Position numbers and translations under genes: made by a program. The notes below the pieces were generated by a model. That model had not been told where the DNA came from and ran no database searches. It was given only the letters and a program-made list of their open reading frames with translations. DNA of 64,000 nucleotides from Bacteroidota bacterium (lineage in GTDB: Bacteria > Bacteroidota > Bacteroidia > Flavobacteriales > Flavobacteriaceae): the NCBI GenBank assembly GCA_029557895.1, contig JAKQHT010000023.1:124001-188000 (forward strand), given 5' to 3'. The stretch's first letter is position 1, and each line of letters begins with the position of its first letter. Positions 1-64,000 of this stretch are shown here, one piece after another.

Positions 1-210
1 AATAGATTTTCCGAAAATAAAGTGTATCAAATTGGCGCAGGTGTGGCTGCCGCACAATTAATAAGAAACGGATTTAAGGTGATAAGTCAAAGAGATTATG
101 CGTCACTTGAAATTTTGTATTCAAAACTTAACCCTACACATCTAATTGACAAAACCAAAATTGACCACCACGAAATTGCGTGGTACAAAGAATATTTTAA
201 TATGGACTAA
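1..210 (+). CDS. Hypothetical protein, 5' end outside window
   Basis: The frame is open from base 1 to the TAA at 208-210, giving at least 69 residues, so the start lies upstream. A GTG at 22 could be an internal start, but nothing favours it. The visible part has an Ala-rich segment followed by a mixed charged region and ends in KEYFNMD. I do not recognise the family. The stretch is AT-rich like the small gene that follows 17 bases later and unlike the housekeeping genes after 573, which suggests accessory DNA. Confidence 0.45.
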   Translation, partial: NRFSENKVYQIGAGVAAAQLIRNGFKVISQRDYASLEILYSKLNPTHLIDKTKIDHHEIAWYKEYFNMD

Positions 211-227
211 CATAAACTAAAAGAACT

Positions 228-407
228 ATGAATAAACAGACAAATTATTTTTTTCTATCAGGTTTTTTCTTTGTGGTATTAATTATAATGGAATTTACCG
301 ACATCTATGAACCGCCCATATGGTTTAAGGTATTTCTAATAATTTTATGCGTTGCTTTTTTAATTAGCGGATTTGCAAATAGGACAAAGGACAATAACAA
401 GGAATGA
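228..407 (+). CDS. Small two-helix membrane protein, unknown
   Basis: A 59-codon ORF from ATG 228 to TGA 405-407. The product has two hydrophobic stretches, about residues 8-21 and 36-50, separated by a short acidic loop (EFTDIYEPP), and a charged tail rich in Lys, Asp and Asn. This looks like a helical hairpin membrane protein. It starts 17 bases after the preceding gene, so the two may be co-transcribed, and it ends just before the inverted-repeat element at 435-549. No family was recognised. Hydrophobicity pattern and context support it, but a chance ORF cannot be excluded. Confidence 0.45.
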   Translation: MNKQTNYFFLSGFFFVVLIIMEFTDIYEPPIWFKVFLIILCVAFLISGFANRTKDNNKE

Positions 408-434
408 GAATAAAAATAGCCGAACCGCTAACAA

Positions 435-549
435 GGTATTGCCGCAATGGGGGGGGGGGTGAAGTGCTTCTATGAAACTTTTGTGGGTAAACGAACATTG
501 CTGCATCTATTGAACATTAGTGCTAAAAATCCCCCACTGCGGCAATACC
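435..549. repeat. Inverted-repeat element with poly-G run
   Basis: Two 19-base arms, 435-453 (starting GGTATTGCCGCA) and 531-549 (ending TGCGGCAATACC), are reverse complements with one mismatch, separated by 77 bases. The left arm runs into 11 consecutive G (449-459). RNA from either strand could form a long hairpin. Palindromic intergenic elements after small accessory genes are common in Flavobacteriaceae; membership of a specific family is inference. No coding region is supported inside. Confidence 0.7.
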
Positions 550-572
550 CAAAACGGTAAAACCCAAAAGTC

Positions 573-764
573 TTATTCTTTTTTATCTGAAGTATCCTTT
601 TTTTCTGAATCGTCCTTGCTGGCGTCCTTAAATTCCTTGATCCCGCTTCCAAGTCCTCGCATTAATTCAGGGATTTTTTTTCCGCCGAACAATAACAGAA
701 CCGCGAGCGCAATCAATACCCAAGAACCGGGTCCAATAGCCAATACAATGCTTGCTCCGCTCAT
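573..764 (-). CDS. tatA: Twin-arginine translocase subunit TatA/TatE
   Basis: A 63-residue protein with the TatA layout: a short N-terminus, one transmembrane helix (about residues 6-26), the [20 protein letters not shown] amphipathic segment, and a charged Lys/Asp-rich tail. TatA-family subunits form the channel for export of folded proteins carrying twin-arginine signals, together with TatC. The length is at the short end of normal. A TAnnTTTG box on this strand (TAACTTTG, + strand 782-789) lies 18 bases upstream of the ATG, without a clear -33 partner. The gene is divergent from the M23 peptidase gene. No tatC is in the window. Confidence 0.9.
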
Positions 765-879
765 AACATTAAAATTTTGGACAAAGTTAGTAATTAAACT
801 TCAATTGAAGCGTTAAAAATCAAATTTTAGATGAATGCAATCACCTCTTGGATGAATTTTGGTTAAATTTGTCATCATT

Positions 880-1746
880 ATGGCCGATAACAAAAAAGAA
901 AAGAAATTTACAAGGAAGCTCCTCAACAAATACCGGTTGGTAGTTCTCAACGAAGACACATTTGAGGAACGTTTTGCCATGAAGCTCACGAGACTCAATG
1001 TGTTCGTTATCGTGTCGCTTACCACCATTGTTCTCGTGGCCGGAACCACCATCTTGATTGCCTTTACGCCGCTGCGCGAATTTATCCCCGGCTATTCATC
1101 GGCAACACTAAAGAAAAAAGCAACCGAACTGCACTTCAAGACCGATTCGCTCCAACAAGTAATTGACCTCAATGAAAAATATTTTGCATCAATAAGGCGC
1201 GTACTCACGGGAGATGTGAAAACCGTGGAATTTAATCGGGATTCGGTCATCGAAGCGGCCAAAGCAGATAGGGAAGCACTTGTACTTGCTGCTACGAAGG
1301 AAGACTCACTATTGCGCGAAAAGGTCGATAAGGAAGACAAGTATAATCTATTTGAATCGGCTATTTCCGAATCAAGTTTTGTACTGTTTCCGCCCGTTAA
1401 CGGAACCATTTCCGAACCCTATGACATAAAGTCCAAACATTTTGCGGTCGATGTTGTGGTTGCAAAAAACACACCGGTAAAGGCCACCGCCGATGGCACG
1501 GTCATCTTTGCCGAATGGACCGCCGAAACGGGCTATGTGGTCATCATTGAGCACAGCCAAGAATTGATATCGGTGTATAAGCACAACGAATCCTTGACCA
1601 AACAGCAGGGCGATTTGGTAAAAGCAGGTGAGGTCATTGCCATGGCCGGAAATTCCGGCGAATATACAACCGGGCCGCATCTGCATTTTGAGCTGTGGAG
1701 CAAGGGCTATCCGGTTAACCCTACCAATTTTATTGATTTCAAATAA
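880..1746 (+). CDS. M23 family metallopeptidase, membrane-anchored
   Basis: A 288-residue protein if started at ATG 880; an upstream in-frame TTG at 859 overlaps a TAAATTTG promoter-like box at 864-871 and is less likely. It has a cytoplasmic N-terminus, one transmembrane helix (about 40-63), a coiled-coil-like periplasmic stretch (about 75-150) and a C-terminal LytM/M23 domain. Zinc ligands are visible: H187 and D191 in HFAVD, and H267/H269 in GPHLHFE. The first motif is HxAxD rather than the usual HxGxD. Such proteins cut peptidoglycan cross-links or activate amidases. The stop overlaps the next gene's ATG by one base, implying translational coupling. Confidence 0.85.
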   Translation: MADNKKEKKFTRKLLNKYRLVVLNEDTFEERFAMKLTRLNVFVIVSLTTIVLVAGTTILIAFTPLREFIPGYSSATLKKKATELHFKTDSLQQVIDLNEKYFASIRRVLTGDVKTVEFNRDSVIEAAKADREALVLAATKEDSLLREKVDKEDKYNLFESAISESSFVLFPPVNGTISEPYDIKSKHFAVDVVVAKNTPVKATADGTVIFAEWTAETGYVVIIEHSQELISVYKHNESLTKQQGDLVKAGEVIAMAGNSGEYTTGPHLHFELWSKGYPVNPTNFIDFK

Positions 1747-3251
1747 TGGTGTCCATAAAATCAATTTTGGCAAAGCCATTTGCATTGGCTGTCAGAAGAG
1801 CCATCAAAAAATGGGCAAACACTCCCATTGCGACCCAAGACAAGGTTTTCAAGAGCTTGATTTCCAGTGCTCGCGACACAGAGTTTGGCAAAGATCACGA
1901 TTTCCAAAACATTACCTCGTACGAAGATTTCGTGAAACGCGTCCCCATCAGGGATTATGAAGCCTTACGACCATATATCGAAAAAACCGTTGCCGGACAA
2001 CCAGACATACTCTGGAAGGGCAAACCCATTTATTTTGCCAAAACCTCCGGTACTACGTCGGGGTCAAAATACATCCCCATCACCAAAGAAAGCATGCCAA
2101 ATCATATTGAAGCTGCCCGTAATGCAATCCTGATGTACATTGCAGAAACAGGCAGGGTGCACTTTGTCAACGGCAAGATGATTTTTTTGCAAGGCAGCCC
2201 AATTTTGGAGGAAAAAAACGGCATCCAGTTTGGAAGGCTATCGGGCATCGTGGCGCATTACGTGCCTAAATATCTTCAAAAAAACAGAATGCCCACTTGG
2301 GCAACCAACTGCATCGATGACTGGGAAACAAAAGTGGATGCGATCGTGGAAGAAACCTTGCCAGAAAACATGACCGTCATTTCAGGGATTCCTTCGTGGG
2401 TGCAGATGTATTTTGAAAAAATCAATCAGAAAACAGGAAAAAAAGTAGGCGAAGTCTTTAAGAATTTTAACCTGTTTATTTTCGGGGGCGTCAATTACGA
2501 GCCTTACCGCGCAAAATTTGAAAGTCTTATCGGGCGAAAGGTTGACAGCATCGAACTCTACCCGGCAAGTGAGGGTTTTTTTGCATTCCAGGATGTTCAA
2601 AATGAAAAAGGAATGTTACTATTGCTCAATTCGGGCATTTTTTATGAATTTGTGAAGGCCGACACTTTTTTTGATGAAAACCCTCAACGCAGCACCATCA
2701 AAGATGTACAGGTTGGTGTCAATTATGTAATGATCATTTCCACCAATGCCGGGCTTTGGGCTTACAATATTGGAGATACGGTGCAATTTACTTCAACCAG
2801 ACCCTATCGTTTGATTGTTTCGGGCAGAATAAAGCACTTCATTTCAGCATTTGGCGAGCACGTGATTGCCAAAGAGGTGGAACAAGCACTCAACGAGGCG
2901 CTTGCCGGCACCGAAACAGGCGTTACTGAATTTACCGTAGCACCTCAAATCAATCCTCCCAGCGGGCTTCCTTACCACGAATGGTTCATCGAATTTGAAA
3001 AAGCACCACACAACATTGACCATATCATTGAAAAAATAGAAACTTCGCTACAATCCCAAAACACCTACTATTTTGATTTGATACAAGGGAAAGTGCTACA
3101 ACAGCTCAAAATCAGACAGGTCAAAAAGAATGGTTTTCAGGACTATATGAAATCCATTGGAAAATTGGGAGGGCAAAACAAAATACCAAGATTGTCCAAC
3201 GACCGCAAAATAGCCGATGCTTTGGCAACGATGGATTTAATAATTAAATAA
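1746..3251 (+). CDS. GH3 auxin-responsive promoter family protein
   Basis: A 501-residue protein of the bacterial GH3 family (ANL superfamily), which adenylates carboxylates and conjugates them to an amine. The ATP-loop-like motif YFAKTSGTTSGSKYIPIT is at about residues 97-114, and the ELYPASEGFFAFQ block (about 272-284) matches the second conserved adenylation motif. The natural substrate in Flavobacteriia is unknown, and plant hormone activity should not be assumed. It starts on the last base of the upstream peptidase stop codon, so the two genes form an operon. The length is normal for bacterial members. Confidence 0.85.
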   Translation: MVSIKSILAKPFALAVRRAIKKWANTPIATQDKVFKSLISSARDTEFGKDHDFQNITSYEDFVKRVPIRDYEALRPYIEKTVAGQPDILWKGKPIYFAKTSGTTSGSKYIPITKESMPNHIEAARNAILMYIAETGRVHFVNGKMIFLQGSPILEEKNGIQFGRLSGIVAHYVPKYLQKNRMPTWATNCIDDWETKVDAIVEETLPENMTVISGIPSWVQMYFEKINQKTGKKVGEVFKNFNLFIFGGVNYEPYRAKFESLIGRKVDSIELYPASEGFFAFQDVQNEKGMLLLLNSGIFYEFVKADTFFDENPQRSTIKDVQVGVNYVMIISTNAGLWAYNIGDTVQFTSTRPYRLIVSGRIKHFISAFGEHVIAKEVEQALNEALAGTETGVTEFTVAPQINPPSGLPYHEWFIEFEKAPHNIDHIIEKIETSLQSQNTYYFDLIQGKVLQQLKIRQVKKNGFQDYMKSIGKLGGQNKIPRLSNDRKIADALATMDLIIK

Positions 3252-3253
3252 CC

Positions 3254-3261
3254 TATATTTG
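3254..3261 (+). promoter_or_regulatory. Putative -7 box (TAnnTTTG)
   Basis: TATATTTG lies in the 27-base gap before the gene at 3279 and matches the Bacteroidota -7 consensus TAnnTTTG. No TTG/TTTG was found at the normal 19-base distance, so only half of the promoter is visible. Confidence 0.4.
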
Positions 3262-3278
3262 CACGCAAACGACTACTA

Positions 3279-4967
3279 ATGGGCACTATGAAGAAACACG
3301 CAAGGACAAGAGCACAAGAGAGCACCAATGCCATTGAGAGGATGTACATTACCATGCGGCATTTGTTCAACCGCGGTTTTTATAAACCCATGGGGATTTC
3401 TGGAGAAACCCTAAGAGAATCCCTATTGCTGTTACGTCCGGAAATTTATGGTTCTATAGGCGAAGAAAAAGCCGAGCTCGACGGGTTGCTGTACGTTGTT
3501 GACAGGTTGCCATATGGCATCGAAGAGTGTGCTTTTATCAATCTTACCAGTGACGAAGGGTTTGCAAACTCGCATTTTAAGCCCATAGTTCCGCCAAAAC
3601 GGCGACGCAACTGCTACCGAATAGACGAAGAGCAGATGAACATAGAGATTACCCGTGGACGTTCGGAGATTTATGACATATTGACCCATCTTACATTCAT
3701 GTTTGTCGAATCGCACAAGATTTGCAAAAAGGTTTTGATCGATGAGCAAGGCAACACCACCCGTGATTGGGTAAAACTCGAAAAAGCGGTCCTCTCCAAA
3801 AAAGAGCTCTCGCAAAAGGAACGCGAAATTGCCATTACGCACACCGCCAATATCTTGGGCAGGACATTTAACGAACTGACCGAGGTTTACGGTGCTTTTG
3901 CGTTGCCGCACCAGCCCGAGCGTTTGCTGCATTTGGTGTATTGGTTGGGCAAGCTTGCCATAGACGAAGTGGTAAGCAACAAGAAGCGAACGGTAACTTT
4001 TAGCCCAGTGTTGCGGGAGCGGTTGGGCCACCATATCCACGGTGAAATTTGGGCAGACACCATCAAAGAAGCTCTGTACAAACATAACCTGCTCGACAGG
4101 CCTTTGCATATCATTAGTGCCAACATGCACAGTGTGATGAATACTCTTTTTGCGCCCCAGGCACTCAAATCAGCGATGGCCAACAAACCTATTTTTGAGG
4201 TTTATGAAGCATTGAGCCAAAAAGATAATGAAACACTTCGCAATAAAGTAACCAAAGAAGCGTTGCAGAAGGGTATGATTTTCATTCCCAATACCACTGG
4301 CACCAACATTGACATTCAAATTTTTGATACGGCCAAAATCGATTTATCAAAAACAGATCTGAAGATTTCCAGAAAACAAAAACCCGAGGAAATGCCCGTA
4401 CTGTTTGTCATGGATTATGCCTTTGGCGAACAAGCGTATGAAACCATGGATGAGCTCTTAAAACCCACAAAGGTCAGTGGCAAAAAAACCTGTCTCAACG
4501 TAGAATCCATTTCCATCATGGGAAAGGCAGGTATTTTAGATGGAGGCAAAGGCGATATCATGATTCCCACTGCCCATATTTTTGAAGGCACTGCAGACAA
4601 TTATCCTTTTAAAAATGAACTTTCAAAAGACGATTTTGAAAATCAGGATATTCACGTCTGTGAGGGTTCTATGGTTACGGTTTTGGGCACTTCGCTCCAA
4701 AACAAGGATATCCTCAAATTTTTCTTCAACTCCACGTGGAACGTTATAGGCCTCGAAATGGAGGGTGCGCACTATCAGAAAGCCATCCAGGCGGCCTCAA
4801 AGGTTAGGAACAGTATCAACCCCAACGTAAAAGTCAGGTATGCCTATTATGCCAGCGACAATCCACTGGAGACGGGAAGCACATTGGCATCGGGCGGTTT
4901 GGGAACCTCTGGTGTAAAGCCGACATATTTAATTACCAGAAAGATTTTAGAACAAATATTTAATTGA
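3279..4967 (+). CDS. Conserved flavobacterial protein, nucleosidase-like C-terminus (DUF6909-like)
   Basis: A 562-residue protein; an ATG at 3288 is an equally possible start. The N-terminal half is a helical conserved region of unknown role. The last 200 residues read like a PNP/UDP-phosphorylase-fold nucleosidase: GKAGILDGGKGDIMIPTAHI (about 411-430), then GLEMEGAHYQ (about 493-502), then YYASDNPLETG (about 527-537). These resemble the phosphate/base-site strand, the MEG ribose-binding motif and the SD base-contact motif of AMP or MTA nucleosidases. I recall the family as DUF6909, but that name is from memory. The N-terminal region is not typical of those enzymes, so activity is inference. 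Confidence 0.7.
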   Translation: MGTMKKHARTRAQESTNAIERMYITMRHLFNRGFYKPMGISGETLRESLLLLRPEIYGSIGEEKAELDGLLYVVDRLPYGIEECAFINLTSDEGFANSHFKPIVPPKRRRNCYRIDEEQMNIEITRGRSEIYDILTHLTFMFVESHKICKKVLIDEQGNTTRDWVKLEKAVLSKKELSQKEREIAITHTANILGRTFNELTEVYGAFALPHQPERLLHLVYWLGKLAIDEVVSNKKRTVTFSPVLRERLGHHIHGEIWADTIKEALYKHNLLDRPLHIISANMHSVMNTLFAPQALKSAMANKPIFEVYEALSQKDNETLRNKVTKEALQKGMIFIPNTTGTNIDIQIFDTAKIDLSKTDLKISRKQKPEEMPVLFVMDYAFGEQAYETMDELLKPTKVSGKKTCLNVESISIMGKAGILDGGKGDIMIPTAHIFEGTADNYPFKNELSKDDFENQDIHVCEGSMVTVLGTSLQNKDILKFFFNSTWNVIGLEMEGAHYQKAIQAASKVRNSINPNVKVRYAYYASDNPLETGSTLASGGLGTSGVKPTYLITRKILEQIFN

Positions 4968-4980
4968 ATTTTTTGTCATC

Positions 4981-6033
4981 ATGAGCAAAGATTTACAGAA
5001 CAAGACTTCTGAAGAAATAGATTTGGGCCAGATTTTTAATGCCATCGGAAAAATGTTTGACCGACTATTCAAATTTATAGGAGGTTTTTTCAAAGTTGTT
5101 TTTACACTTTTTATGAGCTTTTTAAAGGTGGTGATAGACAACTTGATAACGGTTGCCATAGTTGTTGGTATTGCATTTGCTGTCGGTTATTTTTTCGAAA
5201 AAAACAAGGCGCCCGTTTATGAAGCCAGCATGTTGGTAAAACCGTACTACAATTCAAAGTACCAGTTGATCGCCAATGTGAATTATTACAATTCGTTGCT
5301 CGAGGAGAGAAATTTTGAAGTACTGTCCAACGCTTTTGGTATTGCAAAAGAAGATGCTCAAAAAATAAAGAGTTTTGAAGTAGAAAGCGGACCAGAGACC
5401 AAAAACGATCTCCTTAAACAGTATGACCTATATCTAAAATCTCTTGACAGTTCCAGAGCATTGAGCATCACTTATGTTGACTTTGTGGAAAACAGGAACA
5501 TCTATTCCAGCGAGCTATATTTGATAACGGTCAAATCCCTCAAGAAAGATATTTTCAAAAGTCTGGAAAAAGGATTTGATGATATTTTCATCAATGAGCT
5601 TTCAATTGCCCAAAAACAAAAAAGGGACAAAACATTTGAAATCAAAAAAACCGCTTTCGAAAGCACCCTATCAAAAATCGACACACTCCAGCAGACCTAT
5701 TTGAAAATTGTTCAAAAAGAGGCCGATAAGGGCGAAGCGTTTGTAAACGTGCAAGGGCTTTTGCCGCTACAACAGGAAAGGTCTAAAACCCATGAGTACG
5801 AGCTTTTCCAATACGAGATTCGCATACGAGACTCCATTCGGGAAATTGAACAGTTGAAAGCAGATGAAGATATCTATTATGACATCCTTTCCGGATTCCC
5901 GAAAGTAGGCAAGGTAGATTCTTCATTGTTATCTCGTTATTATGTGCTTTTCCCCATAATTGCATTTATATTGTTGTGTATTGGCTACATGACCATCAAG
6001 CTGTATAAATTTATCAAAAACTATGAAAGCTAA
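4981..6033 (+). CDS. Wzz-like polysaccharide chain-length determinant
   Basis: A 350-residue protein with an N-terminal hydrophobic region (about 21-65), a periplasmic part with coiled-coil-like stretches (about 200-300) and a C-terminal transmembrane helix (about 315-340). This is the two-helix Wzz/PCP topology that sets polymer length for Wzy-made glycans. It has no C-terminal Walker motifs or tyrosine-rich tail, so it is not a Wzc kinase. It is the first gene of the polysaccharide locus, 13 bases after the previous gene, and overlaps rfbB by 11 bases. The sequence is diverged, so the assignment rests on topology and context. Confidence 0.7.
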   Translation: MSKDLQNKTSEEIDLGQIFNAIGKMFDRLFKFIGGFFKVVFTLFMSFLKVVIDNLITVAIVVGIAFAVGYFFEKNKAPVYEASMLVKPYYNSKYQLIANVNYYNSLLEERNFEVLSNAFGIAKEDAQKIKSFEVESGPETKNDLLKQYDLYLKSLDSSRALSITYVDFVENRNIYSSELYLITVKSLKKDIFKSLEKGFDDIFINELSIAQKQKRDKTFEIKKTAFESTLSKIDTLQQTYLKIVQKEADKGEAFVNVQGLLPLQQERSKTHEYELFQYEIRIRDSIREIEQLKADEDIYYDILSGFPKVGKVDSSLLSRYYVLFPIIAFILLCIGYMTIKLYKFIKNYES

Positions 6034-7084
6034 CACCCCTATCCTTATCACTGGCGGTTCAGGGTTCATAGGTTCGCATGTGGCCAGACTGTTTGTGGAG
6101 CGCTATCCGGATTATGGGATATTCAACTTGGATGCCTTGACCTATGCGGGCAATCTGGAAAACCTAAAGGACATAGAAGATCGGCCCAACTACACTTTTA
6201 TCAAAGGCGACATAACGGATGAAATATTCATAAACGACCTATTTGAAAAGCATCGGTTTGAGGGCGTCATCCATTTGGCAGCAGAATCGCATGTAGATAG
6301 ATCCATCACCGACCCGTTGGCGTTCGTAAAGACAAATGTTATTGGCACCATGGTGCTTTTGAACGCATTCAAAAACATCTGGCACCATGATTTTTCGGGC
6401 AAACGCTTTTATCACATCAGCACCGATGAGGTTTATGGTACTTTGGGCAACACGGGATTGTTCACCGAAACCACGCCTTACGACCCAAATTCACCCTATT
6501 CAGCATCAAAAGCAAGTTCTGACCATTTTGTAAGGGCTTACGGAGAAACGTACGGGTTGCCATATATCATTACCAATTGCTCCAATAATTACGGTCCCAA
6601 TCAATTTCCCGAAAAACTGATTCCGCTGTTCATCAACAACATTATCCATCAAAAACCATTGCCCGTCTATGGCGATGGTAATTATACCCGCGATTGGCTC
6701 TATGTGTTGGACCATGCACGGGCCATTGACGTTGCTTACCACAGAGGCAAAAACGGTGAAACGTACAACATCGGTGGCTTTAACGAGTGGAAAAACATTG
6801 ACCTCGTGAAGTTGCTTTGCAAGTTGATGGATGAAGCCTTGGGCAGATCCAAAGGCACTTCAGAACGATTGATTACTTTTGTAAAGGACCGTCCGGGCCA
6901 CGATTTGCGGTACGCCATAGATGCCACAAAAATAAAAGCCGAACTCGGGTGGGAACCATCGCTGGTGTTTGAAGAAGGGTTAAAAAATACCATCAAATGG
7001 TATTTGGAAAACCAACAATGGTTGGACCATGTGACAAGTGGCGAGTATCAAAATTATTATCAAGAGCAATATCAGACCCGATGA
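6023..7084 (+). CDS. rfbB: dTDP-glucose 4,6-dehydratase
   Basis: A 353-residue short-chain dehydrogenase of the RmlB type, which converts dTDP-glucose to dTDP-4-dehydro-6-deoxyglucose, step two of dTDP-L-rhamnose synthesis. GGSGFIGSH (about 10-18) binds NAD, and HISTDEVYG plus [20 protein letters not shown] hold the active-site Ser/Thr and Yxxx[18 protein letters not shown] is the RmlB substrate-binding block. The length is normal. It overlaps the upstream gene by 11 bases and rfbA by 4 (ATGA), so rfbBACD is a tightly coupled set. Confidence 0.97.
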
Positions 7085-7950
7085 AAGGAATCATTTTAGC
7101 CGGGGGATCCGGTACCAGATTGCACCCATTGACACTTTCAGTGAGCAAGCAATTGATGCCCATATACGACAAGCCCATGATCTATTACCCGCTTTCAACC
7201 TTGATGTATGCCGGTATTAAGGAAATCTTGATTATTTCTACGCCTAAAGACCTACCTCTTTTTAAAGACCTGCTTGGCGATGGTAAAAAAATTGGCTGTA
7301 GGTTTGAATACGAAGTACAGGAAGCACCAAACGGTTTGGCGGAAGCGTTCATAATTGGTGAAAATTTTATTGGAAAAGACAAAGTCGCACTGATATTGGG
7401 CGACAATATCTTTTACGGGACCGGTCTTTCAAAATTGCTTCAGGCAAACAATGACCCCGATGGCGGCATCATCTATGCTTATAGGGTGCATGACCCGGAG
7501 CGCTATGGCGTTGTGGAATTTGATACGAGCGGACAAGCAGTGTCAATTGAAGAGAAACCAACTTCTCCCAAGTCCAATTTTGCCGTACCGGGTATTTATT
7601 TTTATGATAATGATGTTGTTTCTATTGCAAAAAGCATCAAGCCGAGCCATAGAGGGGAGTTGGAAATTACAGACATAAACAAAGAATACCTAAAACGAGG
7701 AAAGCTCAGCGTGAGTATTTTAGATCGGGGGACGGCATGGCTCGACACGGGCACTTTTCAGTCTTTGATGCAGGCCTCACAATTTGTTGAGGTCATAGAA
7801 GAACGCCAAGGACTGAAAATAGGATCAATAGAGGGCGCAGCCTATGAAATGGGTTATATTGACGATGAACAATTCAAAAAGTTGGCAGAACCCTTGATGA
7901 AAAGCGGTTACGGAAAAAATCTCCTTGGCTTATTGAACCACAAACGATGA
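7081..7950 (+). CDS. rfbA: Glucose-1-phosphate thymidylyltransferase
   Basis: A 289-residue protein that makes dTDP-glucose from dTTP and glucose-1-phosphate, the first step of the rhamnose pathway. The N-terminal motif [18 protein letters not shown] is the nucleotidyltransferase signature, and [17 protein letters not shown] and EEKP follow as expected. The start at ATG 7081 gives this canonical N-terminus; the longer open frame upstream runs over the end of rfbB and is rejected. It shares ATGA with both neighbours, consistent with translational coupling. Confidence 0.97.
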
Positions 7951-8492
7951 TTGCAAAAGAAACGAACTTACAAGGGTGTTTTATCCTCGAACCTCAAGTT
8001 TTTGAAGATGCAAGAGGCTATTTTTTGGAAAGTTTTAATCAAAAGAAGTTCTGTGAACTTATTGGCGATCAGGTAAATTTTGTTCAGGACAACGAGTCAC
8101 TGTCGTCAAAAGGCGTATTGCGGGGCTTGCATTTCCAAAAAGGGCAATACGCACAGGCTAAATTGGTGAGAGTAATCAAAGGCGCCGTTATGGATGTGGT
8201 GGTGGACGTCAGACCCGATTCTACAACTTTTGGACAAACATTATCCATTGAGCTTTCAGAACACAACAAGAAGCAACTATTCATCCCTCGCGGATTTGCC
8301 CATGGCTTTATCGTCTTAACAGACCAAGCCATATTTTCCTATAAGTGTGATAATTACTACAATAAAGCATCTGAAGGCGGTATTATTTATAATGATAAAA
8401 ACCTGAATATCGATTGGAAACTATCCCCGGAAACGTTTATCATATCAGAAAAGGACAAAATACTGCCTAACTTTGACAGCATTGAGCTATGA
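7947..8492 (+). CDS. rfbC: dTDP-4-dehydrorhamnose 3,5-epimerase
   Basis: A 181-residue cupin-fold RmlC enzyme, the third step in making dTDP-L-rhamnose. Conserved blocks are [15 protein letters not shown] near residue 20, [24 protein letters not shown] (catalytic His in GLHFQ), and [13 protein letters not shown]. The length is normal. It overlaps rfbA and rfbD by 4 bases each. Confidence 0.97.
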
Positions 8493-9358
8493 AAAAGAGA
8501 ATTGTGGTAACCGGCGCCAACGGACAGCTCGGAAAGACCATCAAAGACATTTTTTGTTTAAACGCAGAGGAACTCGAATGTGTTTTTGTTGGCCGGACCG
8601 AACTTGATGTGGCCAATAAAGACAAGGTCTGCCAATTTTTCAACAACCACGCCTTTGACTACTGCGTCAATTGCGCCGCTTTTACCAATGTAGATGGTGC
8701 CCAAGATGCGATACACGAAGCATTTGCCATTAATGCAGATGCGGCAGACTTTTTAGCGCAGGCATGCAAATCATCAAACACGACCTTGATCCACATTTCA
8801 ACAGATTATGTTTTTGACGGAAAAAAGTGCACGCCCTATACAGAAACCGATCCCACAAACCCCATCAATGTGTACGGACGGTCAAAGTTGGAAGGCGAAA
8901 GGCTTATCCAAAAGGCAATGGCAAAATATTTTATTATCAGGACATCATGGCTGTATTCTCAATACCCAAAGAATTTTGTGACCACCATAGCCGGAAAAAT
9001 CAAGGAAAATGCCGACCTTTCGATTGTAACCTCACAAAGAGGCACTCCTACCAGTTGCGAGTCGTTGGCAAAGTTTATCCATTGGTTGATAGTCAATGAA
9101 AACAAAGATTACGGCATTTTCCATTTCAGCGCCAAAGGAGAAACTACTTGGCACGGACTGTCACTCAAAATCGCCGAGCAGTTCACAGATTATGACAGAA
9201 AAAAAATCAAGGCCGTTGAAAGTTTCAAAACCAAGGCCCAACGGCCAATATACAGTGTGATGGACAATTCAAAAGTTCAAAAGATATATCACGCCCAAAA
9301 CGACTGGTCAGTGGAGTTGGAGAAAGTTATGGGACAAATTCTAAATAAGCTGGGCTAA
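8489..9358 (+). CDS. rfbD: dTDP-4-dehydrorhamnose reductase
   Basis: A 289-residue RmlD reductase completing dTDP-L-rhamnose. It has the TGANGQLG NAD(P)-binding motif at about residues 8-15, the STDYVFDG block and the catalytic YGRSKLEGE (YxxxK). The length is normal. It is the last gene of the four-gene rhamnose set. The 90-base gap after it carries a -7-like box at 9385-9392, so gmd may have its own transcript. Confidence 0.97.
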   Translation: MKKRIVVTGANGQLGKTIKDIFCLNAEELECVFVGRTELDVANKDKVCQFFNNHAFDYCVNCAAFTNVDGAQDAIHEAFAINADAADFLAQACKSSNTTLIHISTDYVFDGKKCTPYTETDPTNPINVYGRSKLEGERLIQKAMAKYFIIRTSWLYSQYPKNFVTTIAGKIKENADLSIVTSQRGTPTSCESLAKFIHWLIVNENKDYGIFHFSAKGETTWHGLSLKIAEQFTDYDRKKIKAVESFKTKAQRPIYSVMDNSKVQKIYHAQNDWSVELEKVMGQILNKLG

Positions 9359-9384
9359 AAAGGGATTTTTTCCTGTGTAACCAT

Positions 9385-9392
9385 TACCTTTG
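9385..9392 (+). promoter_or_regulatory. Putative -7 box upstream of gmd
   Basis: TACCTTTG fits the TAnnTTTG consensus and lies 56 bases before the gmd ATG, in the only sizeable gap (90 bases) in the first part of the locus. No good -33 TTG was found at 19 bases, so an internal promoter is possible but unproven. Confidence 0.4.
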
Positions 9393-9448
9393 TGGGTTTA
9401 AGCCAAAAGTTTAACCTATTAATTGCCAGAAAGCAGTAAATCAGTAAG

Positions 9449-10567
9449 ATGCAAAAAAAAGTAGCACTAATAACCGGGGTAACCGGACAGGACGGCGCCT
9501 ATTTAAGCGAGTTTTTATTGAAAAAGGGCTATGAGGTACACGGTATCAAAAGAAGGTCATCACTCTTTAACACGGATAGGATCGACCATTTGTACCAAGA
9601 CCCACACGAAGAAAACCGCAACTTTGTGCTCCACTATGGTGATTTGACCGATAGTACCAACCTAACCAGAATAATACAAGAAGTAAGGCCAGACGAGATA
9701 TACAACCTGGCCGCCATGAGTCATGTACATGTTTCTTTTGAGATTCCCGAATATACCGCCAATGTCGACGCCCTGGGAACGTTGAGGTTGCTTGAGGCCG
9801 TCAGAATGCTTGGACTCGAAAACAAAACAAAGATCTATCAGGCATCAACATCGGAACTGTACGGAAAAGTGCAAGAGGTTCCGCAAACCGAAAAAACACC
9901 TTTTTATCCGCGAAGTCCTTATGCTGTCGCCAAAATGTATGCCTATTGGATTACGGTAAACTATCGCGAAGCATATAATATCTATGCATGCAACGGCATT
10001 TTGTTCAACCACGAATCGCCCATTAGGGGCGAAACCTTTGTGACACGTAAGATTACAAGGGCCACGTCCAGGATTGCTTTGGGTCTTCAGGACAAAGTGT
10101 ATTTGGGCAATCTGGATGCACAGCGCGATTGGGGCCATGCAAAAGATTATGTCCGTATGATGTGGATGATTCTTCAGGCAGAAGAAGCTGAAGACTGGGT
10201 CATTGCCACAGGAAAGACCACAAGGGTAAGAGATTTTGTAAAAATGTGCTTTGCCCATATTGGTATTGAAATCGACTTTAAAGGGAATGGGGCAGACGAA
10301 AAAGGATACGTTATAAGTTGCAAAAACCCACAATACCAATTGCCCACCGGGAAAGAGGTTGTGGCTGTCGACAAAACCTATTACCGCCCAACAGAAGTAG
10401 ATTTGCTGATTGGAGATGCAACAAAGGCAAAGGAAAAACTGGGATGGATTCCCGAATACAGCCTGGATGCGCTGGTAAAGGATATGATGGACAGCGACCT
10501 AAAACTCATGAAAAAACAACAGTTCCTGAAGGATAATGGCTACACCATCAAAAACTATTTTGAATAG
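9449..10567 (+). CDS. gmd: GDP-mannose 4,6-dehydratase
   Basis: A 372-residue enzyme turning GDP-mannose into GDP-4-dehydro-6-deoxymannose, the precursor of GDP-L-fucose. [13 protein letters not shown] (about 9-21) is the NADP-binding signature of GMD, and [15 protein letters not shown] with [15 protein letters not shown] holds the catalytic Thr/Ser, Tyr and Lys. [20 protein letters not shown] is the typical GMD block. The length is normal. The gene is followed 2 bases later by fcl, so both steps are made together. Confidence 0.97.
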
Positions 10568-10569
10568 AA

Positions 10570-11619
10570 ATGGACAAAAACGCCAAGATTTATGTTGCCG
10601 GCCACAGAGGCCTTGTTGGGAGCGCCATATTGGAAAACCTGATAAGCAAGGGCTACACTAACATAGTATTCAAAACACATAAAGAGCTGGACCTTTTGGA
10701 TCCACGGCAAGTTGCCCGCTTTTTTGAGGCTCAAAAACCCGAATACGTATTTCTTGCTGCCGCTAAAGTGGGCGGCATTGTCGCAAACAATCTTTACAGG
10801 GCCGATTTCATTTATGAAAACCTAATGATACAGAACAATGTCATACACCACAGCTATCTCTACGGGGTCAAAAAACTCCTGTTCCTTGGAAGCACTTGCA
10901 TCTATCCCAAGAACGCACCCCAGCCGATAAAAGAAGACTATTTGCTGACAGACACGCTCGAATACACCAATGAACCTTATGCCATCGCAAAGATAGCCGG
11001 CATCAAGACCTGCGAAAGCTACAATCTGCAATATGGCACAAATTTCATTTCCGTGATGCCCACCAACCTTTATGGACCCAATGACAATTTTGATCTTCAA
11101 AAATCGCACGTACTTCCGGCCCTGATACGGAAAATACATTTAGCAAAACTTTTGGATGAATCGAAGTATGATGAAGTTTTGAAAGATACCGGTTTTGCAA
11201 CGCTCGAAGACGCAAAAATCTATCTCAAAAAATTTGGTGTTGACCAAAACACCGTTGAAATCTGGGGAACCGGAAACCCCAAAAGAGAATTTCTCTGGTC
11301 AAAAGACATGGCAGATGCCTGCGTTTTCATAATGGAAAACAAGGATTTCAAAGACACCTACCCAAAAGAGGAAACACAAATAAGGAATACACACATCAAC
11401 ATTGGTACCGGTGAGGAAATATCCATCAAGGATCTGGCGTTTAAAATCAAGGAATTGATCGGTTTTCGGGGAGATCTCGTGTTTAATACCGACAAACCCG
11501 ACGGCACCATGCAAAAACTTACAGACGTATCAAAGCTTCACGCCTTGGGATGGAAACACTCGGTGAACCTTGACAAAGGACTAAATATTATTTACAACTG
11601 GTACTTAAATGGAAAATGA
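10570..11619 (+). CDS. fcl: GDP-L-fucose synthase
   Basis: A 349-residue epimerase/reductase making GDP-L-fucose from the gmd product. GHRGLVGSAI (about 11-20) binds NADP, and GSTCIYPKNAPQPIKE and PYAIAKIAG hold the active-site Ser, Tyr and Lys. It is about 30 residues longer than the E. coli enzyme, mostly through a Lys/Asp-rich insertion at about 196-225 before the WGTGNPKREFLW block. From memory, such an insertion occurs in other Bacteroidota fcl proteins. Its 3' end overlaps cysQ by 11 bases, linking fucose supply to the sulfate-activation genes. Confidence 0.95.
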   Translation: MDKNAKIYVAGHRGLVGSAILENLISKGYTNIVFKTHKELDLLDPRQVARFFEAQKPEYVFLAAAKVGGIVANNLYRADFIYENLMIQNNVIHHSYLYGVKKLLFLGSTCIYPKNAPQPIKEDYLLTDTLEYTNEPYAIAKIAGIKTCESYNLQYGTNFISVMPTNLYGPNDNFDLQKSHVLPALIRKIHLAKLLDESKYDEVLKDTGFATLEDAKIYLKKFGVDQNTVEIWGTGNPKREFLWSKDMADACVFIMENKDFKDTYPKEETQIRNTHINIGTGEEISIKDLAFKIKELIGFRGDLVFNTDKPDGTMQKLTDVSKLHALGWKHSVNLDKGLNIIYNWYLNGK

Positions 11620-12406
11620 ACTTATCAATATTGCAATAAGAGCCTCATTGGAAGCCGGGGCGGCTATCATGGAGATTTATCAAAAACCTTTTGATGTCGA
11701 ACTAAAGGAAGACCGCTCTCCACTGACCCAGGCTGACAAGGCATCAAATAGTAACATCCTATCACATTTGGAATATACCAACATCCCGATCATCAGTGAA
11801 GAAAGCAGGCAAACGGATTATGCCATCAGGAGCAAATGGAGCAGGTGCTGGATCGTGGATCCGCTGGACGGTACCAAGGAGTTTGTAAAGCGCAATGGCG
11901 AGTTTACTGTAAATATTGCACTCGTTGAGGATCAAGTGCCGATTTTGGGCGTCATTTACGTTCCAGTAACAAAAGAACTCTACTTTGCGAACGTAAGAGA
12001 GGGAAAATCCTATAAAGCCCAATTAACCGCGCACAACGACACATTAGAGCAGATTCTTGAATCGGCCAAGACATTGAATCCAAACACGGCAGTTGACACA
12101 ATTAGGGTCGTGGGAAGCCGTTCCCACATGAGCCAAGAGACGCTGGATTATATGGAACAACTCAAAACTAACGGAAAAACCATAGAAGTAGTTTCAAAAG
12201 GGAGTTCCTTAAAATTTTGTCTGTTGGCAGAAGGATTGGCAGATGCTTATCCACGTTTTGCCCCTACCATGGAGTGGGATACAGCTGCCGGCCACGCCAT
12301 TTGCAACGCTGTTGGCATAGAGGTCATTTCAAAAGAAACAGACCTGCCATTGCTTTATAATAAAGAAAACTTACTCAATCCTTGGTTTTTGGCGTCAAAA
12401 CGATGA
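11609..12406 (+). CDS. cysQ: 3'(2'),5'-bisphosphate nucleotidase CysQ
   Basis: A 265-residue lithium-sensitive phosphatase family member that removes the 3'-phosphate from PAP, the by-product of PAPS-using sulfotransferases. Metal-binding motifs are visible: EES (about 63-65) and DPLDGTKEFVKRNGEFTVNI (about 86-105), followed by the EWDTAAGHAI block near residue 215. The length is normal. It starts inside the end of fcl and shares ATGA with the DUF2061 gene, heading the PAPS module. Confidence 0.93.
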   Translation: MENELINIAIRASLEAGAAIMEIYQKPFDVELKEDRSPLTQADKASNSNILSHLEYTNIPIISEESRQTDYAIRSKWSRCWIVDPLDGTKEFVKRNGEFTVNIALVEDQVPILGVIYVPVTKELYFANVREGKSYKAQLTAHNDTLEQILESAKTLNPNTAVDTIRVVGSRSHMSQETLDYMEQLKTNGKTIEVVSKGSSLKFCLLAEGLADAYPRFAPTMEWDTAAGHAICNAVGIEVISKETDLPLLYNKENLLNPWFLASKR

Positions 12407-12837
12407 AAGACAATTCCAAAAAAAGACATATCGCAAAAACCATAACATGGCGACTGGTAGGAACCATCGACACCATCATCTTGTCATGGATTGTCTCCGG
12501 AAACCCTTTTACAGGGCTCAAGATCGGTTTTTCGGAAGTGGCCACCAAAATGATTTTGTATTACATCCACGAAAGGTTGTGGTTCAAGGTCCGGTTCAAG
12601 AATAGCAACAAAAGACATTTGTTAAAGAGCGTTACTTGGCGTATATTGGGCACTCTTGACACAATGCTACTGGCGTGGCTAATAACGGGCAACCCACTGA
12701 CAGGTCTTAAAATTGGGCTCTTGGAATTGGTCACAAAAATGGCATTGTATTTCTTGCATGAAAAAGTATGGCACAAAGTGCGTTATGGTCTCGAGAACAC
12801 CGATAATTTTTTAGAGAATGGAACCAAACATAGTTGA
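12403..12837 (+). CDS. Tandem DUF2061 membrane protein
   Basis: A 144-residue protein with two copies of the same unit of about 60 residues. Unit one has KRHIAKTITWRLVGTIDTI and unit two KRHLLKSVTWRILGTLDTM, each followed by W(I/L)(V/I)(S/T)GNP(F/L)TGLKIG and a helix ending in HE(R/K)(L/V)W. Each unit appears to hold two short hydrophobic helices. The start at ATG 12403 overlaps the cysQ stop (ATGA); the longer frame upstream lies in cysQ. DUF2061 has no established function. The position between cysQ and cysC, both with overlaps, points to a role linked to sulfate activation or its membrane use. Confidence 0.85.
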   Translation: MKDNSKKRHIAKTITWRLVGTIDTIILSWIVSGNPFTGLKIGFSEVATKMILYYIHERLWFKVRFKNSNKRHLLKSVTWRILGTLDTMLLAWLITGNPLTGLKIGLLELVTKMALYFLHEKVWHKVRYGLENTDNFLENGTKHS

Positions 12838-13420
12838 ACACACGTATCAAATTTCAGCAGCTGACAGGTGCAAAGCCAATGGCCACAATGCCTTTCTGCT
12901 ATGGTTTACAGGGCTGTCCGGATCCGGGAAATCGACTATTGCCAATAAAGTAGAGTTAGCTCTTTTTGAAAAAGGCATCAAAACCTACACGCTCGATGGC
13001 GATAATATCCGGAAAGGATTGAACCAGGACCTGACGTTTTCCCCAGATGACCGGACCGAGAACATTAGACGAATTGCAGAAGCCGCGAATTTGATGATCG
13101 ATGCCGGGCTAGTAGTTTTAGCGGCATTTGTTTCGCCATACAAAAAAGACCGCGAGAACATCAAAACTATCGTCAAAGAGGATAATTTTGTTGAAATTTA
13201 CATCAATACCAGTGTTGAGGAATGTGAACGCCGTGACGTAAAAGGTCTTTACAAAAAAGCCCGTGCAGGAGAAATCAAGGACATGACCGGCATATCATCT
13301 CCTTATGAGGCGCCCATTGACCCCGACATAGAGATACAGACCGAGAATGAAACAGTAGCACAGGCTGTAGAAAAAATACTAAAGCACATTGAACCAAAAC
13401 TAAATCTCAATCATGAGTAG
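12818..13420 (+). CDS. cysC: Adenylyl-sulfate kinase
   Basis: A 200-residue APS kinase that phosphorylates APS to PAPS, the universal sulfate donor. The Walker A motif GLSGSGKST starts at about residue 32; LDGDNIRKGLNQDL and FVSPYKKDRE follow, with the YKKARAGEIKDMTGI lid block at about 148-162. The length is normal. It overlaps the DUF2061 gene by 20 bases and cysD by 8. As no APS or PAPS reductase is nearby, PAPS is probably used for sulfation rather than for cysteine synthesis. Confidence 0.95.
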   Translation: MEPNIVEHTYQISAADRCKANGHNAFLLWFTGLSGSGKSTIANKVELALFEKGIKTYTLDGDNIRKGLNQDLTFSPDDRTENIRRIAEAANLMIDAGLVVLAAFVSPYKKDRENIKTIVKEDNFVEIYINTSVEECERRDVKGLYKKARAGEIKDMTGISSPYEAPIDPDIEIQTENETVAQAVEKILKHIEPKLNLNHE

Positions 13421-14318
13421 ATATTATCTGAATTATTTGGACGAACTGGAAAGTGAGGCCATTTTTGTATTGCGGGAGGTTTGGGCACAGTTCCAGCACC
13501 CGGTAATCTTGTTTTCCGGCGGAAAAGATTCCATCGTGGTCACACATTTGGCGAGAAAAGCGTTTTATCCATCAAAGATTCCTTTTGCGTTGATGCACGT
13601 CGATACCGGGCACAATTTTCCGGAAACCATCAAGTTTAGGGATGATTTGATAAAGGAACTCGGGCTCAACCTTATTGTGGGCTCTGTTCAGGAATCAATA
13701 GATGCCGGACGCGTAGCAGAAGAAAAAGGCAAGAGCGCCACAAGGAACGCACTCCAGACCACCACTCTTTTGGATGCAATAGAAAAACATAAAATAGATT
13801 GTGCCATTGGGGGCGGAAGACGTGACGAAGAAAAAGCACGGGCCAAAGAACGTTTCTTCTCGCACCGGGACGATTTTGGGCAGTGGGATCCCAAAAACCA
13901 ACGCCCCGAACTTTGGAACCTGTTCAATGGAAAATATTTTGAAGGCGAGCATTTTAGGGCGTTCCCAATCAGTAACTGGACAGAGATGGACGTTTGGAAC
14001 TATATCAAACGAGAAAACATTGCCATTCCATCGCTGTATTTTGCCCACGAAAGAGAAGTGGTATGGCGACAAGATTCGTGGATTCCCAATTCGGAATTTT
14101 TAAGATTGGAAGCCCATGAAGAAGTCATAGTAAAAAAAATCAGGTTCCGGACCCTTGGCGACATTACCATTACCGGAGGCATTGAATCTGATGCGGATAC
14201 GCTCGAAAAAATCGTGAACGAGGTTTCGGGGATGCGCCAGACAGAACGCGGCAACCGCAGCGACGACAAGCGCTCTGAATCCGCAATGGAAGACCGGAAA
14301 CGGCAAGGATATTTTTAG
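13413..14318 (+). CDS. cysD: Sulfate adenylyltransferase subunit 2
   Basis: A 301-residue PP-loop ATP pyrophosphatase, the catalytic subunit of ATP sulfurylase that makes APS from ATP and sulfate. The PP-loop FSGGKDSIVV is at about residues 33-42, followed by HVDTGHNFPE and the GGGRRDEEKARAKERFFSHRD block. The C-terminal RQGYF ending is typical. The start overlaps cysC by 8 bases. It works with the GTPase CysN encoded 105 bases downstream. Confidence 0.96.
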   Translation: MSRYYLNYLDELESEAIFVLREVWAQFQHPVILFSGGKDSIVVTHLARKAFYPSKIPFALMHVDTGHNFPETIKFRDDLIKELGLNLIVGSVQESIDAGRVAEEKGKSATRNALQTTTLLDAIEKHKIDCAIGGGRRDEEKARAKERFFSHRDDFGQWDPKNQRPELWNLFNGKYFEGEHFRAFPISNWTEMDVWNYIKRENIAIPSLYFAHEREVVWRQDSWIPNSEFLRLEAHEEVIVKKIRFRTLGDITITGGIESDADTLEKIVNEVSGMRQTERGNRSDDKRSESAMEDRKRQGYF

Positions 14319-14423
14319 AGAAAAAAAGGGTTTTCGGGTTGCGTGCAGAGTGCAGGACATTTTTTCTAAATAACCAGACAACTTTGAACCAAAAAACCCA
14401 GAACATAAAGCTTGAACAAAACC

Positions 14424-15677
14424 ATGATAGATAACAACCAATTATTACGATTTACAACGGCCGGAAGTGTCGATGACGGAAAAAGCACTTTGATAGGCCG
14501 TTTGTTGTACGACTCCAAGTCGATATTTGAAGATCAGTTGGCCGCGATTGAAAACACCAGCAAAAAAAGAGGTCACGAAGGCGTTGATTTAGCGCTGTTT
14601 ACTGACGGCTTGCGGGATGAGCGAGAACAAGGCATCACCATAGATGTAGCCTACAGATATTTTACGACTCCCAAGCGCAAGTTTATCATTGCAGACACGC
14701 CCGGACATATACAATATACCCGGAACATGGTTACCGGCGCATCCACTGCAAATGCCGCCATCATCCTTGTCGATGCGAGGCATGGAGTTATTGAGCAGAC
14801 CAAGCGCCATTCGTTTATTGCATCGTTATTGCAAATTCCCCATGTTATTGTATGTGTCAACAAAATGGATTTGGTAGATTATTCCGAGGAGGCTTTCAAC
14901 CGCGTCATTAATCAGTTTGAGGAATTTTCATCCAAATTATTGGTTCGAGACATCCGGTTTATTCCCATCAGTGCACTTGAAGGCGATAATGTCGTGAACC
15001 GTTCAGAACATATGAACTGGTACCAAGGAGCACCACTGCTGCACACGCTCGAAACCTTGCACATCAGCAGCGATATTAACAAGGTGGATGCCCGTTTTCC
15101 CGTACAGACAGTGTTGCGCCCACAAAACGACTCGCACAGAGATTATCGCGGCTATGCCGGTAGGTTAGAAAGTGGCGTGCTTCGGGTAGGGGACGAAATC
15201 ACTGTAATGCCTTCAGGGTTTACCTCAAAAATCAAATCGATAGACACCTTTGACGGGACACTTGAAGAAGCCTTTGCACCCATGTCGGTATCCATTACCC
15301 TTGAGGATGACATCGACATCAGCCGGGGCGACATGATCGTGCGAACCAAGAACAAGCCAGAAGTGGTACAAGATATAGAAGTGATGCTTTGCTGGTTGCA
15401 CAACAACAGCGCCAAGCCAAGGGCCAAATATACCATACGTCACACGTCCAACGAACAGAAGGCGATGATCAAAGACGTAGTCTATAAAATAGACATCAAC
15501 ACTTTAGAACGCAATACAAATGACACCGAACTTAACATGAACGACATTTGTAAGGTAACACTAAGAACCACAAAACCGCTGATGGTCGATTCCTATAGGG
15601 AAAACAGGACAACGGGCAGCATCATTTTGATAGATGACGCTACCAACGAGACCGTGGCAGCAGGAATGGTGGTATAA
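14424..15677 (+). CDS. cysN: Sulfate adenylyltransferase subunit 1 (GTPase)
   Basis: A 417-residue translation-factor-like GTPase that drives APS formation with CysD. G motifs are GSVDDGKSTLIG (about 14-25), DTPGH (about 92-96) and NKMD, followed by two beta-barrel domains. The ATG at 14424 is preferred over the TTG at 14412. It lacks a fused C-terminal CysC domain, consistent with the separate cysC gene. A lipoprotein gene follows 14 bases downstream and probably shares its transcript. Confidence 0.96.
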   Translation: MIDNNQLLRFTTAGSVDDGKSTLIGRLLYDSKSIFEDQLAAIENTSKKRGHEGVDLALFTDGLRDEREQGITIDVAYRYFTTPKRKFIIADTPGHIQYTRNMVTGASTANAAIILVDARHGVIEQTKRHSFIASLLQIPHVIVCVNKMDLVDYSEEAFNRVINQFEEFSSKLLVRDIRFIPISALEGDNVVNRSEHMNWYQGAPLLHTLETLHISSDINKVDARFPVQTVLRPQNDSHRDYRGYAGRLESGVLRVGDEITVMPSGFTSKIKSIDTFDGTLEEAFAPMSVSITLEDDIDISRGDMIVRTKNKPEVVQDIEVMLCWLHNNSAKPRAKYTIRHTSNEQKAMIKDVVYKIDINTLERNTNDTELNMNDICKVTLRTTKPLMVDSYRENRTTGSIILIDDATNETVAAGMVV

Positions 15678-15691
15678 AAAACATCACGACC

Positions 15692-16261
15692 ATGAATATT
15701 AGAATTGTTTTAGCATTTTTTATAGGTTTCACCATTTTGTTTTTTGGGTGTAAAGAGAGCGGTACAAAAAAAGAGGATTCATCAAAGGACATTGCTCCAC
15801 AACCCGAAATCAAAAGATTAAAGAACACATTTTCAGTGCTTTTGGAGGTTCAGTTGGATAAAAATGATGCCTTGGAGGTGTTTTATCTGAAAGATGAAAT
15901 GGATACTTATAAGGCCGAGCAAATGATCCAAAGAAAGACAAACGGGATGAACGATTTTCAAGAAGTGGTATTTGAGCTCCCGAAAGAAGTTTATCCCTAT
16001 AACATTCGACTCGACTTTGGTTCGAACAACCAGCAAGGGCAAATGAAAATCAAAAAATGTGTTCTGGCATATAACAAAGGTTCAATGGAAATAAAAGGAA
16101 GCGAATTAAAAAAGTTCTTTAATTTTAATGGCGGCATAGAAATGCAGAGCGATTCCTTGACAATTACATTTAAACCCTTTGACCTGAATGGCAAGGAAGT
16201 TTACGATCCTTATATGGTTGGGAACAAAAATCTTGAAATGGCTTTAACGACCAAAATCTGA
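15692..16261 (+). CDS. Predicted lipoprotein of unknown function
   Basis: A 189-residue protein with a lipoprotein signal peptide: a hydrophobic stretch at about 5-19 and a lipobox FFGC with Cys20, then a KESGTKKEDSSKD linker. The mature part looks beta-rich and ends in a segment alternating polar and hydrophobic residues (SLTITFKPFDLNGKEVYDPYMV). No family was recognised. It sits 14 bases after cysN and 4 bases before the pseB-like gene, so it is inside the polysaccharide operon. A role in handling or anchoring the glycan is possible, but this is context only. Confidence 0.75.
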   Translation: MNIRIVLAFFIGFTILFFGCKESGTKKEDSSKDIAPQPEIKRLKNTFSVLLEVQLDKNDALEVFYLKDEMDTYKAEQMIQRKTNGMNDFQEVVFELPKEVYPYNIRLDFGSNNQQGQMKIKKCVLAYNKGSMEIKGSELKKFFNFNGGIEMQSDSLTITFKPFDLNGKEVYDPYMVGNKNLEMALTTKI

Positions 16262-16265
16262 ATGC

Positions 16266-17285
16266 ATGTTCGAACTAAAAAACAAATCGATACTTATAAC
16301 GGGCGGTACGGGATCTCTCGGCAAAGCATTGACCCGGCATATTTTATATAAACACCCAGAAATCAAAAGGCTGGTCGTCTATTCAAGGGACGAGCAAAAG
16401 CAATTTCAGATGGAACAAGAGTTTCCAACGTCACAATTTCCACAGATCAGGTATTTTATTGGGGATGTCCGTGACAAGGACCGCTTGATAAGGGCATTCC
16501 AAGGGGTTGATTATGTCATTCATGCAGCAGCAATGAAACATGTGCATATTGCCGAATACAACCCAGATGAATGTATAAAAACCAATATCGGCGGCGCCGA
16601 AAATGTTGTTGACGCCTGCTTCAAGACAAAAGTGGAACGCGTGGTGGCGCTTTCAACCGATAAGGCATGCGCACCGATCAACCTTTACGGCGCAACAAAA
16701 TTGACATCGGACAAATTATTTATCGCTGCAAACAACATCAAAGGCGACAACCCCATAAGGTTATCCGTTGTGCGTTATGGCAATGTTATGGGCTCAAACG
16801 GTTCTGTAATACCTTTCTTTATCAATAAGAAGAAAGAAGAGGGTATTCTTCCGATTACCGATCCAAACATGACCCGTTTCAACATTTCATTGCAAGGAGG
16901 CGTTGATATGGTCATGCACGCACTGGAACACGCTTGGGGCGGCGAGCTTTTTGTTCCCAAGATACCGTCTTACAAAATCCTTGACGTGGCAGAGGCCATT
17001 GGTCCAGAATGTGAAAAGCCAGTAATCGGCATACGTCCAGGGGAAAAAATCCATGAGGAAATGATTACCGCTTCAGATTCCTTTTACACCTACGATATCG
17101 GAAAATATTATACCATTTTGCCCGCCAAGCACAAGTGGAACCTTGAAGACTTTATAAGCACATTCAAGGCCAAAAAAGTGCCCCAGGGATTTAGTTACAA
17201 CTCCGGGGACAATGACCAATGGGAAACCATTGAAAGCATGAGAGAGTTGATAAAGCAGCATGTGGACAGCAATTTTGAAGTTTGA
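16266..17285 (+). CDS. UDP-GlcNAc 4,6-dehydratase (PseB-like)
   Basis: A 339-residue SDR of the PseB/FlaA1 type. TGGTGSLGKALT (about 12-23) binds NADP, and AAAMKHVHIAEYNPDECIKTNIGGAENVV and LSTDKACAPINLYGATKLTSDKLF hold the active-site Asp/Lys and YxxxK in the arrangement special to inverting 4,6-dehydratases. The soluble length matches PseB, not the membrane-bound PglF type. The product would be a UDP-4-keto-6-deoxy-L-HexNAc. It overlaps the CMP-sugar synthetase gene or ends 2 bases before it, depending on that gene's start. Confidence 0.88.
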   Translation: MFELKNKSILITGGTGSLGKALTRHILYKHPEIKRLVVYSRDEQKQFQMEQEFPTSQFPQIRYFIGDVRDKDRLIRAFQGVDYVIHAAAMKHVHIAEYNPDECIKTNIGGAENVVDACFKTKVERVVALSTDKACAPINLYGATKLTSDKLFIAANNIKGDNPIRLSVVRYGNVMGSNGSVIPFFINKKKEEGILPITDPNMTRFNISLQGGVDMVMHALEHAWGGELFVPKIPSYKILDVAEAIGPECEKPVIGIRPGEKIHEEMITASDSFYTYDIGKYYTILPAKHKWNLEDFISTFKAKKVPQGFSYNSGDNDQWETIESMRELIKQHVDSNFEV

Positions 17286-17287
17286 AC

Positions 17288-17989
17288 ATGGAAAGGATTG
17301 CGATCATTCCCGCCAGAGGAGGCAGCAAAAGAATCCCCAGGAAAAACATAAAGGATTTTCTGGGTAAACCAATAATCTCATACACCATTGAAGCAGCCCT
17401 GCAAAGCAAAATGTTTAGCGAGATCATGGTATCTACGGACGACGAATCGATTGCGGACATAGCGAGAACTTTTGGTGCAAGTGTTCCTTTTTTGAGAAGT
17501 TCCAATAACGCCAATGACCACGCAACCACATTTGAAGTGATAGAAGAAGTACTATTGCGCTACAAAAGCAAAGGAATGGTTTTTGGCGAAGCTTGTTGCA
17601 TCTATCCAACGGCACCATTTACTACGCCACAACGATTAAAGCAATTTCACGAATTCTTGGACACATCAAATTTTGACTGTGTTTTTCCCGTGTTAAAGTA
17701 CGGTTATCCCATTCAAAGAGGGCTGCAATTGAGCGATCACAATCAAATGCGGATGATCTCCCCCGAGCATTTGGTTACACGCTCCCAGGACCTGACCCCA
17801 TCCTATCACGATGCGGGGCAATTTTATTGGTTTAGGGTCGATAGACTTTTACAATTTGGACAATTGTGGACCGACAACACGGGCGCTTTGGAAATCAACG
17901 AAATGGAAGCGCACGACATTGACAATCTTGACGATTGGGAAATAGCCGAATTTAAATACCAACTGTTTCAAAAAAAGAAAGTCAGGTGA
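17288..17989 (+). CDS. Acylneuraminate cytidylyltransferase (PseF-like)
   Basis: A 233-residue protein that couples CTP to a nonulosonic acid to give the CMP-activated sugar. The N-terminal signature IIPARGGSKRIPRKN is diagnostic, and CIYPTAPF, DAGQFYW and the EINEMEAHDIDNLDDW ending match the PseF/NeuA group. ATG 17288 gives this start; a TTG at 17282 would overlap the previous stop and is also possible. The stop shares GTGA with the next gene. Confidence 0.9.
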   Translation: MERIAIIPARGGSKRIPRKNIKDFLGKPIISYTIEAALQSKMFSEIMVSTDDESIADIARTFGASVPFLRSSNNANDHATTFEVIEEVLLRYKSKGMVFGEACCIYPTAPFTTPQRLKQFHEFLDTSNFDCVFPVLKYGYPIQRGLQLSDHNQMRMISPEHLVTRSQDLTPSYHDAGQFYWFRVDRLLQFGQLWTDNTGALEINEMEAHDIDNLDDWEIAEFKYQLFQKKKVR

Positions 17990-18885
17990 AAAAAAGAATA
18001 TTGATTACAGGCGCAACGGGAATGTTTGGCGCCACACTATCCAAATATTTTCAAGACAATTTTGAGGTTTTTGCCACCGGGACAAAAGATTTGAACTTCG
18101 ATGGAATCAAAAATTTCATGGCATTTGATTTGTCCAGTTCTGATTACTCAAAACTTATTGAGTGGTCAAAACCGGACACCATTATCCATGCTGCCGCATT
18201 GACCAATGGCAATTATTGTGAACAGAACCCTGAACAGGCATTTGCCATAAATGGCATTTCACTGCAAAAATTTTGCAAAGCAATCCCCGAACAGACCCAA
18301 CTGATCTATATATCGACAGATGCGGTTTTTTCAAACGACAAGCACCTTGCCAATGAGACCGATTGTGTACATCCAGAAAGCGTTTACGGTAAGGCAAAAG
18401 AGTTGGGCGAGTTTTTTTTGCGCCACTCCAATTGTGATTATACCATCGTAAGAACCACCATTGTCGGAAAAAACCTGAACAAAAACAAACAAGGTTTTGT
18501 AGAATGGATTGTCAATTCCTCAAGTGCGGGGAGTGAAATTTCCCTTTTTGATGATGTGCTGTTTACTCCAATATCCATATGGAACCTCGCCGAACATTTG
18601 GAATATATCATCAACAATCCCACTGCGTTTTCAAGAAAAACCTTTCATGTTGCAGGGCGTGAGATATGTACCAAATATCAATTTGGCATCACATTGCTAA
18701 AAAGCTTAAATTTACCCACAGGTTTGGTCAAAAGAGGAAAAATCACCGATTTTGAAGATAGGGCAAAACGCAGTACGGACCAAACCTTGGACTGCAAGCG
18801 GTTTGAGGAGGTGAGCCAAAGGCAGTTGCCAACTTTAAAACAAACCATTCAGGAACTAAAAGACCATTATGATGAGGCAAATTAA
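17986..18885 (+). CDS. RmlD-like NAD(P)-dependent sugar reductase
   Basis: A 299-residue SDR starting with GTG in a GTGA overlap. ILITGATGMFGATL (about 4-17) binds the cofactor, and YISTDAVFSND and VYGKAKELGEF give the STD and YxxxK catalytic elements. Overall it resembles dTDP-4-dehydrorhamnose reductases, but rfbD is already present at 8489. Lying between a CMP-sugar synthetase gene and a NeuB-type synthase gene, it probably reduces a 4-keto nucleotide sugar, perhaps the PseB-like product, for the nonulosonate branch. The exact substrate is unknown. Confidence 0.82.
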   Translation: MKKRILITGATGMFGATLSKYFQDNFEVFATGTKDLNFDGIKNFMAFDLSSSDYSKLIEWSKPDTIIHAAALTNGNYCEQNPEQAFAINGISLQKFCKAIPEQTQLIYISTDAVFSNDKHLANETDCVHPESVYGKAKELGEFFLRHSNCDYTIVRTTIVGKNLNKNKQGFVEWIVNSSSAGSEISLFDDVLFTPISIWNLAEHLEYIINNPTAFSRKTFHVAGREICTKYQFGITLLKSLNLPTGLVKRGKITDFEDRAKRSTDQTLDCKRFEEVSQRQLPTLKQTIQELKDHYDEAN

Positions 18886-19933
18886 ATTGGGTAGCAAAAT
18901 CGTCAACGACCATTCGTTGTATTTCATTGCCGATATTGGCGCCAACCACAACGGCTCTTTGGAAAAAGCCATCAAACTGATCCATTTGGCAAAGGAAGCC
19001 GGAGCGGATGCGGCCAAATTTCAGAACTTTCAGGCCAGTAAAATAGTGAGCAAGAAAGGTTTTGATGCCATGCAGGGCAAATTGTCCCACCAATCCAAAT
19101 GGAAAAAATCGGTTTATGAAGTCTATGAAGACGCAAGCATTGACAAGGCGTGGACCAAAACCCTCAAAGAGGAGTGTGACAAAGTGGGCATCGATTATTT
19201 CACGAGCCCGTATGATTTTGATTCCGTTGATCTGGTCGATCCGTATGTGGAGCTATACAAAATAGGCTCCGGCGACATCACTTGGCTCGAAATCATTTCG
19301 TATATTTTGGACAAAAACAAGCCTGTACTTATAGCCACTGGCGCCTCAACAATGGACGATGTGGATCGTGTAATGGCTCTGGCACTAAAAAAGACCGACG
19401 ATTTGGTACTGATGCAGTGCAATACCAACTATACGGGCAGCGTTGACAATTTTAATTATTGCAATCTCAACGTGCTGAAAGCGTTTAAAGAAAAATATCC
19501 CGAAGTGATGCTCGGCCTTTCGGATCACACCCCGGGACACGCCACCACCCTGGGCAGCATCGCCTTAGGGGCAAGGGTCATCGAAAAGCACTTTACGGAC
19601 GACAACAACCAAGACGGCCCGGACCATGCGTTTGCCATGAACCCAAAGACCTGGAGGGACATGGTGGACCGTTCCTACGAATTGCTCTCTGCTCTCGGCG
19701 ATGGCATCAAGCGGATAGAACCCAATGAAGAGCAATCCATATTGGTGCAGAGGCGCTGCTTGAGGGTCAATAGGGACCTGAAGGCGGGTGAGGTTTTGAC
19801 AAAAGCAGATGTTATCGCCTTAAGGCCCATTTCGGAAGGCGGCCTTCAGCCGTACGAGATAGGTAGTATTTTGGGCAGACCATTGGCAAAAGACATAGTG
19901 TCTGGAGACCACCTAACCATTAGTCATTTTTAA
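18869..19933 (+). CDS. NeuB-family nonulosonic acid synthase
   Basis: A 354-residue enzyme that condenses phosphoenolpyruvate with a six-carbon amino sugar to form a sialic-acid-like nine-carbon sugar. FIADIGANHNGSLEKAIKLI (about 18-37), AAKFQNF and GLSDHTPGHATTLGSIALGARVIEKHFT are NeuB-family blocks, and a C-terminal SAF antifreeze-like domain (RRCLRVNRDLKAGEVLT onward) completes it. It overlaps the upstream SDR gene by 17 bases. Whether the product is pseudaminate, legionaminate, neuraminate or another sugar cannot be read from the sequence. Confidence 0.92.
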   Translation: MMRQIKLGSKIVNDHSLYFIADIGANHNGSLEKAIKLIHLAKEAGADAAKFQNFQASKIVSKKGFDAMQGKLSHQSKWKKSVYEVYEDASIDKAWTKTLKEECDKVGIDYFTSPYDFDSVDLVDPYVELYKIGSGDITWLEIISYILDKNKPVLIATGASTMDDVDRVMALALKKTDDLVLMQCNTNYTGSVDNFNYCNLNVLKAFKEKYPEVMLGLSDHTPGHATTLGSIALGARVIEKHFTDDNNQDGPDHAFAMNPKTWRDMVDRSYELLSALGDGIKRIEPNEEQSILVQRRCLRVNRDLKAGEVLTKADVIALRPISEGGLQPYEIGSILGRPLAKDIVSGDHLTISHF

Positions 19934-19935
19934 CT

Positions 19936-20466
19936 ATGATAACAGGAAAAAAAGTAGGCTTAAGAGCAGTAGAAAAAGAAGATTTAAAACTACTTCGCGA
20001 TTGGCGGAACCGTACAGACTTCCGAAGGAATTTCAGGGAAGTCAGGGAACTGTCTCTGGCCGACCAAGAAGCTTGGTTTGAAAGCCTTCAGCGCACAAAG
20101 CACATAAATTACATGTTTGCCATTGTGGACTTAAAAACAAACGAAACCATTGGTGCCGCAGGGCTATTGTACATCAACTGGATCATCCGCTCGGCAGACT
20201 TTTCATTTTATATCGGGAAGGACGGCCAGTACATAGACGACAAGGGCATTGCGGAAGAAGCTGCAAAATTGCTTATTGACTATGGATTCAACAACCTTAA
20301 CCTTAACAAGTTATGGATGGAATTATATGAGTTCGACACAAAGAAAATATCATTCTTTACTGAAAAGTTTAATTTTAAAAAAGACGGTCTGTTGCGTCAA
20401 AATTGTTTTGAAGACGGGAAGTATTGGGATTCTTTGATTATTTCACGTTTAAGACAAGATAGATAA
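19936..20466 (+). CDS. GNAT N-acetyltransferase (PseH-like)
   Basis: A 176-residue GNAT-fold acyltransferase that begins 2 bases after the synthase gene stop. GLRAVEKEDLKLLRDWRN is the usual N-terminal beta-alpha start for this subgroup (RimJ/RimL or PseH-like), and a diverged acetyl-CoA loop lies near YIDDKGIAEEAAKLLIDYGF. In this position it likely N-acylates an amino sugar of the nonulosonate branch, as PseH does. However, no aminotransferase is nearby to create a free 4-amino group, so O-acylation or an enzyme encoded elsewhere must be considered. Confidence 0.82.
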   Translation: MITGKKVGLRAVEKEDLKLLRDWRNRTDFRRNFREVRELSLADQEAWFESLQRTKHINYMFAIVDLKTNETIGAAGLLYINWIIRSADFSFYIGKDGQYIDDKGIAEEAAKLLIDYGFNNLNLNKLWMELYEFDTKKISFFTEKFNFKKDGLLRQNCFEDGKYWDSLIISRLRQDR

Positions 20467-20581
20467 GTAATTGCCATAAATGCTGCACCTATAGGTTAAA
20501 TTTACTTTTTTATAGATCGAATAACCGGTATCACTTTCCTTATAAAGCTATCGAGCATAAGGGTTGCAATTTTATTTTATA

Positions 20582-21817
20582 GTGAAAAGAGTAAAATCAC
20601 TTTATAAAAACAACAAGGGGCTGTTGGGGTTCATGGCATTGAGCTATTTTGACAAAGCCGTCATTTTTTTGTTGCCCATATTAGTCCTACAGATGTTCGG
20701 GGACCAATCGGTCTATCTATCCATTGAGTACATCTATTCGATCACCATAGTCATCATTCCCTTCTTGGATTTGGGCCTGGGGAGCTATTTTTACTACATA
20801 TATAGAAATACAGGGCATAAAAGGGCGATTATAAACAAAAGCATAAAAATTTTCCATTTGCTTTATTTTATCCTCTGTTGCATAGGCTGTATATTGATTG
20901 CGATACACTATTTTGTCGTTCCAATTGACCAATACATTGTTTACATAACTTCGAGGGCGATATTTTTGGCAACTTTTGCATTTTTGTCATCGTACTACAG
21001 ATTAATCAACAAACCAGAAAAAGCACTTTTTCTGACCATTGTCGCCAATATTATTTCTCTAATAATTTTGCTCTTGTATGTGTTTTTAGATAAAGAGTTT
21101 GAGCTTTGGGTAATCTTCATTGGGCAAATACTTTTTTGCGTCTTTTACTTTTTAAAGACAACAAGGTATATTTTGCTCAAATGGCACAAGCACTATAAAA
21201 ATCTAAATACCGTATCGTTTTTGAAAGCATCGCTCTTGTTTGCGTGGCCGACAATTCTGCAGGTATTTATTATGATGTTTGTAGCTAATTATGGTAAAAT
21301 ATTCGCATTGGACAAGATGTCTTTGGATGATGGCACATTGTTGTCTTTGGTTCAACGTTTTTGCATGCTTATTCACATTACCCATACTTCGATCCTGGCT
21401 TTCATAGTCAAGGACATTTATACAAACGGAAGTGAAAAGGAGATAAAAAAATCGGCCTTAATGAAATACATCATATTTATTACTGCCTCAACGATTTTTG
21501 TTATTTTGTTGGTCTTTTGTTATTTGGAGATTTACAATTATAACTTTAAAAATTTTATGTTTGTTTTAAGCGGCATTGTTGCATATACTTATTTGTGGTG
21601 TTTAGTGTCATATTTAGAATTATACTTTAGCAGGGAAAATAAAAACATATTCAAGCTCTATTTGGCCTGTATAAACGTTGTCATTTTTGTTTCAATTTTG
21701 TCTATAGGATCAATGGCATATCTTGATAAAATCATTATAGCCATGTTTGCCAGTACCTTGGCGACATTTGGCACGAGTGTTTTGTTGCTCAAATACAGAA
21801 AATATTATTTGTCATAA
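20582..21817 (+). CDS. Wzx-like polysaccharide flippase
   Basis: A 411-residue hydrophobic protein with about 12 predicted transmembrane helices, the topology of Wzx/MATE-like lipid-linked oligosaccharide flippases. Sequence similarity is weak apart from the family pattern (GLGSYFYY after helix two, FAWPTILQVFIMMFVANYGK at mid-protein). The start is taken as GTG 20582 (VKRVKSLYK); an in-frame TTG at 20564 is an alternative. It is visibly richer in A/T than the sugar-nucleotide genes, as often seen for repeat-unit-specific genes acquired by exchange. Confidence 0.75.
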   Translation: MKRVKSLYKNNKGLLGFMALSYFDKAVIFLLPILVLQMFGDQSVYLSIEYIYSITIVIIPFLDLGLGSYFYYIYRNTGHKRAIINKSIKIFHLLYFILCCIGCILIAIHYFVVPIDQYIVYITSRAIFLATFAFLSSYYRLINKPEKALFLTIVANIISLIILLLYVFLDKEFELWVIFIGQILFCVFYFLKTTRYILLKWHKHYKNLNTVSFLKASLLFAWPTILQVFIMMFVANYGKIFALDKMSLDDGTLLSLVQRFCMLIHITHTSILAFIVKDIYTNGSEKEIKKSALMKYIIFITASTIFVILLVFCYLEIYNYNFKNFMFVLSGIVAYTYLWCLVSYLELYFSRENKNIFKLYLACINVVIFVSILSIGSMAYLDKIIIAMFASTLATFGTSVLLLKYRKYYLS

Positions 21818-22167
21818 CGAAATTTTAATGAAATCACTTTTATCTTTTTTTTCTTTTAACCCCTTCAATATCTGTCTCGTTGTCTTTGCCAAGTCAAAAA
21901 AAAGGGTGGACGATTTCTGACCAAGAATACTTGATGAAAAATATACTGTTTAAACATACTCTGTGTTTACTTAAAAAACATTAAAAGTTAAAAGCTCTAT
22001 ATTTTTTGATGGCATTACCTTTTATTGTAGGCTTTGAACGGCACTTTAAAGTTTTATAGATTCTATTTCTTTGAAAGATTCTTAATCATTATGTTTGCCT
22101 TACCACTTGTTTTTTCAGAACATTAAAGGATTGTTACAACCCACACCGGATCAAAAAATGCCATGAA
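21818..22167. other. AT-rich non-coding gap
   Basis: 350 bases without a supported gene. A possible weak promoter for the next gene lies at its 3' end: TATGTTTG at 22090-22097, with TTTG at 22070-22073, only 16 bases away instead of 19. No terminator hairpin, tRNA or repeat was seen. Confidence 0.5.
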
Positions 22168-23517
22168 ATGAAAACCGTATGTTTTATAGCCAATTATTTT
22201 AAAACAAATGTCTTTATAGAGGTTGCAAAAGACTTGTCGGAAAAAGGGAATACAATTTATTGGATTACGCCCAACAAAAAACAGTATGTCCATCTGGTCA
22301 AGGAGTTTTCTGATGACGCAGTTCTGTATATAGGAAAAAAAGAAGTGCTTTCTGCCAAGACCCATCATCTGTCTAATGATTTGAAAATAAATGAATTGGT
22401 GTGCGGAGACAGGGTTTTAAGAGAAGAACCTCAAGAATGGTCTTTTGAATACCTATATAAACTCCAGCATGTTTATCAGGATTTTATCAAGGCAAACGGG
22501 ATACAATTTATATTTGGTGAGCTTACCTGGGCGCATGAACTGCTCGCAATGCGCTTGGCAAACGCCGACATAAGCCTTGGCTGCCGGTTCATAAATCCAC
22601 ACACCATACGTATTCCTAACGGGAGGTTTGCCTTTTTCACAGATGAATTTCAATCGGTTATAAAAGAAAACGAGGCAGAATCTTCCAATAATGAGACACC
22701 GATTATCAAAGCCGAGAAACCGGCATATTTGGCCTTGAACGATAAATTCATAGATAAGAAAAGCACCTTTGGCCACAATGTAAAGCTTTTGATGAATTTT
22801 ATGACACGGGCAAATCAAGATGCCAATGATGTAACGCTTTACGGCAACCCCTATACACAGTTTAAAATAAGGACCCGGGAGATAGTCAATAGATTCCTTT
22901 TCAATAAACTGATATCAGAGACCAAATTAGAAGACATCCCTAAACACAAAAAAACAATTTTGTTTACCTTGCACAAGCAACCGGAGGCATCTATTGATGT
23001 TATCGGAAGGTATTACGAAAACCAATGGACGCTCATAAAAAACGTTTGGCGCATCATGCCTTCCGGTTATGTGCTGTTGGTAAAAGAACATTCTAATGCC
23101 ATAGGCGACAGGAACATGGGTTTTTATAAAAAAGTAAAAGCATTGAAAAATACTTTTCTAATAGACCATAAAGTGAACTCTTATAAAATACTTGAAAGCT
23201 GCGCTGCGGTATTTACCGTATCCGGGACCATAGCCTATGAAGCAGCTTTGATGGGTAAGAGGTCTTTCACCTTTGCGCCAACATTTTTCAATAACCTAAA
23301 GGGATGCTCTGAAGTATCCTGGAAGGACTTTAGGAACAGGAACATATTCGAGGAGGGTTTAGATGAATCAAGTAAAATGGACATCCAAGAATTTTCAAAA
23401 TGGCTATTGCACAACTCATTTGAAGGAATCATGTCAGACTCCCATGGCGATCCGAGATGTATGCACAAAAGCAATATAGAGAATTTGAGCAGGGGATTTT
23501 TGACAATTATTAGTTAG
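22168..23517 (+). CDS. Capsule-type glycosyltransferase, likely nonulosonate transferase
   Basis: A 449-residue soluble protein with two Rossmann-like halves. The second half has FTLHKQPEASIDVIGRYYENQWTLI (about 271-295), VLLVKEHSNAIGDR and FTVSGTIAYEAALMGKRSFTF, the pattern of the capsular polysaccharide biosynthesis family (GT-B fold). Members of that family are often found beside CMP-sialic-acid-like pathways. With CMP-nonulosonate synthesis encoded upstream, a transferase of that sugar is the best guess. The acceptor is unknown. Confidence 0.65.
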   Translation: MKTVCFIANYFKTNVFIEVAKDLSEKGNTIYWITPNKKQYVHLVKEFSDDAVLYIGKKEVLSAKTHHLSNDLKINELVCGDRVLREEPQEWSFEYLYKLQHVYQDFIKANGIQFIFGELTWAHELLAMRLANADISLGCRFINPHTIRIPNGRFAFFTDEFQSVIKENEAESSNNETPIIKAEKPAYLALNDKFIDKKSTFGHNVKLLMNFMTRANQDANDVTLYGNPYTQFKIRTREIVNRFLFNKLISETKLEDIPKHKKTILFTLHKQPEASIDVIGRYYENQWTLIKNVWRIMPSGYVLLVKEHSNAIGDRNMGFYKKVKALKNTFLIDHKVNSYKILESCAAVFTVSGTIAYEAALMGKRSFTFAPTFFNNLKGCSEVSWKDFRNRNIFEEGLDESSKMDIQEFSKWLLHNSFEGIMSDSHGDPRCMHKSNIENLSRGFLTIIS

Positions 23518-23520
23518 GTT

Positions 23521-24918
23521 TTGAAAATTAAGAGGGCTCGGTTTAGTTTACATTTGTGTACATTGTTTGTACTGATACTCACGGTATATAAAATACCCGA
23601 GTACACCTATATACCCGGGATCCCTTTTCTTTTGATATCCTATTACAGGATTTTTGTCAAACAGGATATTACTGTAGCATTGATATTGATGTTGAGTGCC
23701 CGGCTTCTAATGGGGCCGATGATTCCCCATTCGGACATGGCATTTAACATTTTGAACGTTCTATGCAATTATCTTCCGATAGCTTTTTTTGTATTCTTAG
23801 CTCTTTTCAAAAGTGAGAAATTAAGTTTTACCCGCTTTAAAATGCTTAAGTACACGGTTTTGTATGTTGTTTTCTTATTGACATTCAGCCTATTGCACCT
23901 GTCTTATGCGATTTCAGTGTTGGCTCAAGAGATTTTGCCACTGGTTCTTTTCGCAATTTTAATGATTAAATTGCCCAGAAAGGAAATTGATTTTCATTAC
24001 CTGTTAAAATTTTTCAGATACAGTTTTGTCGCATGTGTAGTTGTTTACTTAAGCCCTCATTTTTCCGATCAGTTTGAATACCTATTTGCCAGAGGCATCG
24101 TTTTTAAAGAAACTGTAAATCCGGAATCTTTTTATGTCACCAGAGGCAGTTTCCCAAGAAACATGGGATTCGTTTTCGACTTTAGAATCTTGGGCCAACT
24201 GGCATCGATTTATCTCATTACGCTTTACTATCTGAACAAAACAAACAAGTTTTTCGATGTGCTTTTACTTTTGACCATCGTTATCCTCACCTTTTCCAGA
24301 GGCCCTATTCTGATTGTTCTTTTATTGCTTTTGGCCATCTATGGCCCTGACAAGATAAAGTTGACAAAAAGAGTGTTATGGGCCACGGGAATCGGCATTG
24401 CCATTTTTATATCACTCACAGTATATAGTCTGAACTCTCCAACAATCATGAAATATGTTTCAACGTTTAATCCATTTGCCGAAAAAAGCGCCATATCACA
24501 GCGCGGGATGTTTATAGAATATTCTTTCGATAAATTTTTAAAAAACCCGTTGGGCAATGGTATTGGGTCGTTATCCTCACCAAATGCTGATAATGTCATT
24601 TTTGCCGGCTATACCAATTTTCACAAAGAAACACCCGATCCCATATATTACTACAGTGTTTCGGATGCTTATTGGGTGATGTCACTTGCTGAAAAGGGCA
24701 TTTTTGGGTTTGTGCTCATGGTATTGTCGCTGTTGGAGATATTCTATAGCAACAGAAACAGGCTATCATTGTTTTTCGTATTGGGCCTTTTTATAAACAT
24801 GATAGGAACCGATATACCCAAACAAGGTTTTTTCTATTTCGTTTTTATATATATTTACTTTGAATTGAGTCAATTGCCCAACAAAGAAAGCACACCATTG
24901 GAGCGTGTGACCGAATGA
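23521..24918 (+). CDS. Wzy/O-antigen polymerase-like membrane protein
   Basis: A 465-residue membrane protein with about 10-12 helices and a large periplasmic loop near residues 300-400, containing SQRGMFIEYSFDKFLKNPLGNGIGS and a Tyr/Pro-rich stretch. The R-x15-NPxGNGIG pattern is typical of Wzy_C/O-antigen ligase proteins. It starts with TTG 3 bases after the previous stop, and no in-frame ATG gives a better N-terminus. It is one of three polymerase/ligase-like genes in this locus. Repeat-unit polymerase is the favoured role. Confidence 0.72.
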   Translation: MKIKRARFSLHLCTLFVLILTVYKIPEYTYIPGIPFLLISYYRIFVKQDITVALILMLSARLLMGPMIPHSDMAFNILNVLCNYLPIAFFVFLALFKSEKLSFTRFKMLKYTVLYVVFLLTFSLLHLSYAISVLAQEILPLVLFAILMIKLPRKEIDFHYLLKFFRYSFVACVVVYLSPHFSDQFEYLFARGIVFKETVNPESFYVTRGSFPRNMGFVFDFRILGQLASIYLITLYYLNKTNKFFDVLLLLTIVILTFSRGPILIVLLLLLAIYGPDKIKLTKRVLWATGIGIAIFISLTVYSLNSPTIMKYVSTFNPFAEKSAISQRGMFIEYSFDKFLKNPLGNGIGSLSSPNADNVIFAGYTNFHKETPDPIYYYSVSDAYWVMSLAEKGIFGFVLMVLSLLEIFYSNRNRLSLFFVLGLFINMIGTDIPKQGFFYFVFIYIYFELSQLPNKESTPLERVTE

Positions 24919-25005
24919 CGAACAGACACCTCAAACACTTTGGGAAATTTTGCCAGAAGAAAGGTTTGGTTTGCCATGCCGCTATTCAATTTCATTTTAG
25001 ATACG

Positions 25006-25013
25006 TACATTTG
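25006..25013 (+). promoter_or_regulatory. Putative -7 box within the polysaccharide locus
   Basis: TACATTTG matches TAnnTTTG and lies 66 bases before the GT4 gene at 25080, in a 161-base gap. No TTG at the right -33 distance is visible, so this is a tentative internal promoter for the second half of the locus. Confidence 0.4.
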
Positions 25014-25079
25014 TTGGGTTCAAAAAAGATCGGCAATGGACCGCAAACCAGTTTTTTTGAGCAGAAGCACAGCTAAAAA

Positions 25080-26171
25080 ATGAACATACTCGTTGATGCC
25101 CATATTTTTGATGACAAGCACCAAGGTTCCCGCACCTATCTCAAGGGGCTTTATGGGGCACTCATCAAACAAGCTCCCGAATGGAACTTCTATTTTGTGG
25201 CGCAGGACGTTGAAAATCTCAAGAACGAATTTGGAAATGGATTTAAAAACGTGACCTATCTGCCGTTGCGGGCCTCCAATAAATTTTATCGGCTACTGGT
25301 GGAATTGCCCCGGCTAATCAAGAAGTACGATATAGACTACTCACATTTTCAATATACCATGCCTCCCATCAAATGTGGCAAGTATATCGTCACCATTCAC
25401 GACAATTTATTTGCCCAAAAGGAGTTCAAGCACTATTTTCCCATCAAGAAAAGGGTTGTCAACCATTTTCTTCACAGGGTTTCGGGACAGAGAGCAGATG
25501 TGCTACTTACGGTTTCTGAATTTTCGAAACAAAAGCTCCATGAGATATATAACATAGCAAACGATAGGATTTTTGTTACCCCCAATGGTATTGATCCTAT
25601 TTTTTACGAAAAGAAAGACCTTGCGTCCCCGGTTGATACAAAATACATACTTTACGTATCGCGCATTGAACCGAGAAAGAACCACTTGATGTTGTTGAGG
25701 GCCTTTGTTGAAACCAAACTTTACAAGGATTACAAGCTTGTATTTATAGGCAAGAACGATATTCCCACGCCCGAAATGGAACGGTACATAAAGGAGCATA
25801 AAAACCTGCTGGCAGATAGATTGCTGCGTGTGGAGAACATTTCGACCACAGAGCTGATGGCGTATTATCAAAATTGCGCCTTGTTTGTTTTTCCCTCTTT
25901 TGCCGAAGGGTTTGGCATACCCCCCATAGAAGCGATGGCGCTTGGCGCTAAAGTGTTGGTATCCAACGCAACCGCAATGTCCGATTTTGAGCTTTCCGAA
26001 TCTCAAATGTTTGACCCTAAAAATCTCGAAGCGTTGAAGGCAAAGTTGATTTCCCAAATAAAAAACGATACGCGCTCATCACAAGGATATGAACAGATAC
26101 TTTCGAGATATCACTGGGAAAGTATTGCCCGCGATTTCAAATTGTTGATAGAAAACCATCAAAACCAATAG
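25080..26171 (+). CDS. GT4-family glycosyltransferase
   Basis: A 363-residue GT-B transferase. The N-terminal acceptor domain has GSRTYLKGLY, and the C-terminal donor domain shows ILYVSRIEPRKNHLMLLRAF (about 195-214) and FVFPSFAEGFGIPPIEAMALGAKVLVSNATAMSDF, the E-x7-E nucleotide-sugar motif of GT4. Such enzymes often transfer mannose, rhamnose or fucose, but donor and acceptor cannot be read from the sequence. It is followed 5 bases later by the next membrane protein gene. Confidence 0.9.
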   Translation: MNILVDAHIFDDKHQGSRTYLKGLYGALIKQAPEWNFYFVAQDVENLKNEFGNGFKNVTYLPLRASNKFYRLLVELPRLIKKYDIDYSHFQYTMPPIKCGKYIVTIHDNLFAQKEFKHYFPIKKRVVNHFLHRVSGQRADVLLTVSEFSKQKLHEIYNIANDRIFVTPNGIDPIFYEKKDLASPVDTKYILYVSRIEPRKNHLMLLRAFVETKLYKDYKLVFIGKNDIPTPEMERYIKEHKNLLADRLLRVENISTTELMAYYQNCALFVFPSFAEGFGIPPIEAMALGAKVLVSNATAMSDFELSESQMFDPKNLEALKAKLISQIKNDTRSSQGYEQILSRYHWESIARDFKLLIENHQNQ

Positions 26172-26176
26172 TATTT

Positions 26177-27919
26177 ATGACATTCGAAAAGAAAGACGTC
26201 TATTCGTTGCTTGCCATTTTTGCACTGCTGTTGGCCACGGCTGTTTTATATTACAACGATAAGTACACCAATTTTGAAAAAAGCGTTACCGCCATTGAGC
26301 TCATTTTGAACAAGGATATCGACTCAAAAGAGCTTCCATTGGTGTATATGGCGAGTGGTCGCCAAGACGCCATTGATTTTGGATCGGTTTATAGGTTTGC
26401 ACACAAGGCAGACTCCACCTATACGGCATCGCTAAACGGAACGGTCAATCCAAGAAGATTCCGGCTTTATTTTAACAATCCGGATCGGTCGGTACGGCTT
26501 TATTCAATAAAATTGTTGAATGACAATGAAACGAAAGATATCGATATAGGCAGGACAGCTGTTCGTGAAAATTTAAAGCTCGTTGAGAAGAACAAGGGCC
26601 ATAGCGTGGAGGTCGGAGCCCCAAAAGCGTTCATGGAGTTTTCGCAAGACATTGTTTATGCCTCGGACACGCAACGGTTTTGGTCTTTTTGGGTTTGCCT
26701 CATTTTTATTGCAATCACTGCGTTTGCGGCTTTTAGGGCCATTTCCATCGAAAACATTCATTTGGACACCGTCGCAAAGTTTACCTTGGCATTGTTGATT
26801 GTTGCCGTGTTTTCCCCTCCGCCTATTTACAACATCGCGCTTATATTGACAGTCGTACTAAACCTTAAAAAAGTTATGGCTTTAGATGTTCGCAATAGTA
26901 AATTGAGCGTTGTCTTTATTGTTTTTTTTATTATCTACGCTATAAACAACATTTTGATTTCGAAAGACGGATTTGAAGAAATGGGCACCATCGAAAAATT
27001 TCTCCCTTTTTTGGTCTTGGCCATCATTGTTCCGGCCATCAACGACAGAAAACTTCTCGCTTTTTTTCCTGCTTCGGCATTGATTTTAGGATTTGGGTTT
27101 ATCGTCACGTCATTGATTGATGTCCTGGTGTACGAAAACGTGGTGTTTATGTCTTTTGAATTTTTTACAAAATACCTTCACCCAATTTATTACTCTTATT
27201 TGTTGTTTTTCTCAACATGTTACGTTTTCCTGAATTTTGAAGGCATCAAAAAGTATTTTTTGATAACTCTTTTTTTCCTTTTTATGGTCTTCAGCGGTTC
27301 AAAAATGGTCTTGATATTTACGCTTATAGCGATGTTCATCAATATCGTGAAGATCAATAAAACAGGATTTTTGGCCATACCACTTTTGATGGTATTGGTG
27401 GTTTTTTCTCCACTGAAACATCGCTTTAACGATGTCTTAAACATAGAAGACACATCAATACTGAAAGAAAATCACATCGACAACCCATACGACTCAAGGA
27501 TTAACGGATTGACCTTGAGGTTGATGCTTTGGAGGGAGGCGGTAGCAACAATGAGCGGGGCAGAGTATTTGACAGGGAACGGCGTCACGGACAGCGATGA
27601 GAACGAGCTGAAATCAAGGCTCGACGCCCTGGGCTTGATAGAGCATATACATTACAACCCCCACAACCAGTATGTGGACACGCTTTGGAAAACCGGTATT
27701 TTGGGGCTGTTCATCCTGCTGCTTATACCCGGAACCGGACTATACTACGGAATTAAAAATGAAGACATCCTACTGATCCAATTTTCAGTGTTTATGATAG
27801 CCGTAATGTTTTCAGAATCTATTTTTGGAAGAGTCAATGGAATTTACTTTTTTAGTTTAGTTTTATTGATGCTGACAAATTCAAAACCAAAATATGAAAA
27901 TAGCGATACTGGGCACTAG
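26177..27919 (+). CDS. O-antigen ligase/polymerase-like protein with ectodomain
   Basis: A 580-residue membrane protein. Helix one (about 9-26) is followed by an extracytoplasmic region of some 140 residues, then about ten more helices. The periplasmic loop contains LRLMLWREAVATM and YNPHNQYVDTLWKTGILGL (about 492-510), the His-containing signature of the Wzy_C/WaaL ligase family. The large N-terminal ectodomain, beta-rich by eye, is not part of the basic fold. The 3' end overlaps the next gene by 26 bases. Confidence 0.72.
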   Translation: MTFEKKDVYSLLAIFALLLATAVLYYNDKYTNFEKSVTAIELILNKDIDSKELPLVYMASGRQDAIDFGSVYRFAHKADSTYTASLNGTVNPRRFRLYFNNPDRSVRLYSIKLLNDNETKDIDIGRTAVRENLKLVEKNKGHSVEVGAPKAFMEFSQDIVYASDTQRFWSFWVCLIFIAITAFAAFRAISIENIHLDTVAKFTLALLIVAVFSPPPIYNIALILTVVLNLKKVMALDVRNSKLSVVFIVFFIIYAINNILISKDGFEEMGTIEKFLPFLVLAIIVPAINDRKLLAFFPASALILGFGFIVTSLIDVLVYENVVFMSFEFFTKYLHPIYYSYLLFFSTCYVFLNFEGIKKYFLITLFFLFMVFSGSKMVLIFTLIAMFINIVKINKTGFLAIPLLMVLVVFSPLKHRFNDVLNIEDTSILKENHIDNPYDSRINGLTLRLMLWREAVATMSGAEYLTGNGVTDSDENELKSRLDALGLIEHIHYNPHNQYVDTLWKTGILGLFILLLIPGTGLYYGIKNEDILLIQFSVFMIAVMFSESIFGRVNGIYFFSLVLLMLTNSKPKYENSDTGH

Positions 27920-28991
27920 GGGCATACCGAACAATCACGGTGGTTTTGAACAATTTGCGGAATACTTTTCGGTGTTTTTGGCCCGAAAAGGACACGAAGT
28001 GTTTGTTTACAACTCGCACAATCACCCATACAGGGAGAAAAACTACAACGGTGTTGGCATACTGCGCTGCTTTGATCCAGAATATAGAATCGGCACCGCG
28101 GGTCAATTCATATATGATTTCAACTGTATCTTGGACTCCAGAAACCGCGACTTTGATATCATTTTGCAGCTGGGATATACGTCGAGCTCCATTTGGCACC
28201 GGTTAATGCCCAAAGGCGCAACAGTCATCACAAATATGGACGGAATGGAGTGGAAGCGCTCAAAGTATTCAAAAGCCGTCCGTAAGTTTTTGAAGTATGC
28301 CGAAAAACTGGCGGTGAAGCACAGTGATTTTTTGATTTCGGATTCAAAGGGGATACAGGAATATATCAAAACAAAATACCGTAAAGATTCAGAATATATT
28401 GCCTACGGGGCTACCTTGTTTGACCGCCCAAATCCCAAGATACTCCAAGAATACAGGGTTAGCGAGTACGGTTATTGCTTGCTCATAGCGCGATTGGAGC
28501 CCGAAAACAATATTGAAACCATTCTAAAAGGTTACGACGCCGCCAGTACCGATAACGATTTGATTATTTTTGGTTCCATTAACGATTATGGCAAGATGCT
28601 CCAGAACAAATTTCGGCACAACCGTCGCATCCGTTTTATGGGCGCAAATTATAATTTGGAACACCTGAACAATTTGAGATATTATTCGAGATATTATTTC
28701 CATGGACATTCGGTAGGAGGGACCAACCCGTCACTACTGGAGGCAATGGCATCCAATGCGCTTATAGTGGCTCACGGGAACGTGTTCAACAAGAGTATTT
28801 TGGGTGACCAAGCGGTTTATTTTGAAAACAGCACAGATATTGAGGCCGTACTAAAAGAGGACACTGCATTTTGCAACAAGGAAACATTCACAAAGCTGAA
28901 TGCTAAAAAAATTGAACTGTTCTATACATGGGACGCCATCAACGCATCTTATGAAACCTATATTTTGAACTGTATAAAAGAGCGCGCGTGA
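27894..28991 (+). CDS. DUF1972-type glycosyltransferase (rhamnosyltransferase-like)
   Basis: A 365-residue GT4-like enzyme with the DUF1972 N-terminus: MKIAILGTRGIPNNHGGFEQF (about 1-21), then FDIILQLGYTSS and NMDGMEWKRSKYS. The C-terminal half carries YCLLIARLEPENNIETILKG and HSVGGTNPSLLEAMASNALIVAH, the donor-binding region. Characterised relatives in streptococcal capsule loci transfer rhamnose, which fits the rfb genes here, but donor specificity is inference. It begins inside the end of the ligase-like gene and overlaps the next gene by 4 bases. Confidence 0.87.
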   Translation: MKIAILGTRGIPNNHGGFEQFAEYFSVFLARKGHEVFVYNSHNHPYREKNYNGVGILRCFDPEYRIGTAGQFIYDFNCILDSRNRDFDIILQLGYTSSSIWHRLMPKGATVITNMDGMEWKRSKYSKAVRKFLKYAEKLAVKHSDFLISDSKGIQEYIKTKYRKDSEYIAYGATLFDRPNPKILQEYRVSEYGYCLLIARLEPENNIETILKGYDAASTDNDLIIFGSINDYGKMLQNKFRHNRRIRFMGANYNLEHLNNLRYYSRYYFHGHSVGGTNPSLLEAMASNALIVAHGNVFNKSILGDQAVYFENSTDIEAVLKEDTAFCNKETFTKLNAKKIELFYTWDAINASYETYILNCIKERA

Positions 28992-30151
28992 CATCAGCAC
29001 AAGCAGATATCGGCACCAAACTTGCACAAACCAGTGCCATTGCCCTTTTTGGCTTTTTGGCACTTACGCTTGTTTTTGATTTTTTTGACAAAATCGAGAT
29101 TTTTTATTCGATAGACTTCCCTAAATTTAACAGAGGGCTGAAAGCAGCTTTTGTTTTATATGCTATTGTGTTTTGCTCATGGCAGTATAAATATATAATT
29201 GTCAGGCTGAAATATTGGTTGTTGACGGTTCTCGGAATTCTCTTGGTTTCTCTGGCAAAATATCCCTACTGGCACAGTTATTTTGATGAATGGTCGCGCT
29301 ATGCTTTTATGTTTGCTTTTTTTCCCGTTTGCCACTATTTGTTCCATAACACCAATCCCCAACGGCTTAAGCACATTTTCTATATCTTGTTGAAATATTT
29401 TGTTGTTTTAAATGCGCTTGCCATTGCCATTGGGATAATTTTTGACATTCAGGCATTCCAGACCTATCAGTATGGGCGTTTCGGCTATAACGGGTTTTTA
29501 TTGAGCCAAGGCATGACACCCTACATTTATATGGCCTCCATCGTGGTATTCTGGAGCAGAAACGATGTGGTGATGTTGATTTTGGTTTTGCTCGCGTCGT
29601 TGTGTTCTGGAATTAAGGGTGTTTATTTTGGAGAATTTGGACTTGTTTTGCTCCTGCTTTTTTTTGATAATAAAGTGAGCAAGCAAATACGAAAAAAACT
29701 CGTGATATTAACCATTACCCTTTTTGTTTTGGCCCTCGCAACCGTATTCATGACACCTACATTTAGGGAGGTACTACGCGAAGACGGGATTTGGGCTATG
29801 ATTTTTTCTTACCGTATCGAAAATCTCATAGAAGCGGTCGGTTATATCACGCCTCAAAATTACAATATATTTGTTGGTGCCCTTGGATTGCACATAGTCC
29901 GTGTTGAGATGCAGTTGTTCGACATATTGTTGTTTTTCGGGATTTTTGGGTTGGTTGTGCTTACTTATTTTTTGTTTAACTTATACAAAGACCTTATAAC
30001 GAGCAGAAACGCTCTGGCATATTTTATTGTATCCCTTGCCTTATCCTTGTTGAGCGGGAATCTGTTCTATATTCCGCTGTCTGTTGCTGTTTTTATTACC
30101 GTCTTGTTTTATCTGCATGAAGATTTGCAGCCCAAGGGACAAAAAGCATAA
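28988..30151 (+). CDS. Polytopic membrane protein, O-antigen polymerase-like
   Basis: A 387-residue protein starting with GTG in a GTGA overlap with the preceding gene. About ten hydrophobic helices are visible, with a loop near residues 255-300 containing REVLREDGIWAMIFSYRIENLIEAVGYI and a following Tyr/Asn-rich segment. This is similar in plan to Wzy proteins, but the sequence signature is weak. It is the third such protein in the locus. It may be an alternative polymerase, a ligase for a different acceptor or an acyl/glycan-modifying membrane enzyme. Confidence 0.55.
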   Translation: MTSAQADIGTKLAQTSAIALFGFLALTLVFDFFDKIEIFYSIDFPKFNRGLKAAFVLYAIVFCSWQYKYIIVRLKYWLLTVLGILLVSLAKYPYWHSYFDEWSRYAFMFAFFPVCHYLFHNTNPQRLKHIFYILLKYFVVLNALAIAIGIIFDIQAFQTYQYGRFGYNGFLLSQGMTPYIYMASIVVFWSRNDVVMLILVLLASLCSGIKGVYFGEFGLVLLLLFFDNKVSKQIRKKLVILTITLFVLALATVFMTPTFREVLREDGIWAMIFSYRIENLIEAVGYITPQNYNIFVGALGLHIVRVEMQLFDILLFFGIFGLVVLTYFLFNLYKDLITSRNALAYFIVSLALSLLSGNLFYIPLSVAVFITVLFYLHEDLQPKGQKA

Positions 30152-30217
30152 CAACCCCCAAAAGATACCTTTGAACACATATTTTCTTTAACCCTCCTAA
30201 TTTCCCACATACTTTCC

Positions 30218-30225
30218 TATTTTTG
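30218..30225 (+). promoter_or_regulatory. Putative -7 box upstream of ugd
   Basis: TATTTTTG fits TAnnTTTG, 20 bases before the ugd ATG in a 93-base gap. No -33 TTG is seen at 19 bases, so only half of the consensus supports it. Confidence 0.35.
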
Positions 30226-30244
30226 TCCTTTAAAACAAAACATT

Positions 30245-31648
30245 ATGCAAATAAAAAACATCTGCTGCATCGGTGCCGGCTATGTCGGTGGTCCCACGAT
30301 GGCAGTGATTGCCCAGCAATGCCCCCACATAAGAGTAACCGTCGTTGACCTCAACGAGGCAAGGATTGCCGCCTGGAACGACACCAATCTGGACAACCTC
30401 CCTGTCTTTGAGCCCGGGCTCGACGCCATCGTTGGCGAAGCTCGAGGACGCAACCTGTTCTTTTCCACTGAAGTCGATAAAGCCATTGACGAAGCCGAAA
30501 TGATATTCATATCCGTCAATACCCCGACCAAAACTTACGGCAAAGGCAAAGGTATGGCGGCCGACCTAAAGTACATCGAGTTGTGTGCACGGCAGATAGC
30601 ACGGGTTTCTAAACAGAACAAGATTGTGGTCGAAAAATCGACACTTCCCGTCCGTACCGCATCGGCCATCAAAAGTATCCTTGACCATACAGGTAACGAC
30701 GTCAAGTTTGAAATACTGTCCAACCCAGAGTTTCTTGCCGAAGGTACCGCAGTATCAGATTTGTTGAAGCCCGATCGCGTATTGATAGGCGGTGATACCA
30801 CGCCCGATGGCGAAAAAGCAGTAAACGCCTTGGTAGAAGTATATGCAAATTGGGTACCAAGAGAGCGCATACTGACGACTAACGTCTGGTCATCAGAATT
30901 GTCAAAACTCACGGCCAATGCTTTTTTGGCGCAACGGGTGTCATCCATCAATGCCATGTCTGAAATCTGTGAGAAAACCGGGGCAGATGTCAATGAAGTT
31001 TCCAGAGCCATTGGTATGGACAGCCGTATCGGTTCAAAATTCCTCAAAGCGTCCGTAGGTTTTGGGGGTTCCTGTTTCCAAAAAGACATTTTGAACCTCG
31101 TTTATATTGCCAAAAGTTATGGTTTGGATGAAGTGGCTGACTATTGGGAGCAGGTCGTTTTGATGAACGAACACCAAAAAGAACGTTTTACCAACCAACT
31201 GATAAGCACCCTGTACAACACGGTATCGGGCAAGAAAATCGCTTTCTTCGGTTGGGCGTTCAAAAAAGACACCAACGACACACGCGAGTCGGCGGCCATA
31301 AGAGTTGCCGACAACCTGCTCAACGAGCAGGCAAAGATTGCGGTCTATGATCCCAAAGTACAGGCAAAACAGGTCTATGCCGACCTCGACTACCTCAACA
31401 CCCGATCAGACGAAGAAAACAAAAAACTTTTGGGAGTAGAGCAAGACCCCTACAAGGCGGCAAAAGATTCGCATTGTATTGCGATATTGACCGAATGGGA
31501 CGAGTTCAAGACCTACGATTGGCAAAAAATATACGATAGCATGCTCAAGCCCGCCGTTGTTTTTGACGGTCGTAGCCTGCTCGACAGAAAGCAAATGGAA
31601 TCTATCGGATTTATCTATTACAGCATCGGTAGCGGTATCACGAAATAA
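30245..31648 (+). CDS. ugd: UDP-glucose 6-dehydrogenase, eukaryote-like type
   Basis: A 467-residue enzyme oxidising UDP-glucose to UDP-glucuronate with [23 protein letters not shown] at the N-terminus, [23 protein letters not shown], the [11 protein letters not shown] block and catalytic Cys277 in [10 protein letters not shown] are clear. The length and wording of these blocks resemble animal UGDH (about 490 residues) more than the short enterobacterial Ugd (about 390). It precedes the decarboxylase gene, giving UDP-GlcA and then UDP-xylose. Confidence 0.95.
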
Positions 31649-31661
31649 AAAAAATTATAAA

Positions 31662-32651
31662 ATGGCCAAAAGAATTCTAATCACCGGGGCAGCGGGCTTT
31701 TTGGGCTCACACTTGTGCGAACGGTTTATAAAAGAAGGTTTTGAAGTCATTGGGATGGACAATTTTATAACAGGCGATGCTAAAAACATCGCACACTTGG
31801 CGCCACACCCCAATTTTACCTTCATCAAGCACGACGTCACACAGTACATCATTGTGGACGGCCCATTGGATTATATCTTGCATTTTGCTTCGCCCGCCAG
31901 TCCCATCGATTATTTGAAGATTCCAATCCAGACTTTAAAAGTTGGCTCTTTGGGTACACACAATTTGCTTGGGTTGGCAAAAGCCAAGAAGGCCCGGATC
32001 TTGATAGCTTCCACATCAGAAGTCTATGGAGACCCATTGGTACATCCTCAAAATGAATCATATTATGGCAACGTGAACACCATTGGGCCGAGAGGCGTTT
32101 ATGACGAGGCAAAGCGTTTTCAGGAATCGATAACCATGGCGTACCACAGATTTCACGGACTTGAAACCCGCATTGTCCGTATTTTTAATACGTACGGTCC
32201 AAGGATGCGCCTCAATGACGGCCGTGTCATCCCGGCATTTATGGGTCAAGCGTTGCGCGGTGAAGATATCACTGTGTTTGGCGATGGCTCGCAAACACGG
32301 TCGTTTTGCTATGTGGACGATCAGGTCGAGGGAATTTTCAGGCTTTTGTTCAGTGATTATGCCTATCCTGTAAATATTGGCAATCCCCACGAGATTACCA
32401 TCCGGGATTTTGCAGAAGAAATCATAAAATTGACCGGCACTGACCAAAAGATTGTCTATAAACCACTGCCCATAGACGATCCGATGCAGAGACAACCGGA
32501 TATAAGCTTGGCAAAAGAACTTTTGGATTGGGAGCCAAAAGTTGGCAGAACAGAAGGCATGAAAATAACCTATGATTATTTCAAAAGCCTGTCAGAAGAA
32601 GAGTTGCACCGAAGTGAGCACAAAGATTTTACAGAACATATAAAGAAATGA
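31662..32651 (+). CDS. uxs: UDP-glucuronate decarboxylase (UDP-xylose synthase)
   Basis: A 329-residue [22 protein letters not shown] binds NAD, and [26 protein letters not shown] (YxxxK), [19 protein letters not shown] and [14 protein letters not shown] are hallmarks of UXS, which decarboxylates UDP-glucuronate to UDP-xylose. The ATG at 31662 follows the ugd stop by 13 bases; the upstream extension of the frame lies inside ugd and is rejected. UDP-4-keto-xylose forms within this enzyme, but no ArnA-type features are seen. Confidence 0.93.
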
Positions 32652-32652
32652 T

Positions 32653-34011
32653 TTGAGTTTGTTTAAGCAAGGACGTTATTCGGGGTATCTCAGGCCAATT
32701 TCTTACCTTATAGATTTGGGCATTATCAATGGCCTCGGGATTTTTTATTTCTTTAAAAATTCCGACCCAATTACGTTTGTTGTTTTCATGTCATTGGGAT
32801 GGATTATCTTGTCCATTTTCTCAAAATTCTATGAAGTTTATAGGTTTACGAGAGAGGTAAACATTGTTGCCTTGATTTTCCGTCAAATGGCATTGTTTGC
32901 CTTGGTTGTTTTTGCCTTTGTTGGCTATAACCACGATATGGCCATATACCCAACGGATGTGGTAAAATACGTGTTGACGGCATTTTTCTTTATTACCACA
33001 TTCAAATTCGCCATTTATTATTTGCTCCAAAAGTATCGGGTTTCTTTTGGTGGCAATTACCGCAGGACGGTCATCATAGGCGCCAACAAAAAAACTATGG
33101 CGCTTGAGGCGTTTTTTAACCAAAACCCTGAGTATGGCTACATACACATGAAAACGTTCAACTATAAAGGAAAGAAAGAGGTTGGTCTTGATGATTGTTT
33201 TGAGTATATCCTTAATGAAAATGTCGATGAGATTTATTGCTCCATTTCTGAACTCAGCAACAGCCAAATCAGCGAAGTCTCCGATTTTGCGGACAACAAC
33301 CTAAAAATCCTGAAATTCTTGCCTGACAACAAAGAGATTTATTCCAAAAAATTGAAATATGAGTATTATGACTATTTGCCCATACTTTCCATGCGCAACA
33401 TCCCCTTGGAAGACTCTATAAATTTGGTAATAAAAAGAACGTTCGATATTGTTTTCTCAAGTTTTGTAATCATATTTATCCTATCATGGCTCACGCCCAT
33501 AATTGCCATTTTCATAAAATTGGAATCAAAAGGCCCGGTATTCTTCAAACAATCGCGCAATGGGTTTAATTACAAAGAGTTTGACTGTTATAAGTTCAGG
33601 TCTATGACCCCAAATCCCGAAGCGCATTTGTTTCAGGCTACACGGAACGACCAGAGGGTCACAAGAATCGGCAAATTTATCCGTAAGACCAGTATTGATG
33701 AGTTGCCACAGTTTTTCAATGTGTTATTTGGCGACATGTCCGTTGTGGGGCCCAGACCCCACATGGTAAGCCACACAAACATTTACGCCAAAAGCATCGA
33801 CAAGTTCATGGTGCGCCATTTTGTTAAGCCCGGCATTACGGGTCTTGCCCAGATAAGTGGTTACAGGGGCGAAATAGAAACGGAAAAGGACATCATCGGT
33901 CGTGTAAAATATGATATTTTTTACATAGAAAACTGGTCACTGCTCCTTGACCTGAAAATTATCATAAGGACGTTTGCGAACGCCATAAGAGGCGATGAAA
34001 AGGCTTATTGA
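32653..34011 (+). CDS. Undecaprenyl-phosphate sugar phosphotransferase (WcaJ-like)
   Basis: A 452-residue polyisoprenyl-phosphate hexose-1-phosphate transferase that starts repeat-unit synthesis on the lipid carrier. Four to five N-terminal helices (to about residue 130), a central Rossmann-like CoA_binding_3 domain (about 140-250) and the C-terminal catalytic domain are present, the last with KRTFDIVFSS, GPVFFKQSRNGFNYKEFDCYKFRSM and DELPQFFNVLFGDMSVVGPRPH. It starts with TTG just after the uxs stop. The first sugar is often glucose or galactose and is not determinable here. The 3' end overlaps the convergent GT gene by 7 bases. Confidence 0.93.
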   Translation: MSLFKQGRYSGYLRPISYLIDLGIINGLGIFYFFKNSDPITFVVFMSLGWIILSIFSKFYEVYRFTREVNIVALIFRQMALFALVVFAFVGYNHDMAIYPTDVVKYVLTAFFFITTFKFAIYYLLQKYRVSFGGNYRRTVIIGANKKTMALEAFFNQNPEYGYIHMKTFNYKGKKEVGLDDCFEYILNENVDEIYCSISELSNSQISEVSDFADNNLKILKFLPDNKEIYSKKLKYEYYDYLPILSMRNIPLEDSINLVIKRTFDIVFSSFVIIFILSWLTPIIAIFIKLESKGPVFFKQSRNGFNYKEFDCYKFRSMTPNPEAHLFQATRNDQRVTRIGKFIRKTSIDELPQFFNVLFGDMSVVGPRPHMVSHTNIYAKSIDKFMVRHFVKPGITGLAQISGYRGEIETEKDIIGRVKYDIFYIENWSLLLDLKIIIRTFANAIRGDEKAY

Positions 34012-35171
34012 ACTTGCGCCGCAAGCTCGTCCATTTGGCGCCCAAAATCAAATTCTCTGTTTGCAACAGCCCTGATATTGTCCCTTATGGAGCCGTGGAG
34101 TTCCGTTTTGCTGATTTTGGATATTGTCCGGTTGAGGTCTTCATAATTTCCGGGTTTTGCCACCCAGCCCAGGCGGAAATCCTCTACAAGCCGTTCTCCT
34201 TCGCCTCCACCGAAATACAGTATTGGAAGGCCAAGCTTGGCATATTCAAATATTTTTGAAGGCACAGAACCATAGATTCTATTGAGCAACGGTACAAGGG
34301 TAAGGTCATATCCCAAAAGTATTTCGTGGAGTTCGTTGCGAGGCAATTCGCCATGATAGAACAATGGCAATTCGGGGTGTTCTGATATATAGGCTTCAAT
34401 CAACGTTTTTTCCGCTCCGGCACCGTACAAGTGAAACTCGATTCCGGAATAGTTGATTTCTTGGCACAATTTATAGATGCCCTGTGCAACACCCAATAGG
34501 CCGGCATAAACGATTTTTATCGTGCCTTCGGAATGAGCAAAGGTTGTTTTTTTGGGAGGTTCAAAATCGGGATAATTCCTGTACAGGATCATGTCCTTGT
34601 TGCCCACAACAGACCCAACATGGGATAAGATCTCTTCACTTTGCCCCATAATCAAATCGGCTTTCTTATAGTTGAAGGCTTCAATTTTTTCCAACATCCT
34701 GTAACTGAAATTTCTTTTGAAAGCACCCAGCTCAAGTCCTGCAATGGGCCAAAGGTCACTGATGTTCAAGATGACTTTTCGCTTTTTTGACTTTAAAAAA
34801 AGCATGCAGGTAAACGCTACCAGGAGTGGTGGTGATTGGACAATAACCTTGTCGGGGATTTTCTTCCACAAGAAAAACCATATCAGGCTAAGACTGTATG
34901 ATAGCATTGCCAACAGTCGGAGCAATTTGTTCTTGGAATTACTGGCATAAATCCACAGGCGGTGTACGGTAATGCCATTTTCAATGGTAAGGTCACGTGT
35001 TTTGCCTTTGTACTGTTCAAATATTTTGCCGGTGGGATAGTTGGGCAATGGCGTAAGGACACTTACGTTATACCCCTTTATTTTTAGGCCGTTTGCCAAA
35101 TGGTGGATGCGATTGGAAGCCGCTCCGGTTTCTGGAGGATAATAACTCGTTATGACCAATATTTCTTTCAC
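34005..35171 (-). CDS. GT4-family glycosyltransferase (WbuB-like)
   Basis: A 388-residue GT-B enzyme on the minus strand. The GTG start at 35171 is chosen because it forms a GTGA overlap with the upstream wecB stop and gives the expected N-terminus ILVITSYYPPETGAASNR. The C-terminal half has IVYAGLLGVAQGIYKLCQEI and PLLNRIYGSVPSKIFEYAKLGLPILY. The subgroup is often called WbuB/FnlD-type and tends to use HexNAc donors; the UDP-ManNAc epimerase gene upstream suits that, but it remains inference. It is convergent with the main locus. Confidence 0.87.
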   Translation of the reverse strand: MKEILVITSYYPPETGAASNRIHHLANGLKIKGYNVSVLTPLPNYPTGKIFEQYKGKTRDLTIENGITVHRLWIYASNSKNKLLRLLAMLSYSLSLIWFFLWKKIPDKVIVQSPPLLVAFTCMLFLKSKKRKVILNISDLWPIAGLELGAFKRNFSYRMLEKIEAFNYKKADLIMGQSEEILSHVGSVVGNKDMILYRNYPDFEPPKKTTFAHSEGTIKIVYAGLLGVAQGIYKLCQEINYSGIEFHLYGAGAEKTLIEAYISEHPELPLFYHGELPRNELHEILLGYDLTLVPLLNRIYGSVPSKIFEYAKLGLPILYFGGGEGERLVEDFRLGWVAKPGNYEDLNRTISKISKTELHGSIRDNIRAVANREFDFGRQMDELAAQVQ

Positions 35172-36265
35172 CCCAATCCAAATATTTTGACCAAATGGTT
35201 CACGATGCGCTCGGCAGCTCGGCCGTCCCAAAGTTCAGGTGTGGCGCCGCTTTTCCAATTGCCAACCAATAGGTTTTGGAAGGCATCGGCAATTTTTTTT
35301 GGATCGTTGCCCACAAGGACATTGGTGCCGATAGTACAGGTTTCGGGTCGTTCCGTATTCTCTCGAAGTGTAATGCACGGCACGTCCATAACGGTGGTTT
35401 CTTCGGTAATGCCGCCCGAATCCGTCAATACGGCAAGGGCGTTTTTGACCAGATAATTGAACTCAAGATATCCCAAAGGATCCACATAGTGCAGGTTTTC
35501 AAAAGCCAAATCCATATCCTGCAATAATTTTTTGGTTCTCGGGTGTACGGGAAAGACAATTTGAAGCCCGCCGGCAAGCGTTACAAGTTGTGCTATCAAT
35601 GATTTTAGTTTCTGTTCTTCATCGACATTGCTCGGGCGATGTAGGGTCATGACAAAGTAGTTCTTTTCGCGAAGCCCAAGGTCTATCCAAAGTTTTGGTT
35701 GTTTGAGCCGCGACTCATTTTTGCGGAGTGTATCTATCATCACATTGCCAACAAAAAAGATTTGCTCATCGGAAAAACCGAGCTGTTTCAGGTTTTGGTT
35801 GGCGTAGGTTGATGTTGTAAAAAAATAATCGGTAATGCTGTCAGTAACCATTCTGTTGATTTCTTCGGGCATGTCCATGTCGCCCGATCGGATGCCAGCT
35901 TCAACATGTGCAACCCTAATACCGGCTTTTTTGGCCACGATGGCACAGGCCATGGTAGAAGTTACGTCGCCAACGACCATGACCAAATCACAAGGATGTT
36001 CTTTTAGTTCCTTTTCAAAACCTATCATGATGGCGGCGGTTTGCTCTGCTTGTGAACCACTTTTGACCTCCAGATTGGTGTCTGGGTATGGAATGTTCAA
36101 TTCCTCAAAAAAGGTGTCGCTCAAATTTTTGTCATAGTGCTGGCCGGTATGCACCAACCGAAAATCAATGGCAACCCCTTGGCTTTTTTTAGCCTTGATG
36201 GCATCGATTATCGGTGCTATTTTCATAAAGTTTGGCCTTGCCCCGGCGACGATGGTTATGGTCAT
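35168..36265 (-). CDS. wecB: UDP-GlcNAc 2-epimerase, non-hydrolysing
   Basis: A 365-residue WecB/MnaA-family enzyme interconverting UDP-GlcNAc and UDP-ManNAc. Blocks seen are AGARPNFMKIAPII at the N-terminus, VHTGQHYD, VVGDVTSTMACAIVAKKAGIRVAHVEAGIRSGD, and LTDSGGITEETTVMDVPCITLRENTERPET. Length and motifs fit the non-hydrolysing type. It overlaps the downstream GT gene by 4 bases and follows the CapK-like gene by 1 base on the same strand, forming a three-gene unit. Confidence 0.94.
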   Translation of the reverse strand: MTITIVAGARPNFMKIAPIIDAIKAKKSQGVAIDFRLVHTGQHYDKNLSDTFFEELNIPYPDTNLEVKSGSQAEQTAAIMIGFEKELKEHPCDLVMVVGDVTSTMACAIVAKKAGIRVAHVEAGIRSGDMDMPEEINRMVTDSITDYFFTTSTYANQNLKQLGFSDEQIFFVGNVMIDTLRKNESRLKQPKLWIDLGLREKNYFVMTLHRPSNVDEEQKLKSLIAQLVTLAGGLQIVFPVHPRTKKLLQDMDLAFENLHYVDPLGYLEFNYLVKNALAVLTDSGGITEETTVMDVPCITLRENTERPETCTIGTNVLVGNDPKKIADAFQNLLVGNWKSGATPELWDGRAAERIVNHLVKIFGLG

Positions 36266-36266
36266 A

Positions 36267-37574
36267 TTAGTTTATCATGGATTTAAACTGTTTTAGCTTT
36301 CCACTTTTTGAGCGCTGAAGATAATCTTTGCGGACAAATTCATACTGCAATCCTTTTTCTAAATAGTTATCAAAATGATTTGAAATGTTTGTAATTTCGT
36401 TTTCCGATAACTCTCTCTCGCTTGAATATTCAATAGTGAAATTATTTAAGCTTTCTTGTACAATGGTAAACTCTTTAATGTTCCCTATGTTATCCATTAT
36501 TACTTTTGTCAAGACATAAAAGGTCATTCCTGCCGCTTTTTTTCCGCTGGGGAGAATTGCAAAATCATTTGTTCTTCCTTTCAAATTAAGCAAAACAGTT
36601 TTTTTGGCATTGATTTTTTGGATTGAGCCAATATCCCCTACCTTATATCTTATAAAGGGGTTTGCTTTGTTGTACAGACACGTAACTATGATGTTTCCTT
36701 CTTGCCCGTCTTCTACAGGGTTGTTGTTTTCGTCCAATATTTCAACAAACAAATCCTCCTGATTAACGACCCATTCATTTTCAATATTTTCAATTGCTAT
36801 GACGCCCAATTCAGAAGCCCCATATTCGTTCACCACCGGAACGCCCAATGTTTTTGTTAAAAGTTTTTTGTCATCATCAAAAAGCATTTCCGAAGTTGTT
36901 ATACAGACTTTTAGCGTAGGGCAAAGGGTTGTTAATGTTATGTTTTTCTTTTCTAAATATTTTGCCAGCTGCACAATACAAGTTGTGTAGCCATTTATGT
37001 AAACAAAAGGTTTTCTTTTAAATTTTTCCACTATTTTTTCAATCGCAGAATCAGAAAAATCCAATATTGAAAATCGATATCTACAACTCAAATAGTCTTT
37101 TAAACGGATTAAATAATATCCTTTTGTGTCTAAAGGCATTCCATAAAACCGTGCTTGCAGCGAGGAATTAAAGTTTATATTATGAAATGAAAACCGTTTA
37201 ATGATAGAAGCCCAATTAAGCGCATGCGAAAATTTATCCCTTGCAAAGATAAATGGATTCCCACTTGAACCCGAAGTTCTGTTAATATACACATTTTTGA
37301 GTGAATATCCATCCGAAAGCCTTTCTTCCAAGGGCCTTTGCAAATCTTTTTTAGTCAAAACGGGTAAATCTTCCCAGTTTTCCGGAAGCTCATTGCCCAC
37401 TAAACTTCTATAAAATGGGTTGTTTTCAAAATGAAACAGGACTATTTCTTGTTTTTTTTGCTCAATAAATTTTTGATATCCATCCTCCGGAACGGCCAAA
37501 ATAGATTCGTATTCCTCTTGAGCTTTCTTGAGGGGAAATCCATTTAATTTTAACGATAAATCGAAAAGTTTCAC
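36267..37574 (-). CDS. CapK/PaaK-like adenylate-forming enzyme
   Basis: A 435-residue ANL-superfamily protein related to phenylacetate-CoA ligases and the CapK proteins of capsule loci. RTSGSSGNPFIFARD (about 99-113) is the ATP loop, VVNEYGASELGVIAIE the second core motif, and PFIRYKVGDIG and LKGRTNDF the hinge region. Start is GTG at 37574. Genes of this type are frequent in polysaccharide clusters but their reaction is not settled; activation of an acyl group or amino acid for glycan decoration is inferred. The gene is richer in A/T than its neighbours, suggesting recent transfer. Confidence 0.8.
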   Translation of the reverse strand: MKLFDLSLKLNGFPLKKAQEEYESILAVPEDGYQKFIEQKKQEIVLFHFENNPFYRSLVGNELPENWEDLPVLTKKDLQRPLEERLSDGYSLKNVYINRTSGSSGNPFIFARDKFSHALNWASIIKRFSFHNINFNSSLQARFYGMPLDTKGYYLIRLKDYLSCRYRFSILDFSDSAIEKIVEKFKRKPFVYINGYTTCIVQLAKYLEKKNITLTTLCPTLKVCITTSEMLFDDDKKLLTKTLGVPVVNEYGASELGVIAIENIENEWVVNQEDLFVEILDENNNPVEDGQEGNIIVTCLYNKANPFIRYKVGDIGSIQKINAKKTVLLNLKGRTNDFAILPSGKKAAGMTFYVLTKVIMDNIGNIKEFTIVQESLNNFTIEYSSERELSENEITNISNHFDNYLEKGLQYEFVRKDYLQRSKSGKLKQFKSMIN

Positions 37575-37963
37575 CAGTAAATTTACTATTTCAAAATTGA
37601 GCTGTCGCGTTAAACCAAGATTGCGACTTTGCTTTTGAATGTAAAATTAGTTCATTGGGTGGTAAATAACCAATTTTTCTTATCTGTCTGTTTTTTATTG
37701 GTTTTTTTGGGTATGCGTTATGTTTGATTTTTTTCTAAAACCTGTTTGCTTGGTATTAAAAGTTCTTGCCGGTCCTGCCCTTTTTAGATTTCAATAAAAG
37801 CAAGAAGTGTGAATATTGGTGGTTTTGGCAATTTCAGAATTTGTAATCCCCGCGATGTTTAATCGTTCAAATGCGTACCTTTGCGAAAGGGAATCAACGG
37901 CCGAGCGTATTGTTTGAACTTGTGTACGGCCGTGTTTTGCAACTTAAATTTTTCAACACAACG
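37575..37963. other. Divergent intergenic region, CapK-like gene / purD
   Basis: 389 AT-rich bases between divergent genes. The frame before purD is open from 37871, but ATG 37964 gives the canonical purD N-terminus and the -7 box at 37876-37883 argues that the earlier part is leader. No hairpin or repeat was found. Confidence 0.5.
37876..37883 (+). promoter_or_regulatory. Putative -7 box for purD
   Basis: TACCTTTG followed by C matches the Bacteroidota -7 consensus. It predicts transcription start near 37890 and a leader of about 75 bases before purD. No TTG is seen at the expected -33 distance. Confidence 0.45.
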
Positions 37964-39235
37964 ATGAATATTTTATTACTTGGTTCTGGCGGGCGCGAAC
38001 ATGCTTTGGCTTGGAAAATGCTTCAATCTTCAAAAACAACCAAACTATTTGTCGCACCCGGTAATGCAGGAACGGCAGCTATTGCCACAAATGTTCCTTT
38101 GGATATTTTGGATTTTAACGCTGTAAAAAACCTTGCCTTACAGGAAAAAATAGATATGGTAGTTGTTGGCCCTGAAGATCCATTGGTTGCGGGTATTCAC
38201 GATTTCTTTTTAAACGATGATTTGCTCAAGCAAATTGCAGTGATCGGGCCGCAAAAAGCTGCGGCACAGCTTGAAGGCAGTAAAGAATTTGCAAAACAAT
38301 TTTTAATACGGCATCAAATACCCACAGCGGCGTATCAAAGTTTTAATGCCTCGACCATTGAAAAGGGATACCAATTTTTAGAAACCCTAAAACCGCCGTA
38401 TGTACTAAAAGCTGATGGTCTTGCCGCCGGAAAAGGCGTCGTGATTTTAAATGATCTAAACGAAGCCAAAACCGAACTGAAACGTATGCTCGTGGATGCA
38501 AAATTTGGTGCGGCAAGCACAAAAGTGGTCATTGAAGAGTTTCTTGCCGGTATTGAGTTGAGCTGTTTTGTTCTGACCGACGGCAAACACTACAAAATAT
38601 TGCCAACAGCAAAAGATTACAAACGCATAGGAGAAGGCGACACGGGTTTAAATACCGGCGGAATGGGCGCAATATCGCCGGTGCCGTTTGCAACTCCCGA
38701 ATTTCTGTCAAAAATTGAAGAACGCATTGTAAAACCCACCATAAACGGACTTCTAAAAGACCAATTGCCATACAAAGGCTTTATATTTATAGGATTGATA
38801 AAATCGGGCAGCGACCCAAAAGTGATCGAATACAACGTACGAATGGGCGATCCTGAAACCGAAGTCGTATTGCCAAGACTAAAAAATGATTTGGTTGCCG
38901 TTTTTCAGGCGATTGCCAATCAAACATTGAACGAGATAAATATTGAAATTGACGACCGCGCAGCTGCTACCGTCATGATGGTATCTGGAGGATACCCCGA
39001 AGATTATGAAAAAGGAAAAGAAATCACCGGACTCGAACTCGTAACAGATTCCATTCCGTTTCATGCGGCCGCAATTCTAAAAGATGGTAAAGTTGTGACT
39101 TCCGGAGGGCGCGTACTGGCAATGACATCGTACGGAAACACCTATGATGAAGCCATAAAAAAATCTTATCAAAATATAGAAAAACTACATTTTGATAAGA
39201 TGTATTACCGAAAGGATATCGGGTTTGACTTATAA
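37964..39235 (+). CDS. purD: Phosphoribosylamine-glycine ligase
   Basis: A 423-residue ATP-grasp enzyme, the second step of purine synthesis (GAR synthetase). MNILLLGSGGREHALAWKM at the N-terminus, VGPEDPLVAGI, KADGLAAGKGVVI (ATP-grasp loop) and LNTGGMGAISPVPF, then EYNVRMGDPETEVVLPRL, are all PurD signatures. The length is normal. The 3' end overlaps the convergent small-gene stop at 39230 by 6 bases. Confidence 0.97.
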   Translation: MNILLLGSGGREHALAWKMLQSSKTTKLFVAPGNAGTAAIATNVPLDILDFNAVKNLALQEKIDMVVVGPEDPLVAGIHDFFLNDDLLKQIAVIGPQKAAAQLEGSKEFAKQFLIRHQIPTAAYQSFNASTIEKGYQFLETLKPPYVLKADGLAAGKGVVILNDLNEAKTELKRMLVDAKFGAASTKVVIEEFLAGIELSCFVLTDGKHYKILPTAKDYKRIGEGDTGLNTGGMGAISPVPFATPEFLSKIEERIVKPTINGLLKDQLPYKGFIFIGLIKSGSDPKVIEYNVRMGDPETEVVLPRLKNDLVAVFQAIANQTLNEINIEIDDRAAATVMMVSGGYPEDYEKGKEITGLELVTDSIPFHAAAILKDGKVVTSGGRVLAMTSYGNTYDEAIKKSYQNIEKLHFDKMYYRKDIGFDL

Positions 39236-39457
39236 ATATGAATGGGAGGTAATGCTTTTATCTTCCTCCTTGTTGTCGTTGAAACTTTTCAGTTGGAGCA
39301 TCCAATAGACGAATGCCACCATGCCGACGACAATAAATATCCATGAAACGAGGTTTGCCGCCCACCAGTTTTCAAGCTCCAGCGCCCTCAAGGCATCCAA
39401 AGGGGCAAACAATATGTTCACAAATAAATCCTGAATGGCATAAAAAAAATCTTTCAT
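39230..39457 (-). CDS. Small conserved membrane protein (DUF6341-like)
   Basis: A 75-residue protein with one clear transmembrane helix (about 36-54) preceded by LRALELENWWAANLVSW and followed by LKSFNDNKEEDKSITSHSYL. I recall nearly the same pattern as a small flavobacterial family next to purD, DUF6341, but the name is from memory. Function unknown. It is convergent with purD and overlaps it by 6 bases; a TAATTTTG box on this strand (+ strand 39484-39491) could serve as promoter. Confidence 0.75.
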   Translation of the reverse strand: MKDFFYAIQDLFVNILFAPLDALRALELENWWAANLVSWIFIVVGMVAFVYWMLQLKSFNDNKEEDKSITSHSYL

Positions 39458-39984
39458 CGCAAATGAATGTTATATTTACAGTACAAAATTACATTTTTAT
39501 TTTAGAGCCTGTTTAAAAATTTAACTAATTTTATTGTTAGGCGCTGTTTTGGATACAACTTCGATACAATTTTGAAACGAGAGCCCCGATATCCTTTAAG
39601 CATTTGCCTTGTATCGCACATGAACTTTAATTGCCATAGGTTTTTGCTGAATATTCATTGTGCCCCAAAAAATCACTGTGGCGACGTTATCGTAATAAAT
39701 TTATACAGACACTTGCCAAAACAACCCTTAAAGTACAAAATTATCAAGTCATTATAGCAAAGCGCAAATGCACATATGCTTTTCAATTTGTTTTATAATA
39801 GCAGTTCTTATATTTTCACAGATGATTTTAAGGGTCAAAGCAGTATGTTAAAACCCGATTCACGGATACAACGTATTCTAACTCTGTGATTTTTTTAAGT
39901 TTATAGATTAGTTTTTAACCAAAAATCTGTGTACCTATGGTTAAAAGAAAGTATAAGATTCGTAAAATTTTTGAATTGATTTAG
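39458..39984. other. Non-coding 527-base gap
   Basis: AT-rich DNA between the small DUF6341-like gene and the DUF6427-like gene. A 61-codon ORF at 39572-39757 (+) has no recognisable domain or upstream signal and is not called. No tRNA, terminator or long repeat was seen. Confidence 0.45.
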
Positions 39985-40908
39985 ATGGTTTCCAGTTTTT
40001 TCAGCCAATCGCGCCCCATTCATTTTTTGGTCGTCAGTGTGTTTCTGTTGGTCATCTTTGTGGCCTCAAAGTTCTACACCCTCAACGAACCGCTCACGGT
40101 GGTATTGGTTGCAGAGCAATTGTTTTATTTTATGATTGTTATTTTTTCGCTGTTTATACTCGATTTTTTTGCGAGCAGGAACAAGCTTACCAAGAAAAAC
40201 AGCTACAAGTTGTTGTTTTTTGGGCTTTTTATGGGCATGCTCCCAGAAACATTGCTGAACAGCAACATTCTGCTATCCAATTTTTTTATTCTCTTGGCTT
40301 TGCGGCGCATCATCAGTTTGCGCACCCATAAAGAAATCAAAAAGAAACTGTTTGATGCTGGCTTTTGGATCGCCATTGCCACCCTGTTCTATTTTTGGGC
40401 ATCGTTATTTTTTATCCTGATTTTTGCCTCAATTTTCCTATATTCGATTATTAACGTCAAGAGTTGGCTGGTTCCGTTTACGGGTGTTTTGTCGGTTGCC
40501 ATAATCTGGATGGCACTGATGTTGGTAACAGGAAGGGATTTCACCGACTATTTTGACACCCATTTGATGCACAGTCTTGACTTTACGGGTTTAAACGCTA
40601 CACGGATTATGCTTTCTGCCACGATACTGATCTCTTATGGTACATGGGCGTCATTTTTTTTCATAAACCAGCTCAAGGACAAGTCCAAAAAGTTAAGGCC
40701 TTCTTTCAATTTGGTGGTTATTTCGTCCATTATAGCCCTGACAATCGTTCTGATTGCTCCAGATAAAAACGGCAGCGAGTTTATTTTTCTTTTCGCCCCA
40801 CTTTCCATCATACTGTCCAATTATATGGAAATCACCGAAGAAACATGGTTTAAGGAAGCATTGATTTATGTATTGATCTTGGTGCCGGTTGTTACGCTGT
40901 TTTTTTAA
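39985..40908 (+). CDS. Conserved membrane protein (DUF6427-like)
   Basis: A 307-residue protein with about eight hydrophobic helices covering most of its length, beginning MVSSFFSQSRPIHFLVVSVF. The family is common in Flavobacteriia near upp and purD; I recall it as DUF6427, with no known function. Conserved-looking loops include EPLTVVLVAEQLFYF, GMLPETLLNSN and RRIISLRTHKEIKKKLFDAGFWI. It may sit in the membrane as a small-molecule or lipid-linked factor, but nothing in the sequence says which. Confidence 0.75.
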   Translation: MVSSFFSQSRPIHFLVVSVFLLVIFVASKFYTLNEPLTVVLVAEQLFYFMIVIFSLFILDFFASRNKLTKKNSYKLLFFGLFMGMLPETLLNSNILLSNFFILLALRRIISLRTHKEIKKKLFDAGFWIAIATLFYFWASLFFILIFASIFLYSIINVKSWLVPFTGVLSVAIIWMALMLVTGRDFTDYFDTHLMHSLDFTGLNATRIMLSATILISYGTWASFFFINQLKDKSKKLRPSFNLVVISSIIALTIVLIAPDKNGSEFIFLFAPLSIILSNYMEITEETWFKEALIYVLILVPVVTLFF

Positions 40909-41443
40909 AACAGTTTCTATTGAAACGCATCACGCGGACACTACGCCGGTTCACTTATCAATGCCGTAAAGGCATGAAAAACGCAGTATAGCTTTTTTAA
41001 TATCGGGAAGGATGTACCGCTCGGGATGAAGCATATGCCAAACGATGGGTTTCAATGTTGGGTATTGCGGCCGTTAAATGACAAATGGGTCTTTTCGACC
41101 TTCCTTCCATGGAAATTTACCCCCAAAAAATCGCACAAAGCATCGGTTTACAGAAAATTGTAGCGCACCATCGCCAAGAACGTTTCGTTGAACTGCCTAT
41201 GGGCAGTCTTGCGCAATGCTTTCAAAAGGCTTTTATTTGAAAACCAAAAGAATAACCACATAAGATATGTCTGCAAGTGGTTTTGAACGTTCAAATTTTA
41301 AAATGGATAGCTTGATTTTAATAATTAAATTGTAAGTTTACAAAAGAAAGAAAATGTTAAAAAAGTTGTATCGTTCTGGCAACCCCATTGGGTTGAAGTG
41401 CGACATTTTCAGTCATTTCTGTCAATTGTTTTCTATAATAAGC
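40909..41443. other. 535-base gap with weak coding relics and a promoter
   Basis: Before the GH2 gene promoter at 41312, no intact gene is seen. On the minus strand, codons between about 41232 and 41043 can be read as two protein-like pieces (LLKALRKTAHRQFNETFLAM, then TDALCDFLGVNFHGRK) in one frame, broken by a stop. On the plus strand, about 40977-41163 is open without an early start. These may be remains of a lost gene or chance. A short perfect hairpin, ATGCC/GGCAT, is at 40961-40975. Confidence 0.35.
41312..41340 (+). promoter_or_regulatory. Promoter for the GH2/GH29 genes
   Basis: TTG at 41312-41314, an 18-base spacer and TAAGTTTA at 41333-41340 give a near-consensus Bacteroidota promoter (last -7 base A instead of G). 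The predicted start near 41347 leaves a leader of about 95 bases before the signal-peptide ATG at 41444. Confidence 0.5.
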
Positions 41444-44400
41444 ATGAAAAAATTTTTTTTACTTTTTTTGGGCCTCATTGGCTTTATAACCTCGGCCCAA
41501 ATTCCCCTGCCAACCGAATTACAAACACCCGAATTGGTATCCATCAACCGTATGCCCATGCGGAATCATGCATTTGCTTATGAAACAATGGCAATGGCAA
41601 AGGCAAACGACCGGGATAAATCGTCCAATTTCCTTTCCCTGAACGGTAGTTGGAAATTCAATTGGGTTAAAAACCCCAACCATAGGCCACAAAAATTTTA
41701 TGAAGTAAGCTTTGATGACAGCAACTGGGATAATTTCAGAATTCCCGCAAGTTGGGAGGTAAACGGATACGGACTTCCCATTTATGTAAACCAACCGTAC
41801 GATTTTGCAGGACATAATTTGGGTTACAGCAAGATGAACCCTCCTTATGATATTCCGGCAGACAACAATCCGGTAGGCTCATACCGAAAAAAAATCACAC
41901 TTCCTGACGGTTTCAAGGGGAAACAAATTTTCCTTCATGTGGGCAATGCCAAAAGCTGTCTTTTTGTATGGGTAAACGGCAAAATGGTGGGTTATAGCGA
42001 AGACAGTAAATTGGCAGCTGAATTTGATATTACCGACTTTGTCAAGGATGGCGAAAATCTAATTGCTTTGCAGGTTTATCGATGGAGCGACGCAAGCTAT
42101 TTGGAGTGTCAAGACATGTTTCGTTTTTCAGGCATAGAAAGAGATGTTTTTTTGTTTGCAACCAATAGGCTTAACATCAGAGACACCAAGATTGAAGCAA
42201 CACTTGATCCTACCTATACCAACGGTTTGCTTTCCATCACCGCAGAGGTTAATAATTATAAATGGGAAAAAGGGTATCACAGCAAGCCCGACAACTTTTT
42301 GGTCGAAGTTCAATTGCAAGATGCTTTGGGCAATATAGTTTACCATGATGAAACCAAAGAATTTGGTACCGTATTGGGAAAATACAAAAAAGATGTAACC
42401 TTTGCCACCACCATTGGCAATGTCAAAACCTGGACGGCAGAAACCCCAAACCTCTACACCCTTTATCTCACCTTAAAAAATGAAAATGGCGATGTGCTTG
42501 AAGTAACACCACAACGCATCGGGTTCAAAAAAATAGAAATAAATGGCCCGGATTTTTTGGTTAATGGCAAAAGGGTATTTATCAAAGGCGTAAACCGTCA
42601 TGAACACCATCCCAGAAATGGCCATACGTTGAGCAAAAGCGATATGCGAAAAGATATGGAGATGATGAAAAAACTCAATGTCAATGCAGTCCGGAATTCC
42701 CACTATCCGCCAGACCCTTACTGGATGGAGCTTTGCGACGAATACGGACTATATGTTGTTGAAGAAGCCAATATTGAAAGCCATGGACTGGGGTACGACT
42801 TAAGCGTCACTTTGGCCAACAAATCACTTTGGAAAGAGGCACATTTACAGCGCATACAGCGGATGTATGAGCGGGATAAAAACCACGTATCGGTAGTAAC
42901 CTGGTCGTTGGGAAACGAAGCGGGCGACGGTGCCAATTTTTACGAAGCGTACCAATGGCTCAAATCGAGAACATCTTTACCCATCCAATACGAACGAACG
43001 ATCAATTATAGCAAGCCTTTTGGCGCTTCCTATTCAGAAATATACTGCCCGCAATATTTTTCGCCCGGAAGCATGTTGGAATATTCAAAAAGCGATGCAA
43101 CAGCCCCGATGATACAAAGCGAGTACGCACACATCATGGGCAACAGTTTAGGCAATTTTCAGGACTATTGGGACGTGATTGAAAACAACCCCAAACTTCA
43201 GGGAGGCTTCATTTGGGAGTGGATAGACCAAAGCATTGACACGATAAAAAATGGCAAACGCATAAAAGCTTATGGAGGTGATTTTCCCCTGGAAGGCCCG
43301 GTCGATGCAAACTTAAGCGACAATAATTTTTGCATTAAGGGTGTCGTTGATGCTTACAGAAACGAAACACCTATTGCACACGAGGTAAAAAAAGTCTATC
43401 AACACATCAAAACTAAATGGAAAGGAAACAACCGCATCCTGATAAAGAACGGATATTTCTTCAGATCACTCGATAATGTGGGCTTTAGATGGGTATTGCA
43501 GGAAAATGGAGCAGAAAAAGAAAAAGGAACCGTAAAAACCATCTCACTGCAGGCACAAGCAGCAGCCGAATTTGACATACCCATCAAAACCAAATTGAAA
43601 GAAGACAAAGAATACCAGTTAAACATCTATTATTATTTAAAATCTGCGGAACCCTTTTTGCCGCAAGGCTATGAAATCGCCGCCGAACAGTTTTTGCTGA
43701 ACTCATTGACCGCCCCGGTTTTTGTCCCTTCAGAGAAAGCAAAATTGAAGATTTCGCAAGATGAATCCCAATGCATCGTAACAGGCAAAAATTTCACGGT
43801 GGTTTTTGATTTGAATAAAGGCGAATTGGCAAATTATAAAATAAATGGAGAAGAAATAATAAAACATGGCCCGGTACCTGCTTTCTGGCGCGCCCCGACA
43901 GACAATGATATAGGAGCCGGATTTAACAAAAATCTGAATATATGGCGTAATGCTTATGAAAACGGCTCACCGCCCAAAACCTCGGTTGCCCAAATTAATG
44001 ATGGACGTTGCCAAATCAGCTTTTCAAAGGATTTGGCAAATGGCGACGCCTCCCATATTCAAGTATTTACCGTGTATGGCGATGGAAGTATAAAAGTAGA
44101 AAACAGTTTTAGAGCCATAAAAGGAGAACATCCGTTACTGCTTCGCGCCGGTACAGATCTGATCATCAATAAGAATTACAACACCATCACTTGGTACGGA
44201 AGAGGACCGGGAGAAAACTATACAGATAGAAAAGAAAACACATTCATTGGCAAGTACAAACAAACCTTGGATGAACAATATTACCCATATGCACGACCAC
44301 AGGAAAGCGGTAACCACACCGAAGTAAGGTGGGTAAGTTTTGCTGACCCAAAAGGCAAAACAATTCATTTCGCTTATGCTGACAGCCTGTTGAGTTTTTC

Positions 44401-44614
44401 GGCAGTGCCATACAGTTTGGATGACCTGGATCCGGAGATGAACAAAAAACAGTACCATAGCGGCGAACTCAACAAACGCAATGAAACGTATTTGCACATG
44501 GACCTCATCCAAACAGGGCTACAGGGCATCGACAGTTGGGGCGCATGGCCATTGGAAAAATACAGGGTGCCATTTAAAGACTATCAATACAGTTATTGGA
44601 TTAGGTTTGAATAA
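41444..44614 (+). CDS. GH2 beta-galactosidase, secreted
   Basis: A 1056-residue exported glycoside hydrolase of the large LacZ type. It has a signal peptide (MKKFFLLFLGLIGFITSAQ), N-terminal sugar-binding and immunoglobulin-like domains, a TIM barrel from about residue 370 and a C-terminal beta-gal small-chain domain (from about 780). NRHEHHPRNGH, acid/base Glu492 in WSLGNEAG and nucleophile Glu560 in SEYAHIMGNS are present. The ATG at 41444 is chosen over 41354 because only it leads directly into the signal peptide. The adjacent alpha-fucosidase gene suggests joint breakdown of galactose- and fucose-containing glycans. No SusC/SusD pair is in the window. Confidence 0.92.
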   Translation: MKKFFLLFLGLIGFITSAQIPLPTELQTPELVSINRMPMRNHAFAYETMAMAKANDRDKSSNFLSLNGSWKFNWVKNPNHRPQKFYEVSFDDSNWDNFRIPASWEVNGYGLPIYVNQPYDFAGHNLGYSKMNPPYDIPADNNPVGSYRKKITLPDGFKGKQIFLHVGNAKSCLFVWVNGKMVGYSEDSKLAAEFDITDFVKDGENLIALQVYRWSDASYLECQDMFRFSGIERDVFLFATNRLNIRDTKIEATLDPTYTNGLLSITAEVNNYKWEKGYHSKPDNFLVEVQLQDALGNIVYHDETKEFGTVLGKYKKDVTFATTIGNVKTWTAETPNLYTLYLTLKNENGDVLEVTPQRIGFKKIEINGPDFLVNGKRVFIKGVNRHEHHPRNGHTLSKSDMRKDMEMMKKLNVNAVRNSHYPPDPYWMELCDEYGLYVVEEANIESHGLGYDLSVTLANKSLWKEAHLQRIQRMYERDKNHVSVVTWSLGNEAGDGANFYEAYQWLKSRTSLPIQYERTINYSKPFGASYSEIYCPQYFSPGSMLEYSKSDATAPMIQSEYAHIMGNSLGNFQDYWDVIENNPKLQGGFIWEWIDQSIDTIKNGKRIKAYGGDFPLEGPVDANLSDNNFCIKGVVDAYRNETPIAHEVKKVYQHIKTKWKGNNRILIKNGYFFRSLDNVGFRWVLQENGAEKEKGTVKTISLQAQAAAEFDIPIKTKLKEDKEYQLNIYYYLKSAEPFLPQGYEIAAEQFLLNSLTAPVFVPSEKAKLKISQDESQCIVTGKNFTVVFDLNKGELANYKINGEEIIKHGPVPAFWRAPTDNDIGAGFNKNLNIWRNAYENGSPPKTSVAQINDGRCQISFSKDLANGDASHIQVFTVYGDGSIKVENSFRAIKGEHPLLLRAGTDLIINKNYNTITWYGRGPGENYTDRKENTFIGKYKQTLDEQYYPYARPQESGNHTEVRWVSFADPKGKTIHFAYADSLLSFSAVPYSLDDLDPEMNKKQYHSGELNKRNETYLHMDLIQTGLQGIDSWGAWPLEKYRVPFKDYQYSYWIRFE

Positions 44615-44784
44615 AAACCGGAAAAAATCAGATTGAATAAACTTTGATTTTTGCAAAATAATTTCAACCAAACGAGGCGCCTTTAAATGATTGGTTAAAC
44701 TAATTTAGAAATAAACCACAACAAAACAATTGCATGTGAACATCGCTCTATGAAGGTTGAACAATAAATAAATGTTTTAGCAAA

Positions 44785-46281
44785 ATGAAAGGTATTGTAT
44801 TGTCTATATTATTCTTGCCAGCATTATTGTACCCACAAAAAAACTATGTTGAGATATTACCGACCGACACCGAAGCGGACATAATTGAAAAGGCAGCAAA
44901 CGTAGTCCCGTCACCAAGACAATTAAGGTGGCAACAACTTGAAATGACCGCATTTTTTCATTTTGGCATCAATACATTTACAAATAAAGAATGGGGAAAC
45001 GGAAAAGAGGACATTACCTTATTTAACCCAACATCTCTAGATGCAAAACAATGGGTACAGATTGCAAAAGAGGCAGGATTCAAGCAAATTATCTTAACAG
45101 CCAAACACCATGACGGGTTTTGTTTATGGCCCAGTAAATACACAGACCATACCATAAAAAACACTCCATATAAAAACGGGAATGGCGATGTGGTAAAAGA
45201 AGTCGCCGAAGCCTGTAAATCCTATGCAATTGGTTTTGGTATTTACCTGTCGCCCTGGGACATGAATTCTGCTTTGTATGGCGATTATGAAAAATACAAC
45301 AGGTTCTTCATAAATCAATTAACAGAACTTCTCACAAATTACGGAAAAATAGACGAAGTCTGGTTTGATGGTGCCAACGGAGAGGGTCCAAACGGAAAAA
45401 AACAAGAATACAATTTTAACGCATGGTATCAAACTATACGCGACTTGCAGCCTTCGGCCACCATTGCCGTAATGGGTCCCGACATTAGGTGGGTCGGGAC
45501 AGAAACCGGAGTAGGCAGAGAAACAGAATGGAGTGTTGTTCCGGTTGAAGCACAATCCCAAGAAGCCATTGCAAACAACTCCCAAAGCGATGTCGCTTTT
45601 TCGCCAAAAGGCGATATGATGGGAAACGATTTGGGAAGCAGGGATAAAATTTTGAAAGCCGAAAAATTAGTATGGTACCCGGCAGAAACAGATGTAAGCA
45701 TCAGACCGGGATGGTTTTATCATCCCGAAGAGGACAATAAAGTGAAATCTGCAGACGATTTAATGAACATTTATTTCAGTTCAGTTGGGAGAAATGGCGT
45801 GTTGTTGCTGAACATTCCTCCAAACAAACAAGGATTGATAAGTGATTCTGATGCTAAAAGCTTGAGGGAGTGGAAAATAAAACACGATGCTGTTTTTTCT
45901 CATAATTTATTGAAAAACGCAACGGCCTCATCGGTAAACGGTATCAACACTTCATCATTAATTGACGGAAATTTTGATACATATTTTACAACAATAAACA
46001 AAAGCCCAACCACAACCATCGAGTTTGCCCTGAATCAAAACAGCACTTTTAACATCTTGATGATTCAGGAAAACATCGCTAAAGGACAACGTGTTGAAAA
46101 ATTTTATGCCGAATATTTTGAAAACGGTTCGTGGATTAAATTTACCGAAGGAACCACCGTAGGATTCAAAAGATTATTAAGGTTCGATACAATTTCTGCC
46201 GATAAAATAAGAATTCATATAGAATCTTCAAGATTGAACCCCATGCTCTCCGAAGTCGGGCTGTTTTATCAAACCCAATAA
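44785..46281 (+). CDS. GH29 alpha-L-fucosidase with F5/8-type C-terminal domain
   Basis: A 498-residue exported enzyme: a signal peptide (about 1-16), a GH29 barrel with LTAKHHDGFCLWPSKYTDH, and nucleophile Asp195 in DEVWFDGANG. Residues about 370-498 form a discoidin/CBM32-like beta-sandwich (NATASSVNGINTSSLIDGNFDTYF). It removes terminal fucose from glycans. The general acid of GH29 cannot be assigned confidently by eye. The gene is 170 bases after the GH2 gene, same strand, and probably co-regulated. Confidence 0.9.
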   Translation: MKGIVLSILFLPALLYPQKNYVEILPTDTEADIIEKAANVVPSPRQLRWQQLEMTAFFHFGINTFTNKEWGNGKEDITLFNPTSLDAKQWVQIAKEAGFKQIILTAKHHDGFCLWPSKYTDHTIKNTPYKNGNGDVVKEVAEACKSYAIGFGIYLSPWDMNSALYGDYEKYNRFFINQLTELLTNYGKIDEVWFDGANGEGPNGKKQEYNFNAWYQTIRDLQPSATIAVMGPDIRWVGTETGVGRETEWSVVPVEAQSQEAIANNSQSDVAFSPKGDMMGNDLGSRDKILKAEKLVWYPAETDVSIRPGWFYHPEEDNKVKSADDLMNIYFSSVGRNGVLLLNIPPNKQGLISDSDAKSLREWKIKHDAVFSHNLLKNATASSVNGINTSSLIDGNFDTYFTTINKSPTTTIEFALNQNSTFNILMIQENIAKGQRVEKFYAEYFENGSWIKFTEGTTVGFKRLLRFDTISADKIRIHIESSRLNPMLSEVGLFYQTQ

Positions 46282-46308
46282 ACCCCCGGTGCATCACAAA
46301 GCCATCGC

Positions 46309-46353
46309 CGGACACGACCAAACCGAAAGTCCAGACCTTGCGGTCTTTGTCCG
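46309..46353. terminator. Possible bidirectional terminator hairpin
   Basis: Between convergent GH29 and upp stops, CGGACA (46309-46314) pairs with TGTCCG (46348-46353), and an inner stem AGACC/GGTCT (46333-46337, 46342-46346) lies inside. A run of seven T follows at 46371 (+). The unpaired parts make it weak. Confidence 0.35.
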
Positions 46354-46376
46354 ACACAAATCCTCAAGCCTTTTTT

Positions 46377-47036
46377 TCAATTCTGCATCTTATTGCCAAA
46401 TGCCAAATCGCCCGCATCTCCAAGCCCCGGCATGATATACCCTTTGTCGTTGAGGTGCTCGTCAATGGCCGCTATCCAAAGGTGCGTATCGGCAGAAAAA
46501 TGGTTTTCCACATACGACACACCGGCCCTTGCACCAATGACACTGACCAAGTGGATCTCTTTTGGAACGCCAAAAGGCAACAAAGCCTCATACGTGGCCA
46601 CCATGGACTGTCCCGTCGCCAACATCGGATCTGCCAGGATCAGAGTTTTGCCGCTTAATGGTGGACAGGCCAAATACTCTACCACTATTTCAAAGCTTTC
46701 GGGGTTTTTCTGGTGTTGCCTATAGGCAGAAATGAACGCATTCTGCGCATCGTCAAAATAGTTCAACAGCCCGTGGTGCAATGGCACACCGGCCCTCAAA
46801 ATGGAGCATAGCACAATCTCGTTTTCAGGAAGATTGGCGGTTGCGATGCCGAGCGGCGTAGTGATTTGCTTGGAGCCGTAACGCAGTTTTTTGCTCAACT
46901 CGTACCCAAGAACCTCGCCGATGCGCTCAATGTTCCGCCTGAAGCGCATACTGTCTTTTTGAATATTGACATCGCGCAGTTCGGAAACAAAGGTACTCAA
47001 AATAGAATTTTCTTCGGTAATGTGGTGTATATGCAT
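46377..47036 (-). CDS. upp: Uracil phosphoribosyltransferase
   Basis: A 219-residue salvage enzyme making UMP from uracil and PRPP. ILRAGVPLHHGLLNYFDDA, the PRPP loop LILADPMLATGQSMVATYEAL (about 133-153) and DEHLNDKGYIMPGLGDAGD at the C-terminus are Upp hallmarks. The length is normal. It is divergent from the DUF4254 gene with a 76-base shared upstream region and convergent with the fucosidase gene. Confidence 0.95.
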   Translation of the reverse strand: MHIHHITEENSILSTFVSELRDVNIQKDSMRFRRNIERIGEVLGYELSKKLRYGSKQITTPLGIATANLPENEIVLCSILRAGVPLHHGLLNYFDDAQNAFISAYRQHQKNPESFEIVVEYLACPPLSGKTLILADPMLATGQSMVATYEALLPFGVPKEIHLVSVIGARAGVSYVENHFSADTHLWIAAIDEHLNDKGYIMPGLGDAGDLAFGNKMQN

Positions 47037-47112
47037 AGTTGGGACATAACAGATTAACGGTCGTAAAGTTAATTATTTTAGGCGTATATTTACCGTTTCA
47101 AAAACCAATCCT

Positions 47113-47718
47113 ATGTTTTCACAATTTGCCTTCCCCATTTTTGAACAATCTATCAAAGATTATCACATTGTTGACGATGTGTACCAACCGGTTTCGAATC
47201 CTTATGAAAAAGGAAGTATTGAATATCTTTTGTATGCCAAAAATTGGGTTGACACCGTACAATGGCATTATGAAGACATTATCCGTGACCCCAATATCAA
47301 CCCCGTGGATGCTTTGGACTTAAAACGAAAAATAGATGCTTCCAATCAGGTCCGGACCGATATGGTTGAATACATCGACAGCTATTTTCTTCAAAAATAC
47401 GCTTCGGTTAAGGCCAAACCAAATGCAAAAATCAACACCGAAAGTCCGGCATGGGCCATTGACCGCTTGTCTATTTTGGCATTGAAAATCTACCACATGA
47501 ACGAAGAAGCAACCCGCCCGGATGCTACGCAAGAACACCGTGCCAAATGCCAAGAAAAGCTAAACGTTCTGCTTGACCAAAAAAACGACATGTTTACTTC
47601 AATCAACGATTTGCTCACCGATATTGCCAACGGCGACAAGTTCATGAAAGTCTATAAGCAAATGAAAATGTACAATGACGATGACTTAAATCCGGTGCTG
47701 TATCAGAACAAAAAATAG
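47113..47718 (+). CDS. DUF4254 domain protein
   Basis: A 201-residue soluble helical protein matching the DUF4254 pattern: KNWVDTVQWHYEDIIRDPNINP (about 55-76), DASNQVRTDMVEYID and SPAWAIDRLSILALKIYHM. Function is unknown; from memory the family is widespread in Bacteroidota and often sits directly upstream of a GT9 glycosyltransferase gene, as here. A TATATTTA sequence in the divergent gap may be part of its promoter. Confidence 0.85.
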   Translation: MFSQFAFPIFEQSIKDYHIVDDVYQPVSNPYEKGSIEYLLYAKNWVDTVQWHYEDIIRDPNINPVDALDLKRKIDASNQVRTDMVEYIDSYFLQKYASVKAKPNAKINTESPAWAIDRLSILALKIYHMNEEATRPDATQEHRAKCQEKLNVLLDQKNDMFTSINDLLTDIANGDKFMKVYKQMKMYNDDDLNPVLYQNKK

Positions 47719-47790
47719 TTTTTGCACACAGGTTTCAGTTAAAAAAGCGACCAATTGACTGCAACTGCCAACGGAATGCCACAAAAAACC

Positions 47791-48840
47791 ATGCATATTG
47801 CCGTAATCCGTCTTTCCGCTATGGGCGATGTTGCCATGACCGTTCCGGTTATCCGGGCCTTGGTGTCGCAACACGAAAACCTGAAGGTTACGGTAGTTTC
47901 ACGACCGTTTTTCAAGCCTTTTTTTGAAGGCATCCCCCAGGTTGATTTTTTTGGCGTTGATGTAAAAAACAGGCACAAAGGTTTATTGGGCTTGTTGAAA
48001 TTGTTTGCAGATTTAAAAAAGCGGGATATCGATGCCGTTGCAGACCTGCACAATGTGCTGCGCTCGCAGATTGTGCGCACATTGTTTGCGCTCTCCGGAA
48101 CCAAAGTCGCATTTACCAATAAAGGCAGAGCCGAAAAACGCGCCTTGACCCGATTGAAAAACAAAGTCTTTGAGCCGGTAAAACCAATGGCCGAAAGACA
48201 TGCGGCCACGTTTAAAAAATTGGGCTTTTCCGTTGATTTATCCAATCCGAAGTATCCCGAAAAAGCGGTTTTGTCAAAAAGCACACTTGCTGTTTCCGGC
48301 GAGATTAAGCCCTTTGACAGAAGGACAAAATGGATTGGAATCGCCCCTTTTGCCCAATATGAAAGCAAAGTTTATCCGTTGGATTTAATGCAGAAGGTAA
48401 TTGATGGGTTGGCATCGAAAAGCGATACCAAAATCTTTCTTTTTGGTGGAGGAAAAGAAGAAATCGAGAAACTTAATGCTTTGGCAAAACAAAAAGAAAA
48501 CATAGTTGTGGTTGCAGGAAAACTGGCTTTTTCCGAAGAGCTGCAACTTATTTCAAACCTTGACGTAATGCTTTCGATGGATAGCGGTAATGGACATATC
48601 GCAGCATTTCTTGGTGTAAAGACCATTACGCTTTGGGGCGCAACACATCCTTTTGCCGGATTTGCTCCCTATAACCAACCTTCGGAATATTGCTTAACTG
48701 CCGATATCAATCAATATCCCTTGCTTCCCACATCGGTTTATGGAAATAAAAAAGTAAAAGGATATGACGATGTGATGCGAAGTATCCCTGTTGAAAAAAT
48801 AGTGTTAAGTGTTGAGCGCGCAGCAAACAACCGCCACTAA
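47791..48840 (+). CDS. GT9-family glycosyltransferase (heptosyltransferase-like)
   Basis: A 349-residue protein from ATG 47791, which gives the GT9 N-terminus HIAVIRLSAMGDVAMTVPVI; the extra 12 codons upstream are not family-like. The C-terminal half has GIAPFAQYESKVYP, IFLFGGGKEE and MLSMDSGNGHIAAFLGVKTITLWGATHP, the donor-binding part of ADP-heptose transferases. It probably acts on the LPS core, but donor identity is inferred. The stop codon abuts the stop of the convergent reductase gene with no gap. Confidence 0.9.
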   Translation: MHIAVIRLSAMGDVAMTVPVIRALVSQHENLKVTVVSRPFFKPFFEGIPQVDFFGVDVKNRHKGLLGLLKLFADLKKRDIDAVADLHNVLRSQIVRTLFALSGTKVAFTNKGRAEKRALTRLKNKVFEPVKPMAERHAATFKKLGFSVDLSNPKYPEKAVLSKSTLAVSGEIKPFDRRTKWIGIAPFAQYESKVYPLDLMQKVIDGLASKSDTKIFLFGGGKEEIEKLNALAKQKENIVVVAGKLAFSEELQLISNLDVMLSMDSGNGHIAAFLGVKTITLWGATHPFAGFAPYNQPSEYCLTADINQYPLLPTSVYGNKKVKGYDDVMRSIPVEKIVLSVERAANNRH

Positions 48841-49899
48841 TCAAACATCATCATAATCCACCTTGATACTTGGTGTTATAGGATGTGATTGGCAGGTAAG
48901 TATCAACCCTTCTTCGACTTCGCTGTCGGTCAAGATATTGTTCTGTCGCATTTTTACTTCGCCTTCTTTAAGACGAGCCAAACAACTACTGCAAATACCG
49001 CCCTGACAGGAGTAAGGCGGGTCAAGGTTTTCCGCTAAAGCAGCTTCCAAAACCGATTTTTTTGGATCCATGACAAAAGAAGTCTCTTCGTCATCAAGGA
49101 TGACGGTCACTTTGGTTTTGCCTTCTGGGAGCATGTCTTCGGGCAAGGGTTTTGCCGGTGTAGTCACTGCAAAAAGTTCAAAATGAATTTGCAAACTATT
49201 GGTGCCTTGATCCAAAAGCATATCCTTAATGGCGTGAATCATGGGCTCCGGACCACAGAGATAATATTGGTCGATGGCCGTACCGCCATAATAGTTCTTC
49301 AGGATAAAATTGGCAGTGCTTTTTTCAATCCTGCCAAATAGCGCATTATCCATTTCTACCTGACTGAACACATAATGGACTTTTAAGCGGTCGTTGTATT
49401 GTGTTTTTAATTGCTCAATTTCCGAAAAAAATATGGTGTCTTCAGGAGACTTATTGCCGTACATGAGGACAAAAGTGCTCGCGGGCTCTTCCTCGAGCAA
49501 TGTTTTCATGATGCTCATCACGGGTGTGATACCGCTTCCCGCCGCAAATGCCATGATGGTTCTTGATTGCAAAGCATTGGGTTCAAACACAAAACGACCG
49601 TTTGGTGCGGCAACCTCCAAGGTATCGCCTGCTTTTAGCACAGTATTGGCAAAATTCGAAAAATACCCGCCTTTAACGGCTTTTACCGCGACCTGGAGCT
49701 TGCCACTGTTTGGCGAACTGCAGATGGAATAGTCCCTTCGGATTTCATTCCCGTCGAGATGTGTTTTTATGGCAAGATATTGCCCCGCCTTAAAGCGGAA
49801 AGCGCTCTTGAGTTGTTCGGTTACTTCAAAAGTGATGACAACACAGGAATCGGTGGCCTTGTGGATATCACCAATTTTTAAAGAATGGAATTGCGACAT
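48841..49899 (-). CDS. PaaE-like ferredoxin-NADP reductase with 2Fe-2S domain
   Basis: A 352-residue flavin/iron-sulfur reductase. An FAD domain (RRDYSICSSP, about 51-60) and an NAD(P)-binding domain (FAAGSGITPVMSIMKTLL; YLCGPEPMI) are followed by a plant-type ferredoxin domain with CQGGICSSCLARL and a later Cys, binding a 2Fe-2S cluster. PaaE is the reductase of phenylacetyl-CoA epoxidase, but no paaABCD genes are nearby and Bacteroidota use such proteins as general electron carriers. Start is set at the ATG at 49899, not the longer frame, since the family begins MSxFHxLKI. Confidence 0.9.
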   Translation of the reverse strand: MSQFHSLKIGDIHKATDSCVVITFEVTEQLKSAFRFKAGQYLAIKTHLDGNEIRRDYSICSSPNSGKLQVAVKAVKGGYFSNFANTVLKAGDTLEVAAPNGRFVFEPNALQSRTIMAFAAGSGITPVMSIMKTLLEEEPASTFVLMYGNKSPEDTIFFSEIEQLKTQYNDRLKVHYVFSQVEMDNALFGRIEKSTANFILKNYYGGTAIDQYYLCGPEPMIHAIKDMLLDQGTNSLQIHFELFAVTTPAKPLPEDMLPEGKTKVTVILDDEETSFVMDPKKSVLEAALAENLDPPYSCQGGICSSCLARLKEGEVKMRQNNILTDSEVEEGLILTCQSHPITPSIKVDYDDV

Positions 49900-49999
49900 T
49901 GTTTTTTTTTGCAAAAGTAAAAACATTCTACGGAATTAATTTTGTCAGTAACAAAAACAGTTTTATTATTACTAATAGGCAAATACATTTTTTAATAAA

Positions 50000-51478
50000 A
50001 TGATTCGACATTTTCTCGCATTGGAGTGGAAACAGTATTTCCGCTCGTCCTATTGGCAAAAGAGCATTGGGTTAAACTTGCTCTTGGTTTTTTTTGCACT
50101 CTATTTCATTGTGGTGTTCTTGATGGGCGGCTTGGCGCTTTATCCAATTTTAAAAGAGCTATACCCCGATAATGACCCGTTTCTTTTGGTCAATGACTTC
50201 TTTTTTTATTGGATCATCATCGACCTTTTGGTTCGCTTTTTCTTCCAGAAACTTCCGGTTATGAGCATTAAGCCATTGCTTACATTGCCCATAAAGCGTA
50301 GCAGTATCCTACACTTTGTGCTTGCCAAGTCGGCCGTTTCGTTTCTCAATTTATTGCCGCTTTTTGCTGCCGTGCCGTTTGCCGCAGTACTTGTTTTTGA
50401 AGGCTATGAAACTGTGGGTGTTGTGGCATGGGTTTTTTTGGTGCTTTTGGTAACGCTGTGCATCAACTTTCTGAATTTTATTATCGAGAGTTTGACAGCA
50501 GAGAGCGAACTTTCATTTTTACCCTTGATCTTGCTTACTTCTGCTCTTTTTGCCCTTGAATATTTTGGAATCGTCAATTTTTCACAAATGGTTTCTGCAG
50601 GTTTTATGTCGGTTGTTGCCAACCCCATTAACGTGCTGGTAATTGTGGGGCTTCTGATAGGGCTTTATAGCATCAATTACAAGATTCTCCGTGGAAAACT
50701 CTTTTTGGACAGTTCGCTTAAATCCAAGGTAGAAGAGGTTAAGGTTGCCGACATGGCTTGGACAAGGCGTTTTGGCAAGATGGCACCTTTCATGCAACTC
50801 GACCTAAAACTTATCTGGCGCAACAAGCGGCCTCGGTCCAGTGTCTTTATCCTGGTCATCGGTCTGCTTTATGGATTGTTTTTCTATCCACAACCCATGT
50901 ACAGCGAGCTCCCTTGGATTTTTCCTTTCATAGGCATTTTTGTGACCGGTATTTTCCTGATCAATTTCGGTCAATTTATACCGGCATGGGACAGCGGCTA
51001 TTATAAACTATTGATGAGCCAAAACATCACTTATGAAGATTATTTGAAGTCAAAATTTGTGTTGATGGCCTTGAGCGTTGTGGCACTGTTTGTATTGAGC
51101 ATCCCGTATGTGTATTTCGGATGGAAAATCTTATTGGCACATTTTGGCGCCGCGGTTTACAATATCGGTGTCAATACGCACATAATGCTCTTTGGAGGCT
51201 CTTTCAACCGAAAGAAAATAGACCTCAATCAGCGCGCGGCTTTCAACTATCAAGGCACTGGAGCCGTGCAGTGGATCATCGGTTTTCCGCTGATGTTCCT
51301 GCCCATGGTCATTTTTGCCATTGCCTATTATACCATCAATTTTGAAGCCGGCATCGCCATACTGGTCATTTTGGGACTTTTGGGAATGGTGTTCCACCAA
51401 AAACTGATGAAGTTTATCACATCAAAATATCAAGATTCAAAATATAAAATGATAAGTGCCTTTAGTGAGGACAATTAA
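50000..51478 (+). CDS. ABC transporter permease-like protein (DUF5687-like)
   Basis: A 492-residue membrane protein with about 10-12 helices, starting MIRHFLALEWKQYFRSSYWQK, the N-terminus typical of a flavobacterial exporter permease family that I recall as DUF5687. A central cytoplasmic loop holds KSKVEEVKVADMAWTRRFGKMAPFMQLDLKLIWRNKRPR, likely the ATPase-facing region. The substrate is unknown. The ATPase gene follows 12 bases later on the same strand, so they form a two-gene exporter. Confidence 0.83.
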   Translation: MIRHFLALEWKQYFRSSYWQKSIGLNLLLVFFALYFIVVFLMGGLALYPILKELYPDNDPFLLVNDFFFYWIIIDLLVRFFFQKLPVMSIKPLLTLPIKRSSILHFVLAKSAVSFLNLLPLFAAVPFAAVLVFEGYETVGVVAWVFLVLLVTLCINFLNFIIESLTAESELSFLPLILLTSALFALEYFGIVNFSQMVSAGFMSVVANPINVLVIVGLLIGLYSINYKILRGKLFLDSSLKSKVEEVKVADMAWTRRFGKMAPFMQLDLKLIWRNKRPRSSVFILVIGLLYGLFFYPQPMYSELPWIFPFIGIFVTGIFLINFGQFIPAWDSGYYKLLMSQNITYEDYLKSKFVLMALSVVALFVLSIPYVYFGWKILLAHFGAAVYNIGVNTHIMLFGGSFNRKKIDLNQRAAFNYQGTGAVQWIIGFPLMFLPMVIFAIAYYTINFEAGIAILVILGLLGMVFHQKLMKFITSKYQDSKYKMISAFSEDN

Positions 51479-51490
51479 AAACAAACACGC

Positions 51491-52186
51491 ATGATCTCAG
51501 TTTCTAATCTTTCAAAAACATATAACGGCGTTACGGTACTCAATATAGAAAACCTTGACATCCCCAAAGGACAAAGCTTTGGCCTTGTAGGAAATAATGG
51601 CGCAGGAAAAACAACATTCTTTAGCCTCTTGCTTGACTTGATCCAACCCACAACCGGGCACATCAAGAACAATAATATATTGGTGCATGAAAGTGAAATA
51701 TGGAAATCGTTCACGTCTTCGTTCATCGACGAAAGTTTTTTGATCGGTTACCTTACGCCCGAAGAATATTTTTATTTTATTGGTGAATTGCGTGGACAGA
51801 ACAAGGCCGATATCGACACTTTTGTGGCGCAATTTGAAGATTTTTTCAACGGAGAGATTATCAACAAGAAAAAATACCTCCGCGATTTGAGCAAGGGCAA
51901 TCAGAAAAAAGCGGGAATAGTGGCGGCTCTTATCGGTAACCCGGAAGTGATCGTGCTTGATGAACCGTTCGCCAATCTGGATCCCACCACACAGATCCGT
52001 TTAAAAAAAATCATCAAGGAACTTGCCGAAACCAAAGGCGTTACCATATTGATATCAAGCCACGACCTAATGCATGTTACCGAAGTCTGTGAACGTATTG
52101 TGGTACTCGAAAAAGGGAACGTCATCAAGGATCTCCAGACCGGAGCCGCAACCCTAAAAGAACTTGAAGCCCATTTTGCGGGATAG
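51491..52186 (+). CDS. ABC transporter ATP-binding protein
   Basis: A 231-residue ATPase with Walker A GNNGAGKTT (about 33-41), signature DLSKGNQKKAG, Walker B VIVLDEPFANLDP and the SSHD switch His. It belongs to the exporter-type group often paired with membrane proteins of the DUF5687 type. It likely powers the permease encoded just upstream. Substrate unknown; no exporter accessory gene is adjacent. Confidence 0.93.
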   Translation: MISVSNLSKTYNGVTVLNIENLDIPKGQSFGLVGNNGAGKTTFFSLLLDLIQPTTGHIKNNNILVHESEIWKSFTSSFIDESFLIGYLTPEEYFYFIGELRGQNKADIDTFVAQFEDFFNGEIINKKKYLRDLSKGNQKKAGIVAALIGNPEVIVLDEPFANLDPTTQIRLKKIIKELAETKGVTILISSHDLMHVTEVCERIVVLEKGNVIKDLQTGAATLKELEAHFAG

Positions 52187-52331
52187 TTGCCTTTTTGAGA
52201 GCTTTTGTGGACAGTGACCAATCATCGAAATGAGCGCCTTTTTTCGGAATAATTCAAAAAGATGCTTATTTTTACGGCATTGCATACTATTTGCAACCGT
52301 TTTTAGTTATCTATAAACCAAACGCAAAACG

Positions 52332-54884
52332 TTGAAATCTACTTATAAAGCCTTGGCTCTCTTTGTGGTGGCATTTGCTGCCATTGGTTGTTCGCGCAAA
52401 AACGACACGTTCATAAACAGAAATTTCCATGCCCTGGGCACAAAGTACAATATTCTCTACAATGGCAACATCGCCCTAGATAAAGGCAGGGAAAGCCTCG
52501 ATAATGGCTTTAACGACAACTATTGGGAGCTGCTGCCCGTGGAGCGCATGCAGGTAAGCGAAGAGGTCATGCTGCCCGGACAGGCAAAAAACACCGATTT
52601 TGAAAGAGCAGAAAACAAAGCCATAAAAGCCGTTCAAACGCACGGCATGAACATCAATGGCAAAGAACACAACCCACAAATAGACGAAGCTTACCTCTTG
52701 CTTGGAAAGGCACGTTATTTTGACCAGCGTTTCATACCGGCACTTGAAGCATTCAATTATATTCTGTACAAATATCCCGCAAGCGATAAGATAAACACCT
52801 CAAAAGTGTGGCGCGAAAAAACGAACATCCGTCTCGAAAACAACGAGCTCGCCATCAAAAACCTCAAAAAGCTCATAGAACAAGAAGAACTTGAGCCACA
52901 AGATCTGGCAGATGCCACCGCGAGTATGGCACAGGCTTACATCAATCTAAATGCAAAAGACAGCGCCATAACCCAATTGGCAATTGCCCGGCAACATACC
53001 AAAAAACACAACGAAAAAGCAAGGTACAATTTCATCATCGGACAACTATACAACGAAAAAGCACAAAGAGACAGCGCCAACATGGCTTTTGACAAAGTCA
53101 TTGAACTCCACAGAAAAATTCCGCGCATCTATTACATTAACGCCCATTTGGCGCGAGCTGCAAACTTCGACCTCGAAAACGGCGATAAAACCGCCTTTTT
53201 GGAATACCTCACTACATTGGAAGAAGACCGTGAAAACAGACCTTTTCTTGGAAAAATCTATTATAGGATAGCCGAATTTCACAGGCAAACCGGCGCAGAC
53301 TCATTAGCAGTTGCATATTACAATAAGTCGCTCCGTTCACAATCAACAGACAAGCCGCTTCGAGCAGCCGATTACGGAACCCTTGGCGACATGGCTTTTG
53401 ATGCCGCCCGATACAAAATGGCCGGGGCTTATTATGACAGCACCATGAACAACATGGTTGTAAACAGCAAACCCTATCGCGCCATAAAACGAAAACGTGA
53501 AAACCTTGATGATGTCATCCATTATGAAGACATTGCAAACAATAACGACAGCATCTTGCGCCTTGCAAGCCTTACAAAGGAGGAACAGTTGGCCTTTTTT
53601 ACCAATTACGCCAATCAATTAAAAGAAAAAGCCGAAAAGGAAAAGGCCGAAGCACAAAAAAGCAATAATACGGGACTGGTAACGGGCAACGACACAAACA
53701 GAAACCTTATAAATGACGCATCCAAAAGAGAAATGGGCGATAGGAGCCAACAACAATTCTATTTCTACAACCCATCTACAGTGGCTTTTGGCAAAAACGA
53801 GTTCATCAAGATTTGGGGCGACCGTTCGCTAAAGGACAATTGGAGGCTGTCAGACACACGTATCAACGCCCCCAATAGCCAAACCCCCGATGCTATCCTT
53901 ACCAACCTCTCCGATGAAGAACGCTTTGACCCACAGTTCTATGTGGATATGATTCCCACGGAACCCAAATTGTTGGACAGTCTGGCAAAAGAACGCAATT
54001 TTGCTTACTACCAGTTAGGATCAATTTACAAGGAAAAATTCAAAGAAAACCAACTTGCGGCAGACAGATTTGTAAAACTCTTGCAAAACGACCCCGAAGA
54101 CCGATTGATACTGCCCTCAAAGTATAACCTTTATAAAATTTACCAAGAACTGGACGACCACCCCAAAGCAGAAATGGTAAAACAAGACATCATCAACAAT
54201 TATCCGGACTCTCGCTATGCCGATATTTTGAGAAATCCCGAATCGCTATTGGCAAAAGACGAGAACAGCCCCGAAAGCCTTTACGAACGATTGTACGAAG
54301 CGTTCAACAACCAAAATTATCAAGAGGTCATAGACAGCGCCACATTATATGCACAACAATTTGAGGGCGAACCGATTGTGCCAAAATTTGAAATCTTAAA
54401 AGCGTCGGCCAGAGCTCGTTTGCATGGTTTTGAAGCATATAGGGAAGGCGTCAATTTCATTGCGTTGAATTATCCCAATTCACCAGAGGGAAAACACGCA
54501 CAAGAAATTTTGAAAAAGGTCATCCCCCCACTTTCGAAAAAAGATTTTGTGAAAGAAGAACTTTCAAACAATTTTTATGTAATCTACCAATTTAACAGTT
54601 CTGCAAAACAGGAAATTGAAGAATTTGCCAAAAAAATTGATGCAGAAATTGAACAGATTAGATATTACGTTCTTACCACTTCCATAGATGTTTATGACCC
54701 CAACACCACTTTTGTTGTGGTGCACGGACTGAAAAGCATTCAAGGCGCCAGTGGTTTTGCAGATTTGCTCACAGAACGCAAATCCAAGATTATAAGGCCA
54801 TACATTGCAATTTCGTCCGATAATTATGGTATTGTGCAAATGCACAAAAACCTAAACGATTATATAGCAACCCAAATTAATTAA
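52332..54884 (+). CDS. sprE: Type IX secretion/gliding lipoprotein SprE (PorW)
   Basis: An 850-residue lipoprotein: signal peptide with lipobox AIGC (Cys20), then several tetratricopeptide-like helical repeats (AYLLLGKARYFDQRFIPALEAFNYIL; ARYNFIIGQLYNEKAQRDSANMAFDKVI and others), and a C-terminal region ending in NLNDYIATQIN. Length, opening sequence (NRNFHALGTKYNILYNGNIALDKG) and repeats match SprE/PorW, needed for type IX secretion and gliding in Flavobacterium. Start is TTG at 52332, because no upstream or nearby ATG yields the signal peptide. Other type IX genes are outside the window. Confidence 0.88.
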   Translation: MKSTYKALALFVVAFAAIGCSRKNDTFINRNFHALGTKYNILYNGNIALDKGRESLDNGFNDNYWELLPVERMQVSEEVMLPGQAKNTDFERAENKAIKAVQTHGMNINGKEHNPQIDEAYLLLGKARYFDQRFIPALEAFNYILYKYPASDKINTSKVWREKTNIRLENNELAIKNLKKLIEQEELEPQDLADATASMAQAYINLNAKDSAITQLAIARQHTKKHNEKARYNFIIGQLYNEKAQRDSANMAFDKVIELHRKIPRIYYINAHLARAANFDLENGDKTAFLEYLTTLEEDRENRPFLGKIYYRIAEFHRQTGADSLAVAYYNKSLRSQSTDKPLRAADYGTLGDMAFDAARYKMAGAYYDSTMNNMVVNSKPYRAIKRKRENLDDVIHYEDIANNNDSILRLASLTKEEQLAFFTNYANQLKEKAEKEKAEAQKSNNTGLVTGNDTNRNLINDASKREMGDRSQQQFYFYNPSTVAFGKNEFIKIWGDRSLKDNWRLSDTRINAPNSQTPDAILTNLSDEERFDPQFYVDMIPTEPKLLDSLAKERNFAYYQLGSIYKEKFKENQLAADRFVKLLQNDPEDRLILPSKYNLYKIYQELDDHPKAEMVKQDIINNYPDSRYADILRNPESLLAKDENSPESLYERLYEAFNNQNYQEVIDSATLYAQQFEGEPIVPKFEILKASARARLHGFEAYREGVNFIALNYPNSPEGKHAQEILKKVIPPLSKKDFVKEELSNNFYVIYQFNSSAKQEIEEFAKKIDAEIEQIRYYVLTTSIDVYDPNTTFVVVHGLKSIQGASGFADLLTERKSKIIRPYIAISSDNYGIVQMHKNLNDYIATQIN

Positions 54885-54892
54885 ATTAACCT

Positions 54893-55324
54893 ATGTTTTC
54901 AGGAACAAAAAAAGAAATTATGGCAACAGAAACAGGAATGAACCAAAATGCGCTTGCAAAAGGAACCGTTATCACAGGTGACATTGTGAGCGACGGCGAT
55001 TTTAGAATCGAAGGCACCGTACAGGGCAACGTAAAAACCCCGGGCAAAGTGGTCATCGGAAAAACAGGCATCATCAAAGGAACGCTCACCGGCGCAAATG
55101 CTGACATAGAGGGCAAATTTTCCGGAAAACTGATCCTTTCCGACACATTGTCCCTACGATCTACCGCCTATGTAGAAGGTGAAGTCGAGGTGTCAAAACT
55201 TGCGGTGGAACCCGGAGCGACCTTTAACGCTACCTGCACGATGAAAGGCGCCATAAAAGAATTGGGCAATGGCGGACAAAGACCACCAGAACAGCAACGA
55301 CCAAAAGAAGGCCAATCAGCTTAG
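54893..55324 (+). CDS. Bactofilin
   Basis: A 143-residue polymer-forming cytoskeletal protein (DUF583). A short N-terminal tail is followed by a beta-helix of repeated hydrophobic/Gly turns (GTVITGDIVSDGDFRIEGTV, VVIGKTGIIKGTLTGANADI, VEGEVEVSKLAVEPGATFNA) and a disordered Gly/Pro/Gln C-terminus (GGQRPPEQQRPKEGQ). Bactofilins assemble into filaments that position wall enzymes or other machinery. It starts 8 bases after sprE, and its last 56 bases overlap atpZ in another frame. Confidence 0.92.
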   Translation: MFSGTKKEIMATETGMNQNALAKGTVITGDIVSDGDFRIEGTVQGNVKTPGKVVIGKTGIIKGTLTGANADIEGKFSGKLILSDTLSLRSTAYVEGEVEVSKLAVEPGATFNATCTMKGAIKELGNGGQRPPEQQRPKEGQSA

Positions 55325-55526
55325 TTCGTACGCACGCTATTCAAGCATTGCCATACAGATGTTTGCCATTATTGGCATTGGTACTTACGTTGGCGTAAAA
55401 CTTGATGCGCATTATCCAAACCGGAACAACTGGTTTACACTGGTTTTTTCATTGGGTTCGGTAATTGGTGCCATCATATTTGTTGTCCGACAGATTATCG
55501 CAAACTCAAAAGAAGACGATAAATGA
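55269..55526 (+). CDS. atpZ: AtpZ/AtpI family protein
   Basis: An 85-residue protein with a polar N-terminus and two transmembrane helices (about 27-46 and 55-74): YSSIAIQMFAIIGIGTYVGVKLD and VFSLGSVIGAIIFVVRQII. AtpZ/AtpI proteins are accessory to ATP synthase, with roles in c-ring assembly or ion supply. The start at ATG 55269 lies 56 bases inside the bactofilin gene; no later Met precedes the first helix, so the overlap looks real. It shares ATGA with the next gene. Confidence 0.85.
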   Translation: MADKDHQNSNDQKKANQLSSYARYSSIAIQMFAIIGIGTYVGVKLDAHYPNRNNWFTLVFSLGSVIGAIIFVVRQIIANSKEDDK

Positions 55527-55924
55527 ACGAAGCATTTACCAAGCAACAGATCCCATTCATGCTCAAAATCACGGCTTTTGCCGTCTTGTTGTTTGCGGCA
55601 CATTCCTACTTGATAGCACATTTTGCGGAAAATGTGGATTTTTTCTTTCCACTTTGGCAGATCTATGGGTTTCACGCTCTGGTTACCACAGCCCTGTTTA
55701 CCATTGTCAATTACCGGCTTTCTAAAGCAAAGACCGATGTGTTCGGGGTATTCATGACGGCATCGCTCGTAAAAATGGTCATGGCCGTAGTATTTCTTTT
55801 ACCGCTGATCCTTTCGGATTTCGAAAAAAAACAGCCAGACGTGTTCAACTTTTTTATCCCGTACTTCCTTTTCCTGTTTTTTGAAGTGTATTCTGTAGCC
55901 CAACTGCTTCAGAAAAACCCCTAA
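55523..55924 (+). CDS. Four-helix membrane protein, AtpI-like position
   Basis: A 133-residue protein with four hydrophobic helices (about 13-32, 43-60, 74-95 and 105-127), starting in a 4-base overlap with atpZ. No diagnostic motif is visible; by position (between atpZ and atpB) and topology it corresponds to the AtpI-like or DUF6168-like protein of flavobacterial atp operons (name from memory). It probably takes part in ATP synthase assembly. Confidence 0.7.
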   Translation: MNEAFTKQQIPFMLKITAFAVLLFAAHSYLIAHFAENVDFFFPLWQIYGFHALVTTALFTIVNYRLSKAKTDVFGVFMTASLVKMVMAVVFLLPLILSDFEKKQPDVFNFFIPYFLFLFFEVYSVAQLLQKNP

Positions 55925-55956
55925 AAATCATCCAATTAATATTGATAAAAAAAGTA

Positions 55957-55987
55957 TTTGCCAATTAACTAATTGTGCGTACATTTG
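55957..55987 (+). promoter_or_regulatory. ATP synthase operon promoter
   Basis: TTTG at 55957-55960, a spacer of exactly 19 bases and TACATTTG at 55980-55987 make a full match to the Bacteroidota sigma-A promoter. The transcription start is predicted at about 55993-55995, some 32 bases before the atpB ATG at 56026. The box also lies over a GTG (55975) that opens the atpB frame, ruling it out as the start. Confidence 0.75.
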
Positions 55988-56025
55988 CACGGAATTTAAA
56001 GCAAGGTATTTTTAAGCCACACGGA

Positions 56026-57111
56026 ATGACATTTAGCACCTTTAGAAACACCCTATTTTTGGTTCTTTCGTTATCGTTTTCCTTTGCCGTTTTTGCCGGT
56101 GAAGCATCGGAAAACCCAAAGAAAGAAAAGTTTGACGCCAAGGAAATGATCATGCACCACGTAAAGGATGCGCATGAATTTCACATCATCGACATCAACG
56201 GCAAGCCTGTTTCCATTTCGTTGCCCATTATACTTTGGACAGACAATGGTTTGGTAACGTTCATGTCCAGCGCATTTCACCATGACGATTCAGGCCATCA
56301 CATAGTTGAGAAAAACGGAATGAAATTCGTTAAGTATCACGAAAATATATACCAATTGACCGATGGTGCACATGCTATTGAATTTGATGCAGACCACCAC
56401 CCGATCAATGCCAAGAAGCCTTGGAACTTTTCAATTACCCGCAACGTTTTTATGATGTGGGTGTCAGCAATCGTGCTCATATTGCTGTTCGTGACCGCCG
56501 CAAGAAGCTATAATAAATCAGAAGGCAATGTGCCAAAAGGCATCGCCGGTTTTGTGGAGCCGCTGGTTGTGTTTGTCCGTGACGAAATTGCAAGACCCAT
56601 GATCGGCGAGCACAAGTACAAAAAGTATATGCCATACCTGTTGACCATATTTTTCTTTATCTGGATCAACAATATTTTTGGTCTTATCCCTATTTTGAAC
56701 GGTGCCAACTTGAGCGGCAACATTGCGTTTACCATGGTTTTGGCCCTGTTCACCTTTATCATTACCACCGTTAGCGGCAATGCCAACTACTGGAAGCACA
56801 TTTTCTGGATGCCTGGCGTTCCCGTGGCAATGAAATTGTTCTTGATGCCCATCGAGTTGATCGGTATTTTCACAAAACCGATCTCGTTGATGATCCGATT
56901 GTTTGCCAACATCACTGCTGGCCACATCATTATCTTGGCATTGATGTCGTTGATTTTTATTTTTGAAACTGTTTTGATAGCACCTGTATCAGTAGCGTTC
57001 TCGCTGTTCATTACCGTAATAGAAATAGTGGTAACCGCCATACAGGCCTATATATTTACAATCTTGTCAGCCCTATATTTTGGTATGGCAACAGAAGAAG
57101 AACATCATTAA
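56026..57111 (+). CDS. atpB: ATP synthase F0 subunit a
   Basis: A 361-residue proton-channel subunit. A signal-like first helix (about 8-22), a long periplasmic-side N-terminal region of about 105 residues rich in His and Asp (HHDDSGHHIVEK), and the usual five to six helices follow. The essential Arg is in MIRLFANITAGHIIILAL. ATG 56026 is selected because the promoter covers the earlier GTG. The long N-terminus is typical of Bacteroidota subunit a. Confidence 0.95.
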   Translation: MTFSTFRNTLFLVLSLSFSFAVFAGEASENPKKEKFDAKEMIMHHVKDAHEFHIIDINGKPVSISLPIILWTDNGLVTFMSSAFHHDDSGHHIVEKNGMKFVKYHENIYQLTDGAHAIEFDADHHPINAKKPWNFSITRNVFMMWVSAIVLILLFVTAARSYNKSEGNVPKGIAGFVEPLVVFVRDEIARPMIGEHKYKKYMPYLLTIFFFIWINNIFGLIPILNGANLSGNIAFTMVLALFTFIITTVSGNANYWKHIFWMPGVPVAMKLFLMPIELIGIFTKPISLMIRLFANITAGHIIILALMSLIFIFETVLIAPVSVAFSLFITVIEIVVTAIQAYIFTILSALYFGMATEEEHH

Positions 57112-57115
57112 TTAA

Positions 57116-57340
<225 letters not shown>

Positions 57341-57359
57341 TCCAAAACAAAGCAAATGA

Positions 57360-57392
57360 TATACAGAGGCAACGGTTGGTTGCTTCTGTATA
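57360..57392 (+). promoter_or_regulatory. Intercistronic hairpin between atpE and atpF
   Basis: A 14-base stem (57360-57373 with 57379-57392, one G-U pair) and a 5-base loop, starting 19 bases after the atpE stop. It lacks a T run, so it is not a typical terminator. It may stabilise the atpE end or attenuate transcription; the atp genes continue 38 bases later. Confidence 0.65.
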
Positions 57393-57430
57393 CTAAAAAT
57401 TTAAAATTAATTAGAAACACACAATAAGAA

Positions 57431-57925
57431 ATGGATTTAGTAACCCCCGGATTTGGACTGGTCTTTTGGACAATCATCACATTCTTGTGCTTGTTGTTCA
57501 TCTTGAGAAAATTTGCCTGGAAACCAATCCTTGGCGCCGTTGAAGATCGCGAAAATGGTATCAAAAGCGCTTTGGCATCTGCAGAAAACGCACGCAAGGA
57601 AATGGAAAACCTTAAGGCAGATAACGAACGCATCCTTAACGAAGCCCGTGCAGAGCGTGAAGCCATGCTGAAAGATGCCCGTGAGATCAAGAACAAAATG
57701 ATTTCTGACGCTAAAGATCAGGCGCAGGAACAAGCAAACAAAATGATAGAACAGGCACAGGCCGCCATCGAAAGCGAGAAAAAATCTGCAATGCTCGAAC
57801 TGAAAAAACAAGTGGCCGAAATCTCCATTGACATCGCAGAAAAAGTGGTGCGCGAAGAATTGTCCAACAAAGACAAACAACTGAAATTAGTTGAGTCCAT
57901 GTTGAGCGACGCTAAACTAAACTAA
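57431..57925 (+). CDS. atpF: ATP synthase F0 subunit b
   Basis: A 164-residue stator subunit: an N-terminal membrane helix (about 8-25, LVFWTIITFLCLLFIL), WKPILGAVEDRENGI, then a long charged coiled coil to the end. This matches bacterial subunit b. It is 90 bases after atpE, across the hairpin, and 5 bases before atpH. Only one b gene is present. Confidence 0.95.
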   Translation: MDLVTPGFGLVFWTIITFLCLLFILRKFAWKPILGAVEDRENGIKSALASAENARKEMENLKADNERILNEARAEREAMLKDAREIKNKMISDAKDQAQEQANKMIEQAQAAIESEKKSAMLELKKQVAEISIDIAEKVVREELSNKDKQLKLVESMLSDAKLN

Positions 57926-57930
57926 TACCA

Positions 57931-58467
57931 ATGGCACAAACCAGAGCAGCAATACGTTACGCAAAAGCGATTTTGGAATTGGCAAAGGAACATAAAGCCG
58001 ATGCATCGGTCAATGAAGACATGAAGCTCCTTTCAAGATCCATTGCGGAAAACAAAGACCTCAACGGGATGCTCCAAAGCCCCGTGATCCCAACGGCCAC
58101 AAAAAAAGCGGCATTGTTGGCGGTGTTTGGCAGCTTTAGCACCTGGAGTACCAATCTGGTCGATACGCTTATTCAAAACAAGCGAATCGATATTTTGGGT
58201 GAGGTTGCATCACAATACAACCGCCTTTATGACCAAGAGCACGGTACGCAGGTTGCAAAAGTAACCACAGCAGTACAGCTTAATGAAGATTTGAAAAAAA
58301 TGGTTTTGGCAAAAGTCAGGGAGCTGACCGGAAAAGAAGCCGAAATCAACAATGTGATAGACGAATCGATACTTGGAGGCTTTATCCTTCGTGTTGGCGA
58401 CCTTCAGTACGATGCGAGCATCTCCAATAAATTGAACAAACTTAAAAGAGAATTTACTATAAACTAA
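57931..58467 (+). CDS. atpH: ATP synthase F1 subunit delta
   Basis: A 178-residue stator protein linking F1 to subunit b. [16 protein letters not shown] at the N-terminus and the C-terminal [30 protein letters not shown] are delta/OSCP hallmarks. The length is normal. It lies between atpF and atpA, with 5 and 49 bases of spacing. Confidence 0.95.
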
Positions 58468-58516
58468 AGAGTTAAAGGCAGGGACAATCTTGCTGACATC
58501 TAAATATTTAAACGCA

Positions 58517-60097
58517 ATGGCAGAAGTAAAACCAGCTGAAATATCAGCAATCTTAAAACAACAATTGTCGGGCTTTGAAGCAAGCGCTTCATTGGACGAA
58601 GTGGGAACGGTGCTAACTGTTGGAGACGGTATTGCACGTGTTTACGGTCTATCAAACGTTCAGTACGGTGAGTTGGTTGAGTTCGAAGGCGGACTCGAAG
58701 GCATCGTTTTGAACCTTGAAGAAGATAACGTAGGTGCCGTATTGTTGGGACCTTCAAAAACCATCAAGGAAGGTTCAACAGTAAAACGTACCAACCGTAT
58801 CGCATCCCTAAAAGTTGGCGAAGAGATTGTAGGCCGTGTTGTTGACACATTAGGCACTCCAATTGACGGTAAAGGCCCAATCGGAGGCACATTATATGAT
58901 ATGCCATTGGAGCGCAAAGCACCGGGCGTTATCTTCCGTCAGCCCGTAACCGAGCCGTTGCAGACAGGGATCAAATCTATTGATGCCATGATTCCTGTGG
59001 GACGTGGACAACGCGAGTTGGTCATTGGTGACCGTCAAACCGGGAAGACAACCGTTTGTATCGATACCATCCTGAACCAAAAAGAGTTTTACGATGCAGG
59101 ACAACCTGTATATTGTATTTATGTTGCCGTTGGACAAAAAGCTTCAACAGTGGCGAATATAGCACAGACTTTGGAAGACAGAGGCGCAATGGCCTATACG
59201 GTAATTGTTGCCGCAAACGCTTCCGATCCTGCACCGATGCAAGTTTACGCACCATTTGCAGGTGCTGCGATAGGCGAATATTTTAGGGATACCGGCCGTC
59301 CGGCATTGATTATATTTGACGATTTGTCAAAACAAGCCGTAGCTTACCGTGAGGTATCCTTGTTGCTCCGTCGTCCACCGGGGCGTGAGGCTTATCCGGG
59401 CGACGTGTTCTACCTCCACTCCCGTTTGTTGGAGCGTTCTGCAAAAATCATCAATGACGATTCCATTGCAAAAGGCATGAACGACCTTCCTGAAGTTTTA
59501 AAACCGGTAGTTAAAGGCGGCGGTTCATTGACGGCATTGCCGATTATTGAAACACAGGCAGGTGACGTATCGGCATATATCCCGACCAACGTTATTTCCA
59601 TTACCGACGGACAGATTTTCTTGGACGGCGATTTGTTCAACTCTGGTGTACGCCCAGCGATCAACGTAGGTATTTCGGTATCGCGTGTTGGTGGTAACGC
59701 ACAGATCAAATCCATGAAAAAAGTTGCCGGAACCTTAAAATTGGACCAAGCACAATACCGGGAGTTAGAGGCATTTGCAAAGTTTGGATCTGACCTTGAC
59801 GCTTCTACACTGAACGTTATCGAAAAAGGAAAGCGCAACGTGGAGATCTTGAAACAAGCACAGAACGACCCATATACCGTTGAAGACCAAATTGCCATCA
59901 TTTATGCGGGTTCCAAAAACTTGTTGAGGGATGTTCCGGTAGAAAATGTTAAGGAATTTGAACGCGATTATTTGGAGTTTTTAAAGGCAAAACACAGCGA
60001 TGTGCTTTCTGCCTTAAAAGCAGGCAAATTGACCGACGAGCTGACCGACACGCTTTCAAACGTGGCCAAGGATTTATCGTCAAAATATAGAAAATAG
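58517..60097 (+). CDS. atpA: ATP synthase F1 subunit alpha
   Basis: A 526-residue nucleotide-binding subunit. The Walker A GDRQTGKT (171-178), [33 protein letters not shown] and the C-terminal [20 protein letters not shown] are typical. ATG 58517 gives the expected [10 protein letters not shown] start; an in-frame upstream TTG is disregarded. Subunits beta and epsilon (atpD, atpC) are not in the window, as usual for Bacteroidota, where they sit elsewhere. Confidence 0.98.
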
Positions 60098-60102
60098 TTA
60101 AG

Positions 60103-60503
60103 AATTCGGAGTTAAGAGTTGAAGGTTGTTTTAGTGAATTAAGTTTATGTCAATGGAAAACAGCCCGATTCGAATCAAAAGTTTTCAATTTGCTGTTGAC
60201 ATTATTTGTTTACTGACAAACTGAAAGAGTAGAAGGATTTTGTGTTGGCAACCCAAATACCCAAGAGCAGAACAAGTATCGGGGCAAACACCAGAGAAGC
60301 TCAAAGGGCGGTAAGCACCAAAGATTTAAAAAATAAGTTTGGTATTGCACTAAAGGAAGCAGAAGAAACCAAATATTGGTTAGAATTGCTCGAAACAACC
60401 GGATGAAAAGTACCAAAAGAAATGAAAGAAAAGCGTGAGGAGTTAATACGGATTTTAGTAGCAATCATCAAAAACTCATAACTCATAACTCATAACTTGA
60501 ATT
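60103..60503. mobile_element. Decayed inverted-repeat element between atpA and atpG
   Basis: A 401-base insert bounded by imperfect inverted repeats. The left end 60103-60120 reads AATTCGGAGTTAAGAGTT; the reverse complement of the right end 60487-60503 reads AATTCAAGTTATGAGTT. TAACTCA-type repeats (three copies) lie next to the right end. It encloses a broken four-helix-bundle gene. The right end stops directly before the atpG ATG, so the atpG translation region is made of element sequence. It was probably mobilised by a transposase in trans; that is inference. Confidence 0.6.
60147..60481 (+). pseudogene. Four-helix-bundle protein (S23/IVP-like) pseudogene
   Basis: Translation shows the family's sequence in two broken parts. 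The first frame (ATG 60147, MSMENSPIRIKSFQFAVDII) stops at TGA 60222-60224. After a frameshift come KDFVLATQIPKSRTSIGANT, REAQRAVSTKDLKNKFGIAL and ETKYWLELLETT, then TGA 60404-60406, and VPKEMKEKREELIRILVAII to TAA 60479-60481. This matches the 23S rRNA-intervening-sequence protein family (PF05635), normally about 120 residues. At least one frameshift and two nonsense codons make it non-functional. Confidence 0.85.
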
Positions 60504-61364
60504 ATGGCAAACTTAAAAGAAATACGCAACAGGATAGCTTCGGTTTCTTCAACGATGCAGATTACCAGCGCTATGAAGATGGTGTCTGCCGCAAAATTGA
60601 AGAAAGCCCAAGACGCCATTACGGCGATGCGACCGTATGCTGACAAGCTAACGGAGCTATTGCAGAATTTGAGTGCAACTTTGGATGCCGATTCCGGAAG
60701 CAAATTTGCCGAACAAAGAGCTCAAAACAAGGTACTCATCGTTGTCATCACTTCTAACAGAGGTCTGGCCGGAGCGTTCAATTCTAATATCATCAAGCAG
60801 GTAAACAGCCTTGTCAACGGTGCTTACGTCAACCAGCAAGTTTCCATTTTGGCAATCGGCAAAAAGGGTTATGATGCCTTTAAAAAAACCAATGACGTTA
60901 TTGCAAACAAAAGTGAGGTGTTTGACAACCTTACCTTTGACAATGTCGCTGCTATAGCCGAATTGTTGATGGATCGGTTTTTGACAAACAAAGCAGACAA
61001 GATTGTGCTGGTTTACAACAAATTCAAGAATGCCGCCACACAAGAGATCATTACCGAACAATTCTTGCCGATCGTTCCGATAGAAACCGGGGCCAAGGGC
61101 AATGCCGATTATATTTTTGAGCCCGGCAAAGCCGAAATCGTTGAGCAATTGATCCCAAAATCGCTAAAAACACAGCTTTACAAAGCAGTAAGGGATTCAT
61201 TTGCAAGCGAGCACGGTGCACGTATGACCGCCATGCACAAAGCGACCGATAACGCTACGGAACTGCGCGACCAGTTAAAACTGACTTACAACAAAGCCCG
61301 CCAAGCGGCCATTACCAACGAAATCCTTGAAATCGTTGGCGGCGCCGAGGCATTGAACAGCTAA
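60504..61364 (+). CDS. atpG: ATP synthase F1 subunit gamma
   Basis: A 286-residue central-stalk subunit. The N-terminal MANLKEIRNRIASVSSTMQITSAMKMVSAAKLKKAQ and the C-terminal SEHGARMTAMHKATDNATEL with YNKARQAAITNEILEIVGGAEAL are gamma signatures. The length is normal. It is separated from atpA by the decayed element (406 bases), unlike the usual close spacing. Its last codons and stop lie in a 20-base tandem duplication. Confidence 0.97.
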   Translation: MANLKEIRNRIASVSSTMQITSAMKMVSAAKLKKAQDAITAMRPYADKLTELLQNLSATLDADSGSKFAEQRAQNKVLIVVITSNRGLAGAFNSNIIKQVNSLVNGAYVNQQVSILAIGKKGYDAFKKTNDVIANKSEVFDNLTFDNVAAIAELLMDRFLTNKADKIVLVYNKFKNAATQEIITEQFLPIVPIETGAKGNADYIFEPGKAEIVEQLIPKSLKTQLYKAVRDSFASEHGARMTAMHKATDNATELRDQLKLTYNKARQAAITNEILEIVGGAEALNS

Positions 61365-61390
61365 TAAAAACATTGAACAGCTAATAAAAA
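61351..61390 (+). repeat. 20-base perfect tandem duplication at the atpG end
   Basis: Bases 61351-61370 and 61371-61390 are identical (cattgaacagctaataaaaa). The first copy contains the final codons (ALNS) and the TAA of atpG; the second is outside the gene. The copies match exactly, so it is a recent duplication or an assembly feature. It does not alter the protein. Confidence 0.85.
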
Positions 61391-61406
61391 CAGTATGCTA
61401 TTCTGA

Positions 61407-61433
61407 CCCCGATTGAAAGATCGGGGTTTTTTT
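61407..61433 (+). terminator. Rho-independent terminator of the atp operon
   Basis: A perfect 7-base stem CCCCGAT/ATCGGGG (61407-61413, 61420-61426), a 6-base loop and seven T (61427-61433). It lies 43 bases after the atpG stop and ends the atpB-G transcript. Confidence 0.9.
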
Positions 61434-61682
61434 GTACTGGGAGATCAGCTTGTTCCAAACGGTGGTTTTTGATGCCATCAATCCTTCTGAAAATCGATTG
61501 CGATGTGTGATAGATTTGGATAATGCGTTTACCATATCCTTTAAAAAAGGAAAACCTGTACACCCAACGTCATTATTCACTATTTTTAGGACAGCATCCA
61601 GTGGCAAGACTCAATCCAACCAAAACGTTGACACTGCAAACACTTTACCTACATTCAATAACTTTACAAAAAATAAAACGCT

Positions 61683-62294
61683 ATGAAAAAGATATTTTAC
61701 TGTTTTTTGATTTCATTTCCTTTTTTGGGTATGTCACAGATACGTGAAAAAGGAGATATTGAATTTGCTCCAATAATAGGATATAGTGCTTCTTATCACC
61801 TTCATTCTGTTGTATTAAGTGCACCGCCTATTTCGGGAGTTCAATTTGGATTATATGGAGATTACTTTTTAAACGACAGGTGGAGCATTCGTTCAGGTTT
61901 GTTATATCAGCATATGGGTACAGAAAAAATTTATTTTGCATTTTTCAACAGTGATTATTCTGAAACGACAAATTATATAACCTTGCCTATGACTATGAAT
62001 TTACATTTTGGAAGTACAAGAAAATGGTATTTAAATTACGGAGTAAGTATAGGAACTTTGATAGGAGCAAAGGCAGATTATTATGATGGCAGCGGGTATG
62101 TTGACATAAAAGATATTGTCTACACTTTTCAAGTAGGGATAAATGGAGGAATAGGATATAAATTTGAGATTTCGCCAAAATTCAGTATTGCTATTGAAAA
62201 TGCAAATATGTGGGGACTGACAAAAACTACTAAAGAAAAAAAGGGCAATAATTTTTATATGAGTTTTAATGTTGGAGGTATCTTTAAATTATAA
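61683..62294 (+). CDS. Outer membrane beta-barrel protein
   Basis: A 203-residue protein with a signal peptide (about 1-18, MKKIFYCFLISFPFLGMSQ) and alternating hydrophobic/aromatic strands (GVQFGLYGDYFLNDRWSIRSGLLYQHMG, TLPMTMNLHFGSTRKWYLNYGV, and the terminal NFYMSFNVGGIFKL ending with Leu). This is the pattern of a small porin-like barrel (PF13568-like). No ligand is indicated. It is markedly AT-rich compared with the atp genes, which suggests transfer or relaxed selection. It follows the terminator by about 250 bases and probably has its own promoter. Confidence 0.75.
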   Translation: MKKIFYCFLISFPFLGMSQIREKGDIEFAPIIGYSASYHLHSVVLSAPPISGVQFGLYGDYFLNDRWSIRSGLLYQHMGTEKIYFAFFNSDYSETTNYITLPMTMNLHFGSTRKWYLNYGVSIGTLIGAKADYYDGSGYVDIKDIVYTFQVGINGGIGYKFEISPKFSIAIENANMWGLTKTTKEKKGNNFYMSFNVGGIFKL

Positions 62295-62450
62295 AGCCCA
62301 ATTTGCAAATTTGAAAGCGTGGAAGTATATATTGGTCATCCAAGATGAAAATAAAACAAAAAATACCTCGCCATTATTGAATGGTATGTGCTTGCTCTAA
62401 ATTTGATCTATAGTTTTTGTCTCCATCAAATATTGAGTTGTAGAGAGCTT

Positions 62451-62488
62451 AAAAAATCGGACGAAACGCGCAAAAAATCGGACGAAAC
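62451..62488 (+). repeat. Tandem 17-base repeat, possible operator
   Basis: AAAAAATCGGACGAAAC occurs at 62451-62467 and again at 62472-62488, a 21-base period (two helical turns). It lies 33 bases upstream of the TTG box at 62522. Position and spacing suit a dimeric activator or response-regulator site; no regulator is identified. Confidence 0.55.
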
Positions 62489-62521
62489 AATGTATTTTGT
62501 CGAAAAACTCTAAATTTTAAG

Positions 62522-62550
62522 TTGTCGGCTCAATTTTTTTTCTACATTTG
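62522..62550 (+). promoter_or_regulatory. Promoter of the secreted protein gene at 62577
   Basis: TTG at 62522-62524, an 18-base spacer and TACATTTG at 62543-62550, close to the Bacteroidota consensus. The predicted start is about 20 bases before the ATG. Confidence 0.65.
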
Positions 62551-62576
62551 AAGTCCAAATCTTAACCCAATATCCG

Positions 62577-63107
62577 ATGAACCTACTTAAAACGGCTTTC
62601 TGTGCCACCGCTTTCTGCATTGTTTTTTTTGGCAGTGCCTCTGCCCAGTCCCAATCGGGGCCAAACGCATCCGCTCCATTTCAGAAGCATACGGTTTTTA
62701 AACTAAATGAAGTGAATTTTCAAGAATGGTATGCAGGCATACACGTTGGCGGCACCGGTATCAATGTGTTTTTGCCAAACGTTACCAATGATGAAAATGT
62801 AGTGCTCGAAAATGTATATTTCAGGAACCTCAAGGGAAAATTGGTGAAAAGCAAAGGCATGTACAGCGCCGTTATGAAAAACAGCAACAAAGACTACACT
62901 TGGGAATATCCCGAAAAACCTGCCGATTACCCATTTGACCTAAACCCCGATGAGTGTGTCATCAGTTACAAAGAAAATGGCACGACAAAATATGTAAAGA
63001 TTTCCAACTTGAACGAAAAGGCAGGTACTTATTATGAAAACGGCCCACCTTCTATATATGATCGTTTGGGCGATAGTTCTTTGGCCACTCTGGACGACCA
63101 AGAATAA
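62577..63107 (+). CDS. Secreted protein of unknown function
   Basis: A 176-residue protein with an N-terminal signal peptide ending about ASAQ (residue 24). The mature part has GIHVGGTGINVFLP followed by NVVLENVYFRNLKGKLVKS and an acidic C-terminus (GDSSLATLDDQE); it looks beta-rich. There is no lipobox and no C-terminal T9SS sorting domain. It has its own promoter, an upstream tandem repeat and its own terminator, so it is a single-gene unit. I do not recognise the family. Confidence 0.8.
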   Translation: MNLLKTAFCATAFCIVFFGSASAQSQSGPNASAPFQKHTVFKLNEVNFQEWYAGIHVGGTGINVFLPNVTNDENVVLENVYFRNLKGKLVKSKGMYSAVMKNSNKDYTWEYPEKPADYPFDLNPDECVISYKENGTTKYVKISNLNEKAGTYYENGPPSIYDRLGDSSLATLDDQE

Positions 63108-63131
63108 TACTTATGTACATATAAAATTTAC

Positions 63132-63157
63132 GCCTTGCAACTTGCAAGGCTTTTTTT
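63132..63157 (+). terminator. Rho-independent terminator
   Basis: GCCTTGCA (63132-63139) pairs with TGCAAGGC (63143-63150) over a 3-base loop, then seven T. It lies 24 bases after the gene ending at 63107. Confidence 0.9.
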
Positions 63158-63417
63158 ATTGACGTCTTTTTGTATTAGAGATTTTGTGATACACGACAAA
63201 AAGTATGACAGATGTTTTTTATGTTATTGACACCCAACACGATATCAAAAATATATAATTTTGATGGGCCCTGGTGTAAAGCAGAAGATTTTGATGTGTG
63301 CCAAAATGAGTGGTACCATAGGATTAACACAAGCAATAGTACACGAAGGCAAGTGAACGAAAACCAATATTGCAAATAGGAACATAATACTGTACATTAG
63401 CATTTCAAACGGCAAAC

Positions 63418-64000
63418 TTGGGCACTTTAAAAACCTTCTTTAAGGACACTTTTATTTACGGTCTGGCTACGGTTCTTCCGAGGCTAATGAATTTTGTTTT
63501 GGTACCGCTACATACAGAAAAACTTGCCACAACAAGCTATTCTGACAATACCACTTTTTATATCTATGCCGCATTTTTCAATGTGTTGCTTACCTATGGC
63601 ATGGAAACAGCATTTTTTAGGTTTTTCAGCACCGGTGATGACAAGGGCAAGGTATTCTCTACAACTTTGTTAAGCCTCACGGTTTCGTCTTTGGTGTTCT
63701 TGGTGCTGGTTTTGGGGTTCAATGCGCCACTTGCCGAGTTTGTGGGGTTAAGAAAAGACTATTTCAACCTCCTTATAGGCGTTTTGGTGCTCGATGCCTT
63801 GGTGGTGGCACCATTTGCATATTTGCGGGCAACGGGCCGTCCTATAAAATTCACGGCCATAAAATTGGCAAACGTAGCCATCTGTGTAATCCTCAATTTT
63901 TTCTTTCTTTGGGCCATTCCCTATTTTGGGCTCAATTTCCCCGGATATGATACTGACGATTTGGTACAGTACATCTTTATTGCCAACCTGGCCGCAAGCA
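63418..64000 (+). CDS. Polysaccharide flippase-like protein, 3' end outside window
   Basis: An open frame of 194 codons from TTG 63418 to the window edge. It reads LGTLKTFFKDTFIYGLATVL then PRLMNFVLVPLHTEKL, and continues through hydrophobic helices (FYIYAAFFNVLLTYGMETAF and SLTVSSLVFLVLVLGFNAPL), the MurJ/Wzx-like (MATE superfamily) polysaccharide-export pattern. A TACATTAG box (63393-63400) with TTG 20 bases upstream may be its promoter. It is separate from the Wzx of the main locus at 20582. The TTG start is tentative, and the 260 bases before it hold nothing else supported. Confidence 0.75.
   Translation, partial: MGTLKTFFKDTFIYGLATVLPRLMNFVLVPLHTEKLATTSYSDNTTFYIYAAFFNVLLTYGMETAFFRFFSTGDDKGKVFSTTLLSLTVSSLVFLVLVLGFNAPLAEFVGLRKDYFNLLIGVLVLDALVVAPFAYLRATGRPIKFTAIKLANVAICVILNFFFLWAIPYFGLNFPGYDTDDLVQYIFIANLAAS

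Follow-up and report, generated by a model that had tools for sequence, protein, structure and literature searches.

Pseudaminic acid is made by a pathway of PseB, PseC, PseH, PseG, PseI and PseF, and sialic acid by another pathway, of NeuC, NeuB and NeuA. According to the excerpted text of the respective reports, a Vibrio cluster encodes a fusion of SpsF with an aldo-keto reductase, but PseC is present in it (PMC7371886), and Shewanella oneidensis has PseB and PseC and no clear orthologues of PseH, PseG, PseI and PseF (PMC3765264). Fusaminic acid occurs together with 6-deoxy-L-AltNAc in one O-antigen of Fusobacterium nucleatum 25586 (excerpted text of PMC13014188); in the excerpts of the open-licence PMC literature it is known as a structure only, and no gene route to it was found there. 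Among the matches listed from that literature, we recognised no cluster without PseC and PseG that carries an RmlD-like SDR, and a gene route devoid of PseC, and mostly of PseG, seems to be undescribed in it.

The window, i.e., the whole stretch of 64,000 nucleotides that was analysed, contains at 16266-20466, on the + strand, a block of five open reading frames that overlap or nearly touch one another:

16266..17285, + strand: PseB, UDP-GlcNAc 4,6-dehydratase, 5-inverting by family (TIGR03589, 496 bits, cut-off 408)
17282..17989, + strand: PseF, CMP-nonulosonate synthetase (TIGR03584, 292 bits, cut-off 206)
17986..18885, + strand: RmlD-like SDR, proposed 4-keto reductase replacing PseC (PF04321, 157 bits; RmlD model, 145 bits, cut-off 224)
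18869..19933, + strand: NeuB-family nonulosonate synthase with a SAF domain (PF03102, 237 bits; PF08666)
19936..20466, + strand: PseH/SpeG-like GNAT acyltransferase (TIGR03585, 62 bits, cut-off 93; SpeG likeness by sequence)

The PseF and SDR genes overlap by 4 bases and the SDR and synthase genes by 17, and 2 bases separate the synthase from the GNAT. The ATG at 17288 is a likelier start of PseF than position 17282, and the gap after PseB is then 2 bases. A sequence-only reading of this DNA had described contiguous PseB-, PseF-, NeuB- and PseH-like genes with an RmlD-like reductase in the middle of the cluster; all of these frames were found, and the SDR indeed lies between PseF and the synthase. 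The best solved relative of PseB is 2gn4, a UDP-GlcNAc C6 dehydratase (E 2e-100). In a promoter/terminator scan, promoter-like sites were at chance level (20 vs. 18.7), and there were 14 terminator-like sites vs. 6.2 in shuffles, none of them intergenic within the block on the + strand.

No DegT-family gene is present within the window (contig positions 124001-188000), and the only match to the PseG model in the genome is MurG, located on another contig, in agreement with the earlier observation that the window has neither a PLP aminotransferase nor a UDP-sugar hydrolase. A search of the genome for pseC and pseG homologues, which the same reading had called for, yielded neither over the curated cut-off; the assembly is 85% complete, which bounds all the genome-wide absences given here. 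The best DegT protein reached 238 bits, as compared with a PseC cut-off of 423.5. One could suppose that ordinary pseudaminic acid is made nonetheless, the pathway being completed by a DegT aminotransferase and a hydrolase that are both unlinked, with the SDR as an accessory. Three full-length DegT genes are present (on contigs C7, C24 and C1), 15% of the genome is missing, and the GNAT resembles PseH, an enzyme that requires an amine. However, the three DegT proteins score 194-238 with the PseC model, the synthase is under the PseI cut-off, and 1 of the 50 synthase-bearing genomes has PseC over cut-off (4 of 50 have PseG). Moreover, the DegT gene of contig C7, which scores best, occurs in 99 of 100 family genomes and that of contig C24 in 54 of 100, whereas the synthase occurs in 3 of 299, its own genome included. 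On the distributions of these two of the three genes we rejected an aminotransferase acting in trans, and the production of ordinary pseudaminic acid appears unlikely.

The comparison set consisted of 80 loci from several phyla, fetched with a synthase of the type found in the window. The SDR adjoined the synthase in 75 of them; two of the other five were ended by a contig end and three were true exceptions. Under a stricter, 60-base adjacency rule, the pair was found in 65 of the 80 loci. The SDR–synthase arrangement is far beyond chance. PseC was present in one locus and PseG in three, in one of these just under cut-off, and neither exceeded its cut-off in the genomes of four named isolates whose genes are ordered as in the window (Winogradskyella L023-L025 and Flavicella L027). 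The control, 20 classical PseI loci of the same class compared by BLAST, had no SDR, 15 PseC and 10 PseG genes; as PseC is thus lacking from 5 and PseG from 10 of the 20, absence from the locus is not unique to SDR-type loci. Beyond the SDR, synthase, PseB and GNAT, no gene group occurred in more than half of the 80 loci, the next being SpsF-like proteins (38 loci), and we saw no hydrolase whose linkage is maintained throughout the 80 loci. A set composed of an aldo-keto reductase, an SpsF-like protein and a class-III aminotransferase, present in some relatives, was rejected as a substitute for PseC because it also adjoins PseC in the control loci L145, L153 and L161.

Within the comparison set, 43 loci had long flanks, PseB and an adjoining SDR. 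A CTP transferase was present in 41 of them; 29 had neither of two aminotransferase groups, and 14 added an aminotransferase. Since, in addition, 14 of the 50 genomes encode a protein of the PseC family (E 1e-80 or better; under cut-off in 13 of those), an amine could be provided in trans. In locus L055, PseG (241 bits, cut-off 154) is encoded alongside PseB, the synthase and the SDR, and PseC is absent from the locus; this gene set is predicted to constitute a complete reductive route. In L087, PseG just under cut-off occurs together with the SDR, and L040 has both PseC and PseG, its SDR side ending at a contig end. The SDR had earlier been proposed to stand in for PseC and PseG alike. The comparison across loci favours the part concerning PseC, and with it the proposal that reduction instead of amination would lead to a 9-deoxy nonulosonate hydroxylated at C7. 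It does not support the part concerning PseG: the SDR occurs together with a PseG in L055 and, with PseG just under cut-off, in L087.

The SDR shares with RmlD (dTDP-4-dehydrorhamnose reductase) the fold, the cofactor motif and the catalytic Ser-Tyr-Lys. All 30 SDRs that were aligned have GxxGxxG, S110, Y134 and K138, which places it in the RmlD-like SDR superfamily, and RmlD is the closest fold to its predicted structure (pLDDT 95; Z about 34-35), as if it were a second RmlD of dTDP-rhamnose synthesis, in the cluster only by location. However, RmlA, RmlB, RmlC and RmlD are already encoded in the window at 6023-9358, all over cut-off (RmlD itself, at 8489-9358, with 270 bits), whereas the SDR is under the RmlD equivalog cut-off. 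Additionally, in a midpoint-rooted tree the NeuB-linked SDRs separate from canonical RmlDs, with L056 as the one deviant, and the SDR is linked to PseB and, in 75 of 80 loci, to the synthase. A rhamnose function of the SDR is thus very improbable. The NCBIfam model NF047837 describes a reductase of UDP-2-acetamido-2,6-dideoxy-L-arabino-hex-4-ulose in another pathway, that of UDP-L-FucNAc. This 4-reductase, which we take to be of the WbjC/FnlB type, has its 4-ulose substrate in common with the reaction proposed for the SDR; however, the SDR of the window did not match the model at E 0.001 or better and adjoins a NeuB-type synthase.

The synthase is the only NeuB-family gene found in the host genome. 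It reached 264 bits with the NeuB model (cut-off 400) and 241 with the PseI model (cut-off 340), i.e., it is under both, and the NeuB model, which represents enzymes with a C4-hydroxyl substrate, outscored the PseI model in all four synthases scanned. A NeuB tree separated all 81 targets from 22 others, with a node support of 0.42 and rooting on one control; in an earlier tree, whose targets included one distant synthase, they were not separated. A search of plasmids returned one distant synthase, from Maritalea (52.5%).

The stereochemistry of the product would depend on PseB. Pdeg, a PseB-like enzyme with 46% identity to PseB of C. jejuni, is non-inverting and is paired with a 4-reductase (excerpted text of PMC4514872). 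As PseB-like enzymes can be non-inverting, the proposed stereochemistry would change if that of the window were: the SDR would yield UDP-D-QuiNAc or its C4 epimer, and the synthase, after 2-epimerisation, a 9-deoxy analogue of Neu5Ac. The synthase being nearer to the NeuB than to the PseI model is in line with that, and so is NeuC over cut-off in 12 of the 50 synthase-bearing genomes, including W. litoriviva and Flavicella. On the other hand, the PseB equivalog score is well above cut-off, NeuC over cut-off is absent from 38 of the 50 genomes, and no NeuC was found in the 85%-complete host genome, whose only Epimerase_2 gene found is the non-hydrolysing WecB at 35168-36265 on the - strand (321 bits, cut-off 210; NeuC model 98, cut-off 236). 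We consider a non-inverting PseB improbable here. NeuC was also rejected as the missing hydrolase: the host has WecB only, and with 12 of 50 genomes NeuC is no consistent partner of the synthase.

The GNAT, whose target had been called unclear from the sequence alone, is a real puzzle. It scores below the PseH cut-off and is not assigned to PseH, its closest solved relative by sequence is SpeG, and it adjoins the synthase in all of the 31 loci L018-L048. Its retention counts against the reductive route, which predicts minimal clusters without an amine. Both the retained GNAT and the absent aminotransferase would be covered if the SDR carried out a reductive amination of the 4-keto sugar, producing the amine normally made by PseC for acetylation by the GNAT, and the product would still be pseudaminic acid. 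However, we know of no precedent for reductive amination by an RmlD-like enzyme, 12 of the 43 long-flank loci with PseB and the SDR have no GNAT next to the synthase, and in the alignments as read the GNAT of the window lacks an equivalent of the Tyr that serves as general acid in PseH. Such a reaction is hardly credible.

From the gene identities, order and conservation, the lack of any PseC or PseG over cut-off and the intact catalytic residues of the SDR, we infer the chemical steps of a pathway to a nonulosonate (a sugar like sialic acid) that has a reduction where pseudaminic acid synthesis has an amination, and consider it reasonably likely that the block encodes this pathway. PseB would convert UDP-GlcNAc into UDP-2-acetamido-2,6-dideoxy-L-arabino-hexos-4-ulose, and the RmlD-like SDR, with NAD(P)H, would reduce the 4-ketone to give UDP-6-deoxy-L-AltNAc (or the C4 epimer, L-ido). 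The removal of UDP would take place outside the steps found in the block, through PseG in a few relatives and elsewhere through an unlinked hydrolase or an enzyme of the block itself. From the free 6-deoxy-HexNAc and phosphoenolpyruvate the NeuB-family enzyme would form 5-acetamido-3,5,9-trideoxy-nonulosonic acid of the fusaminic type; it is the reduction of PseB's 4-keto product by the SDR that would make this 5-N-acyl-3,5,9-trideoxy nonulosonate bear a hydroxyl at C7. PseF would activate the acid with CTP, and the GNAT would modify some further position.

In most synthase-bearing genomes, no UDP-sugar hydrolase accounting for the release of UDP was found, which counts against the reductive route. 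The SDR might, by itself or together with the synthase, replace both PseC and PseG: the ketone would be moved to C3 (or C3 oxidised), UDP eliminated from C1, water added and the sugar then reduced, and the free 6-deoxy-HexNAc handed to NeuB. This would explain the near-universal SDR–NeuB pair without a consistently linked hydrolase, but we regard it as a rather doubtful scheme.

Taken together, these results suggest that the probable product of the five-gene block is a surface sugar akin to sialic acid, made through the reduction, rather than the textbook amination, of an intermediate, and that the gene arrangement recurs in many unrelated bacteria. If so, PseB, an RmlD-like SDR, a NeuB of a distinct group and a CTP transferase, with no PseC or PseG, would be a gene signature for 7-hydroxy nonulosonates, and producers of pseudaminic or sialic acid called from matches to PseB, PseF or NeuB alone could be misassigned. 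The removal of UDP without PseG would then be a testable puzzle.

The block resembles the pseudaminic acid pathway in that its PseB and PseF exceed the curated cut-offs, its synthase belongs to the NeuB family and its GNAT is PseH-like. It differs from it in the lack of PseC and PseG over cut-off, in a synthase and a GNAT that are under the PseI and PseH cut-offs, respectively, and in the RmlD-like SDR adjoining the synthase. With the sialic acid pathway it shares a synthase that scores higher with the NeuB than with the PseI model; however, that synthase does not reach the NeuB cut-off, no NeuC was found in the host genome, and PseB and PseF are present instead. The C7-hydroxyl 9-deoxy nonulosonate had been thought possibly new, but as a class such a sugar is already known from F. 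nucleatum 25586, as excerpted. The C4 configuration and the 5-acetimidoyl group given for fusaminic acid in that excerpt are not predicted by the block, whereas the predicted class of product is the same: a 9-deoxy nonulosonate with nitrogen at C5 and a hydroxyl at C7, derivable from a hexosamine of the 6-deoxy-L-AltNAc type.

The sequence-only reading had placed contiguous PseB-, PseF-, SDR, NeuB-family and GNAT genes in the window, and this arrangement was borne out by open reading frames and profile scores. All five reading frames are present in the window sequence at 16266-20466 on the + strand:

16266-17285, + strand, PseB
17282-17989, + strand, PseF (likelier start ATG 17288)
17986-18885, + strand, RmlD-like SDR
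18869-19933, + strand, NeuB-family synthase
19936-20466, + strand, GNAT

With the likelier PseF start, PseB and PseF are separated by 2 bases; PseF and the SDR overlap by 4 bases, the SDR and the synthase overlap by 17 bases, and 2 bases separate the synthase from the GNAT. Because the genes overlap or stand 2 bases apart, the sequence suggests that they form one transcription unit. PseB and PseF exceeded their curated NCBIfam cut-offs; the other three did not reach the thresholds set for RmlD (the SDR), NeuB or PseI (the synthase) and PseH (the GNAT). Pfam assignments were consistent with these results.

The block is located in a surface-polysaccharide region, which includes the following genes:

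6023-9358, RmlA, RmlB, RmlC and RmlD, each above its curated cut-off
11609-15677, CysQ, a CysC-type adenylyl-sulfate kinase, CysD and CysN, each above its curated cut-off
same region, Gmd, above its curated cut-off
same region, Fcl, at 441 bits, close to the cut-off of 500

As the CysQ, kinase, CysD and CysN genes lie immediately upstream of the block, they suggest a sulfated surface glycan.

A search of the host genome (2.43 Mb in 27 contigs, 85% complete) for pseC and pseG homologues, as the sequence-only reading had proposed, revealed neither above its cut-off. Full-length DegT genes lie on contigs 7, 24 and 1, and all three scored far below the PseC cut-off (238, 194 and 197 bits versus 423.5), the sole PseG match was MurG, and the sole Epimerase_2 gene found in the search for NeuC was the non-hydrolysing WecB at 35168-36265 on the - strand of the window. 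One NeuB-family gene was found. The best-scoring DegT, that of contig 7, was found in 99 of 100 family genomes and that of contig 24 in 54 of 100, versus 3 of 299 for the window synthase (its own genome counted, and one of the other two just 48% identical). Thus, neither of these two aminotransferases follows the distribution of the pathway, yet both could still serve it.

The relatives of the synthase, taken as the best 80 loci among the matches listed, span Bacteroidota, Chloroflexi, Clostridia, Proteobacteria and candidate phyla. An RmlD-like SDR adjoins the synthase in 75 of them, 74 times upstream (<1 kb) and once downstream; two of the other five (L040, L057) are truncated by the end of their contig, and the remaining three (L032, L052, L091) are genuine exceptions. 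Under a stricter 60-base rule the SDR stands beside the synthase in 65/80 loci. PseB is present in 50 of the 57 loci with long flanks, and 43 long-flank loci have PseB together with the SDR under the stricter rule. Among these 43, a PseF or SpsF-like CTP transferase occurs in 41 and a GNAT in 31, and both aminotransferase groups are absent from 29. These counts define a constant core of PseB, SDR, synthase and CTP transferase, everything else being optional. The gene route spans several phyla but occurs in few genomes of the family, a pattern consistent with a variable surface-polysaccharide locus. In Chloroflexi (L060, L071, L083, L088, L095), the PseB-SDR-NeuB core lacks the GNAT and adjoins an ABC transporter (Wzt-type in the scanned member L074) and a ~540-residue protein; in L084, the single member scanned for it, this protein matched nothing in Pfam or NCBIfam. 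An uncultured Psychrobacter locus (L097:4963-17020) carries two adjacent nonulosonate clusters, one of the SDR type and the other with a second NeuB (30% identity) and PseB-like and DegT genes.

By BLAST with reference proteins from L040 and L055, PseC was detected in 1/80 loci (L040, itself a reference source) and PseG in 3/80 (L040, L055 and L087, the last slightly under the cut-off at 147 versus 153.55 bits). Whole-genome profiles, which covered 50 of the 80 loci's genomes, gave PseG above the cut-off in four and PseC in one; counting that one, 14 genomes hold a PseC-family protein at an E-value of 1e-80 or lower. Four named isolates sharing the window's gene order, Winogradskyella litoriviva, W. 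ludwigii, W. thalassocola and Flavicella marina, likewise have neither PseC nor PseG above the cut-off in their genomes, so the incompleteness of the host genome is less of a worry; NeuC is present in W. litoriviva and Flavicella. In 20 control PseI loci of the same class, all above the cut-off and about 15 kb each (one 8.5 kb), PseC was found in 15 and PseG in 10, so that classical loci too can have either one missed or located elsewhere. The SDR was the best match in 0/20 of these controls, and was seen only in loci with the window's type of synthase.

The locus of Clostridium carboxidivorans (L055) runs SpsF-like, SDR, synthase, GNAT, PseB, PseG, with PseG at 241 bits (cut-off 154) and neither aminotransferase group in the locus; a PseC-family protein (322 bits, below the cut-off) lies elsewhere in that genome. 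Taken at face value, the gene content would complete a reductive route whose hydrolase is known; seen against this, the model's main gap is that most other loci lack any linked hydrolase.

RmlD reduces a 4-keto-6-deoxy-L-sugar, and the PseB product is also a 4-keto-6-deoxy-L-sugar, so the pairing of PseB with the SDR is chemically natural. The window SDR shares 44-61% identity with the SDRs of its closest relatives and 24-35% with the others; GxxGxxG, Ser110, Tyr134 and Lys138 are kept in 30/30 aligned SDRs. In a midpoint-rooted tree, NeuB-linked SDRs separated from canonical RmlDs, with one deviant (L056). The AlphaFold model (mean pLDDT 95) matched RmlD best (Foldseek E 2.5e-22), the eight top RmlD entries giving Z 33.7-35.4 and rmsd 1.6-2.4 over 271-286 residues. 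Close behind come human MAT2B and further extended SDRs such as the GalE type, so the fold alone leaves the substrate unfixed. The NCBIfam model for a reductase of the same 4-ulose, NF047837, weakly matched a different scanned protein. A D-series 4-reductase, Preq, is documented (PMC4514872).

For the window synthase and three scanned relatives, the Neu5Ac synthase model gave a higher score than the PseI model, and neither cut-off was reached. All 81 target synthases stood apart from 22 others in a tree, at a weakly supported node (0.42). The residue aligned with meningococcal Glu25 is Asp in 81/82 synthases of the target set, which included a second, distant synthase from L097, and Glu in 21/21 controls. 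In the window synthase this Asp is residue 22 (18932-18934); meningococcal NeuB, SpsE and PseI have Glu. Suggestively only, a NeuB-like synthase would fit a substrate with a C4 hydroxyl over an acetamido group.

The GNAT, which adjoins the synthase in 31/31 loci L018-L048, is strongly conserved (63-78% identity to aligned Bacteroidota members), and its closest solved structure by sequence is SpeG. The reported general acid of PseH is Tyr138 (PMC4363471). In our reading of the sequence alignments, the corresponding stretch has no Tyr in the window GNAT and has one in L051 and in the clostridial L055, L058 and L061; the aligned Bacteroidota GNATs appear to lack this general acid. With no amine predicted, the GNAT may carry out O-acylation.

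In some relatives, the stretch between PseB and the SDR often holds three further genes, for an aldo-keto reductase, a CTP transferase (SpsF-like) and an aminotransferase of class III or the DegT family. The set recurs in the SDR-type loci L030:3137-7117, L019, L020, L028, L029, L034, L036, L058 and L075. The CTP transferase of this set is SpsF/KdsB-like, and the class-III aminotransferase is of the GSA type. The set is probably not a substitute for PseC, because its class-III version also adjoins PseC in three control loci (L145, L153, L161). As a guess, it might add an amino group to a different carbon, as in the 8-amino nonulosonate of Flexibacter (Tenacibaculum) maritimus that PMC3210612 reports.

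The sequence-only reading had the SDR reducing the 4-keto sugar in place of PseC and PseG, giving a possibly new 9-deoxy nonulosonate with a C7 hydroxyl. Reduction of the PseB product instead of its amination stands as the best-supported reading, and we consider it fairly probable, although we infer every chemical step of the route. By our own reasoning from Fischer conventions, condensation of 6-deoxy-L-AltNAc with PEP would yield the L-glycero-L-manno product, or L-glycero-L-gluco with the other C4 configuration. The novelty of the compound did not hold: the class is not new, since fusaminic acid, a nonulosonate that has a methyl at C9 and a hydroxyl at C7, is already described for Fusobacterium nucleatum ATCC 25586, together with the reduced PseB product (PMC13014188). 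Among the open-licence PMC papers searched, no gene route to such a compound was found, and the route encoded here appears to be a new nonulosonate pathway variant.
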